Shown piece by piece: positions 1 through 64,000 of a stretch of DNA of 64,000 nt (its first letter is position 1; every line of letters begins with the position of its first letter). The notes beneath the pieces are model-generated. The model did no database searches. It had not been told where the DNA came from and was given only the letters and a program-made list of their open reading frames with translations. A program made the translations under genes and the position numbers. The DNA is from Chytriomyces cf. hyalinus JEL632 (lineage: Eukaryota; Chytridiomycota; Chytridiomycetes; Chytridiales; Chytriomycetaceae): positions 53,058-117,057 of the forward strand of contig JAIWWG010000091.1 in NCBI GenBank assembly GCA_025435555.1, written 5' to 3'.

Positions 1-1116
1 ATGGACACTTTTAATTTGAATATCAGTTGGTAACGGACCATGAAGCTTATTTCTTTGCAGCTGAAGGTATTCCAGGTTTTTATACAATGTGATGTTGTTT
101 GGAAGCCTCCCAGAGAGCATATTGTAAGAAATTTCCAGCCCTGTCAGATAGAACCTGTCATCGCGCTGATTTGACAGATCTGGCAATGATGGAAATGAGC
201 AAGATGTGCTACTGATATGATCAAGGTCAAGTTCCGGCCTAATGAATTGCCCGTTGCAAGTTGGAGAGCTTTCCGGAACGATCGAACTCGGAAGGGGCAG
301 TCGGAACATCAACCTGAGAAGCTATTGTATATGCACAGAAATGTTTTCAGTTGCATGCACCGACCAATAGATTCTGGTATCGACCTTTCCAAGAGGTTAT
401 TGGTTAGATCCAACGTTTGTAGCTTGTTCATTTCTCCGAATATGTCTGGCAGCGTGCCCGACAGCTCCACAGTTGGGAAAACTCTCAGGAATGGAGCCAG
501 TCAGCCTGGCTTGTGACAAACTGACGGGTATCGTGGCGAAATGCGGGCCACTCAGAATCAGTTTCTTCAAGTTGACTAGATTGCCCAACTCTGACGGAAT
601 TGGACCCGTCAAGCCAGTGTGCACCAAATCGATACATGCCAACTGAATCAAATCGCTCAAACCGCGCGGAATAGGACCACTCAGATGACGGAGTTCCAGA
701 TTCACGGATGTCAATTGCTTCAGCCAGCTGATCGCACTTGGAACAGGACCAGCCAACCGAAAACCTCTGGATCTACCGTTAGTTAGATCAGGGAAGTCTT
801 TTAACATGGACTCCTCGTTGGTTACCGCGAGAGGGTTGCTTGGGACATCACTGCGAGTATCAACGGAAAACTTGTCAAAATCTCCTGCTTGATATAAATT
901 GCGCACGAGTTTCATAAAGTGCTACCTGGCAGATGCAAGCTCAACAAAACAGATGAATTCCACCAGTGCGTAGTTGGGGTAACCAATGTGAACAAGGCCA
1001 GTCAGATTCGAGAAGGGAGGGCGGGTCAAAACGTTGTTGAAAGAGCGTCAGACTGGCCGATACTTTGCAATCTTGAATGGGCCTAGCTTCCAAAGGATTT
1101 GCTGCAGAACCTCCAT
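1..1116 (-). pseudogene. F-box / LRR protein, copy 1 (broken, cut by left edge)
   Basis: Reading from the ATG at 1114-1116 gives an F-box-like start (MEVLQQILWKLGPFKIAKYR) matching copies 2 and 3 to the right, then the intervening region and plant-type leucine-rich repeats of the form SGPIPxxLSDLxxLxxL. The F-box is interrupted by an in-frame TGA at 1048-1050, where copy 3 has Cys, and by a TAG at 922-924. The LRR frame changes at least twice before the left edge, where LRR sequence continues. F-box proteins of this kind would normally pair an SCF adaptor with an LRR substrate-binding face; that role is inference. With two nonsense codons this copy cannot make a full protein. Confidence 0.75.
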
Positions 1117-1819
1117 GGGTAAATAGAGCAGATGCATTTATGTCTCGGAGTTTTGCTTACTTTTAATTTGAAAAACTGAAACTGTTTCAATTGGGAACCT
1201 TTACCGACAAAAATCCGATACATCAAATTTGTGTGATTTTCCCGACGCAGCGCTGTGCTTCATTCCTTGAATTGTTTTGTTCTGGCTTCTCGATACTGGC
1301 ATTGAAGAAGCACCGCTACCGCACTCCGACACTTGCCTTTCTTGCTTTTGAATGTTCAGAGTTGCGCTGGGTCCAGAGAACGCTTCGATACCGACAGAGC
1401 ACGCGGAAGAAAACGAGTGCAAATGTTGCAGTTTCGAATGCGGGAACGGGTCACGGTTGTCTCTGAACGAGCCCGGCTGAGGCGAAGTGACTGACACTGG
1501 TACGCGGTTCTGCCGTGAGCGAGGCTGGAAGGACGCCGGATTATGGTCTGCGGTGCGACTGCTTTCGCCGTTTCTTCCAAACTGTTTTGCGTCCTCTTTG
1601 TCTGAGAAAAAACACGCTGTGAAATTCAACTTCCCACATTTTTATTGTTGTTCAAAATGGTATTAATCATGTCGCGTGCTCTGTATTCCCCGTTTCGACT
1701 TCTCGGCAGCTTTCTGTTGGCCCACATCCCACAACTGGCAAAAGTCGTGAGCCTCTTTATTCAGACTTCTAAGTATGGGATAAAATGCTTGTCGGCAAGC
1801 TGTGCAAATCTTCAAGCTT
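1117..1819. other. Intergenic, no supported gene
   Basis: This interval separates F-box/LRR copies 1 and 2. Open frames exist on both strands (the longest on the minus strand, about 1201-1629), but they start at non-ATG codons, overlap each other and show no recognisable domain. It probably holds the promoter of copy 1 and the 3' flank of copy 2. Confidence 0.5.
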
Positions 1820-3512
1820 TCATTGACCAACAAGGCTATTGTCTTTTAAATAAAGTTTGCTTAGATTTGGAAGCATGAGAATGTTTGGCGGAATCTCGCC
1901 AGTGAGTTGGTTATGACTCAGATCCAATTTCCGCAAATTTTCAAGGCTTCCAATTGACTCTGGTATTTCACCACAGAGCAGGTTGTGACTGAGGTTCAAA
2001 TCCCTGAGAATAGAGGAGTCCTATTTTCGTCGGCAAATGACCACAAAGCTCGTTGTTCTCCGCAAACAGATGAGTAAGATGCACCAGCGATCCGATTGAA
2101 TCTGGAATCCTGCCAACGAACGAGTTGTGTCTCAGGTCCAATGTTTTCAACGCAACAAGATTGGATATGGAGTCGGGAATTACACCAGAGAATTGGTTGT
2201 GGCCAAGATCCAGGATTCTCAACTTTGATAACCCCCCCAATCTCTGTCGGCAACGGACCATCGAGGTTATTTTCATGCAGGTGAAGATATTGCAGATTTT
2301 TTGACGATGCAATGTAGTTGGGAAGTCTCCCAGAGAGTTGATTGTGCGACAGATCCAGGTTTGTCAGAAGCAAGCAGTCGATGAATCCTTCAAGTTGACA
2401 CGCCGTTAAATTCAGCGACTGAAGACAAAATGGATCTGACGAAAATGAGCAGACTGTGTCATTGGTATAATCCGAGCCAAATTCCGGTCTGATGGATTGC
2501 GCGCTGCAAGTTGGTAACCTTTTCGATGTGATCAAGTTGTGTTCGAAATTTAACTGCTCGAGCAATGGAAGTCGGAATATCGATTCAGGGATACAGCCAG
2601 AAAATCGATTCTGTTCGAAATGCAGCGTCGTCAATTGCATGCATCGACCAAGGGATTCCGGAATCGGTCCTTCCAGATGGTTGTTGCCCATTGACAAAAC
2701 TTGCAGCTTGGTCATTTGGCCAAACATATCTGGAACCTTGCTCGAAAGCTTGTTACTCCCAAGACTCAACTCGACCAAATTCACCAAGTTGCCGAAACTT
2801 GAAGGAATGGAGCCTGTCAGCCTGGCGCTGGACATGTCCAGCACCTCCAGGTTGATCAAGTTCACAAAACTGTCGGGTATAGTATCGTCAAGAATCGTGT
2901 GACTCAGATTCAGATTCTTCAACTGGACAAGATTTCCCAATTCCGACGGAAGAGGCCCAGTCACGTAGTTGCCCATCAAATTCAGTTTCGTCAGCTTTTT
3001 CAAATCACTCAAACTGCGCGGAATAGGGCCAAATATCGAAGCGGTTCCCAAGTCCAGCGATATCAGTTGCTTCAGGCTGCCGATCGAGCTTGGCAGTGGA
3101 CCAACGAATTGGAAAATTTTGCTCGAAGTTGGGGACTCGCAAAGGAGGCTTTCAAAAAGGGAAACCTCGCTGGTTGCCGTGAGAGGGTTGATTGCGACAG
3201 GATTCATGGTGGTTACGGGCCAGCCCTCGAACGCCCCATCGAAACACGAATTGTTCACTCTTTCTTGCACTTTTGTCAAAAAATCCTCCCTAAAAGATGC
3301 TGGTGAGACGAAACAGAAGGCATCCGCGCGGTCCCACGTTTCGTTATCGTAAATGTGGCAAGTATGCCGCTCCTTCAACAACGTATTGGCCAACCCCCCT
3401 TTCTCGAATCTGATTGCCTGGTGCATCTCGGCCGATACTTTGCGACGTTGAATGGGCCGAGTTGCCAAAAGATTTGCGCTTGGACCTCGAGTGGCAAGTC
3501 GAGCAGATGCAT
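1820..3512 (-). pseudogene. F-box / LRR protein, copy 2 (frameshifted, with micro-inversion)
   Basis: The ATG at 3510-3512 opens an F-box (MHLLDLPLEVQAQIFWQLGP) that reads to KYR. The sense sequence then stops matching copy 3, because about 70 bp (roughly 3359-3430) read as the expected F-box continuation on the opposite strand. After that the coding frame resumes and about 20 plant-type LRRs follow. A 7-C run at 2232-2238 (one base more than the frame needs) shifts the LRR frame, and a second one-base shift lies near 2010-2020. LRR coding then continues to a stop at 1820-1822 (ends NSLVGQ). Minus-strand order and spacing match copies 1 and 3, so this is a tandem array. Probably not functional as written. 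Confidence 0.75.
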
Positions 3513-3764
3513 GCACTTCGGTTAAATTTTAACCTCAAAATTTTGTTCCATTTTTTCGTCAATTCCAGCCCTCGCAGTTTAAAAGCCCACCCTCGAGAAG
3601 ACCTACCGAATCAGTTGATGCTTAGATTACGCTTTCGGATCCCTGGCACGGCTCCGAAGAATAAAGAGCAGTCACTCACTCCGTTATTTCTTTCTATCTC
3701 TCCTGCCACCGTGCAGCAAAACTCCAAAAAAAAAACAAAAGCCTTTCGGCGCATAACCACACAA

Positions 3765-4040
3765 TTAATCACTGCTGAAGTCAATCTCTTCAGCTTGCAA
3801 AGCTTCATGATCCAGACACAGCTTGCCAACAAGGTAATTGTCGTTTAAATGAAGTACGAACAGATTTGGAAGCATAAACATAAATATGCCATTCGGAACC
3901 TCACTGGAGAGAAGATTGTGACTGTGATCCAATTTCCACAAATGTTCAAGATTTCCAATTGACTCTGGAATTTCACCGCAGAAGCGATTGTGACTGAGGT
4001 TCAGATCAACGAGACGTTTCAGCACCCCAAGTTCCATCGG
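3765..4040 (-). pseudogene. LRR fragment (3' end of a fourth paralogue)
   Basis: About two and a half repeats of the same LRR type (LNLSHNRFCGEIPESIGNL and following) end in NYLVGK and a short acidic tail. The fragment lies between the start of copy 2 and the stop of copy 3, on the same strand as both. No F-box or start codon belongs to it. Its tail resembles the C-terminus of copy 2 (DNSLVGQ), so it looks like the leftover 3' end of another array member. Confidence 0.6.
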
Positions 4041-4238
4041 CTGATTGCAATTGAAGGTGCATCTCTCAACAGACGGAAATGCGGAATCCAAATGTGCCAC
4101 GCATTGTAACAACTTCAGAAACTCTTTATTCAATCCCCTCACTGTCAATCACTATCAGCACTGTATTCACACACCTCATTATCAGTCATGACATCCGACG
4201 CCTCACTATCGCTATCAATACCATCCGACTGCCGAGAC

Positions 4239-6467
4239 TCAATCTCCTTCCCAACGAAACGGCTTGACCTGCTTGTCCACCGACTGGGTTCGAAAACGTT
4301 TCGGCAAATCCCCTTCAAAATGGTTTCCACTAAGGTCCAACAGTTGCAACCTACTACAACTATCAAGACTCTCGGGAATTAACCCACTGAATTGGTTGTT
4401 GCTCAAATCGAGCACCTTGATTTGTTTCATTTCTCTGAGCGCCTCAGGAAGAGTACCGTTGAAACAATTGTCGCTCAGATTCAAGCTTTCCATGTATCCC
4501 AAGCACCAAATGGACGTGGACCTGCGTTGAGAGTAGTCTACGCTTTGTATGCCTGTTGGCAGGTGACCAGAGAACTGATTGTGGTCCAGATGCAAGGTCT
4601 GAATGTGATTCAACGCACTGAGTCTTGGTAGTGGACCCGAAAACCGATTGTGATTCAATTTTAGCTGTGGACAGACGCCGCGGCAAAACCCTTTCCGGCA
4701 CAGAACCGGTCAATTGATTGTGGCTGAGGTCCAACAAGCACAGCTTTGTAATATCCCGGACATCTGGATAAATCTGGCCAACAAGGCTGTTGTTGTTCAG
4801 CTGAAGGGTGAAAAGATGCGAAAGCATGAACAACTTGCGAAGTGGAATCTCGCCGGAGAGTTGGTTTTGACTGAGATTCAATTTCTGTAAATTTCCAAGG
4901 TTTCCAATCGATATTGGAATTTCACCACAGAACTGGTTGCGACTGAGGTTTAGAAATTTGAGAGATGTCAAAAGCCCGATTTCCTTCGGCAACGGCCCAC
5001 TGAACTCATTGTTCTCCGCCAGCAGATGAGTGAGGTTAACAAGCGAGGTGATTGACTCTGGAATCTTGCCAACGAACAAGTTATGGCTCAGGTCCAGCTC
5101 TTCAACGCGACAAGACCGGATATAGACTCAGGGATTGCACCAGAGAATCGGTTGTGGCCAAGTGACAGGATCTCCAATCGCGCTAATCGCCCGATTTCAT
5201 TTGGCAGGGGACCATCAAAGTTATTTTCATGCAGGTAAAGTTCTCGCAGGTTCACATACGATGTGATGAATTTTGGAAGTCTCCCAGCAAGCCGACTGTG
5301 AGAAAGATCCAGCTTTTTCAGTGATGACCTGTCACCGAATTTTTCAAGTTGATACGACGCTGAATTCGGTGACGAGAGATCAAGCGATACTGATGGTAAT
5401 GCAGTGTCACTGGGATGGTCAGAGTATCGAGGTACAATTCGAGTCAACCGCTTAGTTTCGATCCCAGCACTGGCATTAAAAGTTGGCGGACGTTCCGAAA
5501 AGATGGTGTTGCATGAAAGATTTAAGCTCTGAAGCAATGGTAGTTCGAAAATCGATCCAAGGCTCGAAACCGACAATCTATTATGGTCGCACTGAAGCTC
5601 GGTCAGTTCCATGCATTGGCCAAGGGAATTGGGTATCTTCCCTTCCAGACGGTTTTCGCTTAACGACAATATTTGCAGCTTGCTCATCCCTCCGAACACA
5701 TCTGGCACACTTTGTGAGAGCTTGTTCCCCTGCAGGCGCAACTCCACCAAGTTGACCAACTTCCGAAAACTTGCAGGAATCGCTCCCATTAGCCCGGTAC
5801 AGGACATATCCAGCACCTCCAGGTTGACCAAGTTCCCCAAGTTTTCGGGCACTATTTCATCGAGAGATATGGATCGCAGATTCAGTGTCTTCAAGTTTAC
5901 AAGATTCGTCAATTCCAACAGGATCGGGCCATTCATGTAAGTGTCCTGCAGATTGAGAGTTGTCAACTCAATCAATTCGCCCAAGCTGCGCGGAATAGGG
6001 CCATACAGCAAACCACCTTCAGGTGCAAATGATGTCATTCGGTTCAGGCTGCCGAACGTGCTTGGCAGTCGTCCAGCCAAATGGAAAGTGTTATCCATGT
6101 GATCGTCATCATCCAAAGAGGAGCTTCCAAACAGGGAAAACACGTTGGTTGCTGTGAGGCGGATGATGGGGACAATATCCTGAGCGTCCATTGAATACTT
6201 TACGAAAACTCCCTCTTTATACGAATAGTCCACCCCTTCTTGCAGATCCGCCAAGAAGGTCGACCCAAACGTTGCGGGGGTAACAAAACAGACGATGTCT
6301 ACTGCTGTATTGTTGGTGTACCCAATGGTGACCACGCCAATCAGATTCGAGAAGCGAGGGTCGCTCAATACGCAGTTGAAGGAGCGGCAGACTCGCCGAT
6401 ACTTTGCGATCGTGAATGGGTCCAGCTGCGCAAAGATTTGCTGCAGAATTTCGAAGGGTAGGTTCAT
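4239..6467 (-). pseudogene. F-box / LRR protein, copy 3 (two one-base frameshifts)
   Basis: This is the best-preserved array member. From the ATG at 6465-6467 come an F-box (MNLPFEILQQIFAQLDPFTI, then YRRVCRSFN), a roughly 70-residue linker with a CFVTPATF motif also seen in copies 1 and 2, and about 22 plant-type LRRs (LxxLxLxxNxLxGxIPxxLGNL). Two single-base shifts break it: one near 5096-5100, where restoring one T would turn the stop-bound LKSWT into the expected LRR core LKSLDL, and one near 4690-4698. Downstream frames continue the LRR register exactly, to a stop at 4239. Probably an SCF-type F-box adaptor in origin. Two sequencing errors would also explain what is seen. Confidence 0.8.
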
Positions 6468-6939
6468 TTATTTGCTGCTTTTTTTCTTTTACTTTTAATT
6501 ATGTACAATTCAAAACGTGCTGCAAAAGTGGAAACGCTTACCCAAAAGCCCCGATCAAACAAGGAACAATTTGCCAGAAGCGCAAAAATGACTTGGCCGT
6601 GTCCACTTGATATCGCGATACGTCATCAAGTCCGATGCGACATTGTTGGAAATGTCCCAGCGGTTACCAAAAGTTGGCATCCGGATAATTTTCCAGATAC
6701 TGTCGCCGGACACACCCGCCGGCGAAACTTACTCCATTTTAGTATTAAAAACTGAGGGGATTGGGGAATAATGTACACGGAGATAGGTTGCCTTCAAAGG
6801 TGAAAGCCTTTCGACAATCAGATGCTGGAATTTTCTAACGTTCACAGGACAGAGGACTCCAAAGTAAAGTGATCACGTCTCGCTGATAGCGCTTGAAATG
6901 CATAATCATACATGGATAGTTGCAAAAGAAAAAATCGTG

Positions 6940-7013
6940 CGCCCGGTAGTGGGATCGAACCACTGACCTTGAGGTTAACAGCCCCACGCTACTACCATCT
7001 GAGCCAACCGGGC
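6940..7013 (-). tRNA. tRNA-Asn (anticodon GTT)
   Basis: On the minus strand this folds as a standard tRNA: 7-bp acceptor stem GCCCGGT/ACCGGGC, discriminator G, anticodon stem TGGGG/CCTCA around loop CTGTTAA (anticodon GTT), T-stem AGTGG/CCACT around TTCGATC. No intron. The D-stem has only three pairs (GCTC/TAGC with a C-T mismatch). Box B (GGTTCGATCCC) is intact. Confidence 0.93.
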
Positions 7014-7265
7014 AGACGACTTTCCAAAAAACAGGATTATTATGTTTATACGCTGATTACCTGAATGAAAGTCAGAATGTTTCAGTGATGGCATGATTCC
7101 GACGATACTTTTTTCAATACCTGGATAGTGTGGCGACCACATGCGCATTGTTCTTGATTCTGCTCAAGAAGACGAGTATAACCTGCTGTCAAGTTGACGC
7201 CAATGCATAAACGGCAGAAGTGGTCCTCTATCCACAATGATTCCATTTCTTTTTCTTTCTTCCTA

Positions 7266-7366
7266 AACGACAGCGCTGCCTGCAGCGGTCCCAAGCTTTT
7301 TTTCTGCCAAATTCTAAACGACAGCCCTGCGCGCAGCGCACCCAAGTTTTTTTTCTACCAAAACTC
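7266..7366. repeat. Imperfect tandem duplication, unit about 50 bp
   Basis: Two adjacent units each read CTAAACGACAGC(G/C)CTGC, then GCAGCG(G/C), CCCAAG, a T tract and CTNCCAAA. They differ by a few substitutions. No coding role is apparent. Confidence 0.7.
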
Positions 7367-8269
7367 TGCAATTGATTTGGCAAATATTCCCACGGGTCGC
7401 TTCACCATCGCGACCTGTGTATCAATATGGGCGTGGCTCCAAAAATGCCATGCTTCAACTTAAACGGGGTGTACACGAAGTCTGTTGCTCCAAGTTGTCA
7501 AATCATAATTGCATCTCTGAGTTGTTTGGCCTGCTCCTCCATCCTTGTTGAAAAATTTCCGGCGGTCTCTGCAATTTCCAACGGCATCCTGAAGCGAAGC
7601 ACAATGTGAAATGCTGTCTCCTAATTGACCAGAATGACGCGAAGGAGGGCAAGGATGTCAAAACAAGTCATGTATCCAAAGAACCGACTTCAACCCACAT
7701 TCAATGCAAACGATAATTGTCAAAGATGTGGTACCTCTGACGGCCACTCTCAATACATCAACTACTGTCGGTACAAATGGTGGTGGCACGCTGTACGAGG
7801 GTTTGTGACTTGAGGACTAGGTGCTACAACGATGATTTTGGTCTAAGAAGATGTTTATTTGCCTTGTGGAAGCTCTACCATTTATACCCTTTGGAATAGA
7901 ACATGAAAGAATCACTCATGGGTGGAAAATCGTGGGTATCTCCATGGTTTTCTATTTTTTCACGGTAGAAATTATAAAGAACCGAGATGGAAATCCCCCG
8001 AACGTCCCCAAAGACTGTTGGGCCTTTACCAATCCAAAAAGTTACGATTTGAATAAGAAACTATCCAACCAACATCCAAAGTGCATATGACTGTATCCTT
8101 GGACCTCTGACGGGGACTCTCCCACCTGGGCAGGGAGCCATGGGTCCAAGTGACGGTGTACAGGTAAGCAGCGCTGCCTGCTGTCCATGTACGTTTCAGA
8201 GTGTCAGTTTGACTGTGGTGTACTAACTTTGAACTTTGCTTATGCAAGATCTAGGTCCTCAAGTGCCGC

Positions 8270-8830
8270 CTATCCAGGCTCAAACCTTCGTTTCAACTAC
8301 ACAAGCTATGTACTGGTGTGTTTCTGCCGAATGCTTGGTGTTGCAGGTAGTTTGGCTTAGTACTGTTGGTATTCTCTAGAGTGATAGAGTCTGACACCTT
8401 ATGACGACTTGGTGAGGGTGTCATGTGATGGTGTGTTATCGTGGTGGATCGTTTAAGGTCCCAACTTTGTGTAAATAAAGCTTTATTGGGGTCTTGGCAG
8501 TATGCCTCACAACTTCTCATCCAGTGACCATAAATAGCCGTGGATGGCACGTGGGTGCTTGTAGGACTTGGCAGATGTGCCAGAGACCTGTGTGTGTGAT
8601 TGACGGTGTGTTACCGCCCCCGTGGCTTGTCTATATTTACACGAAGTCGTGTGTATTTCACATCTTTGTTACGTATGAGGTCTGCAGGTGCTCAAACACC
8701 TGTTTCCCACATCTTCATGCATTCCAGAGATTTTGAGCTCTCCTTTATGTTGAGTACATGAGGAGACCACTGGTCCACCTTGACCAGGATCCGCAACAAC
8801 TACAAAACCGTTTGCTACCACAATGAATGA
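8270..8830 (+). repeat. Dispersed repeat, copy 1 (inverted relative to 50 kb copy)
   Basis: The reverse complement of about 8270-8420 matches about 50345-50500 (shared CAGTACATAGCTT, TGTAGTTGAAAC, AAGGTTTGAGCC). The reverse complement of about 8740-8810 matches about 49985-50065 (shared TTGTTGCGGA, TGGTCAAGGTGGACCA, TGTACTC). Order is conserved and orientation is opposite. On the minus strand the second segment reads VADPGQGGP; in the other copy it reads VADHGQGGP, which suggests a coding or formerly coding mobile element. The central portions are not clearly alignable by eye. Confidence 0.7.
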
Positions 8831-9554
8831 TAGGAGGTGCGGCGAGTCAGTCTGATGCTCTCCATGTTGCGCTTTTTGCTGCTCAAAACAAACATTTTCC
8901 AGCAACTTGAAATAGGACAGGCTGAAGCATTCAGCAGAAATGCGAACATTAAACCAACCCATCAAACGGATTTTAGTCGCTCATAACGGACTTGGAAAAT
9001 GTTTCTTGAGAAGCGCCAGAAAGCTTTCCAGTTTCAAAGACGCTTGCTTACTTGATCAAATAAACCTCGGCACCTCTGGGTCCTTTCTCAAATTGAAGAA
9101 GTACCGCCCGCTCGATGCCCTTTATGATTGGTGGACACACAGTCGGTTTCTATGAATACACAAGTGGAACACGCGTGGAACTGCAACGAATCTTTGCACG
9201 CAATCTATCGGGATACAAAGTCGCAATATTGCACAAGACATTTGACCATCTTTTAAAATGCACTTGTTCTTTATTTCCTCGCACCAACGCAGCGTATCCA
9301 AAAATAAAAAATAATAAAAAGATGGAAAAAAAGAAAGTAAATAAAGTCGATCCAGTGTTAGCCGAGAGCACATGAGAGCACGTTCTCGTTTCCAGCGGGA
9401 GCCAACGAGGAGGCCCTGAATCATGTCCCACCAAATCGAGATTACTAGTTTTGAATCGTGGAGAAATCAAGTCACTTAGCTGTATCCCATCTCAATTTGC
9501 GCCCATGGATCGAAAACGAGACCTGCGATCCATCACGCATATCCCCCAGTTGTC

Positions 9555-9705
9555 TCAAAATGCCTCAGTACCCATATATGCCCCCATAGCATGCCCTCAG
9601 TTATCTCAACATCCCTCAGTACCCATAAATGCCCTCATAAAATGTATATGCCCTCAGTTCTCATAAAACCGTCAGTTCCTGTCAATCCGTCAGTTCCAAT
9701 CCATC
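9555..9705 (+). repeat. Degenerate short tandem repeats (CCTCAGT / CGTCAGTTCC type)
   Basis: Phrases such as CCTCAGTACCCATA, GCCCTCAGTT and CGTCAGTTCC recur at irregular 15-40 bp spacing. Low-complexity, non-coding, upstream of nothing recognisable. Confidence 0.6.
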
Positions 9706-10126
9706 CGTCAATGCCCACACAACTTGAATCAAGAATCCTGCAGTGACCAAAAACAAAGTTAAAAGCTTTGAGTTGCAAAGCAAAAAAGAAACCTCACCGT
9801 GTTCAACCTCGTTTAGCCGAGACCAACTGAAAAACCCCCCTTTGGTAAGCAGATTCGAAAGAGATTTCGCAGCCAGATTGGCTCCTCAAGGCAAGCCCAC
9901 AGTTCATCGATTCCAAGTTGCGCGATTTGTTTCCCGTCCGTCCGTGTTGATTTTCAATCCGTTCCATCAGCAATCTGTTAAGTTAGCGTTGAACCTGATG
10001 AGAAGCAAGGGTGCTCACCGTATCGATTGACATTCCCGCTACATCATGCCAAGCTTGATCCGCCCAAAAACCCCTCCACCCTTCCATCCTCCACTCCGTC
10101 CCAACCCTCCGAAACCTGTGATGCAT

Positions 10127-12270
10127 TCACAGATCCGTCTCCTCCTCCCAATCCATCTCGTCTCCCTCATCCATCTCCATCCCATCGTCCCAGTCCTGCG
10201 CCAGTAACTCAGCCGTTGCTGCCGCGTATACTGCATCTTCATCCTCCACCCCCTCCCCCTCCTTGCCCTCCTCCACGTCCTCCCAATCCTCTGCGAGCAA
10301 CTCCGCAGTTGCAGGGGCGTACTCCACATCCATGTCCCAATCCTCGTCCTCCATCCACTCCTTCGACTCCAAAAGCCTGGCAGTCGCGGCTGCAAACCCT
10401 GCCTCTTCCCATTGGGCTACGACCATCCCAGTTGGATCCACCGGGTATGGGGCGTCCGGAATTCTTTGGACAATTAATTCCTCCACCTCCTCCACCTCCA
10501 CATCCCAATCCTCATCCGCCTTCCACGCATCCGACTCCAGGAGTTCCGCAGTTGCGGCTGCAATCTCCTCCGCCTCCCATGCTTCTAAGATCGCCCCAGT
10601 TGGCTCCACCGGGTATGGTGCATCCACCGCAATGGGTTGCACAACCAATTCCTCCATCTCCACATCCCAATCCTCGTCCGCCATCCAAGCCTCCGACTCC
10701 AGAAACTGCGCAGTTGCGGCTGCAATCTCCTCCTCTGTCCATTCGATTGGCCCAACTGGTGTCATCAGGTCTGGTGCATCGGCCGGAATTGGCGGCAACA
10801 CAATCTTGTATTCGCCCTGGTCCATGAGCTCGTTTCCGGGAATTACTGGAATTGCGTACATGTAGTGGGGGAGGTGTGCGTGAATGGGCCTGGTTATGTC
10901 GTCCAGCTCCTTGTCCGTGTAACCCGTGTATTTGAAGCTTGCATCAACTTGGCGCTGATCGACAGGAAGCAGGTCGACTGTCACTGCCTTGAAGACTCCA
11001 GCAGCAATCACGCTGTATGGCGCATGACCCGCGGCCTTGTTGGCCATGAATGTATCCAGCAAGTAGAATGCCGAGTAGAGGGTCTGTTTGGGCAGGTTGG
11101 GAACTCCGGCCTCCTCAAACTCGGTTTCGTCTCCTTGCGTCAGCGCGGCGTAGTTTCGGAGATAGAGGAGAAGCCATTCCAGCGGGCTGTTGCAGTTGAT
11201 GTTCCAGTCCCAGTGAGTGGCAAAGATGCGGGTCAAGTCTCGTCTGTTGCGGGAGGACAGGATTTCGTGGTCGTTGGCCCGCAGCTCAGCTCCTTCGGCA
11301 ATCAAAACGTAGCGCTGGTATTCTGTTGGTTCGGCAATGAATCTTGGCTGGCTGACTTCGAGTGGCTGGTGGTTGCAGTGGCTGGTTGGTTGCAGTGGGT
11401 GGTCGGTTTTGCCTGGCTGGCCGCTTTGGTCGCTTTCTTCGGTTGGGGGGTTGCTGAACTCGTCGTTCACCAACTCTGTCGCCATGAGAAGGCATGCGAG
11501 CGTGAGGTCAGTGCGGAACTCTGGCATCGCGTTGACTGAGCGGGCAAGAACCTTGTCCAAGAATGCAAAGGCTTTGCTGACAACATCACGGGCGACTCCG
11601 ACGGTCATTCGCAGAAGTTCGTGCTTGAGTTTGGATTGAGATGCCACCGGCAGTTGCAGTGTGATGTTGGTCTCTGTAGTCAAACCCCGGTTCGGTTGAG
11701 AAATCTTCCTCCCACTGGGAAAAAAGAGTGAAGATAAACTTGTTAAATAAAGTAAAATAGAAGACATAAAATGCGCGTGGTTACCTGCTTCATTTGTTCG
11801 GTCAACTTCAGATGCGAGGACGCATCAAAGTTCGGAAAAACTGCTTTGATTTCCGCTCTCAACGCGCTCCAGTCCTGAGTTGATTCCATCTGACAGTTGG
11901 CCACGTATGGCTCGTGGCGGCAGTTCGGAGTCAGGTGCTTGTACATATCATGGCTGAGGAAGTCAAGCAACGGTGTGGCTGGTTGGTAAAAGTAGGACTC
12001 CATGGCGGGTCCAGTAATGATGGCAAACTCTGGCGCCAGCTCGGCGCGGTTCAAGTCGTTGGATCCAAATGGAGCCAAGGTAGCGTAGGTTTGTGTTGGT
12101 GTGTGTTGATGATGATGATGATGAAGTGTAGTTGTTGCGTGGGCCTGGGGTGACGAGCCAGCCCACGCGTCGTTGAAGAAGCTCGTTGGAGCATCGCTGT
12201 TTGCAGCACTGTCGTCTTGGTTGGCACTGGAGGCCGTGGCACTGGGAACGTAGTTCTGCAAGTAGCTCAT
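10127..12270 (-). CDS. Cyclin-like protein with acidic tandem-repeat C-terminus
   Basis: Two-exon model of 687 aa: exon 1 11785-12270, intron 11705-11784 (GTAACC donor; AAG acceptor chosen because the nearby CCCAG acceptor leads to a stop), exon 2 10127-11704. Exon 1 is Ser/Ala-rich with a short His run. Residues about 180-350 look like tandem cyclin folds: AFAFLDKVLA, LTLACLLMATEL, a DWNINCNSPLEWLLLYL segment, then YSAFYLLDTFMANKA and SVIAAGVFKAV. The last 190 residues are acidic repeats built on AAATAxxLES and DEDWD. The start is set at the ATG 12268-12270 because a TATA box at 12315-12321 overlaps the region just before an earlier ATG (12312). Cyclin assignment rests on pattern only, and the partner kinase is unknown. 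Confidence 0.55.
10140..10830 (-). repeat. Coding acidic repeats in the cyclin-like gene
   Basis: Three long units (about 50 residues) and two short ones. Each has an Ala-rich AAATAxxL core followed by Glu/Asp/Trp-rich DEDWD, and the long units end with a YPVxPTG linker. At DNA level this gives strand-asymmetric C/T-rich sequence on the plus strand, which explains the long proline-rich open frames there. Confidence 0.85.
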
Positions 12271-12314
12271 TTCTTCGTAATAATCTGAAGAAGTTGTTTT
12301 GGGGGGGCCCATCC

Positions 12315-12321
12315 TTTTATA
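12315..12321 (-). promoter_or_regulatory. TATA-like box for the cyclin-like gene
   Basis: GCGCTATAAAAGG on the minus strand lies 45 bp before the ATG at 12270. This is normal spacing for a transcription start between the two, and it argues against the ATG at 12312, which almost abuts the box. Confidence 0.55.
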
Positions 12322-12456
12322 GCGCGTCACTGCCCCCTGGTCCGTTTCCTTTTCTTCTCCAGGGTCCCAGGAGTTGTTCTGCTTTGCTTCTGCGGTGTCC
12401 GATTTTGGGGTCGATTGAGCAAGTAACAAAAAAAACAAAAAAAACAGAACTTATGT

Positions 12457-12951
12457 TTATGATGAGAGACAGCACTGACTTTGTCTAGAGCACGACGCAG
12501 TAAAGGACGCTGCCATGCGAGAGCCAGTAGCTGTGTGCGTGCGTATGGAGCATGCCAGCAGATGAGAAGAGTGCCCTCGAAGAAGATGGTTTGCCTCGAA
12601 TCTCATCCCGGTAACCCAAGAGTCCAAAACCTGAGTGAGTATCTCACATCGGTAGTGATAAGCTTGCGCCAGCCTCGCGACGCGACCTACTTGTAATGTA
12701 TGATGAATGGCACTGTTGTTGGAGTGGTTGAACAGCGTGACTTTATTGGCTTGCTTGACCGAAAGATGGCCCATGAACGTGAATGAAAGCAGCACATCGA
12801 GATCTGGAGTCAAAAGGACACGGAAGCCAGCCTGCAGATGCATGGAAGTGGATGTGAGAGAGTGTGAGACAACCAGTATTTCATAAACGCACCTTTGATG
12901 GAGCTGTCCAGCACATCCAGAGACGCTCTCGCAGCTGACAGAGGTGGTCAT
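12457..12951 (-). CDS. Unrecognised small gene
   Basis: An ATG at 12949-12951 (MTTSVSCESVSGCAGQLHQ) opens a frame running without a stop to 12457. Two splice-like interruptions (GTGCGT...CTGCAG at about 12895-12835, GTAGGT...CTCAG at about 12690-12630) suggest two introns, leaving blocks such as GFRVLLTPDLDVLLSFTFMG and VLDSWVTGMRFEANHLL. The first junction does not keep frame in the obvious way, so the model is tentative. No domain is recognised. It sits head to tail with the cyclin-like gene. Confidence 0.35.
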   Translation of the reverse strand: MTTSVSCESVSGCAGQLHQRCVYEILVVSHSLTSTSMHLQAGFRVLLTPDLDVLLSFTFMGHLSVKQANKVTLFNHSNNSAIHHTLQVGRVARLAQAYHYRCEILTQVLDSWVTGMRFEANHLLRGHSSHLLACSIRTHTATGSRMAASFTASCSRQSQCCLSS

Positions 12952-13064
12952 CATGCATGCGAGAAATGCGCATGCATTCGTTTGGTGGAGGTCATGGGAG
13001 TTTTCGCTTCCGTTCAAGTTTAAAGGGGAATATATTCCGAGGTAAAAAAAAATTTATTTACTTT

Positions 13065-13243
13065 TTAACCGTTGTCGTTCTGCAAGTCCCAAGAGTTGGT
13101 GCAGCAGTAAGAGGCGGCCGCACATATCTGGACAGCACATATACCGCAGGTGCTGGTCAGTTTCACTCCGGTCGAACAAATGCTCTGTGCGCAAGTTGCG
13201 CCGGCGGTAGTCGTTTCTGGCTTGGTGGCCGTTGCGGCGGATG
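13065..13243 (-). CDS. Cys-rich C-terminal domain exon (chytrid secreted-protein type)
   Basis: A minus-strand frame reads a Thr/Ala linker (TATKPETTTAG) and then ATCAQSICSTGVKLTSTCG, ICAVQICAAASYCCTNSWD, ending at TAA 13065-13067. The spacing of eight cysteines, with CxxCxxxIC and CCxxSWD, is the pattern I know from small Cys-rich modules attached by Thr-rich linkers to secreted enzymes and lectins of chytrids (and some myxobacteria). Only this last part is visible: upstream minus sequence has stops and overlaps the plus-strand TMEM53-like gene. It is therefore either the final exon of a poorly resolved gene or a remnant. Confidence 0.55.
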
Positions 13244-13392
13244 ATTATTCCCATTACCAATGTGGCAGATCTGTGAAATCGGCGGTCTGGTCGACAGCGC
13301 GTCAGCCACAGATTTCGCCGATGCGGACTTGCCGCCCTGGCGTTTTTTAAAACCCCGTTTTTTTGGTCTTCAAACACTACTAAAAAAGAAAG

Positions 13393-14203
13393 ATGGACAT
13401 TGGCTATTACAAGCAAGCGACCGAATTCTTTATCGGAGCCCCTCTGGCCAACATCGGTGTCCAAAAGTATTCTTTCTTGTTTGGCTGGATCGTGGAAAAG
13501 TACGCACAGTACTACCGCAACAACGGCGTCTATACTGATTCGAAATCACAAATCCCAACTGACACGCATCGTTCGCAGACATGACATCAGCCGCGGCCGG
13601 GACCGAGAGCCTCACTTATTTTGATGCGTTGATCGAGGAAATGTCAAGCCTCAAATTGCCCGCTCCAAAATCCAAACCCGCCACAGCGGCCGAAACCCCA
13701 AACGCAGTGCACCTCTTTTCCAACGGCGCGCAGCATTAAACTGCGTCACTTACTGCACTGTCTCGATGCACGCAACATGAAGCTTAAAACTACGGCAGTG
13801 CTCCTTGACTCGTCTCCAGGCCGCGCAAGTTTAGAGGGTGGATCCCATTTCGTGACGGTGGGCATCAAGAATTCAGTAGCACGCTTTATTGCAAGGAATG
13901 GAGTGTACGTTGCGTATCGAATGTATGTGGCGATCAATGCCGGTTTTTCGGCGGTTGGGTTGCCATTCAAAGACATGAGTAAGCATTCGATTGAGATTGC
14001 GGCTCCTTACGCTGTTTCGGAAAAGAATCCGGATGGAAATGTTACGGGGCGACGGTTGTTTTTGTACAGCGACGAGGACAAGATGTGTCAAGTGCATTCA
14101 GGAGCGGATGGAGGGGTGTAAAGCTGAAGGTATTGCTGTGGAGGAGATGATGTTCATTGGGAGTGAGCATGTGAAGCACGCTGTTGTGCACAGGGAAGAG
14201 TAG
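13393..14203 (+). pseudogene. TMEM53/DUF829-like alpha/beta-hydrolase-fold protein (frameshifted)
   Basis: Four blocks in order match the DUF829/TMEM53 layout: SFLFGWIVEKYAQYYRNNGV (family: LLGW...KYA.lY...G), NAVHLFSNGA (HvFSNGG), TTAVLLDSSPGRAS (vifDSaPGr), and RLFLYSDEDKM followed by EGIAVEEMMFIGSEHVKHA (yLYS..D, then G..V....f.gS.HV.H). They lie in three different frames. One shift or small intron falls between blocks 1 and 2 (a CAG acceptor at about 13576-13580), a one-base shift right after FSNGA, and another after SDEDKM. Family members act at membranes or the nuclear envelope; function here is unknown. Splicing could explain the first break but not obviously the others. Confidence 0.6.
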
Positions 14204-14209
14204 TGGTCG

Positions 14210-14850
14210 CTTGTTTCCCAGTTTCTATCGCGTCATGAATGAACATTTCCCAAATCCCTGGATCGAAGCTCTGCGCCGTCTTTTTATTGTCCATTTTTGG
14301 AATTTTCTTGACATGACACATGATTGGCAACAGTTGCCCAAAACATCTTAAGTTTATTTTCCCATTTTCAAAATCACGCCTGCACATATGACATTGTTGT
14401 CAAATCTCATCAGTTCGATAATCCGTCAAAAAGAACTGGCTGCGATAGTAGTCGGACGCGGCGGATGTCAGTCTGTGTCCGAGAGAGCTCGGCGTTGGCA
14501 TTGGCGGCAGCGCAGGTTGATTTGATTCAGGATCCACAGAGGGGGGTGAGTTAGGGATTTAAGAGACAAGTTTGGCGTGAAGGTACAAATGTTTGACCAG
14601 AATATTCTGACTAAAAGGAAGCAACAATGCTCCAACTGTGTCCACATCTTTGGTCTTATGAATCAGTGCGGACAAGAAGAAGATTCGTTAAAACCAAGTC
14701 TGAGTTTTTGGCCAGCGTTAACCGTTTTTGTCGCTTTGAATTTGGCAGTTGCGCTGTTGGCGAATATTTCTGTCTGAGCAAATGCCGGCGCAAAAGTATC
14801 AGTTGTTGTACGTATGAATTATGCTATTTAATGATTGACAGTCACACATT
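14210..14850. other. Interval without a firm gene
   Basis: A plus-strand stretch at about 14690-14777 could encode one hydrophobic helix (WPALTVFVALNLAVALLA) and then stops. A minus-strand stretch at about 14215-14390 contains CHMC and CHVKK but no complete metal-binding domain. Neither is supported enough to call. Confidence 0.4.
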
Positions 14851-14856
14851 CCACAT

Positions 14857-16140
14857 TCAACTGTGCGCAGTGTGAAACGCTCTCTGGTTGCCCGAATCCC
14901 TCTCATCCAATGCCACGTAGTCTCGGTGACCTCTTCCCTTCCGCCTCAGTCTTAACAGACAGTACCGCCCCAGCATCACCAACCCCACAGCAGCGACAGA
15001 TCCAGCAACAAGAACGATTGCCACTGTCGCTCCTGTAGACAGTGAAGCATTCCAAACAACGCCGCCCGTGCAGGTGGACACATCCAAGCCGGTGAAGCAG
15101 CGCAGATCTGAGACGCAGTCACTGTCAAAGCTGCATGGTTGGCCGCAGATTGTGTTCGCAGATGGCCACGATGTGCCGCACCGATTGCTGTATATTGACG
15201 ATGACATGTTCTTGGTTTGTAAACTTAAATTTTTAACGTACAACGTAAATGCAGTCGTTGACACGCTCTTGCGCCAATGTTGGTGTCGCGTACAGACAGG
15301 CCAGATAGATGGAAGCACCTCAACGAAGTGAATGCTGTTGCATCTGAACGCCGATCATCGAAAGCAGCCTGCGCGCATAAGACACTTCAATCTGCCGTCA
15401 CATCACATCAAGTATGCAGCCCTGTTTCGGGGCATTTTGTCTTTCAGTTGAATCCATTCGCATCGAATGTCTTTGAGGTGCCCATCGCACGCTTCCCGTA
15501 CCACTACACTCGAAAAATTATCGGAAGCATCGTCGACAGCAAAGAGGGCGCTGCGACATGGATTCCCTGTCCAGACTGTTTATATTCAAGAAACATCAAA
15601 CGCACCACTCTCGCCTTGCCTGTTTGGCAACCCAGTAGTCCCTTGCATTGTGCGTGAATGCCTCAGAATTTGACTGTGCCAGCGACTGCGGAAAACTCGC
15701 GAAACTTCTTTCAGCGTTCTTGGCGAATTCCTCGACCGACAGAACAACTGCTCGTAATCCTGCGAAATTGCGCAAAAGGAATTCGAGATTATCGGACACA
15801 CAATGCGAGAAAAATTGTCGCAATCAGGTCTGGTTTGCAGGGCGTTGGATCCCATGTTTATTCCTGGCGAGATCAGCAAAGGTCCATGTAGAATTCCATG
15901 TGTTTGTGGATTCCAAACTGCACCATTCGAATGCGAGTAAAAGTCTGATGCGCTGGGAATGCAGCCAACCACGCCACGGCAGCAGCGGGATACCTCGATA
16001 TCCGCCAGGACACCATATTCGATGGTACCCTTGAAGGGCATCCAGGCGGTGACTAGAGTCAGATACAGTGTGAGTGCCCTTCTTTGCTTCTGCACGAGCT
16101 TGTTTGTATATTGCTCAGGTGGGGAAAACTGATTCAACAA
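14857..16140 (-). CDS. Multi-exon Cys-rich membrane protein, unrecognised
   Basis: Several minus-strand blocks look coding and read in order. A hydrophobic start lies near 16060-16100 (LTLYLTLVTAWMPFKGTIEY). A helical block follows at about 15596-15823 (DNLEFLLRNFAGLRAVVLSV, ending ARDYWVAKQARREWC). A block at about 15405-15565 includes NPCRSALFAVDDASDNFSSV and DGHLKDIRCEWIQLKDK. The last block, 14857-15200, has CGTSWPSANTICGQPC, then a transmembrane helix (ATVAIVLVAGSVAAVGLVML) and a basic cytoplasmic tail RLRRKGRG. The CGxSWxxAxxxC...C pattern is a Cys module seen in chytrid surface proteins. Exon borders are unresolved and one join meets an in-frame TGA near 15330, so the gene may be broken. 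It could also be two genes. Confidence 0.4.
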
Positions 16141-16179
16141 CTATTGCAATGCATAATTGCCTCACCAGAGTACAATATT

Positions 16180-16500
16180 GCAGTCGATCCTGTGACTTTG
16201 CCCCCCCGAAAATCGAATCGGCTCTCTTTCCAAAAAAAGGCCTGTCCCAGTGGCTGCACCATTTGGATTGCCGTCTGTACCGAATGCTTCAACTCCTTGT
16301 CGGTTGCCCAGAGCCGTCTCTGCGGAGTCCACTCCCCCCCACCGTGTTGACTCCGCACAGGATCGCACTTCCATCGCCGGATAAGGTTGAACGGAGTTCG
16401 AGCATGCGCTGTGCAAGATCTCAACAGCTTTTGGAGTGTTTTGTTCACGAATTTTTTTTTGGTATTTATATTTATTAAAATATTTAATAAATTCTGTGAC
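16180..16500 (+). pseudogene. Family X fragment X0 (3' part)
   Basis: The plus strand reads RIALPSPDKVERS near 16360-16400, matching the conserved C-terminal motif of family X (KVPLPSPDxYERAFFAEEKY). After it come LLECFVHE and the AT-rich 3' tail ending TTTAATAAATTCTGT found after the other copies. The rest of the gene is absent or unrecognisable. Confidence 0.55.
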
Positions 16501-16599
16501 TTTTTTTGAGTGACGCCATTCCTGAGTCGATTGCAAATTCGGGCGCCGCATCTTCTTTTAAGCCATAACCAGCTGACTGACAACTCCCATCACACCAAG

Positions 16600-17326
16600 T
16601 CTGCTACTTTCGGAACTCAGACTTGCCACTGCCTGGACGGATCGTTGCCAACAGACATTGTATATGGGACATTCATCATTTGAACCTGGGTAACAATCAG
16701 TTTCTGGCCCTCTTTCTGTTGGAGTTGCATGCTCAATATTTGAACCCCGGCTACAATTTCTTTATTGCTGATCAACAAGCGCTGTCGTGATTGATATGAT
16801 TCGGGCCGACAATTGCGACATGCAACACTGTCATTTTCAGTGGACACAGTCTTACTTGGGAGGGGCTGGTGTTTCTTTTACGGCTAATGCAGCTCTCGCA
16901 ATTCTCGCGCGTTTATTGTTTTTGCACTAAGAAATAAAGTTATCGTTTTCGGTCACGCGATGAAACTCAGCTCTTTCACTGTTTGTGCGATATGAACGAG
17001 GAGGATTTTCTTTGCTTTGTAGGCCAAATGCATAGGCATACATGGATCGCGTGTCAAACAGCTGCAAAATAGAAAGACACAACCCCAGAATCAATACGAG
17101 GCAGTTGACCAATCTGTGAGTTTGTGTGCAAGGGTATTTGTCATCGACACTCAAAATGGGATGGGTCGTCAAAGAACGAAAATAACAAACTCAATGCGGC
17201 GTCACCCACCAGCAATAACTGCAGTCCTCGTATGCATCGTGGGATGTCGACAACGGTGTGGGCAATGCTGGATGCGTGGTGCGTTGCAGCCGACTGAACC
17301 TGTTGATATCTTTCTCAATTTTTTAA
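16600..17326. other. Interval with a fragment of repeat R
   Basis: No gene is supported. At about 17150-17270 the sequence (CTCAAAATGGGAT, then a CAGCAATAACTGCAGTCCTC-like stretch, GCATCGTGGGATGTCGACAACGG) matches the start of region R at 20745-20880 and 30070-30190. This shows a third, short copy of that repeat upstream of a family X fragment. Confidence 0.6.
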
Positions 17327-17940
17327 ACGTCCGAATTTGATTTCTCCTCATGTCCCATCTTCACACACTGTCATCCCACAGATTATTTTTCTCACGCGTT
17401 TCCACACAAGACCATCATCGTTTCTCGAGTTGAAATGTACACTCAATAAACCACAGATCCAAATCAATCATCATGTCTTCACCATTGACTATCTCCATCC
17501 CTCACCTCGCCGCAGGTCCGCTACTTTTCCACGTGATCGCCTCCAATGATTCCTGTTCCACTCATCAGCAGCCTTACTTGACCGCATCAGAGGTTCATCT
17601 TCTCCAACAAGGGTGCCAAGACGCAGTGCATCAACTGCCTCCAAGTCAAGCACGCCACCTGTCCAAGCCAATATGGCCGCTGAAGTGCGAGGTCTCATTA
17701 GCCGGGTCTCAGCGGCCCCGAGCTCTTCAACACCGTGTCGGCTGAACAGAGCTGTCGTCTGCAAAGTCCAGTCCCTCCCACTTCCATCACCGGACCAGGT
17801 TGAAAGGGTATTTTATTTTCGGAGCAAGTGCTTTGCTATGTGTCAGTATCTGAAAACAAACTGTCGAGTGCTTTTGGAGTGTTAACAGCTGATTCGTCCA
17901 TGTTTATTTTTTGGTATATTGATAAATTCTGTAACTTTGT
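17327..17940 (+). pseudogene. Family X fragment X1 (promoter, short exon, C-terminal piece)
   Basis: It begins with the ACGTCCGAAT box (17327-17336) shared with full copies and has an ATG at 17473 (MSSPLTIS). It then jumps to MAAEVRGLISRVSAAPSSST at 17673 and SLPLPSPDQVERVFYF at about 17772-17820, ending in a tail with GATAAATTCTGT. The transmembrane/coiled-coil exon and most of the Thr/Pro region are missing, so this is an internally deleted copy. Confidence 0.6.
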
Positions 17941-18063
17941 CCAGTTCGTGGTTTTATTTTCCTAATGTTCAACGCCAGAAGCCATCGCCCTGAGACGCGT
18001 AAGTTTTATCATATTTGAGCTTTTCCTATTTTGCATGACGTTTACTGATGATGTATTTGTAAT

Positions 18064-19662
18064 TTGAAGATTACCGAGCTCGAAGCCCGGGTTGATGTCC
18101 TGCAAGCAGAGAAACAAAACCGCAAGCGGAGAAACAAAACCGCAAGCGGAGAAACAAAACCGAATCAACAGCGCTTGTCGTGCCTGCCAAATGTCGACTC
18201 ATGCGGCTGCCATCCATTTTCCACAAGTGACCAACGACCCATTGGCCATGGTATCGTCTGCCACCCCGCAACCCAGTGCCCAACCCGCCGCTGCAGCCCC
18301 ATCAACGCCATCATGCAACGACACAACCGCTGCCAAGTCTGATCCATCAGGACTCATCGCTACTTCTGTCGCTACTCTCGCCACACTTGCCGCCAAGACC
18401 ACCCCAAAAGCCAGTGTCCAACCCGCCACTACAATCCAGTCGTCACCTGCTTTCATCGCTACAGCCACAACAACGTCCAACAAGCCACCGTCTACTACCG
18501 CTCCACCCACTTCCCAAACCGCCGCCACGACCTCGTTGAACCCATCATTCACCCAGACACCCACCCACAAGTCCAACGCAACGCCCACTGACACCACCAT
18601 TCCCATCGCAACTACCGCCACACTAGCCGCAAAGACCACCCCATACACTCATGCTCAAGTGGCACCTGCCGCTGAAGCGTGCTTTGGCCTAATTAACTGT
18701 CCGGCTTCAGCGGCAAGTGCCCAATCCGCCACCACAACCCAGTCGCCACCTACTTTTACCGCCACACCCTCAACAAAGTCAACCACGTCAACCACCAACA
18801 TCACTCCGGCCGCTGGAGCAACATGTGCCCTGATTAAGCGCGCTCCAGTGGCCGTTAGTCCATCTACACCAACACCTTTACCACGACCTGTCGCCACACC
18901 GTTCTTCACACCTGCCACATTCACCACAAAGCCCAGACCAATTGACGCCGTCCCGTCCGCCACGGTTGACTTCACCCCGGTCCAACAAGCCCAGCCCTCT
19001 CAGTCGATCCTGGGTGACTGCACCCTCCACACCGTCGCCATCAACACCAGCACAACCGCTCAACGCCACACCCACCGCCGCCAAGCCAGCCACACCTACA
19101 TCCAAGACAATCTACACACCTGACAAGTCGACCCTTGCCGCAGCAGCCATAATAGGTCTCATTAGCTGAGCTTCTGCGGGCAAGGGTCCATTCACGCCCA
19201 CAAAACTACCTGGACTTGACAAGACACCAGCCAGAACACCCTTCGCGACGCCAACCCGGTCCCTCGCGCAAGCCAGTCCCACCCCGGCCAATTTGACGCC
19301 GAGCAAGGTTCCGCTGCCGTCGCCAGACTGTTATGAGTGCGCGTTTTTCGCGGAGGAGAAATATTTTGCGAAACTGCCGTTCCCGAAGGTGCTACGTCCG
19401 CCGCCGGTGTGCAGACCGTGTGATGATGCGGTTGTGCACGCATTCGCCAAGGTGGTCGAACAACTGGTAATATTGATGTCTTTTTGCACGTGTGTTTTGC
19501 ATGCTGACGTTGTTGATGATTTAGAAGGCTCAGTTTATGGATCCAAAATCTCCTCGGCTCTAACGGAATCAGTTACCTCAAAACAAGCTGTTGATTGCGC
19601 AAGCATCGGCCTATATCCTTTTATGAACATTATATTTATCTTTTATATTTAATAAGTTCTGT
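18064..19662 (+). pseudogene. Family X copy A (nonsense and frameshift)
   Basis: The coiled-coil exon survives as ITELEARVDVLQAEKQNRK, followed by a tandem 20-mer. The long Thr/Pro/Ser/Ala exon contains AAEACFGLINCPASAAS and AAGATCALIKRAPVAVS, two of the family's repeated motifs. The frame changes near 18930-18945. After AAAAIIGLIS comes TGA (19167-19169) where copies B and C have CGA (Arg). The C-terminal motif KVPLPSPDCYECAFFAEEKY at 19308-19370 and the following block to VVHAFAKVVEQL are in good order, then a GTAATATTG donor and DLEGSVYGSK after the acceptor. The shared 3' tail follows at about 19610-19662. Product unknown. The family looks like a single-pass membrane protein with a low-complexity extracellular or cytosolic domain. 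Confidence 0.6.
18111..18162 (+). repeat. Tandem 20-bp repeat in copy A coiled-coil region
   Basis: The unit GAAACAAAACCGCAAGCGGA is present 2.6 times, perfectly. The number of bases is not a multiple of three per unit, so each unit is read in a different frame. It falls exactly where copy B encodes the heptad-rich segment. Confidence 0.9.
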
Positions 19663-19780
19663 ATCGGTTTAAACGGGGATTAAATGGTTCGAAGATTAGT
19701 TGTGGGGAATAAATCCAAGTCCCAATATGTAATCCGAATTGGTCTGTCCCCCGCCATTTCTCCACATATGCTCCACGTCT

Positions 19781-20700
19781 TCAGCCCCCACTCTCACACG
19801 CTCCCATCATCCACCCAAGAGCCCACACCAACTCAAGTGGCACTTGCCGCCGAAGCTCATGTCATCAGTCGACGCGCTTCGTTAGCCATTGCCCAATCCA
19901 CCGAATCCACTGCCACAACAAAAGTCCTCCCCATCACCATAAAACTTCCTAATTCCTTGTGGGATGTCAAACATTGCGTTTAGAACATGTTATACTTCCA
20001 CTCCCTTCTCTTCCCGCATACACACTGGGCCTCTCGCACGCGTCGTCAGATTTCTGAATGCCATAGATGGTGTTGGCACATGTTTTTTCACCCCGTGCTG
20101 GATAATACATGTCATCTTTGTTTTGATGTTCGGCTTGGGTACTTCTCCTCCATTTCTCCCTCCCCACTCTCACCTGCAGTCGCACCCACATTCACGCACT
20201 CCACTTTTGCCACAATACATTAACAATCCACACTGGCTGTTGTTGTCTAACATATTCTCTCTCATGTCCACAATAGATTGTCTCCTGCCTTGTCAGCTTC
20301 ATGCTGGTTCTGTCTTCAATTGGCATTGTCTTTTCTCTGTTGAATATGTGCTCCCTTGCTGCACTGAAGCAGGAAGTTATCTGCCTAAAGCATGAAAGAT
20401 CTTCGTTTGCTGCACCAAGACCACGCGACGCGCTGATCGAGACACTGATGCATGAAAGAGACGCTGCACGCGCCGAAGTCACCACCTTGACTCGCGTGAG
20501 TTTATTTTATTTGATCTTTTGTTTGCATGAAGTTGACTGAAAGTGTGATTTCATTTAAAAGCTTCTCAACCTCCATTCTCGAGCAGGTTGAGAAAAGTAA
20601 CCGCGCCCACGGAACTTGCCACGGACGCCAGAGTTCGACCCACGCCCCGTTGCCAGCTGGGGCGAGCGATTCTATCAGTCGCGGTCCGGCTGCGCAACGA
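19781..20700 (+). pseudogene. Family X fragment A' (truncated at repeat R)
   Basis: At 19781-19960 a stray motif piece reads VALAAEAHVISRRASLAIAQ. From about 19985 the sequence follows the long first intron of copy B, then an exon with a hydrophobic helix (MLVLSSIGIVFSLLNMC) and coiled coil (EVICLKHERSS, LIETLMHERDAARAEVTTL), an intron starting GTGAGT near 20495, and the beginning of the long exon (STHAPLPAGASDSISRGPA). There it stops: at about 20690 it fuses to repeat R. The same junction sequence (TGCGCAACGAGCC) occurs at about 30013. Confidence 0.6.
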
Positions 20701-21610
20701 GCCTCACATGATTTGCATTTGTCATCGCCAATTTTCAAGCACTCAAAATGGGATTTCGAGTTGAAATCAAAATAAGGGGGTTGTCAAAGCATGAAAATAT
20801 GCGGCGTCATCAGTTCCAGCAGCAGCAGCAACAGTCCTCACATGCGTCGTGGGTTATCGAAAACGGTGAGGGCAATGTTAAATGGATAGGTGAAGATTGC
20901 GTGGCCGGCGGCCTTGACATTCCGCTTACTCGATCCCTTCCACCACCAGAGAATTCCGCACTGATCCACGGGGCTTCCAGCAATACTTCGTCTTGCCTGC
21001 GAATCCAATACTTGCCCGAAATGCAATCAGATCCAATGAAGCCAAATCTATATCTGAGGACCTGAAAGCCGATGAATGATATGAAACAGACTTGGATGCA
21101 TGAATACCGAAGAATACCGAATGCGAAACCAGAAAAACCGTGTCTCCCCGAATGATGATCGAAAAAAATGACCCCAAATCCTTGCGTGGCAGCACGAAGT
21201 TGGCTCCCACCGAGCAGCGTTGGAGATGGAAGGACATTTGGAAATTTTTTGGAGCCGACGCTTGGGCCACAGTTATATTCGGATGCGCGACTCAAGAACG
21301 ACAAACTCGAAAAAGCACTGCAGAACAGATTCGGATTAGTGCTCCTTAAAATATTGACTCATGAATTGTGAGCCTGCTGAATCAGATGGGTGTCGGAATG
21401 GAACTCGGGAATGCGCGCCGGGTATGAATCGATGGGCAAAGAAGTCTCGATGCCCAAATGGCCTTCGAATTCTCAGCGCTGACGAATTCAGTCTCCCTCC
21501 GACGTGGCGTGTTGCTTTTGACTGAAGCTGTGGATGAGGTTCGTAATTTTTACGTTAAATTCAGGAGCGTTTAAACGTCCGAATTAGTTTGAATCCCGCT
21601 TTTTTCTCTC
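20690..21610 (+). repeat. Region R, copy 1 (with decayed coding remnants)
   Basis: Matches 30013-30935 over most of its length with many substitutions and small indels, and lies directly upstream of family X copy B as the other lies upstream of copy C. Plus-strand remnants look coding: KLEKALQNRFGLVLLKILTH at about 21307-21365 and MGVGMELGNARR plus SLRRGVLLLTEAVDEVRN at about 21390-21545. The latter parallel FELGNERLSESLG and NLDQRGVLQLILAVDDTR in the other copy. Frames are broken in both. Protein family not recognised. Confidence 0.65.
21575..21584 (+). promoter_or_regulatory. Shared upstream box ACGTCCGAAT of family X
   Basis: The same 10-mer occurs at 17327-17336 and 30873-30882, each upstream of a family X copy. 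In copies B and C it is followed by CCCGCT, a T-rich stretch and CTCTCAC before the start codon. It could be a promoter element or simply duplicated flank. Confidence 0.5.
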
Positions 21611-21622
21611 ACAAAAACAAAG

Positions 21623-23560
21623 ATGACTAACGAATACACCCAACTCATGTCTGTCCTCACCGCCGCTCTGGATGACTCCATAGTGGTAAGATGTATCCCT
21701 CTCCAACACCACCCCCTCCCACACATCTCTGGCATTGTTGTGATGTCGGATGCCGAATTACGCGTGGTCAACACGTCAAGTTCTCACTCCCATATTTGCG
21801 CCCGTGCGCTGGACCTCTTTCACGCATCGTCAGATTTCTGAATACTTGGGATGGCGGAGGCGGAGGCCTTTTCACCGTGTGCTGGATATATGTGTCATCT
21901 TTGTTTGGATGTTTGGCTTGGGCAACTCTCCCTCCATCCCTCCCTCCCCATTCTCATACACGCGCTGCACATCTTTTCTGGCTGTCTTTCTCTAACATGT
22001 TCTTTCTTGTATCCACATCAGATTGTCGCCTTCGCTGCCATCGTCGGACTTGGCTTGCTTGTCAATGCCGTCGCCGTCTTTGCGATTGGCCTTGCACTCT
22101 ACTGTTCGCACTGCCATCTCCAGCATGAGATTGCCTCCTTGAAGCGAGAAACACCAAAGTCATCCAACTCGCTCCTGGAGACTGTCACGCGTGAACGAGA
22201 CGCTTTGCGCGTCGAACTCGCGGCCCTTAGACGCGTGAGTTTACTCTGATTGAACTTATTTTATTTGCATGACGTATGCTGAACATGTGTTTTCATTTAG
22301 TCGACCCACGGACCATTGCCAGCCGGAGCAATCGATGCCATCAGTCGCGGTCCGTCTCCGATTAGTCCATCTACCCCAGCTCTGTCATCATTTCTCCACG
22401 TGACAAACATCCCGTCAGCCACGCCCCTGTCTGCCGCCCCGCAATCCACTGCCGAACCCGCCACCACTATCTCGTTGACCCCATCATTCACCAACACACC
22501 AACCGACAAGGCCAATCCAACAGAACTCACCGTCACTCCCACCATACCTGTCATCAACCCACAACCCGTTAATCAAGTGGCACTTGCCGCTGAAGCGCGC
22601 TTCGGCCTCATTAACTGTCCAGCTTTGGCGGCCAGTGCCCAATCCGCTACAACATCCCCTCAGTCACCCACATTTACCACCGCACCCACAACCAAGTCCA
22701 ACACGTCGACCACCAACACCACAATGGCCGCTGGAGCAAGACGCGCCCTCATTAAGCGCGCTCCGGCGGCCATCAGTCCATCCACACCGTCACCTTTACC
22801 AAGACCTACCGCCACCAACACCACCACAGCCGCTGGAGCAACATACGCCCTCATTAAGCGCGCTCCGGCGGGGGCAGTCGCCACCACCACCACCACCACC
22901 ACCACCACATCCACCACCAAACCCGCAGTCAAGACCAGCCCAGCCCAGTTCACTCCCTCGCATCCACCCCGGTTGAACTCGCCCCGGTCCAACAAGTCCA
23001 ACAAGCCCAGCCCACTTGGTCGATCCTGGGTGACTGCACCGTCCACACCATCACCACCACACGACGCCATACCCACCACTGTCAAACCTGCCACACCCAC
23101 CGCCGTCAAGCCAGCTACACCCACATCCAAGCCAACCTACACACCCGACAAGGCGACCCTTGCCGCAGCAGCCATCATAGGTCTCATTAGCCGAGGCTCT
23201 GCAGGCAAGGGTCCATTCACGCCCACAAAACTACCTGGACTTGACAAGACACCCGCCAGCAACACCCATCACAACGCCAAGCCGCACTCTCGCGCAAGCA
23301 AGCCATTTCACCGCCAATGTGACGCCGAGCAAGGTGCCGCTCCCATCACCAGACTCTTACGAACGCGCGTTTTTCGCGGAGGAGAAATACTTTTCCAAGC
23401 TCCAGTTCCCGAAGGCGCTCCGTCCGTTGCCAGTATTGAAACAGTACAACAGTGTGGCTGTACAAGCATTCGCCATGGTAGTGCAAGAGCTGGTAATATT
23501 GATATTTTTTTGCATGTTTACTTTGCATGCTGACACTGTCGATGATTTAGAAGGTTCGGT
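21623..23560 (+). pseudogene. Family X copy B (best preserved; C-terminal frameshift)
   Basis: Exon 1 21623-21685 (MTNEYTQLMSVLTAALDDSI). Intron 21686-22021 is long for this locus (336 nt). Exon 2 22022-22234 has a transmembrane helix (IVAFAAIVGLGLLVNAVAVF) and a heptad-like segment (LLETVTRERDALRVELAAL). Intron 22235-22300. Exon 3 from 22301 is about 400 codons, rich in Thr/Pro/Ser/Ala. It carries five copies of an Ala-rich motif around LISR/LINC/LIKR, then GKGPFTPTKLPGLDKTP. One extra C at about 23260 relative to copy A shifts the frame, so the conserved KVPLPSPDSYERAFFAEEKY (about 23331-23390) is out of frame and the protein would end at 23533. A GTAATATTG donor follows at 23493. Probably a single-pass membrane protein; function unknown. 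Confidence 0.6.
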
Positions 23561-23640
23561 TTAAAAGTTCAAAAGCGCATCAACTCCAACGGAATCAGTC
23601 ACCTCGCATCAGCTGTTGACTGTGCAAGCATCGGCCTATA

Positions 23641-23697
23641 TTTATCCTTTTTATGAACATTTTATTTATCTTTTATATTTAATAAATTCTGTAACGT
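23641..23697 (+). repeat. Shared 3' tail of family X copies
   Basis: ATCCTTTT, ATGAACATT, TTTATCTTTTATA and TTTAATAAATTCTGT recur after copies A (about 19614-19662), B (here) and C (about 32831-32885), and in shortened form after X0 and X1. It holds an AATAAA-like element (TTAATAAAT) and probably includes the polyadenylation signal. Confidence 0.65.
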
Positions 23698-23965
23698 CTT
23701 TGATTGGTTCAAACGTTCGTCGCTTCAACGTGCTTCAGAAAAAGCGCCTAGTGCGCGATTGTCGATTGCATTTTCATTCCTTAACAAATAGCGACTTTCT
23801 CTTTCACAAGCTTTTACCCACCTAACGTTCCATCGATTGTTCCACATCCGCAACGCATTTTGCTCGTGTATTCTTCTGTTCGTCACATTCATAAAATATA
23901 CAAGAAAGTTGCTGAAAACGCGACAAACCTGAAATTATTTTGCAAATAAGCACCATGAAATTTAT

Positions 23966-25843
23966 TCAGTTGACAGGGAGTTCCAAGACATACTGCTGCA
24001 GACCAGCAATTGAATACACAGGCTTCTGACCTGCCATTGCCACGAACTTTTGTTTGGTGAATTTCTGAAAACGATGTGGCGGCACAACAAAGAACAACTT
24101 GGGCTTTTTGAAGGAACGGCACACAAGTTTTAACATTGCCACTCCACGTATTGGATGTTCAGCACCAACAGTAAATTGAAACATTCACTGCGGGCTTAAT
24201 GAGTCGATCGCTGGGAAATTGTCATCATCAGATGGCTCATGATACTGCAGAATAGGCTTGTGTGGAATAGAATCCTTTCCAAAAGCAACGCGTACGCTAC
24301 CAAATTTATGCAACGTCAGGTTCGAAGTCTTGTTAGTCACCAAGTTGCGACATTTGGGTGTTCTGCCACCGGTAGAAAAAACACGGTGCCCATATATCTC
24401 AAACAAATGACGTGATATCTCATTTGGGCAACCGCCAAACATTTCTTTGAGGTTTGTTATCATTTGAGCTGCATGTTTCTCCCACAATTGTTCGCCAATG
24501 TAGTCGGAAGCAATGTCTACGCACTTGAATTGATATTGGCCATCATCAGAGACAATGACATGAAGGAATATTTTCGTGGGGTTCCCAATGTTGCGAACGC
24601 CTTTCACAGCGTCCACATCTGCCAGTGCGGCTTCCATTTTGTCAGGCGCTTTCGGCTGATTTGGATAGAAAATAGATCGCGCAACCCCACCGTATCTGCG
24701 GTACCGTTCGAGGACCGTAACCATAGGTAAAGTCAAGTAACAGCCATCGTGGCATGACTGCAGTTCAGCTGAAGCCCAAGTTGGAAAATACCATTCCATT
24801 GCTTTTCTTTGTTTGACAAACTCCTTGTAATGATCCGACCGAGGAGAAGCAATAAACAGAGAAACACATGATGACGGTGCAGGTTGGGAGTCACGCCCGT
24901 CGATAATGTAGAAGGTGTCTGGTTGTCGCACTATAACTTCGGCATCAAGTTTTGACTTTCCGACCACGGAGTACGTTTCCAAGTCATAGCATATGTAGGA
25001 GGAGCCAGCATGATAGAGAACTCGAATAGGTTTGAAACTCCGCGACGAAGAGGCAAGTAGGGAGGAAGAGGAGGCAGAAGTAGACGCACTTGGAGTTGCC
25101 ACCACTGGAAACGCATCCCGGTCCTTCAGCAAGCGATATAATATGTAGATGACGAAAAGCGACTTTCCAACTCCTGGAGTTCCAGAAATTCCAAAGCATT
25201 CCAGCCCTTGTCCAATTCTGTTCATGAGGAGAGCAAACACATCTTCGTAGCATTTTCGAACAAACAGCTTCTCAACCTTCTCCAGCGAATAGGGCATAAG
25301 CGCATGCGATGACGAGACGATGCAGCCATCCACTAACTCTGCGGTTCTGAAGGCTTTGAATTGGGCTGTCAGATCATCAAAGGTTGGCTTTTTGGAAGCG
25401 GGTTTCGTTGAATCCACGTCAGCAAAAAGCGCTCCTTCTGAATTGGTCAATACAGTGGCCCCGAATGAAACAGAACGTTCAGTGGGAGTTGGAAAGGAGA
25501 GCGTTGATTCAAAGAAGTCAAAAAGTAAAGGCAAAGGGAGCCACTCACCGTTGACGCCCTTCTTCGGCACGACGACAAACAGCGGCATATCCTCGCTCCC
25601 TCCTCCATCTCCAACCAGCGCACTGGCTTTGAGCGGTATCTTCGCAGTGATGTCGTCCTTGGTTGAGTAGACCTTCAACTGCGCAGCCACTCCTTCGATA
25701 ATCCTTTGATTCTCCTCCCACACTTTCTTTGTCAAGTGCGCCATGTTCGCATCAGTGCTCATAGACACGAGATACACACCGACACCGTCGAAGGCCGGCT
25801 GGCCTCCTTCGTCAACCAGAAGGTACCAAACATCTCGATTCAT
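23966..25843 (-). pseudogene. Crinkler (CRN) / RHS-type P-loop protein with in-frame TGA
   Basis: Start set at ATG 25841-25843 (MNRDVWYLLVDEGG). Residues 1-95 form a CRN-type header: a ubiquitin-like fold pattern ending in MPLFVVVP. A Walker A loop GTPGVGKS is at residues 221-228, a Walker B-like FYIIDGRD follows, and an effector/RHS-type C-terminal region comes last. The order is that of CRN-RHS proteins, known as secreted or nuclear effectors in oomycetes and chytrids and related to retrotransposon-hot-spot proteins. At 24185-24187 an in-frame TGA separates FPAIDSLSPQ from MFQFTVGAEHPI. Coding then continues in the same frame through FFVVPPHRFQ to YVLELPVN, stop at 23966. The join corresponds to a continuous stretch in the family, so nothing seems missing. 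An optional 111-nt intron (25438-25548, GTGAGT...TTCAG) lies after the header and keeps frame either way. Confidence 0.75.
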
Positions 25844-26440
25844 TTTTATGGGCGACAAATTTTTGCTTTTCGGAACAAAACCAAACAAACCACAGTCTCC
25901 CCTTCAATAACAACACTGTCACTACTGGAGCATCTTCATAGGTCGCGCCCGCTCTGGTAACAGCGCAGGTGTCCATCAAATACCGCATGTCAGAGTTGTC
26001 AGTCTCCTCCATTCCACACTGCAGTCCTTTTCCAGACTCGTGTGGGCTTGTTTCTTGGAGGGATGCGGTGGTGTGTATGGATCTGCATTACCTTATTGAT
26101 ACTTTCTTTTGGATACAAATGGCTAAACGGATTCTGCATGGTTGCAGTCAATGCACTCAGCAATGCTCTTTGTCCCACACTTCGCTCATCCCACTGCAAA
26201 AAACACCCTTGAATGGACCCTAGACCAGTTCAAGGTGTCCGAGTCACTGTTATTGAGTTTTTTGGTGAAAGAGTATTCTTTTATTCGTCCGAACATGCCG
26301 TGTTAAATACTCAAAATAAAGTCCGATAGAAATGTAATAAGAAAGACCGGTGGCTAATGAACAACAATAAAACAATCTCATGAACCACCCAAGTGCCGCC
26401 CAACAATCTCATGGGCGGTGGCTCTCAGCCGGGGACTTCA
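25844..26440. other. Intergenic between CRN gene and primase-helicase relic
   Basis: No coding region is supported. The only open frames are short and without domains. It would contain the CRN promoter. Confidence 0.5.
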
Positions 26441-26459
26441 ACAACTGTATCCAAACCTA

Positions 26460-29076
26460 TGCGAATTCTTGGCCATCCCCGACCACACTGCAACAAAGGT
26501 CAAAGCATATTTTGACTTTGACCTCAAGTTTGATTCTGAGGATCTTGCTCCATCAGAGAATGACAAGTATTGAATTGTCCAGGTGTTGATGTGCTCAGTG
26601 GCTTCTGCATTTGTGCCCAATCTGAACCACTCCCAAATTGTGGTGGCTTCTCGCCACTGCGCTTACGTACCTGACCGCAAGTTCAAGATCTCTTACCGAC
26701 TGTACGTTCTGGGCGGGTGGACAGCAATGAACGAACTGAGTTCCGTCATCAAGCACATTCAAGTCCATCCCGATTGTGTTGTGGATGTCAAAAACTACCT
26801 TCCCAACCCTCTGTTGGACACCTCCGTGTACTCGAAAGGAAGGAAGATGAACTGCTTGGGGAAATCTTAAACTGTCGAGGATCCTCGTCTTTTGCTCCCA
26901 TGCAGCGACAAGTTCCACCTGGAGGATTTCCTTATTCAGTACGTCCCGGACACTTAGCCTCAGTTGGCTTGGTCGACATCATTCTCCTTTTTTGGTCTGT
27001 TGTCGGTATCCGCGTTGCCGTTGTCGAGAACAAGTCACGCACCAGCGTCCGATGACAGGACTTACTTTGTCATCAGCAATGAGGACGACCTTGACGTCTT
27101 GAAACAACTTGAATTGCGTCCCAGGGAGTGTCTGGCATTCAAAAAATATGCCAAGGTGGGTCACCTTTTGCGTTTGTTCTTTGGCGGAAGTTAATTCGGT
27201 GCATTTTGGCAGTGCTACAGGTCAAATTGGATGACTTGTATTGTTTTCACTTGGAGCGCAAGCACACCAGCAACAGAGCGTTCCTGGTCATCTCGGCAAC
27301 TGCAGTGACTCAGAAGTCCTCAAGTCTGCACTGCGCCACCAATCTGGCGGCTACGTTCAAAACTGCAATTGGTGTGTTTCCCAGTGAATTTCGTGCTGTG
27401 GTTGCGCACCTTTTGCTTGAGGAATCGCAGGTGTCACATGAGTCTCCCTCAGAAGTGCAAATCAACCAGCCCAGCAACGCTTTGACCATCACAACGACAT
27501 ATTCCCGGGTTCCGCCCAACTTGAGTGTGTTCGCAAGGACAATATTTTGGTTTCCAAAGTGATGAAGGGCTCTACCAGAGACGTAATGGCTGATTTGGAC
27601 GGTATACTTCGTGTGAAGCATGATCCTTTTTGTAAAGGTACCCAGTATGCGCAGACATCGAGTCTAGGTCTGGTGATTGTGTGCGACGCGTGTGCGTTTA
27701 GGTTCCCCCAAAGGGAATCTGCCTTCATGGTGATCTCAGAGAAGCAGTTTCCATCCCTGTGTAGTTTTCTCGTTCAGGTCAACAACAATATCACCAACAT
27801 CACGGTCAACAACTACAATGCCGATTGATTGCAGTTGGACTTCAATTTGGTCATGTTCAAAAGTTTTAATGCCCGTGCAGGCGACATCTATCATAAGGGC
27901 AAAAACCTTTTTGGGGTAGTTCCTAAAAAGGGTGCAGTTGAATGGTGGGGTTGGGATACCAGGTTGACCAGGTGGACGGTAGAGAAGCATTTTGTCGAGT
28001 ACTTTTGCATGATGACCATGGTCGCATATTATGAGCAGGCGCAACAGTACTTTCGCTTACATATGGCCGACCCTACTCTCGCAAAGAACAGGGATATCCG
28101 CTTTGAGCAGATCTGCAAGCGTCTGAACGACTGTGAACTCGTTCATATTGTGCCGCCCACTGTAGGGAGCATGATCCAGACTTCAAAGATAAATTGGACG
28201 GGAATCCTGCTCTTATCGGTTTTACAAATGGTGTCTATGACCTCGATGCCAACGAGTTCCACCCCGCAAATCCTTCCGATTATATCACCATGTCCTGCGG
28301 ATACGCTTTTGAACGTGAAGTGAATCATGTCGTCAGGGCAGAAATCGACAAGTTTTTCGAAGACATTCAACCGCACGAAGACGTGCGGGTGGTCCAAAAA
28401 CACATGAATTGTTTCATATTTTCTCTGGAGAAACTCGTAACAGCAAGTCAGCTATCGCAGATGCCATGAAGTATGCCCTTGGCGACTATTTCACCACAAT
28501 CAAATCGACCCTTCTGACGGAGAAACAAGGCGCCAGTGCAGCAGCGTTGCCGGATTTGATGGACCTCATGAAACGTCGACTTGCCATTGCCAGTGAACCG
28601 GAGAAGGGGAAAACCATCAATACCGGATTCATGAAAAGGTTGACTGGAAATGACGATATTGTCGCTTGTCAGTTGTATGAAGAGATGGTCACTTTCAAAC
28701 CATCGCATGCTACAGGCCTCTTGACCAACGACATCCCTCCTATGGACCAGACGGATGCCGCGGTTAAGGCGCGGGTTGTGGTTGTTCCATTCCAAACCAC
28801 TTTTGTGGTGGTGGTAACACAGCCGAATCACCGCCTCATGGACGAACAACTGAAAAAAGGTCTCAAAAAGTGGGGGCCACAATTGATGTTGCATCTCATT
28901 GAGTGGCATACTTGGTATCGTTCCGAAGCTTGCGACCCAAGGCGCTGATGGACTCGACGGAATCGTATGCTCAAGAGAACAACATCCCTTACAGATGGTT
29001 CTTGACTTGCGCCACGGAAGACGAGACAGAGTGCATTCATCTCAGTAACATGTTTGAAAGGTTTGTCGAATGGTAG
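26460..29076 (+). pseudogene. D5-like primase-helicase relic (large-DNA-virus type)
   Basis: Ordered blocks match fused archaeo-eukaryotic-primase plus SF3-helicase proteins of the D5 family, best known from nucleocytoplasmic large DNA viruses. A primase DxD motif lies in AYFDFDLKF (about 26505-26531). KFKISYRLYVLGG and DTSVYSKGRKMN follow, then TVEDPRLLLPC...LEDFLIQYV. Next come a Cys-containing middle region, NPALIGFTNGVYDLD, the Walker A-like SGETRNSKSA (about 28418-28450), RRLAIASEPEKG, and a C-terminal NNIPYRWFLTC...LSNMFERFVEW ending at TAG about 29074-29076. It is multiply broken: TAA at 26868-26870 inside the primase, a stop after YVPDT, and frame changes near 28190, 28400 and 28945. 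Some breaks could be introns but not all. A non-functional endogenous viral element is the best reading. Confidence 0.8.
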
Positions 29077-29196
29077 CAAGAAACTGAAGGTCGCCCGTGA
29101 GATCAGGGCATTTGCCAAAGATCTCCTTAGTGAACACAGTCACAACAACTGAAAAGAAAATAAACCAAGGATAGAAATACCATGAAAAACACAACT

Positions 29197-29985
29197 CTAG
29201 TTCTTTTTGTTTTGCACCACCTGCCACGCAACCACTGCTGCAATGATAATCACAATCACCAAAATGATCCAGAAAATCATCCACTTGGTGCGTCGCGCGC
29301 TTGCCGCCTTCTTGTTGGCATCCGTAAGCTGCACAACACCCGCTTCAACGTTTCAAACAGTGTTGTCGACGAAGCGTTCAGAATCGTCGATCCATTCTTG
29401 TTGTTGCTGGGGGGGGGGGGGGGGGGGAATTCAAATTTTTGAAGATTAGTGGGAATAAGTCAAGTCCCTGTATGGAATCAAAACTCACGCTGATCATATC
29501 GCTCATTTCTTGCATGAGTTGCTGCAAAGCTCCCATGCTTTCAAGAACTTTGTTCAGTTCCTTTTGACGCTCCTGGACTGCGCTCAGCTGGCGTTGTTGA
29601 TCCGCGACACGCGAGGAAAGCATCATTTCCGCAAACACATCTCTTCCCGAATCCAACGCTGTGCAAAAGTTTAAAGTCAGCAAAGCCACGAAATTATCAT
29701 TCCCTAAATAGAATTTGGAACCTTCGTGAATCTCATGCTCCGACGCATTCGGTTTCGCAATCCTGTACTGCCGCGCAATCTGGTCCCGTTTCGACATTTT
29801 GATTTCATTCTGGACATTGAGAAAGCTTCCAGCCGCCGCTTGTAGCTTCTTTAAGCAAAACTCGTATCCCTTCCGAGTGTTTTTATCGGCCTTTCGAGAC
29901 TTTTGAAGAACTTTGAGAGCGTCGCGCGTTGCTTGGACAATGCTTGAAGTTTCGGTTATAAATGAATGACGGAGAATGGGAACCG
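29197..29985 (-). pseudogene. Truncated syntaxin duplicate
   Basis: A 5'-truncated copy of the syntaxin at 32972-34347. Exons equivalent to 3, 4 and 5 are present with the same splice sites (TETSSIVQATRDALKVL, SGRDVFAEMMLSS, WIDDSERFVDNTV), but exons 1-2 are missing and the sequence fuses to region R beyond about 29985. In the last exon CGA has become TGA (29353-29355). Its C-terminus, TKWMIFWIILVIVIII then VVAWQVVQNKKN and a stop at 29197-29199, looks like a normal SNARE anchor and differs in frame from that of the longer copy. The 3' splice site before the last exon contains a 19-base C tract. It abuts the viral relic on its other side. Confidence 0.8.
29409..29427 (+). repeat. 19-base G homopolymer
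   Basis: On the sense strand of the duplicated syntaxin this is a C19 run immediately before the AG acceptor of the last exon. The paralogue has only CCCC at the same place. Either a real expansion or an assembly artefact. Confidence 0.9.
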
Positions 29986-30012
29986 CGTCAAATAAAATTT
30001 CAAAGAAAACAA

Positions 30013-30935
30013 CTGCGCAACGAGCCATCGCAGTCAATCAAGCGTTGCTGATTCCAATTTTTAAGCACTCAAAATGGGGATGAGTTGAAATCAAAATAAG
30101 GGGCATGTCAAATAACAGACTCAAGCTCACCATCAGTTCCAGCTGCAGCTGCAGTCCTCAAATGCATCGTGGGACATCGACAACGGGGAGGGCAATGTTG
30201 AATTGATGGGTGAAGATTGAATGACCAACCGGCAGGTCTTGACTTTCTGTCGCTTACTCAATCCCTTCCACCACCAAGGCATTCCGCACTGATCCACGGA
30301 ACTTGCAATAGTTCGTCTTGCCTGCGAATTCAACGCATGTCCGTACTACAATTAGTCGCAATGAAGCCAAATCTGTATCAGATGAACTGAATACGGATGA
30401 ACTTCACGCATGAATACCGAATGCGAAAGGAGCAAAACCGTCACCCCCCGAATGAGCATTGAAGAAATGACGCCAAATCCTTGCGGAGCAGCAAGAAGTT
30501 GGCTCCCGCGAAGCAGCATTGGAGATGGAAGGACATTTCGAAATTTTATCCGAGTCACTGCTTGGGCCATTGTGATATTCGGATCCCATGAACTACAAAC
30601 TCGAAAATGCGCCGCAGAACAACTCGGAATACCGTTCCTCAGCATATTGGTTCATGAATTGTGGGAATGCTGAAGCAGGGATGCTGGATTCGAACTGGGG
30701 AATGAGCGACTGTCTGAATCGCTGGGCGAGGGGACTCTCGCATCAACGCTGAGAGGAATTCGAATTGTCAGCTCTGAAAAGTACAATCTCGACCAACGTG
30801 GCGTGTTGCAGCTGATTCTGGCTGTTGATGACACTCGAATTTCTTTCGCACAAATTTGGGGAACATTTTTCGACGTCCGAATAGATCCCGCTCTTTTTCT
30901 CTCACGAAAACAAAGTTGACCTGTCAATACGCGCA
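30013..30935 (+). repeat. Region R, copy 2
   Basis: Second full copy of region R, upstream of family X copy C. It begins at the TGCGCAACGAGCC junction also present at about 20690. It holds a plus-strand frame from about 30670 to 30920 with FELGNERLSESLG, TLRGIRIVSSEKYNLDQRGV and LQLILAVDDTRISF, the best-preserved piece of whatever gene R carried. An upstream part in the same frame (PFLSILVHELWEC) is cut off by a TGA. Confidence 0.65.
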
Positions 30936-30939
30936 AATC

Positions 30940-32755
30940 ATGTCTGCCCTCACTGCGAGCTTCATCAATGCACTGAACAACCCGATTCAGGTAAGACTTG
31001 TCCCTCTTCAACACCACCCTCCCTTCGCGTCTCTGGCAGTTGTTGTTACGCGTGGTCGACACGTCAAATCCCCGCTCCCATATCTTTGCGCATATGCCCT
31101 GGGTCTCTCTCAAGCGTCGTCAGCTTTCTGAAAGCCATGCAAGTCAACAGCTGAGGTCGTTTCACCCCGCGCGTAATACATGGGTAATCTTTGTTTGGAT
31201 GCTGTCGCTCAGCATCTCCTCCCCACCCCCTCTCATCCTCCGTCACATTCTCATGCACACGCTCTGCATCTGCCGCGATTCATTAAACTGCTGTTGTCTA
31301 TGTTCTCTCACCTGCCCACAGCAGATTATTTTCTGCATTGCCATGTTGGCACTTGTGCTGCACCTCCGACAGGAAATTCAGACCTTGAAGCAAGAACAGT
31401 CCTCAACCGCTGTGCTGAACACTGTTCAGAAGATCTTTCAGACGCTGCTGGAAGACCGAGACGAAGCGCGCGCCAAAGTCAGCATCAATTACCGCGCTCA
31501 ATGAGAAACTCACACGTGAAAGGGACGCCGCGCGTGTCGAAACTTCAACTGTGAGACGAGTGAGTTTATTTTACTTGATTTTGTTTGCAGATGATGTTTA
31601 CTGATAATTCATCTCTTATTATTTGCATAAAGCTTCTCCATGTCAAAGAACGCGCTGAGGTACTCCACAGCAAGAGAGTGACATCCAAAAACGGCGCTTG
31701 TCGCCTCTGCCCATCACCAACCCACCTTCCACTCACACACGGACCAAAAAACGATCTCATTAGTCGGGTCCCGGCTGCCATCAGTTCATGCATCACTACT
31801 CTGTCGTCATCGTCTCATGCCCCCCTCGTCCCATCTACACTGCCCGCCACCACCACAAAACCCACCATCAACCAAGTGGCACTGGCTGCCGAAGCTCATC
31901 AAGGTCTCATTAGCCGTCGAGTTTTGGTGGCCGGTGCCCAACCCGCCAGCACAACCCAGTCGCCCACCACTTTCACGGCCACACGCACAACCAAGTCCAA
32001 CACATCGACCATCAACATCACCACGGCCGCTGGAGCAACACGCGCCCTCATTAAGCACGCTCCAGGGGCCATCAGTCCATCTACACCCTCCCCTTTACCA
32101 AGACCAGTCGCCACCACCACCACCACCACATCCGCCTCCACACTCGCAGTCAAGACCAGCCCAGCTCGCATGACTCCCTCACGTCCGCCAAGGGTGAACT
32201 CGCCCCAGTCAAACACGCCCAACAAGCCCAGCCCCCTTGGTCGATCCTGGGTGACTGCACCATCCACGCCATCACTACCACACAACGCCACACCCACCGC
32301 CGTCAAGCCAGCCGCATCCGTGTCCAAGTCCACCTATACACCCGACAAGGCGACCCTTGCCGCTGCAGCAATCCTTGGTCTCATTAGCCGAGGTTCTGCA
32401 GGCAAGGGTCCGTTTACGTCATCGAAATTGCCCAAACTTGACAAGACGCCGGTCAAAACGCCGGCCGCAGCGCCAATTCGTACCAGTCATGCAAGCCAGC
32501 CGTATAGCAGCCAATGTGACACCGAGCAAGATAGCCGTTGCCGTCGCCAGACGCTCATGAGCGCGCGTTTTTTGCGGAAGAAAAGTACTTCTCGAAGCTG
32601 CCGTTCCCGAAGGCGTCACGTCCGTCCTCCGGTGTGCAGACCGTGTGACGATGCGGTTGTGTGTGCATACGCACAGGTGGTGAAAGAACTGGTAATATTG
32701 CTGTTTTTTGCAAGTGTGTTTTGCATGCTGACACTGCCTGATGAATAGAAAGCGC
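30940..32755 (+). pseudogene. Family X copy C (start shift, two compensating frameshifts)
   Basis: Where copy B has its ATG (after CAAAG), copy C has TTG; the next in-frame ATG (30940) gives MSALTASFINALNNPIQ. The first intron starts GTAAGACTTG. In exon 2 the hydrophobic segment is shorter (IIFCIAMLALVLHL) and the coiled coil reads EIQTLKQEQSS and KIFQTLLEDRDEARAKV. The long exon starts near 31633 and carries NDLISRVPAAIS, HQGLISRRVLVAG, RALIKHAPGAIS and ILGLISRGSAGKG. The C-terminal motif (PSPD.HERAFFAEEKY) is out of frame between about 32530 and 32625, then frame returns at PPVCRPCDDAVV, so a different protein segment would replace it. The shared 3' tail follows. Confidence 0.6.
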
Positions 32756-32971
32756 AGTTCAGGGATTCGAATCGCAGCAGCTGTGAAGAAAACTGATACT
32801 GAAACGAACGAAGCAGCGTTGATTGTGCTATATCCTTTTATGAACATTTTATTTATCTTTTATTTATATATTGAATAAATTCTGTGGCCACTTTATCGTG
32901 TCTTTTGCAAGCAGTCGGAAAAGGAACCTATGCGCGATCATTTCTTGAAATCATGTTTTTACGTTTCTCAT

Positions 32972-34347
32972 TCACAAGCATTTTACTGAGATCGTCACAA
33001 CAACTGAGGAACAAAAACTGGATAGAAATACCATCAAAAAAACACACACGACTCTAGTTACTTTTTGTTTTGCACCACCTGCCACGCGACAACAGCATGC
33101 AATGATGATCACAATCACCAAAATGATCCAGAAAATCATCCACTTGGTGCGTCGCGCGCTTGCCGCCTTCTTATTGGCATCCGTAAGCTGCACAACTCCC
33201 GCTTCAACGTTTCGAACAGTGTTGTCGACGAAACGTTCGGAATCGTCGATCCATTCTTGTTGTTGCTGGGGATTGAATCGTATTTTCAGATAATTTGTGG
33301 GAATTAAAGCCCCACTTTATCGAAAACTCACATTGATCATGTCACTCATTTCTTGCATGAGTTGCTGCAAAGCTCCCATGCTTTCAAGAACTTTGTTCAA
33401 TTCCTTTTGACGCTCCTGGACTGCGCTCAGCTGGCGTTGTTGATCCGCGACACGCGAGGAAAGCATCATTTCCGCAAACACATCTCTTCCCGAATCCAAC
33501 GCTGTGCAAAAGTTTAAAGTCAGCAAAAGCCACGAAATTATCATTCTGTAAATAGAATTTGGAACCTTCTTGAATCTCATGCTCCGACGCATTCGGTTTC
33601 GCAATCCTATACTGCCGCGCAATCTGGTCCCGTTTCGACATTTTGATTTCATTCTGGACATTGAGAAAGCTTCCAGCCGCCGCTTGTAGCTTCTTTAAGC
33701 AAAACTCGTATTGTCCCTTTCGAGTGTTTTTATCGCCCTTTCGAGACTTATGAAGCACTTTGAGAGCGTCGCGTGTTGCTTGGACAATGTTTGACGTTTC
33801 GGTTGTGAGTTCGTCCAATTGCGCTTTCAGTTCTTGATTTTTTTTGTTGTGAGGTTTTTTTTGAGTGGTGATAATTCACAGCGCTTGAACGACACACTCA
33901 CTGATTGTATTGTTCTGGTTCACTTCCTGAAGTACTCGGTTATTGAGTTGCTTAATGGCGGCAATGTTACTTTCGACTGTTGCAATGTACTGCGTGATCA
34001 AGTCTCTCTGTCTGTAAAACGTGTTCATGTCCAATGCCGGCGACAAGAGAACCACATCGGGTCTGAAAGGGCCATTCGATGCGGTGGGAGCGTTTGATGG
34101 CGGGTACTGCGTCGATGAGGAGGGCACGAATTGTTGTTGTTGTGAAACTTCGGATTGCCAGTTGTTATTGTTGTTGTTCGAGGCATTGCCCTAGTGTTTT
34201 CGATGCAGAGTGTGTTTGTCGGTTAGGGGTGTCGGCGTTGAATGGTTGATGCGAAGGGGTTCTCAAATTGGATGTTCGCAGGATCGCCCTCGTTGCAAAA
34301 GGAATGAGTAGTCTTACTTTGAAGGCGGCAGTTCTGTCTCGAGCCAC
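32972..34347 (-). CDS. Qa-SNARE (syntaxin), copy 2
   Basis: Five exons: 34318-34347, 33902-34190, 33566-33832, 33332-33501 and 32972-33265, 349 aa. The Asn/Gln-rich N-terminus is followed by helical Habc-like regions (DMNTFYRQRDLITQYIATVE; AQLDELTTETSNIVQATRDA). The SNARE motif runs from RQKELNKVLESMGALQQLM to RFVDNTVRNVEAGVVQL and ends in a membrane anchor (WMIFWIILVIVIIIACCC). The 30-nt first exon has GTG at the position where the 37 kb paralogue has ATG (ARDRTAAFK versus AKDRLSNIR). A one-base insertion near 33083-33095, relative to the truncated copy, replaces the short normal end by a longer Cys-rich tail. Syntaxins drive membrane fusion at the plasma membrane or Golgi/endosomes. May be impaired as sequenced. 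Confidence 0.75.
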
Positions 34348-34545
34348 TGGAACGAGCGGGTGAGGGGGTGTGTTTGCGCATGGGTTGGGTGACAGTCCAC
34401 TCACTTTGTTTTCACAGTTTCTATTTTTATATTTATATGGCTTGGCTCGGCACCTCTTTATTAACAAAACACGCCCCATTCAAACTCCACTCTTTGAAAG
34501 CACGTGAGACCGCATCGGTACACTAGTCTCCGAAGTACCCATCAG

Positions 34546-35477
34546 CTAAACCAAGCGACTTGTCCGATTACTCAACTCTTCCGTCTCCACTTTCACAATC
34601 TCACTCAGTTTAGAAGACCTCAACATGTGCGTCTGATCACTAACCCACAACGACGCCTTCATTGCAGCAAGAACCGTACATACGAAATTGCACAGTAGCG
34701 CTGCAAGCGTCCAAACGAGGACCACAAATGGATCACGAGAGAATGGATTCCGCGAGTGGGTGAGGTTCGTGGCGGCTAATGCGAGGCATAGGTAGCAGAT
34801 GCATACACTGAGGACACCGTGTTTGGCGACTATCTGCAAAAAAATTACTTGTCAGTAGCTAGCAAGCGCAGAGAAACAAGTGACGCTACCTGAAGCCGCT
34901 TCTCCTCTTGCCCACCGCCAGAAATATTTCGTAAATACGCCGTGAAGGAAAGCAACAACGCGGTATCAAAAAACACGACCAGAACCCCATTCAACATGTA
35001 GCATGCGGCGTACGTCAGAGACAAATTGCGATTCTCAAACCCCTCTGGCACCAGCATCATAGCCACGACTGGTACGCACTGCAAGAAGCAAACGCCGGGA
35101 GCCAGTGCAACCAACAAATTCAGACACTGTGTCAGCGTCTGTGACTGCATCGATCGCACGATACCAGCAGACCGGGCCCAGCTATATTTAACGTACGCCG
35201 TCTCGACACTTGCGAGCGCCCATGACGCACCCAGCATGCATTTCGAGGTTTCTGAAGAGATTGAAATGACGATAAAGAAGGACAGGAACGCGCTGGAAAG
35301 TGTCATTGCAAACAAGGTTGTGTTGAAGAGCGTCAGAATAGGCTTTTTAAAGTGCCAGTCCATGCACGCAATCATGGCTATCAGTGTCAGGGTTTGTAGT
35401 GTTCCGAACGCGGTCATGCCCCAGCCCAGGTACATGGAGAGAGTCTGGAGCATCTGTGCGGTAGCTTGTTCGGTCAT
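34546..35477 (-). CDS. Multi-pass membrane protein, about 7 helices, unrecognised
   Basis: Exon 1 34890-35477 from ATG 35475-35477, intron 34834-34889 (GTAGCG...TTTGCAG), exon 2 34546-34833; 291 aa. Hydrophobic segments: WGMTAFGTLQTLTLIAMIAC, LFAMTLSSAFLSFFIVISI, a Trp-containing one near SWALASVETAYVKYSW, LVALAPGVCFLQCVPVVAMM, YAACYMLNGVLVVFFDTALL, VLSVCICYLCLALAAT, FVVLVWTLAALLCNFVCTVL. Seven helices with a Ser/Thr/Glu C-terminal tail suggest a receptor-like topology, but I see none of the usual GPCR motifs. Lies downstream of and parallel to the syntaxin, with the opposing pair of soluble-protein genes beyond its start. Confidence 0.75.
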
Positions 35478-35726
35478 TCTGAAGATGTTGCTGATAAGAG
35501 AAGAGTGGGCAAGACCAGACTGAAGTCGATGGTTTTAATTATGTGAATTGCACGGCATTGTTACGGCATTGTTTATTGACCAATCGAAATAAACACTGCC
35601 TTGAATCGCAATGGACCGTCATTATAAGCCAGTTTTACCACGACAAACTTACGGGGCACTTTGTTCTCAATGACGCGACAGTCGGATATTAAAAACTGGA
35701 CCCAATTTCAATTATTATCAAACAGA

Positions 35727-36438
35727 ATGGACTGCGGTAAGAACCACGATACGGCGAAGTCAGAGCAGCCAAAATCGATGGCTTCAACCAAGTCTCAGTT
35801 TCCGTCTACTCCACCTTCGGTCTCAATGAATGCCCGCAAGAAACATGGGACAGTCTCACGGAAGCGGATGTTGCCAAACACTTTGGCTGCAGAAAAGCCG
35901 TTCTTAACGGGCCGAGGTTTGTCTCCTTGATTCATTGTGATCGTGTCCGTCTGATCGCTTTTTCACAGACTCTGGATGGTGGACTCCTTTGGTCCGGCCA
36001 TGTCCGCCCCCACTGAAGCAGCCGTTGCAATCCAGGGACTCGAAGTGCGACACATTGCAACCCTCAGCCTCACCTTGATGCAAGCATTGTTCCTTCGTGG
36101 AACATACATAACCCGTCCCATGCCACGTATGGTTGAATTCGTCTGGGAAGCCGGAAGCAAGGCCCATTTCCTCGTTACACCAAACGGTTCTCAGTTTATT
36201 ATGCAGTCCATTTCGCAAAAGCATCTTCCTTCGATGAATGTGGACAATGTGCATGAGATGCTTGCTAACGCGTTGAAGGATAATGCCAAAGGGGTGGAAG
36301 TTTGAGACTCGAGTGTTGGAGAGTGACGTTGTAGTCAAGACGGATGCCGCTGTTGGACATGTGCTGGGACTGCAGGATGAGTTTGACAACACGTACATGT
36401 ACGTGGGTGATGTTGCTGCGTTTGCTGGTGTGCGATGA
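35727..36438 (+). pseudogene. Soluble 'NGPR...QDEFDNTY' family protein, copy 1 (two frameshifts)
   Basis: Tandem paralogue of the next gene with the same intron position (35917-35968). The body reads RYGEVRAAKIDGFNQVSVSV, STFGLNECPQETWDSL and KAVLNGPR, then LWMVDSFGP, MPRMVEFVWEAGSKAHFLVT and LQDEFDNTYMYVGD. The ATG at 35727 is one base out of frame with RYGEV. A GGGG run at 36291-36294 (three G would keep frame) shifts again before WKFETRVLES. With both shifts only a fragment can be made. Sequencing error at the G run is possible, but the start-side shift is not in a homopolymer. Confidence 0.75.
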
Positions 36439-36557
36439 GTGTGTGTGATGAGTGTGGCTGGAATGATGAGTAAATGTGCCGCTCAAGGTGCCAAGCCCAA
36501 TTGAATGTCGGACCCTGATTTTATCCAAAGTTTTCTGAAGCTCCGTCACAAAAGAAA

Positions 36558-37297
36558 ATGACATCCAAAGGCCGCCACGTCAAGGGCCAAAGATACGGCG
36601 AAATCAGAGCAGCGAGAGCGAATGGCTTCGCAAAAGTCTCAGTTTCAGTCTTTTCCACGTTCGGCCTCAACGAATGCCCCCAACACCAATGGGCCACAAT
36701 CACGGAAGATGCCGTGATCAAGCAGCTTGGCAGCAGAAACGCTGTCATCAACGGTCCAAGGTGTGTTGTACTCATTGTTCATGTCTGGTATATTGGGATG
36801 GACGCTCACTCGCTTTGGACTCCAGGCTCTGGATGGTCGACTACTTTGGCCCATCCATGATATCAGAAACTGAAACACCAGTCGCATTCAACGGTCTCGA
36901 AATGAGAAACATCGCCACAATCAACTTGAGCCTGATGCAGGCAATGACGCTTCGTGGGAATTACACGGCCCGTCCCATGCCGCGTATGGTTGAATTCATT
37001 TGGGAAGCTGGGAGTCAAGCGCATTTCCTCGTTACGCCGAAAGGACTTTTGTTTATTCTGCAGTCGATCTCGCAGAAACATCTTCCGTTGCTGAATGTGG
37101 ATAACGTTCAAGAGATTCTTGGGAACACGAATGCGTTCAAAGAGATTCCAAAGGGCTGGAAGTTTGACACGCGATTGTTGCAGAATGATGTTATTGTCAA
37201 GACGGATGCGTCTGTTGGGCATTTTCTTGGGCTGCAGGATGAGTTTGACAATACTTACGTTCTAGTGGGCGATGTTGCGTCATTTTCTGGTGTTTAA
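36558..37297 (+). CDS. Soluble 'NGPR...QDEFDNTY' family protein, copy 2
   Basis: ATG 36558-36560, exon 1 36558-36760, intron 36761-36825 (GTGTGT...CTCCAG), exon 2 36826-37297; 224 aa. Motifs in order: RYGEIRAAR, STFGLNECPQHQWATI, VINGPR/LWMVDYFGP, MPRMVEFIWEAGSQAHFLVT, LQSISQKHLP, GWKFDTRLL, LQDEFDNTY. This matches a family of uncharacterised proteins found in many bacteria and some fungi (pattern YNTYGLNDCP, LLNGPRYW, YELTDP..R.YVMQS, QDDL.N.Y). No enzymatic role is known to me. No signal peptide. Intact, unlike its upstream twin. Confidence 0.8.
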
Positions 37298-37426
37298 TTC
37301 AACCGGTCGACAACTTGTGAAATAAAAAAGTGAGGAGCTGTATTGTATACGGATTAAGTGGCAGAGCTGCAAATGAGAGCAGCGTGGTCTGAAAGATATA
37401 TTATTGATAAAGAAGCACCGATATCT

Positions 37427-38689
37427 TCATTTCTTTGCAGGTGCAAACTTGACAACAAGAATGATGATAATAATAACCACAACCACCACAACGACTCCCG
37501 CGATTATTTTCTGAGTGTTTCTTGCACCGAGCGCGCTTTCGTTCGCTTGCGCCAGCTGAACGTTTCCAGCTTCGACATTGACGATCGTTTTTTCAACTTG
37601 AACTTCGATAATGTCCAAAAACTGTTGTTGGCTCTAATGTACAAAAAATGCCCGGATCAATCAAACAAGATAAACAACTCCACCCAGACAATGTTTTCTC
37701 ACATGGATCAATTCATTCATTTCATTCGCGAGTTGAACCAACTCAGAAAAGCTTTGGGCCAATCGTTGAATAGCTTGATTTCGCTTTTCCACTTCGCCGA
37801 GCACACGTTGCTGTTCAGAAACAGAGCTAGAAACCATTGCACGGCTGAATACATCTGATCGACCAGATTCGATAGCTGTGAACGCGTGTTAAACTGGTAT
37901 CGACAACTTGAATAAGAAAAAGGGGAATAACAGTACCTTGCTCAATTTCCTCATTCGTAGCATCCGGTTTAGCAATTTTATACTGCCGAACAATCTGAGA
38001 TTTTCTGGACGCTTTAATGTCCAATTGGACAGTTTGAAACAGTTTGATTGAGCGCATGAGTTTGGCTGAAACGCTATCAAATTGCGACTTGCGAACAGAC
38101 ACGTCTCCACGTTTGGATCTTTTTAAATTTTTGACGCCTTCTTTGGTCTTTTTGATGAGTTCTTGCGTTTCGGCGAGACTGGTTTCGAGTCTGTTTTCTT
38201 GTTCTGTGAATATAAATAAAAATCATGAGTGAAATGGAATGTATGTTGTCTGTTAATATTTACCCTGAATCACGCGCGGATCCACCTCCGAAGTCAGTCG
38301 TTTGTTGCTCCATCCCATCTGCTCCACATTCTGATCAATCTTGACAATGTACGTGGTCAGCACTTCCACTTGTTTGTAGAATGTGTCTAGGTTCTCGGCA
38401 GGAAGCATGATGAGGATCTCTGGCGGCGTGTTTGAGTACGCAGAGGTGGTGTTGGTGGTGCTCGAGGTGGTCCATTGGTTCGAAGGAGCCACGGAGGGTG
38501 TCCCGTACGACTGCGGGGTGGTCGCAAGTGGCTGAAGCGGGATCTCTGCGGATGGTTGGGGGGACTCCGCCACGGGCACGTATGAGCTGCTCTGTTGAGG
38601 TTGGAGGGGGTGAGTGTCGATACAGTCGGTGCTGTCGCATAGGGAAGGAGGGGTCTTACGCGGATGTTTGATAGTCTGTCCTTGGCCAT
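37427..38689 (-). CDS. Qa-SNARE (syntaxin), copy 3, intact
   Basis: Five exons: 38660-38689, 38264-38591, 37937-38203, 37703-37875, 37427-37633; 334 aa. All introns are GT-AG and phases agree. Exon 1 is 10 codons (MAKDRLSNIR). A Ser/Pro/Thr-rich N-terminus leads to Habc-like helices (NLDTFYKQVEVLTTYIVKID; SQIVRQYKIAKPDATNEEIE). The SNARE motif runs from EVEKRNQAIQRLAQSFSELV to DIIEVQVEKTIVNVEAGNVQ, and the anchor is IIAGVVVVVVVIIIIILVVK with a KFAPAKK tail. The exon plan (30 nt first exon, 267 nt third exon) is identical to the 33 kb syntaxin, so the two are duplicates. Divergent from the secreted Cys-repeat gene, 144 bp apart. Acts in membrane fusion. Confidence 0.88.
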
Positions 38690-38833
38690 TTTGAGAGATG
38701 CTATTTTTTCGCTTGTTTGTTGAACACTGGGCGATGTTGAACTTGAACAGGAATGTTGCAAATATTTTCAAGTTTTAAGTTTATCAAGATCGGAGTGTTT
38801 GTCAGACAAGCAGTTAAAAACATTTGTCCAAAC

Positions 38834-40273
38834 ATGCACGCTCCGCTTTTGGCCGCGTTTATGCTCGCTTGGTCCATTCCACGCGTCATGGCTTCAGAGT
38901 CAATCGATGGCAGTGTCTTGATGCACCAGCTGGACCACTGCTCCAGATCGTGTCTGTCCAGCATCGACAACCCACCTGCCAACATCGAAGCTTACTGCAA
39001 CGCTATTAAAACTATGGAAAGCCAGTCACTCGCAGCAATCGAGTCATGCATGCAAACATGTGACATAAAGGTGCCCAAACGCGTTCTTCAAACCACACAA
39101 ACCTCAACCGCAAACTCTCCTAAAACCCGAAAAATACAGATGCCTCACAACTTAATATCAATTTGCACCTCAAACAGCAACTACAAATCCACACACCTGA
39201 ACATTGTCACGTCACGAAGAGACGGAAGCTCCATGATGGCGTCCCTCGTCAATTCCACGTATGCAACCTTCCAGCCGTGCACCAAGAGATGCATAAAAAA
39301 GTATGCAAGCGTGAGACCGCCCATCACTCTGCCGCAGATTGAAAAGTTGTGCAAGACTGCGGTGAGCGAGACGGCGACCATGGCAAAGCTATCTGCCTGC
39401 GTGCATACATGCAAGAACTCGGATTCGTTGGTGGTAAAATCCTATCTCTCTTCATTTGAATTCGAACGACATGACTCTGATCGATACTTTCTCAAGGTGG
39501 ACAACATCCCGTTCTTTTGCGAAAGTTATGATCAAACCCAAATGCGCGAAAACGCACTCCGAGGCAGAGCTGAAGTAAAGCAGATATTACCGACAGATTC
39601 CGTCATTTTCTCGCTGGGGACGTTGGTCGTGAATGTGACGGAAAAAGTCAACGCGTTGGCCCCTGAGGCACGGACGTGCGTCAACAAGGCTTTGGAGCAA
39701 GTTCATGAGACGTTACCGCTGCTTGCTGGGAAAATGTACTCGATATGCAAGCAAGTGGACATTGGGCCGTTGAGCGACTGTTTGCAAGACTGTATTGACC
39801 GCGGAGTTGCCCCGGCGGACACTGACTTTGTAACGGCGTACTTTTTTTTTTTCGCTGAGAGAATCGTAGCTTACGCCGATTTCTTTTATTCAGACAGTGT
39901 TTTGGAAACCCGTGTGTGCGCCATACAAAAAGGTACTTTCTATTTGAAACCTTCATCAACGTCGCATCTGATTTCGCAATCCCAGCCACTCGCAAGCTCG
40001 TTGAGCGGATCATCATCGGCAGGAACCCCTCCATCATCGTCAGGCAGCAACAGTAATCAAGACGCATCAGAATCGAGCGGCAGTGACTCTTTCGACATGT
40101 CAGACCCTGCCTCGTTCGACCCTTCGAAAGCCATCCCCCTGGACCCAAATCAGAATGCTGCATCCAATCCGGCGGAAGCGTCCATTGGACCTTCTTTTAC
40201 TGTTTCTTCTGGATCGGGACCTTGCTTCAAGGCCTTGTCGTTGGGTGCATTGCTCGTGATGGCTGTACTCTGA
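38834..40273 (+). CDS. Secreted, probably GPI-anchored protein with three Cys-repeat units
   Basis: ATG 38834-38836 is chosen because it starts a clear signal peptide (MHAPLLAAFMLAWSIPRVMA). Up to 479 aa. Three units follow the plan CxxxC...C...CxxxC: HCSRSCLSS...YCNAI...SCMQTC; PCTKRCIKK...LCKTA...ACVHTC; TCVNKAL...ICKQV...DCLQDC. Ser/Gly/Asp-rich sequence follows, then a hydrophobic end (CFKALSLGALLVMAVL) typical of a GPI signal. Segments between units (about 39070-39220 and 39430-39535) are low in Cys and flanked by splice-like sites, so introns that keep the frame open are likely and the mature protein is probably shorter. Family not recognised; likely cell-surface. Confidence 0.7.
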   Translation: MHAPLLAAFMLAWSIPRVMASESIDGSVLMHQLDHCSRSCLSSIDNPPANIEAYCNAIKTMESQSLAAIESCMQTCDIKVPKRVLQTTQTSTANSPKTRKIQMPHNLISICTSNSNYKSTHLNIVTSRRDGSSMMASLVNSTYATFQPCTKRCIKKYASVRPPITLPQIEKLCKTAVSETATMAKLSACVHTCKNSDSLVVKSYLSSFEFERHDSDRYFLKVDNIPFFCESYDQTQMRENALRGRAEVKQILPTDSVIFSLGTLVVNVTEKVNALAPEARTCVNKALEQVHETLPLLAGKMYSICKQVDIGPLSDCLQDCIDRGVAPADTDFVTAYFFFFAERIVAYADFFYSDSVLETRVCAIQKGTFYLKPSSTSHLISQSQPLASSLSGSSSAGTPPSSSGSNSNQDASESSGSDSFDMSDPASFDPSKAIPLDPNQNAASNPAEASIGPSFTVSSGSGPCFKALSLGALLVMAVL

Positions 40274-40410
40274 GTCGATTTGTGTGTTTTTGCAGTGTTT
40301 CTTTGAGGTACTCGGATAATAAACATGGTCTGAGTTGAGAAAGATGGTTGCTGCACTTTTCAAGGGGAGTTGTTTTTTTTTAAACTTGCGCAAATATTTT
40401 TTTGCTTCGA

Positions 40411-43147
40411 ATGCAACGGCGCCGTGTTGCAGTCACGTACGGCAAGAACCGAACTCGGAGCCATGTCGAACTCAAAGACATTGCGTTCCAAGAAGAGGAG
40501 CCCGAATCGCTGGACGAAGGTCGACCCCATGCCGTCGAGTCGAGCACCAGAGAGCACCCACCGTCTCTCACTCAGACCCCATCTGCCGATGAAGAGGGCT
40601 TTCTAGGAACTGAATTGCGGCCCAAGGAACGTGAGTACACTGTTGCGCATGCTAACCCGCCAACTTCTCACACTCTCTTCAACCCTTCAGCCTCGGTTTC
40701 GCCAAATTCCAAGCGCGTTGCGCGAATGAAAGTTTCGACAAACACTCGCAAACGGCAGCTCAGCCCTGAACCAGTCTCGTTTGCTCAAAAGCAAATGGAA
40801 CTTGAAGCTGCAAAAAAGGAAGCCGAGAAAAGGAGGAAAGGCGTAAAAGCGAATGGTTCGCTTGTTCAACCTTCTGCGACATTATCGAATCCTGGAGCCC
40901 TTGTTTCGAACGCTGTGTCCGAAGTGGAGTCGCAGCAATCGAATTTGCACCCAAACGCTGTTGCGTTCACATATGGGAAATCACGGAGCTTTCTGCAAGC
41001 CTCGCTTCCAGAACAAGACGATACCGAAAGTAATTATTTAATGGGCGTGGATGAGGGCCTCGAAAGCAGCGACGACGATGAAGAGGTATGCCTTCAACTC
41101 TCACGTTTCATCGTGTCACTCAAAATTCACGCAACGGCTTTTCGCAGAAACTGAAGGAGCTTCGCCATGTCCATGAACTTCAAGAATCTGGAAAAGCTGC
41201 AAGATTCTCGGACGAAATCGAATACATCTTGTCTGGTCTGGCTCGCACTCAAGCCATCGGGATGCGTAGAGCCAGTTTTCTCGACTTGGGCGGCAAATGC
41301 CTCAATCTGCAGTTTTTGTTGCAAGCTCGCGCGCATAATGTCCTTGCATTGTTTTGCGAATATATCGGGGATCAAGACCAGGTCTTTCAATATTCATCGA
41401 AACTCCCCCATGCCAGCCATCTAAGCTCACAAATCAAAAAACAGATCATTTCAGCCATATCATTATTCATTTTGTATTGCATGTGTCAAGATCGGAGAAA
41501 TGCGCTTGTGCTTTCAGACCATGCCAACGTGATTCCCTTCGTCATCGAACAACTTTCCATAAAGAAGGATGTTTTACAGAACCCGCCAAAGAACAAATAC
41601 GAAAGAGCGTTTGTAAATAGTTTTTTTTTTCGCGTGGTTTTATTTTTTGTTGCGCTCTTACTGATCCTCTATTTTGATTTCTCCTTTCTTGGGCTCAAGG
41701 TTGATGATGTTCGAAAATTAATCGAATCAGCCGGGCTCATCGAATCTGCGCAGGTAATCTTGAAACAGAAAATAAGCAAAGGTGTCTGCAAAATAATACT
41801 AGTCTGAACTCGAATCGTCTCTCAGATTTCCAGTTTTCATCTGGCACTTCTCTGCATTGACCGGCTGCTGCCTACCATTTCAAATCAAAATCGCGCCCAA
41901 TCCATCACACAACTTTTTAACGAAAAGAATCTGGAGGGTCTCATCCAAGTCAAGTTTGTGAAATCCTGTGAACTCATTCTTCAAACGCCTGTCTGCAACG
42001 CGTCTGGAGCCAAACAACCGCATATGGAAAACAAACTGTGTTCAGAAAGGATCAGCTTCTTAACTGCATATCTAAAAATCGTTCGGTTCTTGCACGGTCA
42101 TTCAGCAACTCGTGGGAAAACTGTCGTGTCTCCAAGTTTTGATTTTTGGAAATCCGTCGTTGCTTTTTTGCACGCTGTTTTCAATAAGTTTATGCTTCTG
42201 GATGCGGAGAATACTGTCAGTTGAGTGCAGCATTTTTCAAAATTTGGTTTACCTCACTCAACTAACTGTAGCTTATACACACAAACAGTTTTCGAGGCCG
42301 TTTTAATCTGCACGCAAGTTTTGATTGACGTGTCTGCTGAGGATGGACATTTACCTCTGGACATCAATTCATGCAATGGAGCAAAGCTTGCATCGTTGAT
42401 CGCAATTCATTCCTGGGAGTTTTTGGAGTCGAATCAACAGCAAGTTCAAGTGGGAGTTGAAGATTCGAACAAAGACGCGCGAAAATTGGTATCTGATGCA
42501 TTCTTGCAAGAGCATTCTGCCGTTCTCGTTTCTAGTTTGGCTCTGCTTGCGAACCTCGTGCGAAATGATTCTGCTCTGTGCAAGAACTTTCGCGACTTGG
42601 GTGAGTTTTGTCATTTTTTGCGAGTGGTCTCCCATTGACGTGTCAGCTGATTTTTTTCATGCAACTTCCAGAGTTGAACCTTCACTGTAGTGCCTCTATT
42701 TCCGACTCTTGTGCTTGTCTTGTAAAGTCGCGCATCTTGTCGCGAGTACTTAATTTATTCAAAGGATCTGTCAAAAATGACCACGTGAGTTGCTGGGCAT
42801 GCATTGCATTGATCCAATATTTGCTGACAGAACTCTTTCAGTCAATGGTCCCAAAAACGGCCCCAGTTATCATTTGCGCATTAATCGGCTGTCTAACATT
42901 GGACCAGGACACTGCAAACCGAGACTTTGTCCACTGCTTAACAGACGGTTACATTACCTTTGCGGAAATGGGAAATCTTCTTGACTCATTTGCAAAATTT
43001 CATGCCACCAATGGAGCTGATGGACCAACTTCCTCAGTTGATCAAACAGCAAATGATGTTGTGGAGAGCAGTGGGAATGATGGAGGAGGTATATTGAAGC
43101 AAATGGATCAGCTGATGGAAGTAGCACAAACATTGCAGAGGCTTTGA
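40411..43147 (+). CDS. WAPL-like: WAPL-type cohesin release factor
   Basis: Seven exons: 40411-41085, 41148-41381, 41445-41612, 41700-41753, 41826-42219, 42289-42600, 42672-43147; 770 aa. All introns are GT-AG and 62-87 nt, with phases consistent. The N-terminus is basic and disordered, with two TYGK motifs (VAVTYGKNRTRSH near residue 7; AFTYGKSRSFLQ near residue 190) as in WAPL/Rad61 proteins. The WAPL fold begins at ARFSDEIEYILSGL, then RRASFLDLGGKC and FLLQARAHNVLALF, and continues as HEAT-like helices (SLALLANLVRNDSALC; WACIALIQYLLTELF). WAPL, with Pds5, opens the cohesin ring and releases it from chromatin in the nucleus. No lesion seen. Start ATG 40411 preferred over an in-frame TTG upstream. 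Confidence 0.88.
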
Positions 43148-43149
43148 TT

Positions 43150-43610
43150 TTATGGAATTTGGGAAACTGGTTCTTTGTTTCAACTCAGGGCACACTGCCT
43201 TGTTTGTTATCATTGTACATATTGTTTTTTTTTATTTCAAGGTCCTTGTTGATGATTTCTGCAAGCATTCTTACATAACTTGAAGTGATTTGGATTATCC
43301 ATGACAAATCAGATGGATGGAATAAATACACTGACTGACTTTGATTGAATGCAGAGGAGAAAGAAAAATAGTCAGAGTCAGTTGTGTCTATTTAATTGCA
43401 AAGTAAAGAGTGTTATTCACAAGGTTTTTTTATTGGTCAGAGCTGGGCTGTTGGTTTTCTTTGTTGGCTGTTAGATTCTTTTGTCAGAAATCCATCTTGA
43501 TCTATATTGCGACAGCAGGTGTGTGCACCAACCAAATAAATTCTTGAAAAAAATGAAAGAAAGGACACGCCTTCACCAATCCCTTATCATGCACCCATCC
43601 TGCTACCCCA
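43150..43610. other. AT-rich 3' flank, no gene
   Basis: Follows WAPL; contains AATAAA-type signals (about 43320) and no open frame of note. Marks the border between the gene-dense part and the transposon-rich block. Confidence 0.5.
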
Positions 43611-43619
43611 AAATAGAAT

Positions 43620-45130
43620 AAACTAGGACCCTTCCTACTTTCTGCTCAATTTCGACCTCTTTTCCATTAACATCATCCACTTTAATTAAGTGGTAGACAA
43701 ATTGAGACTTGACAGGGTTGTAGTCAACAGCATCTGGTAAGTTGATCAGGTATCAAAATTCCTCTGCCCCAGTGTCAGTGTGGAAGTAGTTGACAAAGAC
43801 TAGCAGTTGGCTAGTAAGTGCTCTGGGGATCTACATAAGCACCAGCATCAACATACTTGGGCCTGATTGTGTACAGGAGCTGGTGACCATCTGAAATGAT
43901 CTTGCAAGAGCAATTCATGTCAGCTTGAATGTAGTGCTGGCCAGTCTGTCGATCTTTGAACTGCAAGATCTTGTGTAACTGAAGGGTTGTTTCAACCTAG
44001 GAAGCATGCATGCCATCCTTGGTGTAGTTGCTGGCAGGTGAAAGTGATGACTTGGATGGGCTCACTAGCTTGGCACATTTGGCAGCACTCTGAGGTTAGC
44101 CTGTACTGGGTTTGAAGGGCTTTGGAGTGATGCTGGGACCAGATGGGTGCACTGAACCTATTGGAGTGTACTCAGGACCAGACAGAGGATTCTCTCTTTC
44201 TTCCTCTGCATTTAGTTTCTGCACAGTTGCCTCCAATCCCAACTGCATTGGGAGCTTGTCGTTTGATGGGTGCCAATCTGCAACTTGGCAAATTTCCCAC
44301 CAAATTGAAAAAGTTTAGGAATTTTAGAAATTTTTGTTTGGACACAAAAAACAATGCAAATGAACAACTGCACCTGGTTTATCTGCCATCCATTTTCTGA
44401 TTGTCCTCATTTTTGAGTTTAGGGTGCTTGAGCTCCATGATTTCAGTGCTGGAGTATCTGCAACCTAGGTGCTTGCCAGTTGGGAGCTTGCCTGCATTGT
44501 CCTCAACGTAATTTTCAAGCAGGCTACTCATAAACCACAATGTCATGTTCCTTCCCCCCTGGCCTGGTGTCCAGTTGGTTGATCTGTCAGAAATCCATCT
44601 CAATCCTACAACATAGAATAATAGAAGGTGCTGATTTGGACAGGAGAAACGTCTGAACACTCAAGGTGGTCCAAAATCCTTGAGGAAGGTCTGAGGAACA
44701 GGTGGCTACATTTATCGGTGAATAAAATCAAGATAGATATAGGAATCGATGTGTTTATCTAAGAGATCAAAACAAACAAAACAACATGTAAAGTAAACAA
44801 CTTAAATAAAAACTGTCACTCGCCACTATGATTTTACTGCGTTGCACTTTATACTTCACAGTGCACTGCCTTTCGAGAACTGGACAATTCCCATTAAAGC
44901 ATGGTTCGGTAAATACTATCTTCTTCCATCTTGGCATCTGACCATCTTCCCCCAATGGCTTTGCATTTGTAAGGGTTAACATAGCGTTACACATCCTGAA
45001 GTTTGGCCTGACTGTAAACCAATTTCACACATGGTCGGTACTCTTCTTCCCTACACTGTTCCACCAGTAAGTATTCATCCTCTGATAGCATCATAGTATC
45101 CTTGTCCTTTTTAGCTTGCTATAAAGCTAG
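43620..45130 (-). pseudogene. Decayed minus-strand coding region, unrecognised
   Basis: Several minus-strand stretches read as protein but are interrupted by stops and shifts. About 45000-45130 gives MMLSEDEYLLVEQCREEEYR then RPCVKLVYSQAKLQ. About 44390-44560 gives KHLGCRYSSTEIMELKHPKL. About 43870-44080 gives LQFKDRQTGQHYIQADMNCS and HQLLYTIRPKYVDAGAYVDP. About 43610-43810 gives LLVFVNYFHTDTGAEEF and DAVDYNPVKSQFVYHLIKVD. I cannot name the family. Its position in a repeat-rich block suggests a mobile-element gene. Confidence 0.45.
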
Positions 45131-45433
45131 AGCAATTTTTCTCTGTAACACTTTTTTTTCCGCTGCTACAGGAAAGGAAACACAGCAGCTTCCTGACACA
45201 GGAGGATCACTTATTGTTTAAACACCAGTTCAAAAACCAAATACATCCCATTAGTTATCCCCAGTAATTCATGATTGCCTTTACAGAACTGCCGAAAGGC
45301 TATGCACAATTGCCCTTCACAGAATTCTATCTGCTATTGTATCTGGCATTTTGAAAAACGCCGGATTCTTCAGAAATAAGTCCAATTGAAAAATATTTAT
45401 TATCCCTGGACAAACACAGAACAGTCAACCAGT

Positions 45434-46729
45434 TCACCAGTCATCCCCCTTGACAGATAAGACTGGCTTGGTAGGGAAGGCGAGCAAGTCCTCCGGATTG
45501 GTACCTCTCTCGAACAAGACCACGAAGTTTGGAGGAAAGGATACCTCCACCTCGACACAACCCATTGACTTATGAATTTGGACACAGGCAGAAATGAGAA
45601 CGATGTCCCCCGGGCAGACTTTTGGTGCAACCTGGGAATTCTTGCTCAGGTCCTTTAAGTCAAACGGCTCAGGTACGACAGTCATACAATGGGATGAAAG
45701 GTTTGGCGGTCTTGGTGTCAATCATAAATGGCCGAGGTGGCTCAGTCTTGCTGCGGAAAGGGGTACCAGGAGTGGTCTGATCTTGCGTTCGAGAAGGCAG
45801 TGCCAAACTGGCTTCTGGGACCACGCTGATGGGGTTGAATGACCTTGAGTGGGGGACACTGACTCATAAAAGTTAAACTGGTGCAGAATAAAACGAATAT
45901 AATACGAATAAATGTTTACCGTAGGCGTGGCTGAACTGCGTGAACAGCTTATGGTCAGTGGTACCAGGGATTAAGCCAGTTCCAAACTCAAATCGTTTGC
46001 CCTTGACGATTTGGCCGTCTTTCAAAACGGTTCCTGCTTCCTAGCCAAGCCTGGAATGCAGCGGACGTCACCTCGTCACACAAGATTTGACAGTACATTC
46101 CGGCGACAGAGAAGGAGGAGTCTGCATGGGGTGGAGTCGAAAATCAAATTGCTCTCGTTCAAAACCATTGCAGGGAAAAGGAACAGTCGCAGGAACTGCC
46201 TTGTCTCCATTCAAAGTCAAAATAAAGTACCCTGGTGTATTTTGTAATAGAATTCTTAAAAAAAGCGTGAGTAGAAAAGAAATATTTTGGAAGATGGATC
46301 TGGCGTTTTAGAAAACAGGCGGATTCTGAAAGCGGAAATATCAAAAATGCAGGAGGTGATAGGGAATATAGGATGAAAGATCCGCTGTTTTTGAAATCGC
46401 AGGAAAGGAAGTCGGATTCTGAAAGCGGAAATATCAAAACAGGAGGTGATAGGGAATATAGGATGAAAGATCCGCCGTTTTTGAAATCGTGGGAAAGGAA
46501 GTGAACAATAAAATGTGGGCAGAATCTCACCTCCCATCTTTTCGGCAGCAAAGTACGAAACACCGTAGGAAGACAGGGAATGCGTAACGTCACTCAAGCC
46601 GACTCCATTTGCAACCACGCCGTGCTTTGCTTTAGTTTCACATATGTTGGTGAGCAACTGCGGAAACGCCGGACCTTCAAGAGGAGCTTGCAGGTGGTCT
46701 TTGATTTCAGCAGAGTTCTGTTGCGACAT
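45434..46729 (-). pseudogene. Unrecognised multi-exon gene, broken
   Basis: Exon 1 46531-46729 (ATG 46727-46729, MSQQNSAEIKDHLQAPLEGP) ends at a GTGAGA donor. Intron 46232-46530 is 299 nt and holds a tandem duplication. Exon 2 joins in frame: AAEKMG/GYFILTLNGDKAVPATVPF. Further blocks are KDGQIVKGKRFEFGTGLIPG and, after an intron starting GTAAAC, FNPISVVPEASLALPSRTQ. The last block is PKVCPGDIVLISACVQIHKS to SFPPNFVVLFERG. In-frame stops near 46078 and 46050 and a frame change near 45690 interrupt it. The C-terminal part resembles a small beta-rich (OB-like) domain, but this is only an impression. Confidence 0.45.
46319..46503 (+). repeat. Tandem duplication, unit about 92 bp, inside an intron
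   Basis: Two units read GGATTCTGAAAGCGGAAATA, then TCAAAA, CAGGAGGTGATAGGGAATAT, AGGATGAAAGATCCGC and TTTTTGAAATCG, GGGAAAGGAAGT with few differences. The GATCCGCCGTTTTTGAAATCG part also resembles motifs at 51355-51420. Confidence 0.85.
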
Positions 46730-47319
46730 TTTGAATAACAATCCGGTGGGAATGGTGTTGCTATTTAAGCAACGTGGGGTTAACAAGCCCATGCGTGAGA
46801 GTTTTAATCAGAGAAAATTTGTAAAAAATTTATTTCCAAACATCTCCTCCAATTGTTACACAGCAACGCCACTTCACTTGCCACATCAATCAAAATTGCA
46901 TCCATAGCCATAGTGCCAAACCTCTTTTCAATTTTCGGTGCGAACCAATATCTGCGTTCTCTGTAAGGCAATGGATGATGTTGTTCCTGGCGTGGCGATT
47001 GCCTGATGCTCAAATTGATGCGGGAACAACGTCACACTAAACCAGTTGGAGTTGCGAGCCACCTGATGGCAACGACAGCAAAATGTTGTTTGAGTGGCAT
47101 GACCAGACAGACTGGAACATGGACCTATCAGATTTTGAGAGACGTGAAGACCCAATTGGACAAGGACCCACTTTCCCACACGTTTGTTTTCCCACACCCC
47201 TGAATTGTTCTGTATAAGATGATCACCTCCTCTGATCAAATTTTCCAATTCACAATCCACGTTTGTCATGTTGTCATCAGCCGGGCAATCAAATATTGGT
47301 ATTGCTCTCAAATCCAACA

Positions 47320-49248
47320 TATGACACGATCTGAAATTCCCACTGTGTCCAAACGCCATCGTATTGCAGTCAATCGCAAGGAGAGTCGAGCATTGTTGTC
47401 GGCCGCCCATGACGAAGAGGGACGTTCCAACCAAACCCAGGAAAACTCCGTTGAAACGGAAAACGAACCTGGATGGGAGAAGGGGGTGAGAACACCTTCT
47501 CCAAGACGGTCCACGATCTCCTCGAAAGGTAATCATTGATGGTTTTGAGCCATACGTCTCCCATGACCCATCGCTAATGTTTCTATGTTTCAGGTGCCTC
47601 TCCTACCAGAGAAGGTCGCATTCGAAAACCATGCAATGAATCCTCTGATCGGTCAAGCAGTGTGCATGACGATTCGGACCTGTGAAACGGAGCTTGATCA
47701 AAGGGAAGGGGATGTTGGAAGTCCACCTGTCGGTAGTCCGAGTGGCCAGGGGCACCGATCTTCACCTCCGCGCAGTCCTGACAATCATCGTGGAAGCAGT
47801 CACAACGAGGCGGCCCTTGGCGCTCCCATTACTGGTGGGCGATTGCAGAATGAGTAAGTTCACTTGTCTTTGCAGGTGCAGAATCCGGCGATTTCTAAAA
47901 CACTGGAAATGCCAACAGATCAGTTCTCAAAATGACGACCACGAACCTGAACGTCACCATCGACCTGGCTGTACAATGAACCCCATAAGACCATCTCTGA
48001 CGTCTTCTACCAAATCCTCAATGCCAGCAGATTGCAGAACATTGACCCATCACTCGGCTTGCTGCCTGAATTTCATCTCGGTTGTCATGGAACCTGTACG
48101 GCAGTTGAACAAGGCTGGTGACGAGCTAACTCAGCTGTCAGTTGAGTACGGACCGGCCATGTTCTGCATCACCCAGCTCTTCTACAGGTAAGACGGTGAA
48201 ATTACAATATTCATCGCCTCCAGCTGGCAAAATGTGCAACAGGACCTTTATTGCCAAAACTCCTGAGACTCCGGAAGAGCAGGATTTAGCTGACAAGCAG
48301 TACTGTTCGGACTACTCCACGGCGTTCCCTCCAAAACCTGTCAGCAGGACAGCATTGGCCACCTTCAAGACAAACCTCAACCGCTTCCCAGACATCCTTC
48401 AGCTTGATTGCTTCAAGCGGATTGTTGACTTTGAAAAACTGCAGAGTGACCAAGACCCGGTATTGCGGCTGTCGTACCTTCTGAACGATGCTTCTCAGTG
48501 AGATTCTCAATTATTTACTATCATTGGTCAAAGTTCTGAACTTTTCCCAATCTTTGCAGGGCGGTTCACAAACTTTTGCGCCGCCTGTTTTTGAGCAGAT
48601 GTGACAGGCAAGTTCGGACGGTCCAGGAAAGACGCCAAGCTGCGGTCGACCAACAGCGAGTTCCTCCTCTTTTGGCTTGCCAAGTACTGCCAGGAAAAGC
48701 AAGGCAAGGTCATGTCAGTCAAGGGAACCGGCGGAAAGGGAAAAAAGGTTGTCGAGCAGCGGCAATCGATTGTTTAGTCGGGGACAGAAGAACAGATCAC
48801 TCGATTCTTGCTTGGCGACGACCCTCCCCTGATCACCAAGTACGACGGCGAGGTCTTTACCAAAGCCGCCAAAGCACTCGAAGCCCAGAAACTGAAGCAA
48901 GCTGAGCTTGAAGTCGAAGACACCTCAGGAACTGCTGGTACTGCTGACCAATCCGCTCCCCCCTTTCCGGCGCCCAGTCCCTCCACTGGTGAATCCGCCT
49001 CCTCTGCCAGTGTCGCGAAGTCCAGGAAAAAAGCTTCGAAAAGACAAAGCCGGGATTTGGAAGGTTCCGATGCAGGCAACAACGAGACCCATGACGACGC
49101 CTCAGCTCCCCCCAGAGACATTTACACTCGCGCGGTTCAATGGGAGGGAACTTCGTATGAGGTTCCGCAACGGTTCCTGGATAAGCTTCTGTCAAAGCGG
49201 CTGCTGAAGGAGGTGAGGGAAGAGGACGGGGTTATTGTAATTGATTGA
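47320..49248 (+). pseudogene. Unrecognised multi-exon gene in the repeat-rich block
   Basis: Spliced blocks on the plus strand. One at about 47320-47528 (MTRSEIPTVSKRHRIAVNRK) is followed by a clean intron (GTAATC...GTTTCAG, to 47594). A second block ends LQNE at 47852 with a short GTAAGT...TTTGCAG gap. Two blocks are in different frames at 47975-48180 (ISDVFYQILNASRLQNIDPS; VVMEPVRQLNKAGDELTQLS). Block 48238-48501 is TFIAKTPETPEEQDLADKQY. The last exon from about 48600 is TGKFGRSRKDAKLRSTNSEF, then FLLFWLAKYCQEKQGK, ending 49248, with TAG at 48776-48778 before SGTEEQITRFLLG. A Lys/Ser-rich basic tract precedes the C-terminus. No domain recognised. The in-frame TAG and frame change suggest decay. 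Confidence 0.4.
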
Positions 49249-49984
49249 TTTGGGATTTTTTTTACTACTGATGGCGGCTTGTCAATTTTTTTATTTAATC
49301 TGAATTTTTTTTTAACCCCAAATTGAAGTTGAATTGCACATAAAGAACCTTTGTCCTCCAAACTTTCTTAAACCATATGCGATCTCTATTCAGAACAGTG
49401 CAACCTCCTAACAGGCCAAATTTAGCAGCTGCTGAGGCCGGCAATTTCTATAACAATGGTGGGATAATCTTTTTCCAACAACACAGCTGACATTCAAATA
49501 CCCGACCATGCAGTTGGTACCTTGGGTCATATTGGAACAGATGAGGTGCACCGAACTCTAGCAAGGACTATTAATAAGCCTCACAAGCCGCGGTGCGTCA
49601 GTAAACAGTCTCCAAGTAAACTCCGCGCGGCAACAAGACTTTGAGTTCAAGCATGTCGAGCCAAACAATCTACAGCCGCGTTAAGAGAGATACAATCCCG
49701 AAACACAGCCTCCCATAGAATAGCATATCAAAAAAAAAACAGCCAATCCCGCAAAACATGCGTCTATGACCGGGAGGAATTGGAAACATTGGACAAGGAA
49801 TATCGATTTGGCTGTCAGCGTTGCGAAGAGGAACTCTATTTGAAGTGCGCAAAATCACTATCATATCAGAACATGACCAAACATTGTTGCCTTGTTTGTG
49901 ACTGTGGGTACGTTAAATCGAATTTAACATATGTTCATGCTGGACCATTTGTTGCTGTAAGTACATGTCCTTCTGAAGTGTTTG
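49249..49984 (+). other. Repeat-rich interval with a short Cys-rich reading frame
   Basis: From about 49740 to 49935 the plus strand reads SRKTCVYDREELETLDKEYR, then FGCQRCEEELYLKCAKSL and CCLVCDCGYVKSN, with a CxxC/CCxxCxC arrangement that could bind zinc. Upstream readings (VHRTLARTINKPHKPRCVSK, about 49540-49600) are broken by stops. Probably the remnant of a mobile-element protein; it leads straight into the dispersed repeat. Confidence 0.35.
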
Positions 49985-50500
49985 GCAAGTGAACCAATGT
50001 TGTATTTTGTTGCGGACCATGGTCAAGGTGGACCACTGGTTCTCATTATGTACTCTATACAATAAAGATAGTGAACTTTATGTACATGAAGAGCAGTAGA
50101 CATCACTTCTACAGCAAGCGCAACAAAAAGCAGAACCCACACGTGCTGATTGCACAAGGCTAGTGAAGTTATTCCCAAACAACTCCATCACTTGTTTAGC
50201 GCAGTGGTTAAGACATAACGGTTGGCACAATTGAACCACGGTTCAATACCCATCACTGACTTTCATTGTTTTGACCACTGGCACTTACCTGAGCCTCTAG
50301 CAACACCGCCAGGCTGTTGAACTCTGTTAACACACACCACTTGAGGTCTTCACCACACCATCAAGGGTGTCGGATCTATCCTCTATAGAAAACCAGTCGT
50401 ACTGCACACACATCTAAACACCTTGGCTGAAAACACATACAGTACATAGCTTATGTAGTTGAAACAAAGGTTTGAGCCCGGATGGGCGCTATTTGAGAAG
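49985..50500 (-). repeat. Dispersed repeat, copy 2 (inverted relative to 8 kb copy)
   Basis: Matches the reverse complement of 8270-8830 in two blocks (see the entry there). The plus strand here corresponds to the minus strand there. Between the blocks lies a tRNA-like element. Confidence 0.7.
50190..50262 (+). repeat. tRNA-derived element with Pol III A and B boxes (SINE-like)
   Basis: Box A TAGCGCAGTGGT at 50197-50208 and box B GGTTCAATACC at 50240-50250, 31 bp apart, as in tRNA genes. Stems do not close (no matching acceptor arm), so it is not a functional tRNA. It sits in the dispersed repeat, which suits a tRNA-headed retroposon. Confidence 0.6.
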
Positions 50501-50974
50501 TAGGGATCACCAGACCCTCTGGAACAGAGGGGATCTGGGATCTGAATACAGTACATAAAGTAAAACAAGAACGCTGCAACGTGCAGACATGGTAGGCAGC
50601 ACTACCAGTCAGCATTCGATAGCCAGACATCAGGGCTACCGCTGCCAGGTGCAGCGGTTACGCTAGCAGGTGTTGGGCATCACTCAGAGTCACTTTGTAC
50701 ATTGGTTGGATAGTTTTCGATTTAATCACCAACAGAGCAGCGCCAAGGCAAAAAGGCACTCTAGGGAACAATCTCCACGACTCATGGGCCCTGCCACCCA
50801 ATTTGAGATGATTTCACCCCCATGTGAAGGCTGGCTGTGCCCAAAAGTGGAGATATGTCCCTTAAAGTCGTGACAAACTGTTTTATGTGAAAAGGGTATA
50901 AAGGTAGCACCTCAGAATAGGCAATAAACATCAACTTGAACTACTACTCGAATTTATAACCATTGTACCGCGTG

Positions 50975-52060
50975 CTAGACCCTCCTACACCGACATATTT
51001 TTGCGCAACTTTCAACAGAATCTAAAGCGGATCCTGAAAATTGATGACCAAGTGATGAAATCGTTGGATGCCAAGCTTGTACAAATGTACGACATGTCGG
51101 AATTTGACGAACGTCTTTGTGGACTGCTGTTGAGCCGAAGTGGATTCTACGTAAAGGTTGATAACTTGCAGTATCCTGTTCACTGGAAAAATGACATGGA
51201 CAATACATTTTATGAAGGAACTCCAGGAGTATTTGCACCAGTGCAGAAAGACATGATGCAAATAGCCATGTGCCCGGAATGTTGGTAGCCATAATTCTGT
51301 TACCTACTTCTCACCTTATCTTCATGCGAGTGTCCAATTCTATTCTCCCTTAACAGAATCCGCCGTTTTTTAAAACGCGGGTTCCCTTAAAAGAATCCAC
51401 CGTTTTTCAAATCGGGGGAATCCTTTCCATCTTGTCAATCCTATTCTCCCGTTACAGAATCCACCAATTTAAAAATGGCAGATTGGTATCACTGCTGCAT
51501 CCCTCCAATCTCATAATGGTCCCTAATCCATTCTATAGCATATTTCAGGAGAGAATTCTACATCGCTATCTTCCAAAAAACCTGCCGCCATTGCAAACGG
51601 AAATTGGATTGGATACCTTCCAGCAGAATTTGTCAATGTTTCCTGCACAACTGAATCGGTTGTCAGTTTGATGCAACCGTGTATTTATCTGTCATCTGTG
51701 ATTGGGAATTCATCCCGAAAGACCATCAAATCTCACCACTACATATCTGTGTTTGACCAACCAGTCCTGCGGCATTTACCAGCAATGCCTTGGGATCACC
51801 TTCGAGTAAAACTGAAGAATTTGCTCAGATGTAGGCCAGGTACTCTGTCCAAAACTTTGCTGGAGACCTCTTGTCATTCTTTGAGAAGCACAACAAATGG
51901 CACAAGGAACACACGGATCTAATTAGGCCAGCAGCTGCTGCAAATTATGACTTTGGTGAAGGTAAACTGATGTTTACATTTGGTCCTATTGTACAAACTG
52001 ACTGGTTCTACAGGGAGTCCTCGCCATCAAGGGGTTCCAGACAGTGTATGACAAACTCGA
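50975..52060 (+). other. Broken plus-strand coding remnants
   Basis: At 51001-51288 a frame reads NFQQNLKRILKIDDQVMKSL, DMSEFDERLCGLLLSRSGFY and VHWKNDMDNTFYEGTPGVF, ending CPECW. At about 51517-51670 another reads NPFYSIFQERILHRYLPKNL, and at about 51850-51985 AGDLLSFFEKHNKWHKEHTD. No start codon or domain could be assigned. Together they look like pieces of one decayed protein gene, probably from a transposon. Confidence 0.35.
51345..51475 (+). repeat. Cluster of AATCCGCCGTTTTT-type motifs
   Basis: Three near-copies in 130 bp: GAATCCGCCGTTTTTTAAAA, GAATCCACCGTTTTTCAAAT and GAATCCACCAATTTAAAAAT, two of them preceded by ATTCTCCC(G/T)T(T)AACA. Related motifs lie at about 45350 and in the 46319-46503 duplication. 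Confidence 0.6.
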
Positions 52061-52729
52061 TTTCTTGAGCTGGGGTAGCATCCAAGGCATTGTAGATGGC
52101 ATGGTATCCAGTGCAAGTTGTCCGAACTTGTTCAATGAGTGTGGCCAGCGCTGCCAACTGCGCCGGTTCCTTGTAGTTGAGGATCTGGAGGCATAGGTCG
52201 ATCTGGGTCATCCCCATACCAACTTCTGCAGCAGTCATTGGCCTGGTCACCCCCAACTGTTGGAAGACTTACTTGAGCGCATTCGACAGCATGTTGACAA
52301 GAGAGATTCTTGAAGCCGTTGCAGTTGACACAGTCTTGGTGTGTTGCCACACAGCCAAGGAGCCACAATGTGATGGGTCTTGAGACAACATGAGGGATAT
52401 AAGCACCAATGGATGACGTTGATGACAGGTTTTGGGCACTGGTAGGATCTGGGCAATACGGGATTTTGAAGCACGGAGCATTAAAGTTAAGAGAGAAAGT
52501 GGTACTCATCAATTGCCATGTCGAAGAGTGAGACAACATGTTTTGCAGCCCTGCCAAAGGGTACCAGTGGATCAATGGATACAAGTGGGTGATCAACAGA
52601 CAGATTCCACCTGCGCTTGGCCATAAGGTCAGTGTTGCTGGATGAGAACTTGTTGTGCTTCATGGATGCAACGTACAGGGAATTGGAGTCCCGTGGATGC
52701 AGCATCTGAGCTTGTAGCATCTGATACAT
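52008..52729 (-). pseudogene. Unrecognised minus-strand gene remnant
   Basis: Blocks in order: SSSNTDLMAKRRWNLSVDHP to SLFDMAIDEYHFLS (52487-52729), then in another frame KSRIAQILPVPKTCHQRHPL and SLAVWQHTKTVSTATASRIS ending NMLSNALK at 52269. After a GTAAGT-type donor and short gap, a third reads QLGVTRPMTAAEVGMGMTQI and LQILNYKEPAQLAALATLI, to the stop at 52008. The third joins the second well by splicing; the first needs a shift or intron. Family unknown. Lies between other transposon remnants. Confidence 0.4.
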
Positions 52730-52789
52730 GTGGACTGTGAGGTTGGACTCGTCAGTGGAATGATGGAGCCGCCAAAGAAACCCAGCATT

Positions 52790-53280
52790 GAGAATCTTGG
52801 CCCTTGTGTTTGGTTTTGAACTTGGGCTGATAAGTATTTATTATCTTAAGGGTGAATCACAACACATCAAAACAGCTCTCCTTATATGCATTTTTGTCTC
52901 CCATAAAATCGTATCAGGCTTTCTTCAAGTTCACTTCTCAGCCACCTTTTTTTCCATTTCATTTGTCATAATTGAGATTTTCAGTCAGAAAAGTCATTAT
53001 GGATGTGAAATCACTCATTTGTCATTTTCCAGTTTGAAATTGCTGAAAAAGTGAGTCATTGCTCACAAATCAGTTTTCAGGCTGATTCATTAATCAGAAC
53101 TGGGCTGACAGCAAAGGCTTGTCAATTATAATCAATATCCCCACAGTGGGTAAGGTTATTGATTAATTGCTTGACTGGCTTGACAGATTAGTCATACAAA
53201 AGTGGTAATAGAATACCTGTCTAAGTTGATTTCTATTTCCTCTTCTTCTGCTTATTTCTCTATAAAGATCAGAAGATAGC
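52790..53280. other. AT-rich interval, no gene
   Basis: Short hydrophobic open frames only, as expected of T-rich DNA. Recurrent TCATT/AATCAG words but no clear repeat unit. Confidence 0.5.
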
Positions 53281-53295
53281 TGCATGAAGTTGGCA

Positions 53296-53362
53296 GCAGT
53301 GTGGGTTGAACCAGTGACCTGTGGGTCTGTGATTGCGAACCTTAACAGCTATGCCCAAATCA
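53296..53362 (-). repeat. Second tRNA-derived element (minus strand)
   Basis: On the minus strand, box A-like TAGCTGTTAAGG (53340-53351) and box B GGTTCAACCC (53303-53312) are 27 bp apart with tRNA-like sequence between, including ACAGGTCACTGGTTCAACCC. The acceptor arm does not pair. SINE head or tRNA pseudogene. Confidence 0.55.
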
Positions 53363-53639
53363 TATAAATTCCAAACATTTGCTTTCCAACCATGTTTATG
53401 CTTGATCAGAGCAAGAATAGTTGAAATCATGTAATAGAATAAGCTATTGACATCTACAAGTCTGCACCCTTTATAGAACACGAGGATTCGTGTATTCATT
53501 CCTTGTTATCTACTAGACGTTTACCCTACTCAATGTCATAATTCATGCCCATTTGTGTTGAGGTTGGTGGAATGGTGAGGTGCAGGACTCTTCTTTATCT
53601 GCAGTAGAGAATAGGAGATAAATCGGGGAGAATTAACCT

Positions 53640-54590
53640 TTATTGAAGTAAACAGTGCTCCATCACTTGAGACTGATATTCAACAAATAAAGAATCATAC
53701 TCTAGGTTGCCTTGGCACCACTCCTTCAGATGATACCTCACTCCGTGGTAGGGAACATGAACATTGTCCCACTGCGCATAACTTGCATCTGCAACATACA
53801 ATCTCCCTTCTGGAATGACAAATCCATTTTCGTATGCATCTGCAAGCACTTTGCCGTCATGAGCAGAACCCTCCCAGCCTGCATGAATGAACTGAAACTT
53901 CATGTCAAAGCCACAAACACCAAGCATGTTCTGTGTCAGCAATCTGCCTTTACAACATCGGTATGGGTTGCTTTCAGTTTCACCTACAATGGCACTGATG
54001 TGCATCCTGTCAAATGCTCCAATACAGCTGTCGAAGAATGGGGAGAATTTGGGATTGAGTGCAATTTCAGGGGGTTTGGACTATCTGCTTGCAGCAGGCA
54101 CATGAATTTCAGTTGCAGCTTTAGGAGGGCATTCAGTACCCCTTGAAAAGATCAACTGACAGTATCTGCAGAGCGTTGAAATCGCTCTTGCGTCGCACCG
54201 TTGGAGTTATTCCCTCCCACAACATACAGGCAAATGGCGACTTGCTCAAATGGCTGCATGAACCGAGTTGTTGGAAGTGCTCTAGTCGACACTAGCAGGT
54301 GCACCAAGCCACTGAAAAGAAAAGCCTCAATAAAAGAACAACAGCAAAAATGAAAGCTCACTTACTCAAAGGTTTTAGTGTTCATCCGAAGGGCGTTGAG
54401 GATTCTAGTGGGATGTCCGCAGCAGATTTCTTGCAGCCACATGCTTCCTCTCAGGATGGAAGTGTGCCATGGGACTCAGATCTGCCTGCAGAGGTTCTTG
54501 TCGATGAGCGAGATAGTTATGCGAAGAATCATCATTAACAAGGTTTTCTTGATGGTGCATTCAAGCTCCTGCCTTTGAGTCAAAGGAGGT
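53640..54590 (-). pseudogene. PIF/Harbinger-type DDE transposase relic
   Basis: The catalytic half reads CIGAFDRMHISAIV (first Asp, family CIGAIDGTHI), GRLLTQNMLGVCGFDMKFQF, AGWEGSAHDGKVL (second Asp), DASYAQ...YHGVRYHLKEW, and QVMEHC at the position of the catalytic Glu (IER), then a stop at 53640. The N-terminal half appears upstream as RALPTTRFMQPFEQVAICLY and GATQERFQRSADTVS, matching the HARBI1-type helix-turn-helix part. Between them is a TAG at 54081-54083. Harbinger elements usually carry a second gene with a Myb/SANT-like domain; one lies at 55196-55928 in divergent orientation. No terminal inverted repeats were found by eye. Confidence 0.8.
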
Positions 54591-54829
54591 ATGGTCATTT
54601 TGGTGACAGTTTGACTGTTTGGTGCAAGTTGATTAGCTGTCCTGATAACCTGTAAGGGCGCTTCAAACATACCAAATGCCCTGGGTGCAGGTTGACTGTG
54701 ACCAAGCCTGAGTGATTGTGAGGTTTATGATGGGAACAGCAGCAGATGCCTTTTGTAGCAACTGTGCTGTTTGCGGGGACTATGGGTGGCTGGAAACAGC
54801 AGCGCCTGTGTTGGTGCTGGGCTGAAGTG

Positions 54830-54995
54830 TTGGTGCTGGAGGGTGGAGTGCTGGAGGTGCAGTGCTGGAGGTGCAGTGCTGGAGGGTAGAGTGTTGGAGG
54901 TGGTGGCTGAAGTGTTGGTGCTGGAGGGTGCAGTGCTGGAGGGCGCAGTGCTGGAGGGCGCAGTGCTGGAGGGCGCAGTGCTGGAGGTAGTGGTG
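54830..54995 (+). repeat. GC-rich minisatellite, 15-bp unit
   Basis: Units of the form GTGCTGGAGGGCGCA are repeated about five times perfectly at 54925-54995, preceded by diverged units from 54830. On the minus strand the block is open and reads as repeated ALRPP/ALHPP pentapeptides. Confidence 0.85.
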
Positions 54996-55195
54996 GGAGA
55001 GTAGCTCTCGGCAGAGGAGGCAGAGCATTGCTGTTAGTGTTGTTGTGGCAGTGTGTTGGCAGCCGTGCAGTTCTTGCACTTTTTTCTCCTCCACTTGAGG
55101 GGAAATACTGTGACTCATATCCCCTCATTGCAATGACGCAATAAGGGGAATGGGTGGCACCATCTTTGCGTTTTTTCTTCCAAGAACAAGACGCA

Positions 55196-55928
55196 ATGGC
55201 ACCACGATCAGTGCCACAGACGTCACCCTGCCAGAACGCTCAGCCGTACCAGATACCGGCCCACCCTCCAATCCACTCGCACGCCCAGCCTCCGGCCCAC
55301 ACACATGCCCAGCCTCAAGGGTACGTTCCAACCCAGACCCCTCCAACACAGACCGCTCCAGCCCAGACCACTCCAGTATGGCAACTGCACTCTTGGGCCA
55401 AGGAGGAAGTCTCCTACATGCTGCATTTGCTGTTGATTGAAGCCGATCATGGCAAACAAGCTGCGGGAACGTTCAAGCCTGAATCATGGCAGGTGGTGCT
55501 TGACAAGCTGAACCGAGAGTTCAACATCCAGTTGGACCTCACCCAAATCAAATCCAAGGTCAATGTCCTCAAGCTCAAGCTCGGCACTGCTTTGAAGATG
55601 CGAGACCTCAGCGGTTGGGGTTGGAATTTCTCCATTCATGCACCAACCAATGAAAAAGACGTTGTGAGGGTGTACATTGCGGTAAGCTTTCTTTATGTGT
55701 GTACGTGCATGCCTTGCTGACCATTTTGTTCAGGCTCTACCTAAAGACAAGCAGGCATTGGCGCACAAGCTGATAACTTCTGGTCTCGCTGACTTTGAAT
55801 GTCTGAACTCATTGTTTACGGAGAGCATGGCCACGGGAAGGCTTGCCAGAAGCTCTGTGAACACTGAAGCCCCAGCCCCTCCTGCTCCAGCCCCTCCTGC
55901 TCCAGCCCCACCTACTTCTCCACCATGA
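55196..55928 (+). CDS. Myb/SANT-like DNA-binding protein (Harbinger companion type)
   Basis: ATG 55196-55198, exon 1 to 55681, intron 55682-55733 (GTAAGC...GTTCAG), exon 2 55734-55928; 226 aa. A Pro/Gln/His-rich N-terminus leads to WAKEEVSYMLHLLLIEADHG, then FKPESWQVVLDKLNREFNIQ, LTQIKSKVNVLKLKLGTAL and SGWGWN: the trihelical Myb/SANT-like layout (Trp-rich, Q-x-K-x-K, ending sGfgWd) used by Harbinger companion proteins and by plant and fungal relatives to bind DNA. The C-terminus is a perfect APAPP repeat. Its stop (TGA) overlaps an ATG at 55925 that opens another frame of 92 codons; that frame might be a frameshifted continuation. Confidence 0.75.
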
Positions 55929-56439
55929 ATACAACTATACCAGCAAGCCAACACCCAGTTACTGCGGGACCCTCTGACTATTCTCAAGACCTTGTCAACA
56001 ACAACAACATGTTCTCCTTTGCACCACTCCTGCCTTCTCTTGCCTACCCAAAGAGTGGTCCCTCAGGTTTGAGTGCAGTGCTGCAAAACTTAGCCTCAGA
56101 TGCAGCTACTCCGATCATTGGTCACTGGGATTCACCTATTCTGTCATCATACTGTATCAACCCCAAATCCTTTCTTAGCGACGCCTTCTGCTGCCTTCAG
56201 TGAGTTTTCACCTGTTGCTGAATCTTTTTGCCTCTACTGACATTGTTTTATGAACAGCCACTCAACAAAAGAAAGTATCTGCTCTTCTCAGCTCCAGTGA
56301 AAGTGTAGGGGAATGTCCAAAGCACTCCCATACTCTGGTGGCACCTCCATCTGAACTTTCTGTCTTTGCTGAAGGCGTGAAGCCCATTGTTGTTGCCCTG
56401 AATACACCACCAGCACCACCAGCACCACCAGATTTTGGT

Positions 56440-56877
56440 GAAAGATGTCTTCATCCCAAAGCAATATTTTTGACTGCTGGTTTTGAAATAGATGTAGCTG
56501 TCGATGTCATCAATGGTAGGGTCTGAATCACTGATGTTGAAGCTGTGTGGACTGGCATTTTCATCAACGATTGCACGCCGCATTAAACTGTAGTGTAAGT
56601 TTTTTGGGTCACCACTGTCTCATCACAACATGTCAATTGCATTGACTCACTTGTTACGGAACTTGTTCCAGATATCCTTTCGGGCCGTGTCCACATTTGC
56701 TGTGCGAAGGATCCACTTATCAAGAGTGTTGTTGGGGTTTGTGTGCTGCCGTGGAGTCAGTTTGAGGAGAGGATTGATTCGAATCGAGCGCAGGACTTCA
56801 ACATGGGGGTCAATAGTGTCCTCAACAGTGGATTCGGTGGATTCGATGGGGGTTTCAGTATCAGTGTCCAGTTCCAT
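56440..56877 (-). CDS. Small acidic/basic protein, unrecognised
   Basis: ATG 56875-56877 starts an acidic stretch (MELDTDTETPIESTESTVED) and then a basic helical part (WILRTANVDTARKDIWNKF) to a stop at 56647. A second possible exon at about 56440-56583 reads RRAIVDENASPHSFNISDSD. Whether they join is unclear. Part of the same transposon-rich block. Confidence 0.35.
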
Positions 56878-56879
56878 GT

Positions 56880-57365
56880 TACTCCTGCTTGCAAGATCAT
56901 TCAGTACTCTGCATACAAATGAAACACATTCTTACATGTTTTATTGATCAGTTTGGGACAGTTTGCTCTTCTTTTGGACGGTGCTGGCTTTCAGCTGTTC
57001 TTTTTTTGGCCGTAATGAAAAAAAAAAAATACCGTTGTTTTTAAATTTAAATGTAATTTATTTTTAGTTCAAAAAATGCAGCCACGTGCACTTTTTGACT
57101 GAAACGACAACACACAATACTCTCATTGAAATAAACACAACATTTTAAGCGCTTATACACACTAAAATCAACCACCTCATCCCTCACTGAATCAAGTTGA
57201 CAATTCCTCACACTATTCAAAGTTGAGTTATTTCGTCACTTGCCGCAGTGGCGAGACTCACAATTCAAAATTTATTAGAGAATCTCCACAGAAAAGTGTG
57301 TGTGGGCCGTGTACTGGGGGGGCGGGGGGGTAAAAAAAAGCTGAGGTTTCAAAAGCGCATATATC
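56880..57365. other. AT-rich intergenic end of the repeat block
   Basis: No gene. Contains an A9-12 tract near 57020 and a G-rich stretch (GGGGGGGCGGGGGGG type) at about 57316-57330 followed by A8. Leads into the 3' end of the GPCR gene. Confidence 0.5.
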
Positions 57366-57367
57366 TG

Positions 57368-58425
57368 CTAACATCTTGTTCCTTTATTGAAGACTTTGTT
57401 GCAATTGGCACGAATATCCCGATCGTATTTATAAACAATGATGGGGTTGATGACATCGTAAACTGTGACGCACATGGCCGCTGCGTAGTCAAAAATAGGT
57501 GATGCTCGCATCCCACCTGCGAACTCGTATGTTGACACTGTTGTTGGAATATTCAGATCAAGTGTTTGAAATAAACCTGGTAATACCCACTTATGACATA
57601 CGGAGTCCAACCAATCAAAAACGCGCAGACGATAATGATGCTTTGCTTGAGGAGATTGTCTTGCTGGAGTTCCATCTTGGGTCTTGGTCGAAGTTTCTCG
57701 CCTGCAGTGACTCCAGCCTCAGATGTATCCAGGTCAGTGCCAGCAGCCCCGGCAGTGTCACCAATGATCATTTGGCTGCTTTTCACTTCCAAAACAGACT
57801 GCCGAACGGTAGACATGATGGCAACGTATGCATAGATGACAAAGCTGGTGGGTAAAAACACTGCCGCGAAACACGCCCACGTGAGAATGACTTCCTTCGA
57901 ATTTCGAAGACTCCAATCCGGGGAGCAGTAAACAGTACTCGGTCGAAGAATATAGGACTCGCTTTGCGTTCCAAGGAAAAATGGTATCCCGGCGATTAAT
58001 GATGATAAAACCGCGACTGATGAGGTGTAAATAGTCGCAAAGTATCTCGACAACTGCAAGTTTTGTACGATCACAAGATAGCGGAAAAAAGTGAGCCCGA
58101 AACACAGCAGTAGAGATGAACACTGCGCAAAGACAATGAGTGCGCCGTGCACTTGTATCGGCAAGACGTCATCTGAGACATTGTTTCGGAGCAGGTGCTG
58201 CGCTGAAACAATGACATTGCTCAATATTGATGTCCCGTCAAAGAAACACAGCCACAGTATGATAAATGAACTGGGCGCGAGTTGTTGAGCGTGTTTCAGG
58301 TTGAGAAGAACGATAGTGTAGTTGAACAAAATCGCCACGTTTCCAATGACAAGAAACACTACGGAGAACCAATAGCTGAGCGTATCCAAGGCCATAACGG
58401 AATTTGCGGTCAAGTCCAGGGACAT
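57368..58425 (-). CDS. Class-A-like G-protein-coupled receptor
   Basis: ATG 58423-58425 (MSLDLTANSVMALDTL). Seven helices: WFSVVFLVIGNVAILFNYTI (GN of TM1), FIILWLCFFDGTSILSNVIV, ALIVFAQCSSLLLCFGLTFF followed by FRYLVIV (DRY-like site), SVAVLSSLIAGIPFFL, TWACFAAVFLPTSFVIYAYV, IIVCAFLIGWTPYVISGY (TM6, WTP), and AMCVTVYDVINPIIVY (TM7 NPxxY). The loop-2 Cys is VYCSPDW. Exon 1 runs past TM6; a short intron around 57510-57600 is needed to reach TM7, exact sites uncertain. The residue at the retinal-lysine position (six before the N of NPxxY) is Thr, so it is not a visual-type opsin. Ligand unknown. Divergent from the acetyltransferase gene, 169 bp apart. Confidence 0.82.
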
Positions 58426-58594
58426 GATTTTCAGCGCACGAACGGGAGTCAATCGAATATATGTTCTTTGTTCTTGGCGATCCTTTAAAAATGGTCGTAA
58501 GTCGCAAGTCAGCCTGAAATATCACCGTGAAGGAGGACTGCCGCTTCAAGATCAAGGGTCACGCATATTTCGCAGCATTTTATCTTTATGCATC

Positions 58595-59608
58595 ATGACC
58601 ATCACCAGCTTAAATCCCGCTCACGAGTTCGAAGCTCTCTCCGCTCAACAAGCTCGCGAATACTTGAAACGCATCGGTCGCAGCTTCCTACGGCTGGACG
58701 AACTTCCCTCATTGGATCTCCTGAACCAACTCGTCTATGCGCATGCAACATCCATCCCATTTGAGAATATCGGCCCTCTCTTCACAAAGACAGAGCTGCC
58801 CCTTGATCCGCCTCAGGTCTTTCAACTTTTAGTGGCCGAAAAGCGCGGCGGAACATGTCTCCAAAACAACCTTCTCTTCTTATGTGCCATCAAAGCACTC
58901 GGTTTCAAGGCATCTAGTGGCGTCGGACGATTCGCAGCATTCGAAAAGAGCATTGACAAGTGGATCTTTAACGCTGTGCTGCACATGATTGTCTTTGTCG
59001 AATTGGGAAATGACACGTATCTCGTGGATTTGGGTGGGACTCGGTTCGTGGAAGCGATTCAAGTGCGGGGGGGGCAACATCGGAGGGACCTGCTGGAGAG
59101 GCTTATCGCATTCAAGCGGCAGATTTGACGGGGCCTGGGAACTTTATGGTCTGGCACAGACGGGCTCCATGGGCGGCTCCAGCCGACGGTGTCGACCGCA
59201 GCTCTGACCCGTTACAGCGGTTCACGCCTCTTTTCTATTTTACCTTAGAACGCGGCAGGTAACCAAAAAATGATTCCCTATTCCCCGCGCTGAATCCCAG
59301 TTAAACCGTTCTGCCTTAGACCTCAAGACTACGAAGTCATGAATTTCTACGTGTCACATTCCCCAAAACATTTTCTGCAACGATTCTTGTTTCTCTCAAT
59401 CGTCTCCAAATCGGGTGCAGCACTACAGCTCGTTGGAAAAGCGTTCCGGCGGCGCGAAACGTCTGAAACAAGCGCCTTGAACTGCTCGGTCGATATCGAG
59501 AGCTTCGAGCAACTGGATTTGATTATTCAAAGCGATTTTGGGATTCAAATGAGCCAAGAAGAGAAGGATGCTGCCTTGAGGCACTACTGGCCAGAAGCTG
59601 CCAAATAA
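58595..59608 (+). CDS. NAT-like: Arylamine N-acetyltransferase (one-base gap in a G run)
   Basis: ATG 58595-58597. The catalytic triad is visible: Cys88 in RGGTC, His130 in NAVLHMIVFV, Asp145 in TYLVDLG. The family transfers acetyl (or malonyl) from CoA to arylamines by a Cys-thioester intermediate, in the cytosol. After the G8 run at 59067-59074 the frame is off by one. Reading one frame over, the family C-terminal half continues (AYRIQAADLTGPGNFMVW, PLFYFTLERGR), then an intron 59259-59319 (GTAACC...CCTTAG) and PQDYEVMNFYVSHSPKHFLQ to the stop at 59608. With nine G the model is exactly 317 aa, so either the assembly lost a G or the gene is disabled. Confidence 0.85.
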
Positions 59609-59764
59609 ACAATTTGTCATTGACAGTTGAACTGTAGTGAAAGCTGTGCGGGACGGCATTCGATTGCTTAAAGAACAACGCCAGGAAAGCGAGAGCTCCA
59701 TAGAAACACGAATATATTCCCCCATATGCAGCAGGGTAAACACTAGTCACTCAACTCCCAAACA

Positions 59765-61084
59765 TCAATTGTAATGAACAGACCTCCACTCATCCTTAAT
59801 ATAATCTCCACTTCCAATAGACCTCCTCTCAGCAGCAGTATGAAACGATTCCACCGGCGAGAGCAAATCAAACCCGGAACTGTCGCCTCCCGATCCACCA
59901 CTTGAATGAACATCACTGTCACCGCTTCCATTCAGTATAATAAACGTCGCAGAAATTTCACCAGGTTCCATCGGCTTGCTTGACTCGGGAATAATCAAAT
60001 GCCCTTCAACGTTCACAGGAGTTCGCTTTGAGCGTGTTTCATTGGATACAGCGCCGGGAATGGGGCCTTCGCTTCCTAGCACGTGTCCATTGCGTGGAGG
60101 TGCTTGAGTGCACTCCCTGGCGTCATCGCTCATTGAAAGATCGGACGGTACAAGAGATTGTGGGCTGACCGTGAAAGCAGCTGTCATAGCATTATTACGC
60201 CTTTGCATTGAATCGACAAACGCGAGAGATGAGTCGATTTCTGCCAAATGCGCTTCGTATTCGGATTCACTCGGCGCTGAATGCTTTGGAGGTGATTCGA
60301 TTTGTTTGGGTGGATTTGGTATGGACGGAATCACGAGAGCTGGTAAAACTTGACCTGGGCGAGCAGCAACTGGTTGTGAAGAAGACGTGGCGACCATGGT
60401 CTCGAACGAAGACCTGATGTCTTCCTGCGTTATGCACTCCTGCTCCATGTGCTCTGAGGATATTGATGGCACTGAGCTTATTCGCTCTGTCCGACTTGGC
60501 TCCATCACATAGGTAGCATTCCCCAATTCTCCGTCATGACCATTTGACACTGCTAATCTTGCCCTACTCTCATTGTTGATGGTAGAGAGCCCCGATTCCA
60601 GACTTGCACTACCTCTCCTCACCTTCTTATGCGACCTTCGATTCACAATGCACAGCGCCGTTATCCCCAAAAGTACGGCAAGACCAATCACGACAAAAGG
60701 TAGAGCAATAACAAAAGGGCTGGTTTCATGTGAGCTTTCCAGTGTGTTTACCGCAGCAGCTGCTGGCGAGATTAGCGGTTGAGGAGGTGGCACAGTCTCC
60801 GTCAAACGCCCCAGCATCCTGTTCTCATTCCCTGAGTTCACCGTCAGAGTGGAGAATACATCAGTCGAGATACTTGCACTGGCGCTGGTCATGGATTGTG
60901 TGGATTCCGAATCCGAGTTGTCCGAAATATCGCCGGGCTCATCGTCGTCAATTTGGTCGGCTTCACCAGTTTCCAGCAAACCGGACGTAACTGGCAGTGC
61001 ATCCTGCGGTGTTGATGCTGATGCGGTAGTTGCTGGGTATGGTGAAGCATCTGACAGCGTAGCTGCCTGAGTCAAAAATGACAT
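59765..61084 (-). CDS. Single-pass membrane protein, Ser/Thr-rich, unrecognised
   Basis: Single open frame of 439 aa from ATG 61082-61084. The N-terminal 120 residues are Ser/Thr/Ala/Asp-rich and look heavily glycosylated or disordered. One transmembrane helix lies at about 122-147 (FVIALPFVVIGLAVLLGITA) followed by a basic stop-transfer NRRSHKKVRRG. The cytoplasmic region of about 290 residues is Ser/Pro/Glu-rich with no fold I recognise. No signal peptide at the N-terminus. The layout is like fungal wall-stress sensors and other mucin-like single-pass proteins, but no family motif proves this. Confidence 0.75.
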   Translation of the reverse strand: MSFLTQAATLSDASPYPATTASASTPQDALPVTSGLLETGEADQIDDDEPGDISDNSDSESTQSMTSASASISTDVFSTLTVNSGNENRMLGRLTETVPPPQPLISPAAAAVNTLESSHETSPFVIALPFVVIGLAVLLGITALCIVNRRSHKKVRRGSASLESGLSTINNESRARLAVSNGHDGELGNATYVMEPSRTERISSVPSISSEHMEQECITQEDIRSSFETMVATSSSQPVAARPGQVLPALVIPSIPNPPKQIESPPKHSAPSESEYEAHLAEIDSSLAFVDSMQRRNNAMTAAFTVSPQSLVPSDLSMSDDARECTQAPPRNGHVLGSEGPIPGAVSNETRSKRTPVNVEGHLIIPESSKPMEPGEISATFIILNGSGDSDVHSSGGSGGDSSGFDLLSPVESFHTAAERRSIGSGDYIKDEWRSVHYN

Positions 61085-61289
61085 GAATGAAGAGCGCGGA
61101 GGGTGATTGCTTCAAGACTTTAATTTTTTGTCCCCTTTCATTCATAATTCTGATTTTGCTTACTTTGAAACGCGGCATTAATTACTCCCGCGCAAATTCT
61201 GTGAGTGCGCGATGAGGTCCTTTTGTTTTCTGGTTATCAAGAATATTTCACGCGTGTGGTGGTGTCACAGCATTTTATTAAAATCGTAA

Positions 61290-61866
61290 ATGCAACGAAG
61301 CTTGGAAACGCTTGTCAACCTCGACACGCGATTCCAGCGTCTCAACACAGACGGCCAAGCTGCTTTCCAAACCATCGCAAACTGGGTTCTGTCTCGGCAT
61401 CTGTGCCAAGAGAAGAAGGGGATGCAGTGGGGCAGTCCGCAGCACGGCTTCCATTCAGACGACTCGGATACCACCAATGCCGTTTCTATGGATGATCTTG
61501 CGAATGGCCGGGCAACGATTCTGTCGGTCCTGCGGTTGATGAAGGGCATTGTTGTGGATATGCAGACGGTGGTGCAGTCGCTCATGGCGGGATATTCTCA
61601 TGTCGATTCGTTTGGACATGCAGAAAAGACTACACGTGCGTATATATTTGATCTTCTTCAGGTGCCTGCACTCATTTTTTTTTTGTTTCCTCGCAGACTT
61701 AAAGAACAGAGTCGCAGCATTCCAAAAGGAAATTCAGCTCAAGTCGGAACTGTTTGCGAACATATTTAAAGTGAAGCACACTGCGGATGCCATGTTTTAT
61801 GTGTCATGTTGGCTGCATCTTCCTTTCATATCGGACGTGGAGGACTTTGATTCTTTTGAGTTTTGA
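61290..61866 (+). CDS. Small helical protein, unrecognised
   Basis: Exon 1 61290-61635, intron 61636-61696 (GTGCGT...CTCGCAG, with a T9 tract), exon 2 61697-61866; 171 aa. Predominantly helical: LETLVNLDTRFQRLNTDGQA, ATILSVLRLMKGIVVDMQTV, LKNRVAAFQKEIQLKSELFA, then MFYVSCWLHLPFISDVEDFD at the end. The heptad-like spacing and C-terminal CWLHxPFI recall small kinetochore-type coiled-coil proteins, but I cannot assign a family. Divergent from the membrane-protein gene, 205 bp apart. Confidence 0.7.
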
Positions 61867-62122
61867 GCATGAGGGCGTTGGAGCGGAGTGGATGGGAGTG
61901 CATCGTGTGAGGGAAGTGCGTGGAATGAGTTTCCAGCGATTGCATGTCCCCAGTTGGTGTGTGCTGTAAAAAGTAAACAGAGCATTTGCAATCACGCCTT
62001 TTTTTTTGTTTGTCAAGAAACTGAGAATCCCGTCAAAAAAAGGAAAAATTTCTTGCCGTCAAAACAAACTCCCAAAAACAAACCATACATCAACAACAGA
62101 AAACATCCAAAAAACACACACA

Positions 62123-63256
62123 ATGCAATTGAAAGCCTTCCTTGCCGGTGCCCTGCTTCTCCTCTCCCAAGTCTACGCGGCCCCTCTCACCGCTGTCGTC
62201 TCAGGCGACGCCGACCTCAAGACACTCATGACCCTCGTCGCCGGTCAGCCTGCCATTCTGGGCGCCCTCGGTGGCTTCAAGGGAACTCTCTTCGCTCCCA
62301 CTGACAAGGCATTTGAGGCAGTCGTCGCAGCAGGTTTCGACCCCACAAAGGCCGCCGACGTCGCGCGCGTTTTGCAGTACCATGTTGTTCCCAGTCTCTT
62401 CCCGGCTGCCTCTTTCAAGGCTGGAGACACTGCCTTCCTCACTACGCTCGAGGGCAGTGAGGTGAAGGGTACCCAAGAAGGCACTGTCATTAGCATCGGC
62501 TCTGCTGCTGCCTCCCCAGCCACTGTGGTCAGGTCCCTGCCATTCGACGATGGTGTCGTGCACGTGATTGATGCTGTCCTTATCCCACCAGCCAACATTG
62601 TTGATGTTGCTACGGCTGGTAAACTTACAGCCCTCCTAGCTGCCTTGACCAAGGCTGGACTTGCTTCTACCGTCGCTGGACTCAAGAACGTGACTATCCT
62701 GGCTCCTGTCGATGAAGCGTTTGCCGCCATCAAGAGCGTTGCTGACACTCTCACTGTCGACCAACTCAAGCAAGTTCTCCTACTCCACGTTGTCCCAGGC
62801 ATGGTCCACAGCACTGATATTCTTGCCGCCAAGTCCATCGACGCCTTGCCAACGCTCGCTGGAGGTAAAAACACGCTCAAGATCGCGGTTGACGGAGAAA
62901 ATGTGCTCATCTCGGGAGCCAAAAACGACAATCCACCAGCCAAGGTCGTTGCAGCGGACATCTTTGCCGCCAATATGATTGTGCACGTCATTGACACGGT
63001 CCTCCTCCCAGACTTCGCCAACGCAGTTGCCTCAGCCGCCGCCTCCTCTGCCGCCTCCTCTGCCGCACCCGCCGCCTCAGGAGCCTCTGCCGCCTCTGCT
63101 GCCCCTGCTTCTGGTTCCGCCTCTGGCGGCGCTAAGACCACCGGAGGTGCTGCCGCTACTTCCAGCCCCACCGCTGCTGCTTCTCCAAAGTCTGCCGGCA
63201 TTGTTGCTGAAGTGAGCGCGTTGATTGTGTTTGCGGCCTCGGCCTTGGTGCTTTAA
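62123..63256 (+). CDS. Fasciclin (FAS1) domain protein, secreted and GPI-anchored
   Basis: ATG 62123-62125; 377 aa, no intron. Signal peptide MQLKAFLAGALLLLSQVYAA. FAS1 domain 1 has FKGTLFAPTDKAF, LQYHVVPSLF and GVVHVIDAVLIPP; FAS1 domain 2 has KNVTILAPVDEAF, LLLHVVPGMVHS and IVHVIDTVLLP. Both end with the family's H2 signature (VHVID.VL.P). Then come about 50 residues of Ala/Ser-rich linker and a hydrophobic tail (VSALIVFAASALVL) typical of GPI addition. Such proteins mediate adhesion and wall organisation in fungi. Codon use is strongly C-ending, unlike most neighbours, suggesting high expression. Confidence 0.93.
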   Translation: MQLKAFLAGALLLLSQVYAAPLTAVVSGDADLKTLMTLVAGQPAILGALGGFKGTLFAPTDKAFEAVVAAGFDPTKAADVARVLQYHVVPSLFPAASFKAGDTAFLTTLEGSEVKGTQEGTVISIGSAAASPATVVRSLPFDDGVVHVIDAVLIPPANIVDVATAGKLTALLAALTKAGLASTVAGLKNVTILAPVDEAFAAIKSVADTLTVDQLKQVLLLHVVPGMVHSTDILAAKSIDALPTLAGGKNTLKIAVDGENVLISGAKNDNPPAKVVAADIFAANMIVHVIDTVLLPDFANAVASAAASSAASSAAPAASGASAASAAPASGSASGGAKTTGGAAATSSPTAAASPKSAGIVAEVSALIVFAASALVL

Positions 63257-63503
63257 TGTAACTGTCTTCCTGTATCATTTTGTTTTTCACGTATTCCGGC
63301 CGTGTTTTTTGTTTTGGTGTGAATTTTCTTCCTCCTATTCCTCCCCTTTTCTTTCTGTGACACACGCAGCTGGTTTTGAGCTTCAAAGCCTCTTTATTAT
63401 ACCGCAAATAAACTGAAATAGCTGTCAAAAGAAAGTAGTGTTTGGTGGAGTTTTTTTTTTCTGTATTCTGTGCGGGCCTGATTCTGACTGGGTAAGGTAG
63501 ACA

Positions 63504-64000
63504 ATGGCGCGAGTCAATTTGCACACAGGCAACACACCAATCAACCATATCACTTCGATACGTTCCAAAACATCTTCCAAAAAACCCAAAAACGCGACTC
63601 CTTTGACGGCTAGGAGTTGCCCTCGCAGGAGAAAGAACACTACCATGAAAGTCATCAACCTCCTCGATAGTACCGGAGACTGCGTCCTGGACTCTGTCAG
63701 CGCCGATTACGAAGATTCATTTTGTTTGGACACATTCGCTGAATTGATTGCGGCGCATGAACATACGGAGCCGAAAGGGACAAAATGCTTCATCCTTGCG
63801 CGCGTGCAGACGTGGGACCATAAGCAGCCGGAGAGGGCCTTCTATTCGTACTACAACGCGTATCATTTGAACAAGATCCTGTTTCAGACTCAGGTGACAC
63901 AACAGCGAATGCATTGCTCCCCAACTTAATCCGACACCTCCTCACTCGGCCAAAAACTAACACTCGCACACATAAAAACAAGGTGTATGTACTTAACAAG
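63504..64000 (+). CDS. Conserved hypothetical protein, 5' part (runs off right edge)
   Basis: ATG 63504-63506 gives a basic N-terminus (RSKTSSKKPKN, SCPRRRKNTTM), then MKVINLLDSTGDCVLDSVSA, KCFILARVQTWDHKQPERAF and YSYYNAYHLNKILFQTQ. At 63894 a GTGACA donor and an AAG acceptor at 63981-63982 bound an 89-nt intron, after which VYVLNK continues the same frame to the edge. Without the intron the frame would stop at 63929. The WDxKQPxxAFYSYYNA segment looks like a conserved protein core, but I cannot name it. An alternative start is the internal ATG at 63645. Confidence 0.65.

Follow-up and report, generated by a model that had tools for sequence, protein, structure and literature searches.

What kind of gene recurs between positions 16180 and 32890 of the window, a 64,000-nucleotide stretch of contig JAIWWG010000091.1 from Chytriomyces cf. 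hyalinus JEL632, and what has kept its copies alike? Comparison of ten family proteins with the whole window by tblastn gave 79 HSPs that group into seven clusters; every one lies on the + strand and within 16180-32890: 16286-16397 (copy A), 17562-17858 (B), 18443-19508 (C), 19723-20124 and 20277-20742 (a stray exon-3 piece and copy D), 21647-23537 (E) and 30916-32738 (F). The region 16286-32738 thus contains six copies and one stray exon fragment, every one of them truncated or frame-lesioned, as follows.

16286..16397, + strand: copy A, C-terminal fragment with a short-branch PLPSPDxVER-type box and internal frame changes (tblastn, ORF)
17562..17858, + strand: copy B, 3' part of exon 3 with the LISR motif and a PLPSPDQVER box (tblastn; ORF 17550-17885)
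18068..19652, + strand: copy C, exon 3 alone (CxxC, motif units, KVPLPSPDCYECAFFAEEKY, 3' tail), with frame lesions, one an in-frame TGA (tblastn; gene model P0009)
19723..19938, + strand: stray exon-3 fragment with a single ALAAEA..ISR motif unit, directly 5' of copy D (tblastn)
20034..20742, + strand: copy D, second half of intron 1, exon 2 from 20277 and start of exon 3, without exon 1
20034-20058, + strand: copy D, intron-1 box
21647..21685, + strand: copy E, exon 1 (39 nt)
21686..22021, + strand: copy E, intron 1 (336 nt), conserved module; box at 21818-21842
22022..22234, + strand: copy E, exon 2, membrane helix and coiled coil
22301..23560, + strand: copy E, exon 3, five motif units and C-terminal box, frame change near 23241-23254 (tblastn; ORF; gene model P0005)
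30740..30939, + strand: copy F, 5' flank with the shared upstream box (GTCCGAAT ... CTCTCACGAAAACAAA) (alignments)
30940..30990, + strand: copy F, exon 1 (51 nt)
30991..31324, + strand: copy F, intron 1 (334 nt); box at 31108-31132
31325..31559, + strand: copy F, exon 2, membrane helix and coiled coil, internal frame change
31633..32738, + strand: copy F, exon 3, motif units, frame change and TAG near the C-terminal box (tblastn; gene model P0002)

An earlier note on this DNA had attributed one plan to all six copies. The whole plan can be read in E and F, including the proposed short N-terminal exon with a long first intron and an exon 2 with a hydrophobic stretch and a coiled coil, whereas A and B preserve just C-terminal parts, C consists of exon 3 and D has no exon 1. 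The second intron is short (66 nt in E, 73 nt in F). The upstream box and the 3' tail that the note had described as common were borne out, and the 200 nt of 5' flank of copy F are identical to those of C238 at 193 positions, with 60-65% for other branch pairs over the same length. The C-terminal motif stood as described in E (KVPLPSPDSYERAFFAEEKY), and elsewhere it is altered, C having a YECAFF version, F having HERAFF in another frame of the DNA, and A and B carrying a PLPSPDxVER-type variant. Counterparts of these pieces exist elsewhere in the genome: window positions 14431-16426, which include copy A, have an inverted near-copy on contig C85 (94.4%), copy B has one at C47:7561-7821, and the region of copy F (30564-33506) matches C238 at 94.2%.

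The window samples a much larger set. Copies or pieces of the family, intact-looking as well as broken, lie at about 25 sites spread over 15 contigs of the JEL632 genome, and together with proteins from C. hyalinus isolates they form one superfamily with four branches (X1-X4). The claim of a duplicated, undescribed family is upheld as far as Pfam, the PDB sequences and the literature searched show: no Pfam profile matched above the cut-off, family members giving sub-threshold hits only, no PDB sequence passed the threshold (best E 0.16 and 0.037), Foldseek, queried with a weak structure model, returned nothing from the PDB at E<=0.001, and no account of the family was found in the literature searched. 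Protein searches found relatives only in Chytriomyces among the roughly 8,000 word-sharing candidates scored per search, a procedure in which low-complexity words may hide distant kin. The spliced C223b protein, assembled before any model was seen, is identical to NCBI model P0016 at every residue.

In this plan, a short hydrophobic exon 1 is followed by an intron of 334-400 nt, by exon 2 (membrane helix, coiled coil), and then by a CxxC and a disordered Thr/Pro/Ser/Ala exon with an Ala-rich [LP]I[SN]R motif. The C-terminal box PLP[PS]PDxxExxFF closes the plan except in branch X3, and X4 has an additional helical C-terminal domain. The predicted structure model, poor overall (mean pLDDT 52.2, pTM 0.26), places helices at 2-18, 23-39, 55-77, 79-125 and within 396-481, with low confidence over most of 132-361. 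The charge over the 15 residues following the second helix, which the script mis-picked in P0007 and P0004, ranges from -2 to +3, and the positive-inside signal is therefore weak.

The Ala-rich motif was the main point of the earlier note, and its recurrence is clear. Counted as [LPV]I[SNK] with at least two Ala among the 11 preceding residues, it has 47 instances in 16 proteins, which are related and hence do not provide independent instances, against a mean of 5.9 and a maximum of 13 in 500 block shuffles; by the strict pattern there are 2 to 6 per protein. It persists in branch X4, although the linkers of X4 barely align with those of other branches. Its persistence in decayed copies had been taken as a hint of past selection, a reading that did not hold in the window, because these copies are young: between C238 and copy F, pN was 3.0/126 in the motif and 15.0/463 in the linkers, values that do not differ clearly (117 of 271 circular shifts gave as low a value). 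Under the same test, which used a gap filter and a mask taken from the first pair member that also covers the CxxC and the C-terminal box, motif pN was low in four of seven pairs and not clearly slower in three, namely that pair (C238/winF), C238/winE (55/216) and C59/C26b (130/262). The constraint on motif relative to linkers proposed in the note is found in two deep pairs, where motif pN/pS lies clearly below that of the linkers (0.35 vs 0.67 and 0.37 vs 0.80), but not in four closer pairs (pooled, 0.54 vs 0.60), in which the contrast is small because synonymous sites of the motif are mostly slow too; linker (Thr/Pro/Ser) dN/dS and identity rest on an uncertain alignment. The motif, then, outlasts the linkers in deep comparisons, without such contrast among the young copies of the window.

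Older coding pairs are shown to be under moderate purifying selection. For exons 2 and 3 of C27a and C27b dN/dS was 0.56 (bootstrap 0.43-0.72), and older pairs, where computable, gave 0.33-0.61. The pair C238/copy F gave 1.05 (0.63-1.86) when the stretch ran past the frame change of F, and a pN/pS of about 0.69 (18.0/589 over 10.0/227) without that stretch.

The promoter and intron 1 form a conserved module that lay beyond the view of the earlier note and is a stronger oddity than the motif. Conservation in the start region and the first intron exceeds that of much of the encoded protein: among ten genes, intron 1 surpasses exon 2 in conservation in 37 of 40 between-group pairs, and identity is 0.61 for intron 1 versus 0.49 for exon 2 (0.43 and 0.44 when shuffled). 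Positive selection as the cause of exons outpacing introns is not supported, because synonymous divergence of the exons is also high and dN/dS of older pairs is below 1. The box of the promoter, exon 1 and intron 1 module, ACGCGTCRTCAGCTTTCTGAA, is almost fixed across branches within intron 1, with 14 places at three mismatches or fewer and none for the reversed control; a shorter intron box at two mismatches gave 21 matches and 4 in the control. Branch X3, in addition, carries mosaic gene-conversion tracts. In the comparison windows, C61 resembles C27b at 95-100% between -700 and +20 but C27a at 91-100% between +920 and about +1500. C27a and C27b are themselves 86-100% alike from -280 to about +440; upstream of this tract the figure is 66-84%, and downstream 36-93%, where 93% belongs to the window of intron 2. 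The conservation of intron 1 above exon 2 and the X3 mosaic tracts are both new here.

A further set of short sites concerns possible partners of the protein. In the 16 proteins, which are related, the pattern [ST][KR][ILM]P has 21 occurrences, where 1000 block shuffles gave 2.1 and never more than 8; relaxed to [ST]x[ILM]P, the count is only 36, with 20.9 in shuffles (maximum 35). The stricter pattern does not define the family, because it is absent from 6 of the 16 proteins (P0008, P0011-P0015); such SxIP-like sites are present in X1 (TPTKLP, TPSKIP), X2 and X4 (RSRIPVP, TPSRLPKL) and largely lacking in X3, and RSRIP[IV]P is conserved in P0016-P0019. A candidate partner is encoded in the same genome, where the EB1 homology domain (PF03271) exceeds the cut-off at six places, C203 and C222 included, three of them spanning nearly the whole model and one of those three having stops in the matched frame. 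Judged from the sequences, the protein may be a cytosol-facing membrane anchor that possibly binds microtubule-end (EB) proteins via these sites.

Taken together, we consider it probable that these genes constitute a multigene superfamily, so far found only in Chytriomyces, which evolves by birth and death and in which a conserved 5' module is joined to a faster-changing membrane, coiled-coil and disordered-tail body. In each gene the module comprises the promoter box, the short hydrophobic exon 1 and a first intron with fixed boxes, and selection for signals of expression or splicing, together with local gene conversion, would maintain it. The body has one or two membrane helices, the coiled coil, the CxxC and the basic disordered tail. 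The tail would lie in the cytosol, the coiled coil would form dimers and the repeated short motifs would bind a partner, giving a multivalent membrane anchor; the likeliest partner class would be the cytoskeleton, through the SxIP-like sites of X1, X2 and X4. The window copies would be dying members. A bolder version, in which LISR units and SxIP sites make these proteins an expanding, Chytriomyces-own family of tethers of membranes to microtubule ends, driven by a single cassette of promoter, exon 1 and intron 1 that serves at once as control module and as the anchor of a recombination shuffling the tails, is quite unlikely.

Ongoing conversion among paralogues could by itself keep intron 1 alike, the intron having no function of its own, and both the tract shared by C27a and C27b and the C61 mosaic speak for it. 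We nevertheless find this somewhat doubtful, since intron-1 and protein trees of ten genes agree on branch-level groups save for the placing of C204a and thus give no sign of wholesale swapping among branches, and yet the box is nearly fixed across branches. Strong sequence conservation in box-like blocks would also suit a structured non-coding RNA, for instance a snoRNA, hosted by intron 1; this is extremely improbable and finds no support, as RNAalifold gave 0 pairs on 12 introns and Rfam returned two tRNAs at the gathering threshold (6 loci) and, at E<=5 (5 loci), a sub-threshold tRNA and a sub-threshold SNORD66 on the opposite strand, just outside the L060 intron. Transposition of the units as mobile elements, which dispersal over 15 contigs and the many truncated copies might suggest, is very improbable as well, given that introns are retained in the copies read, that some copies travel with neighbours (a syntaxin stretch with C238 and copy F; window positions 13375-16426 with C85), and that inverted repeats of at least 60 nt were not found in window positions 10000-40000.

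The body of the protein admits another orientation, namely an extracellular mucin-like stalk, with exon 1 as signal peptide, a coiled-coil stalk and an O-glycosylated Thr/Ser/Pro ectodomain serving attachment or cell recognition. The tails of eight proteins are indeed rich in Thr (8-17%), Ser (7-13%) and Pro (7-16%), exon 1 of X4 resembles a signal peptide by eye, and rapid evolution with copy turnover suits surface proteins. We regard it as unlikely, because a second hydrophobic helix comes immediately after, the same tails are basic (pI 9.2-11.1), and the CxxC and Arg/Lys short linear motifs would fit a cytosolic tail better.

Early-diverging fungi hold many genes without known role, and this superfamily brings together, within a single genome, about 25 copies or pieces with a defined short motif and a 5' module that surpasses much of the protein in conservation. 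A module conserved above its protein inverts the usual order and leads one to ask, as a testable question, whether selection maintains intron 1 for a control function or conversion homogenises its copies. Should the SxIP-like sites prove functional, the membrane anchor that we favour would provide a lineage-specific link between membranes and microtubule ends in a fungus that forms zoospores.

Parasites and fungi are known to have lineage-specific membrane or coiled-coil multigene families with birth and death, pseudogenes and a variable tail, and Chytriomyces is a free-living saprotroph. The present family shares with them birth and death, pseudogenes and the variable tail, but its variable part resembles a cytosolic short-motif tail. 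Among +TIPs with SxIP motifs, STIM1 is a membrane example. As defined in the portion of PMC12695022 considered, SxIP-motif +TIPs bind EB1, and the likeness lies in a [ST]x[IL]P site in a basic disordered tail adjoining a coiled coil; in Chytriomyces, however, the sites are candidates, do not occur in all branches, and belong to proteins in which no homology to a known +TIP was detected. For the 5' module, the closest parallel considered is that of the BEX/WEX/GASP genes of placental mammals, in which, according to the part of PMC1274310 considered, a non-coding 5' element (BGW) is better conserved than the fast-evolving, lineage-specific proteins and mosaic tracts are ascribed to gene conversion. 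On that account the mammalian element lies in 5' UTR exons and its history differs from that of the coding sequence, whereas the Chytriomyces module extends from the promoter through exon 1 into intron 1 and includes some coding sequence; over ten genes its intron-1 tree mostly agrees with the protein tree, but C61 is a mosaic. Both systems combine fast-evolving lineage-specific paralogues, a better-conserved 5' element and mosaic tracts, and the Chytriomyces family thus conserves a non-coding 5' element over paralogues with divergent proteins in the manner described for BEX/WEX/GASP in that part of the source.

The Ala-rich [LP]I[SN]R family of predicted membrane/coiled-coil proteins is present in the window only in degraded form. 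The window corresponds to contig C234:53058-117057, and its encoded proteins agree with NCBI models of Chytriomyces cf. hyalinus JEL632. Ten family proteins compared with the whole window by tblastn yielded 79 HSPs; these form seven clusters, each on the plus strand and within 16286-32738, as listed below.

Family copies in the window (tblastn)
Copy A, plus strand: C-terminal piece, with a frame change
Copy B, plus strand: 3' part of exon 3
Copy C, plus strand: exon 3, with an in-frame TGA
Stray piece, plus strand: exon-3 piece preceding copy D
Copy D, plus strand: half of intron 1, exon 2 and start of exon 3
Copy E, plus strand: complete plan, with a frame change
Copy F, plus strand: complete plan, with a TAG and frame changes

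Since frame changes, a TGA, a TAG and missing parts are found across A-F, these copies are dying or truncated. An earlier note had proposed six full or partial copies on one plan; seven clusters matched, but the complete plan was recovered in E and F only. Window 16722-20083 is colinear with C47:1-8657 (C-numbers denote contigs, or copies named after them) at 94-98% identity, C47 being longer by ~5.3 kb at the B/C junction (window position 18431-18436), and part of this extra sequence resembles window 7766-8801. The C47 stretch is either allelic or duplicated, the junction marking a deletion or an insertion. Window 13375-16426, which includes copy A, has an inverted near-copy on C85 (94-98%, two blocks).

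Neighbouring features were also recorded. The long open frame at 24185-25903 (minus strand) gave sub-threshold matches to a Crinkler N-terminal domain (E 0.021) and a retrotransposon hot spot P-loop domain (E 0.0022), a weak resemblance to CRN/RHS-type genes. Two overlapping frames at 27829-28948 (plus strand), with a sub-threshold DUF5906 match in the second (E 0.011), resemble by eye a primase/helicase of viral type, which may have been inserted long ago. A syntaxin-like pair (29042-30037 and 32972-34190, minus strand) shares repeated blocks 92-98% alike, with a SNARE domain at 32972-33316 (E 3.4e-12), and the stretch adjoining copy F was found again beside the C238 copy. At 36012-37293 there is a direct tandem duplication (261 + 149 nt blocks, 75-81%, spacing ~860).

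Protein searches of the genome and the intron-1 box located ~25 family sites on 15 contigs, a lower bound that includes many pieces: C234, C238, C47, C87, C85, C61 and C59; C27, C26, C204 and C223, with two sites each; and C232, C115, C183 and C169. Some sites may be alleles, and the JEL632 assembly may hold both haplotypes. Protein database searches, limited in sensitivity, gave 19 family proteins (P0001-P0019) among the matches listed, all named Chytriomyces, and no published description of the family was found in searches of an open-licence library. Four branches are distinguished.

C-terminal signatures of the branches
X1: YERAFFAEEKY
X2: KVEKAFFSEK
X3 (C27 type): ..KREPSTLLSNPKLHKLLRNP..
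X4: PLPPPDxxEExFF, plus a helical domain

To derive the gene plan, splice donors and acceptors were read in E, F, C238, the C27 tandem pair and, in part, the X4 loci. By this reading, exon 1 spans 39-78 nt and intron 1 334-400 nt (n=13 introns, the maximum being that of C232, a decayed copy). Exon 2, with 171-327 nt (n=10 genes), encodes a hydrophobic helix and coiled coil; intron 2 measures 66-81 nt (E, F, C238, C27b); and a long exon 3 comes next, followed in X4 by a fourth exon coding for a helical stretch. The plan gains support because the C223b splice as inferred is exactly identical to the predicted NCBI model P0016. At L069, the X4 locus on C115, exon-2-like sequence was seen by eye close behind exon 1, and intron 1 seems to have been lost or the region rearranged.

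The motif consensus, from 42 distinct instances aligned on I, is A-x-A-A-[AE]-[AG]-x-x-[GD]-[LP]-I-[SN]-R-x-[SAP]-[AS]-[AV]. Its 47 instances in 16 proteins compare with a mean of 5.9 and a maximum of 13 in 500 block shuffles, and LI[SNK] alone occurs 43 times against 4.3 (maximum 12). For constraint, the motif together with CxxC and the C-terminal box was compared with the linkers by circular shifts, dropping codons near gaps; the linkers are of low complexity, so that alignment there is uncertain. Motif against linker pN was 0.112 and 0.291 in C27a/C27b (as low in 1/305 shifts), 0.037 and 0.123 in C223b/C26a (5/286), 0.172 and 0.388 in C223b/C115 (5/232), and 0.186 and 0.483 in C204a/C223b (1/201). 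Because motif pS was also lower in most close pairs, the pN/pS ratio is clearly lower in two deep pairs only. No clear pN difference was seen in C238/winE (copy E; 55/216), C238/winF (copy F; 117/271) or C59/C26b (130/262). We read these data as pointing to long-term constraint on the motif at the protein level, which DNA-level processes obscure in young pairs.

The 5' module (upstream promoter box, exon 1 and intron 1) is conserved within its intron. Mean between-group identity was 0.61 for intron 1 and 0.49 for exon 2 (shuffled, 0.43 and 0.44), and intron 1 was the higher in 37/40 non-independent pairs from 10 genes, with C238 and E taken as two groups and X4 as three; the exceptions were C61/C204a, C27b/C26a and C238/C26b. 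The intron-1 and protein trees agree across groups, C204a excepted. In the genome, the intron-1 box TCTCACGCGTCRTCAGNTTTSTGAA occurs 14 times at <=3 mismatches and its reverse 0 times; a shorter box at 2 mismatches gave 21 matches against 4 for the reversed control. Neither a conserved RNA fold nor an Rfam family match was found in intron 1. The simplest reading is that a DNA or splicing signal is under purifying selection. ACGCGT corresponds to the fungal MluI cell-cycle box, and would be a putative one here.

Sequence exchange also marks this region. Between C27a and C27b, identity is 98% in the 5' flank (200 nt), and introns 1 and 2 reach 92% and 93%, but exons 2 and 3 share 77% and 72% (exon dS ~0.56). 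In sliding windows, a tract from ~-280 to +440 shows 86-100% identity, against 66-84% upstream and 36-93% downstream, the 93% value being intron 2. C61 is 95-100% C27b-like from -700 to +20 and 91-100% C27a-like from +920 to ~+1500, and its intron 2 has just 61-66% identity to either. Judging from these identities, the tract and the C61 mosaic are products of gene conversion or unequal exchange.

A family protein was modelled with AlphaFold2 (alignment of 12 rows; mean pLDDT 52.2). Predicted helices 2-18 and 23-39 correspond to membrane and 55-77 and 79-125 to coiled coil; most of 132-361 is at low confidence, a short helix (365-375) takes in EDEEEFF from the C-terminal box (358-371), and further helices lie within 396-481 (block pLDDT ~57-83). 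This weak model had no PDB fold match at E<=0.001. The tails are basic in eight family proteins (pI 9.2-11.1), and SxIP-like [ST][KR][ILM]P was counted 21 times where 2.1 are expected. Branches X1, X2 and X4 carry it, X3 has a single occurrence (P0010), and P0008 as well as P0011-P0015 lack it; a looser pattern, [ST]x[ILM]P, was counted 36 times against 20.9. Six EB1-homology-domain matches exceeded the cut-off in the genome (C203, C222, C188, C221, C210 and C57), three of them short; the similarly scoring C203 and C222 may be alleles. The basic tails, SxIP-like sites, EB1-homology domains and helix model together lead us to favour a multivalent cytosolic membrane anchor, in which the tail repeats would give multivalent binding on the cytosolic side of the membrane. 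EB proteins are the leading candidate partner of the proposed anchor and may bind its SxIP-like sites.
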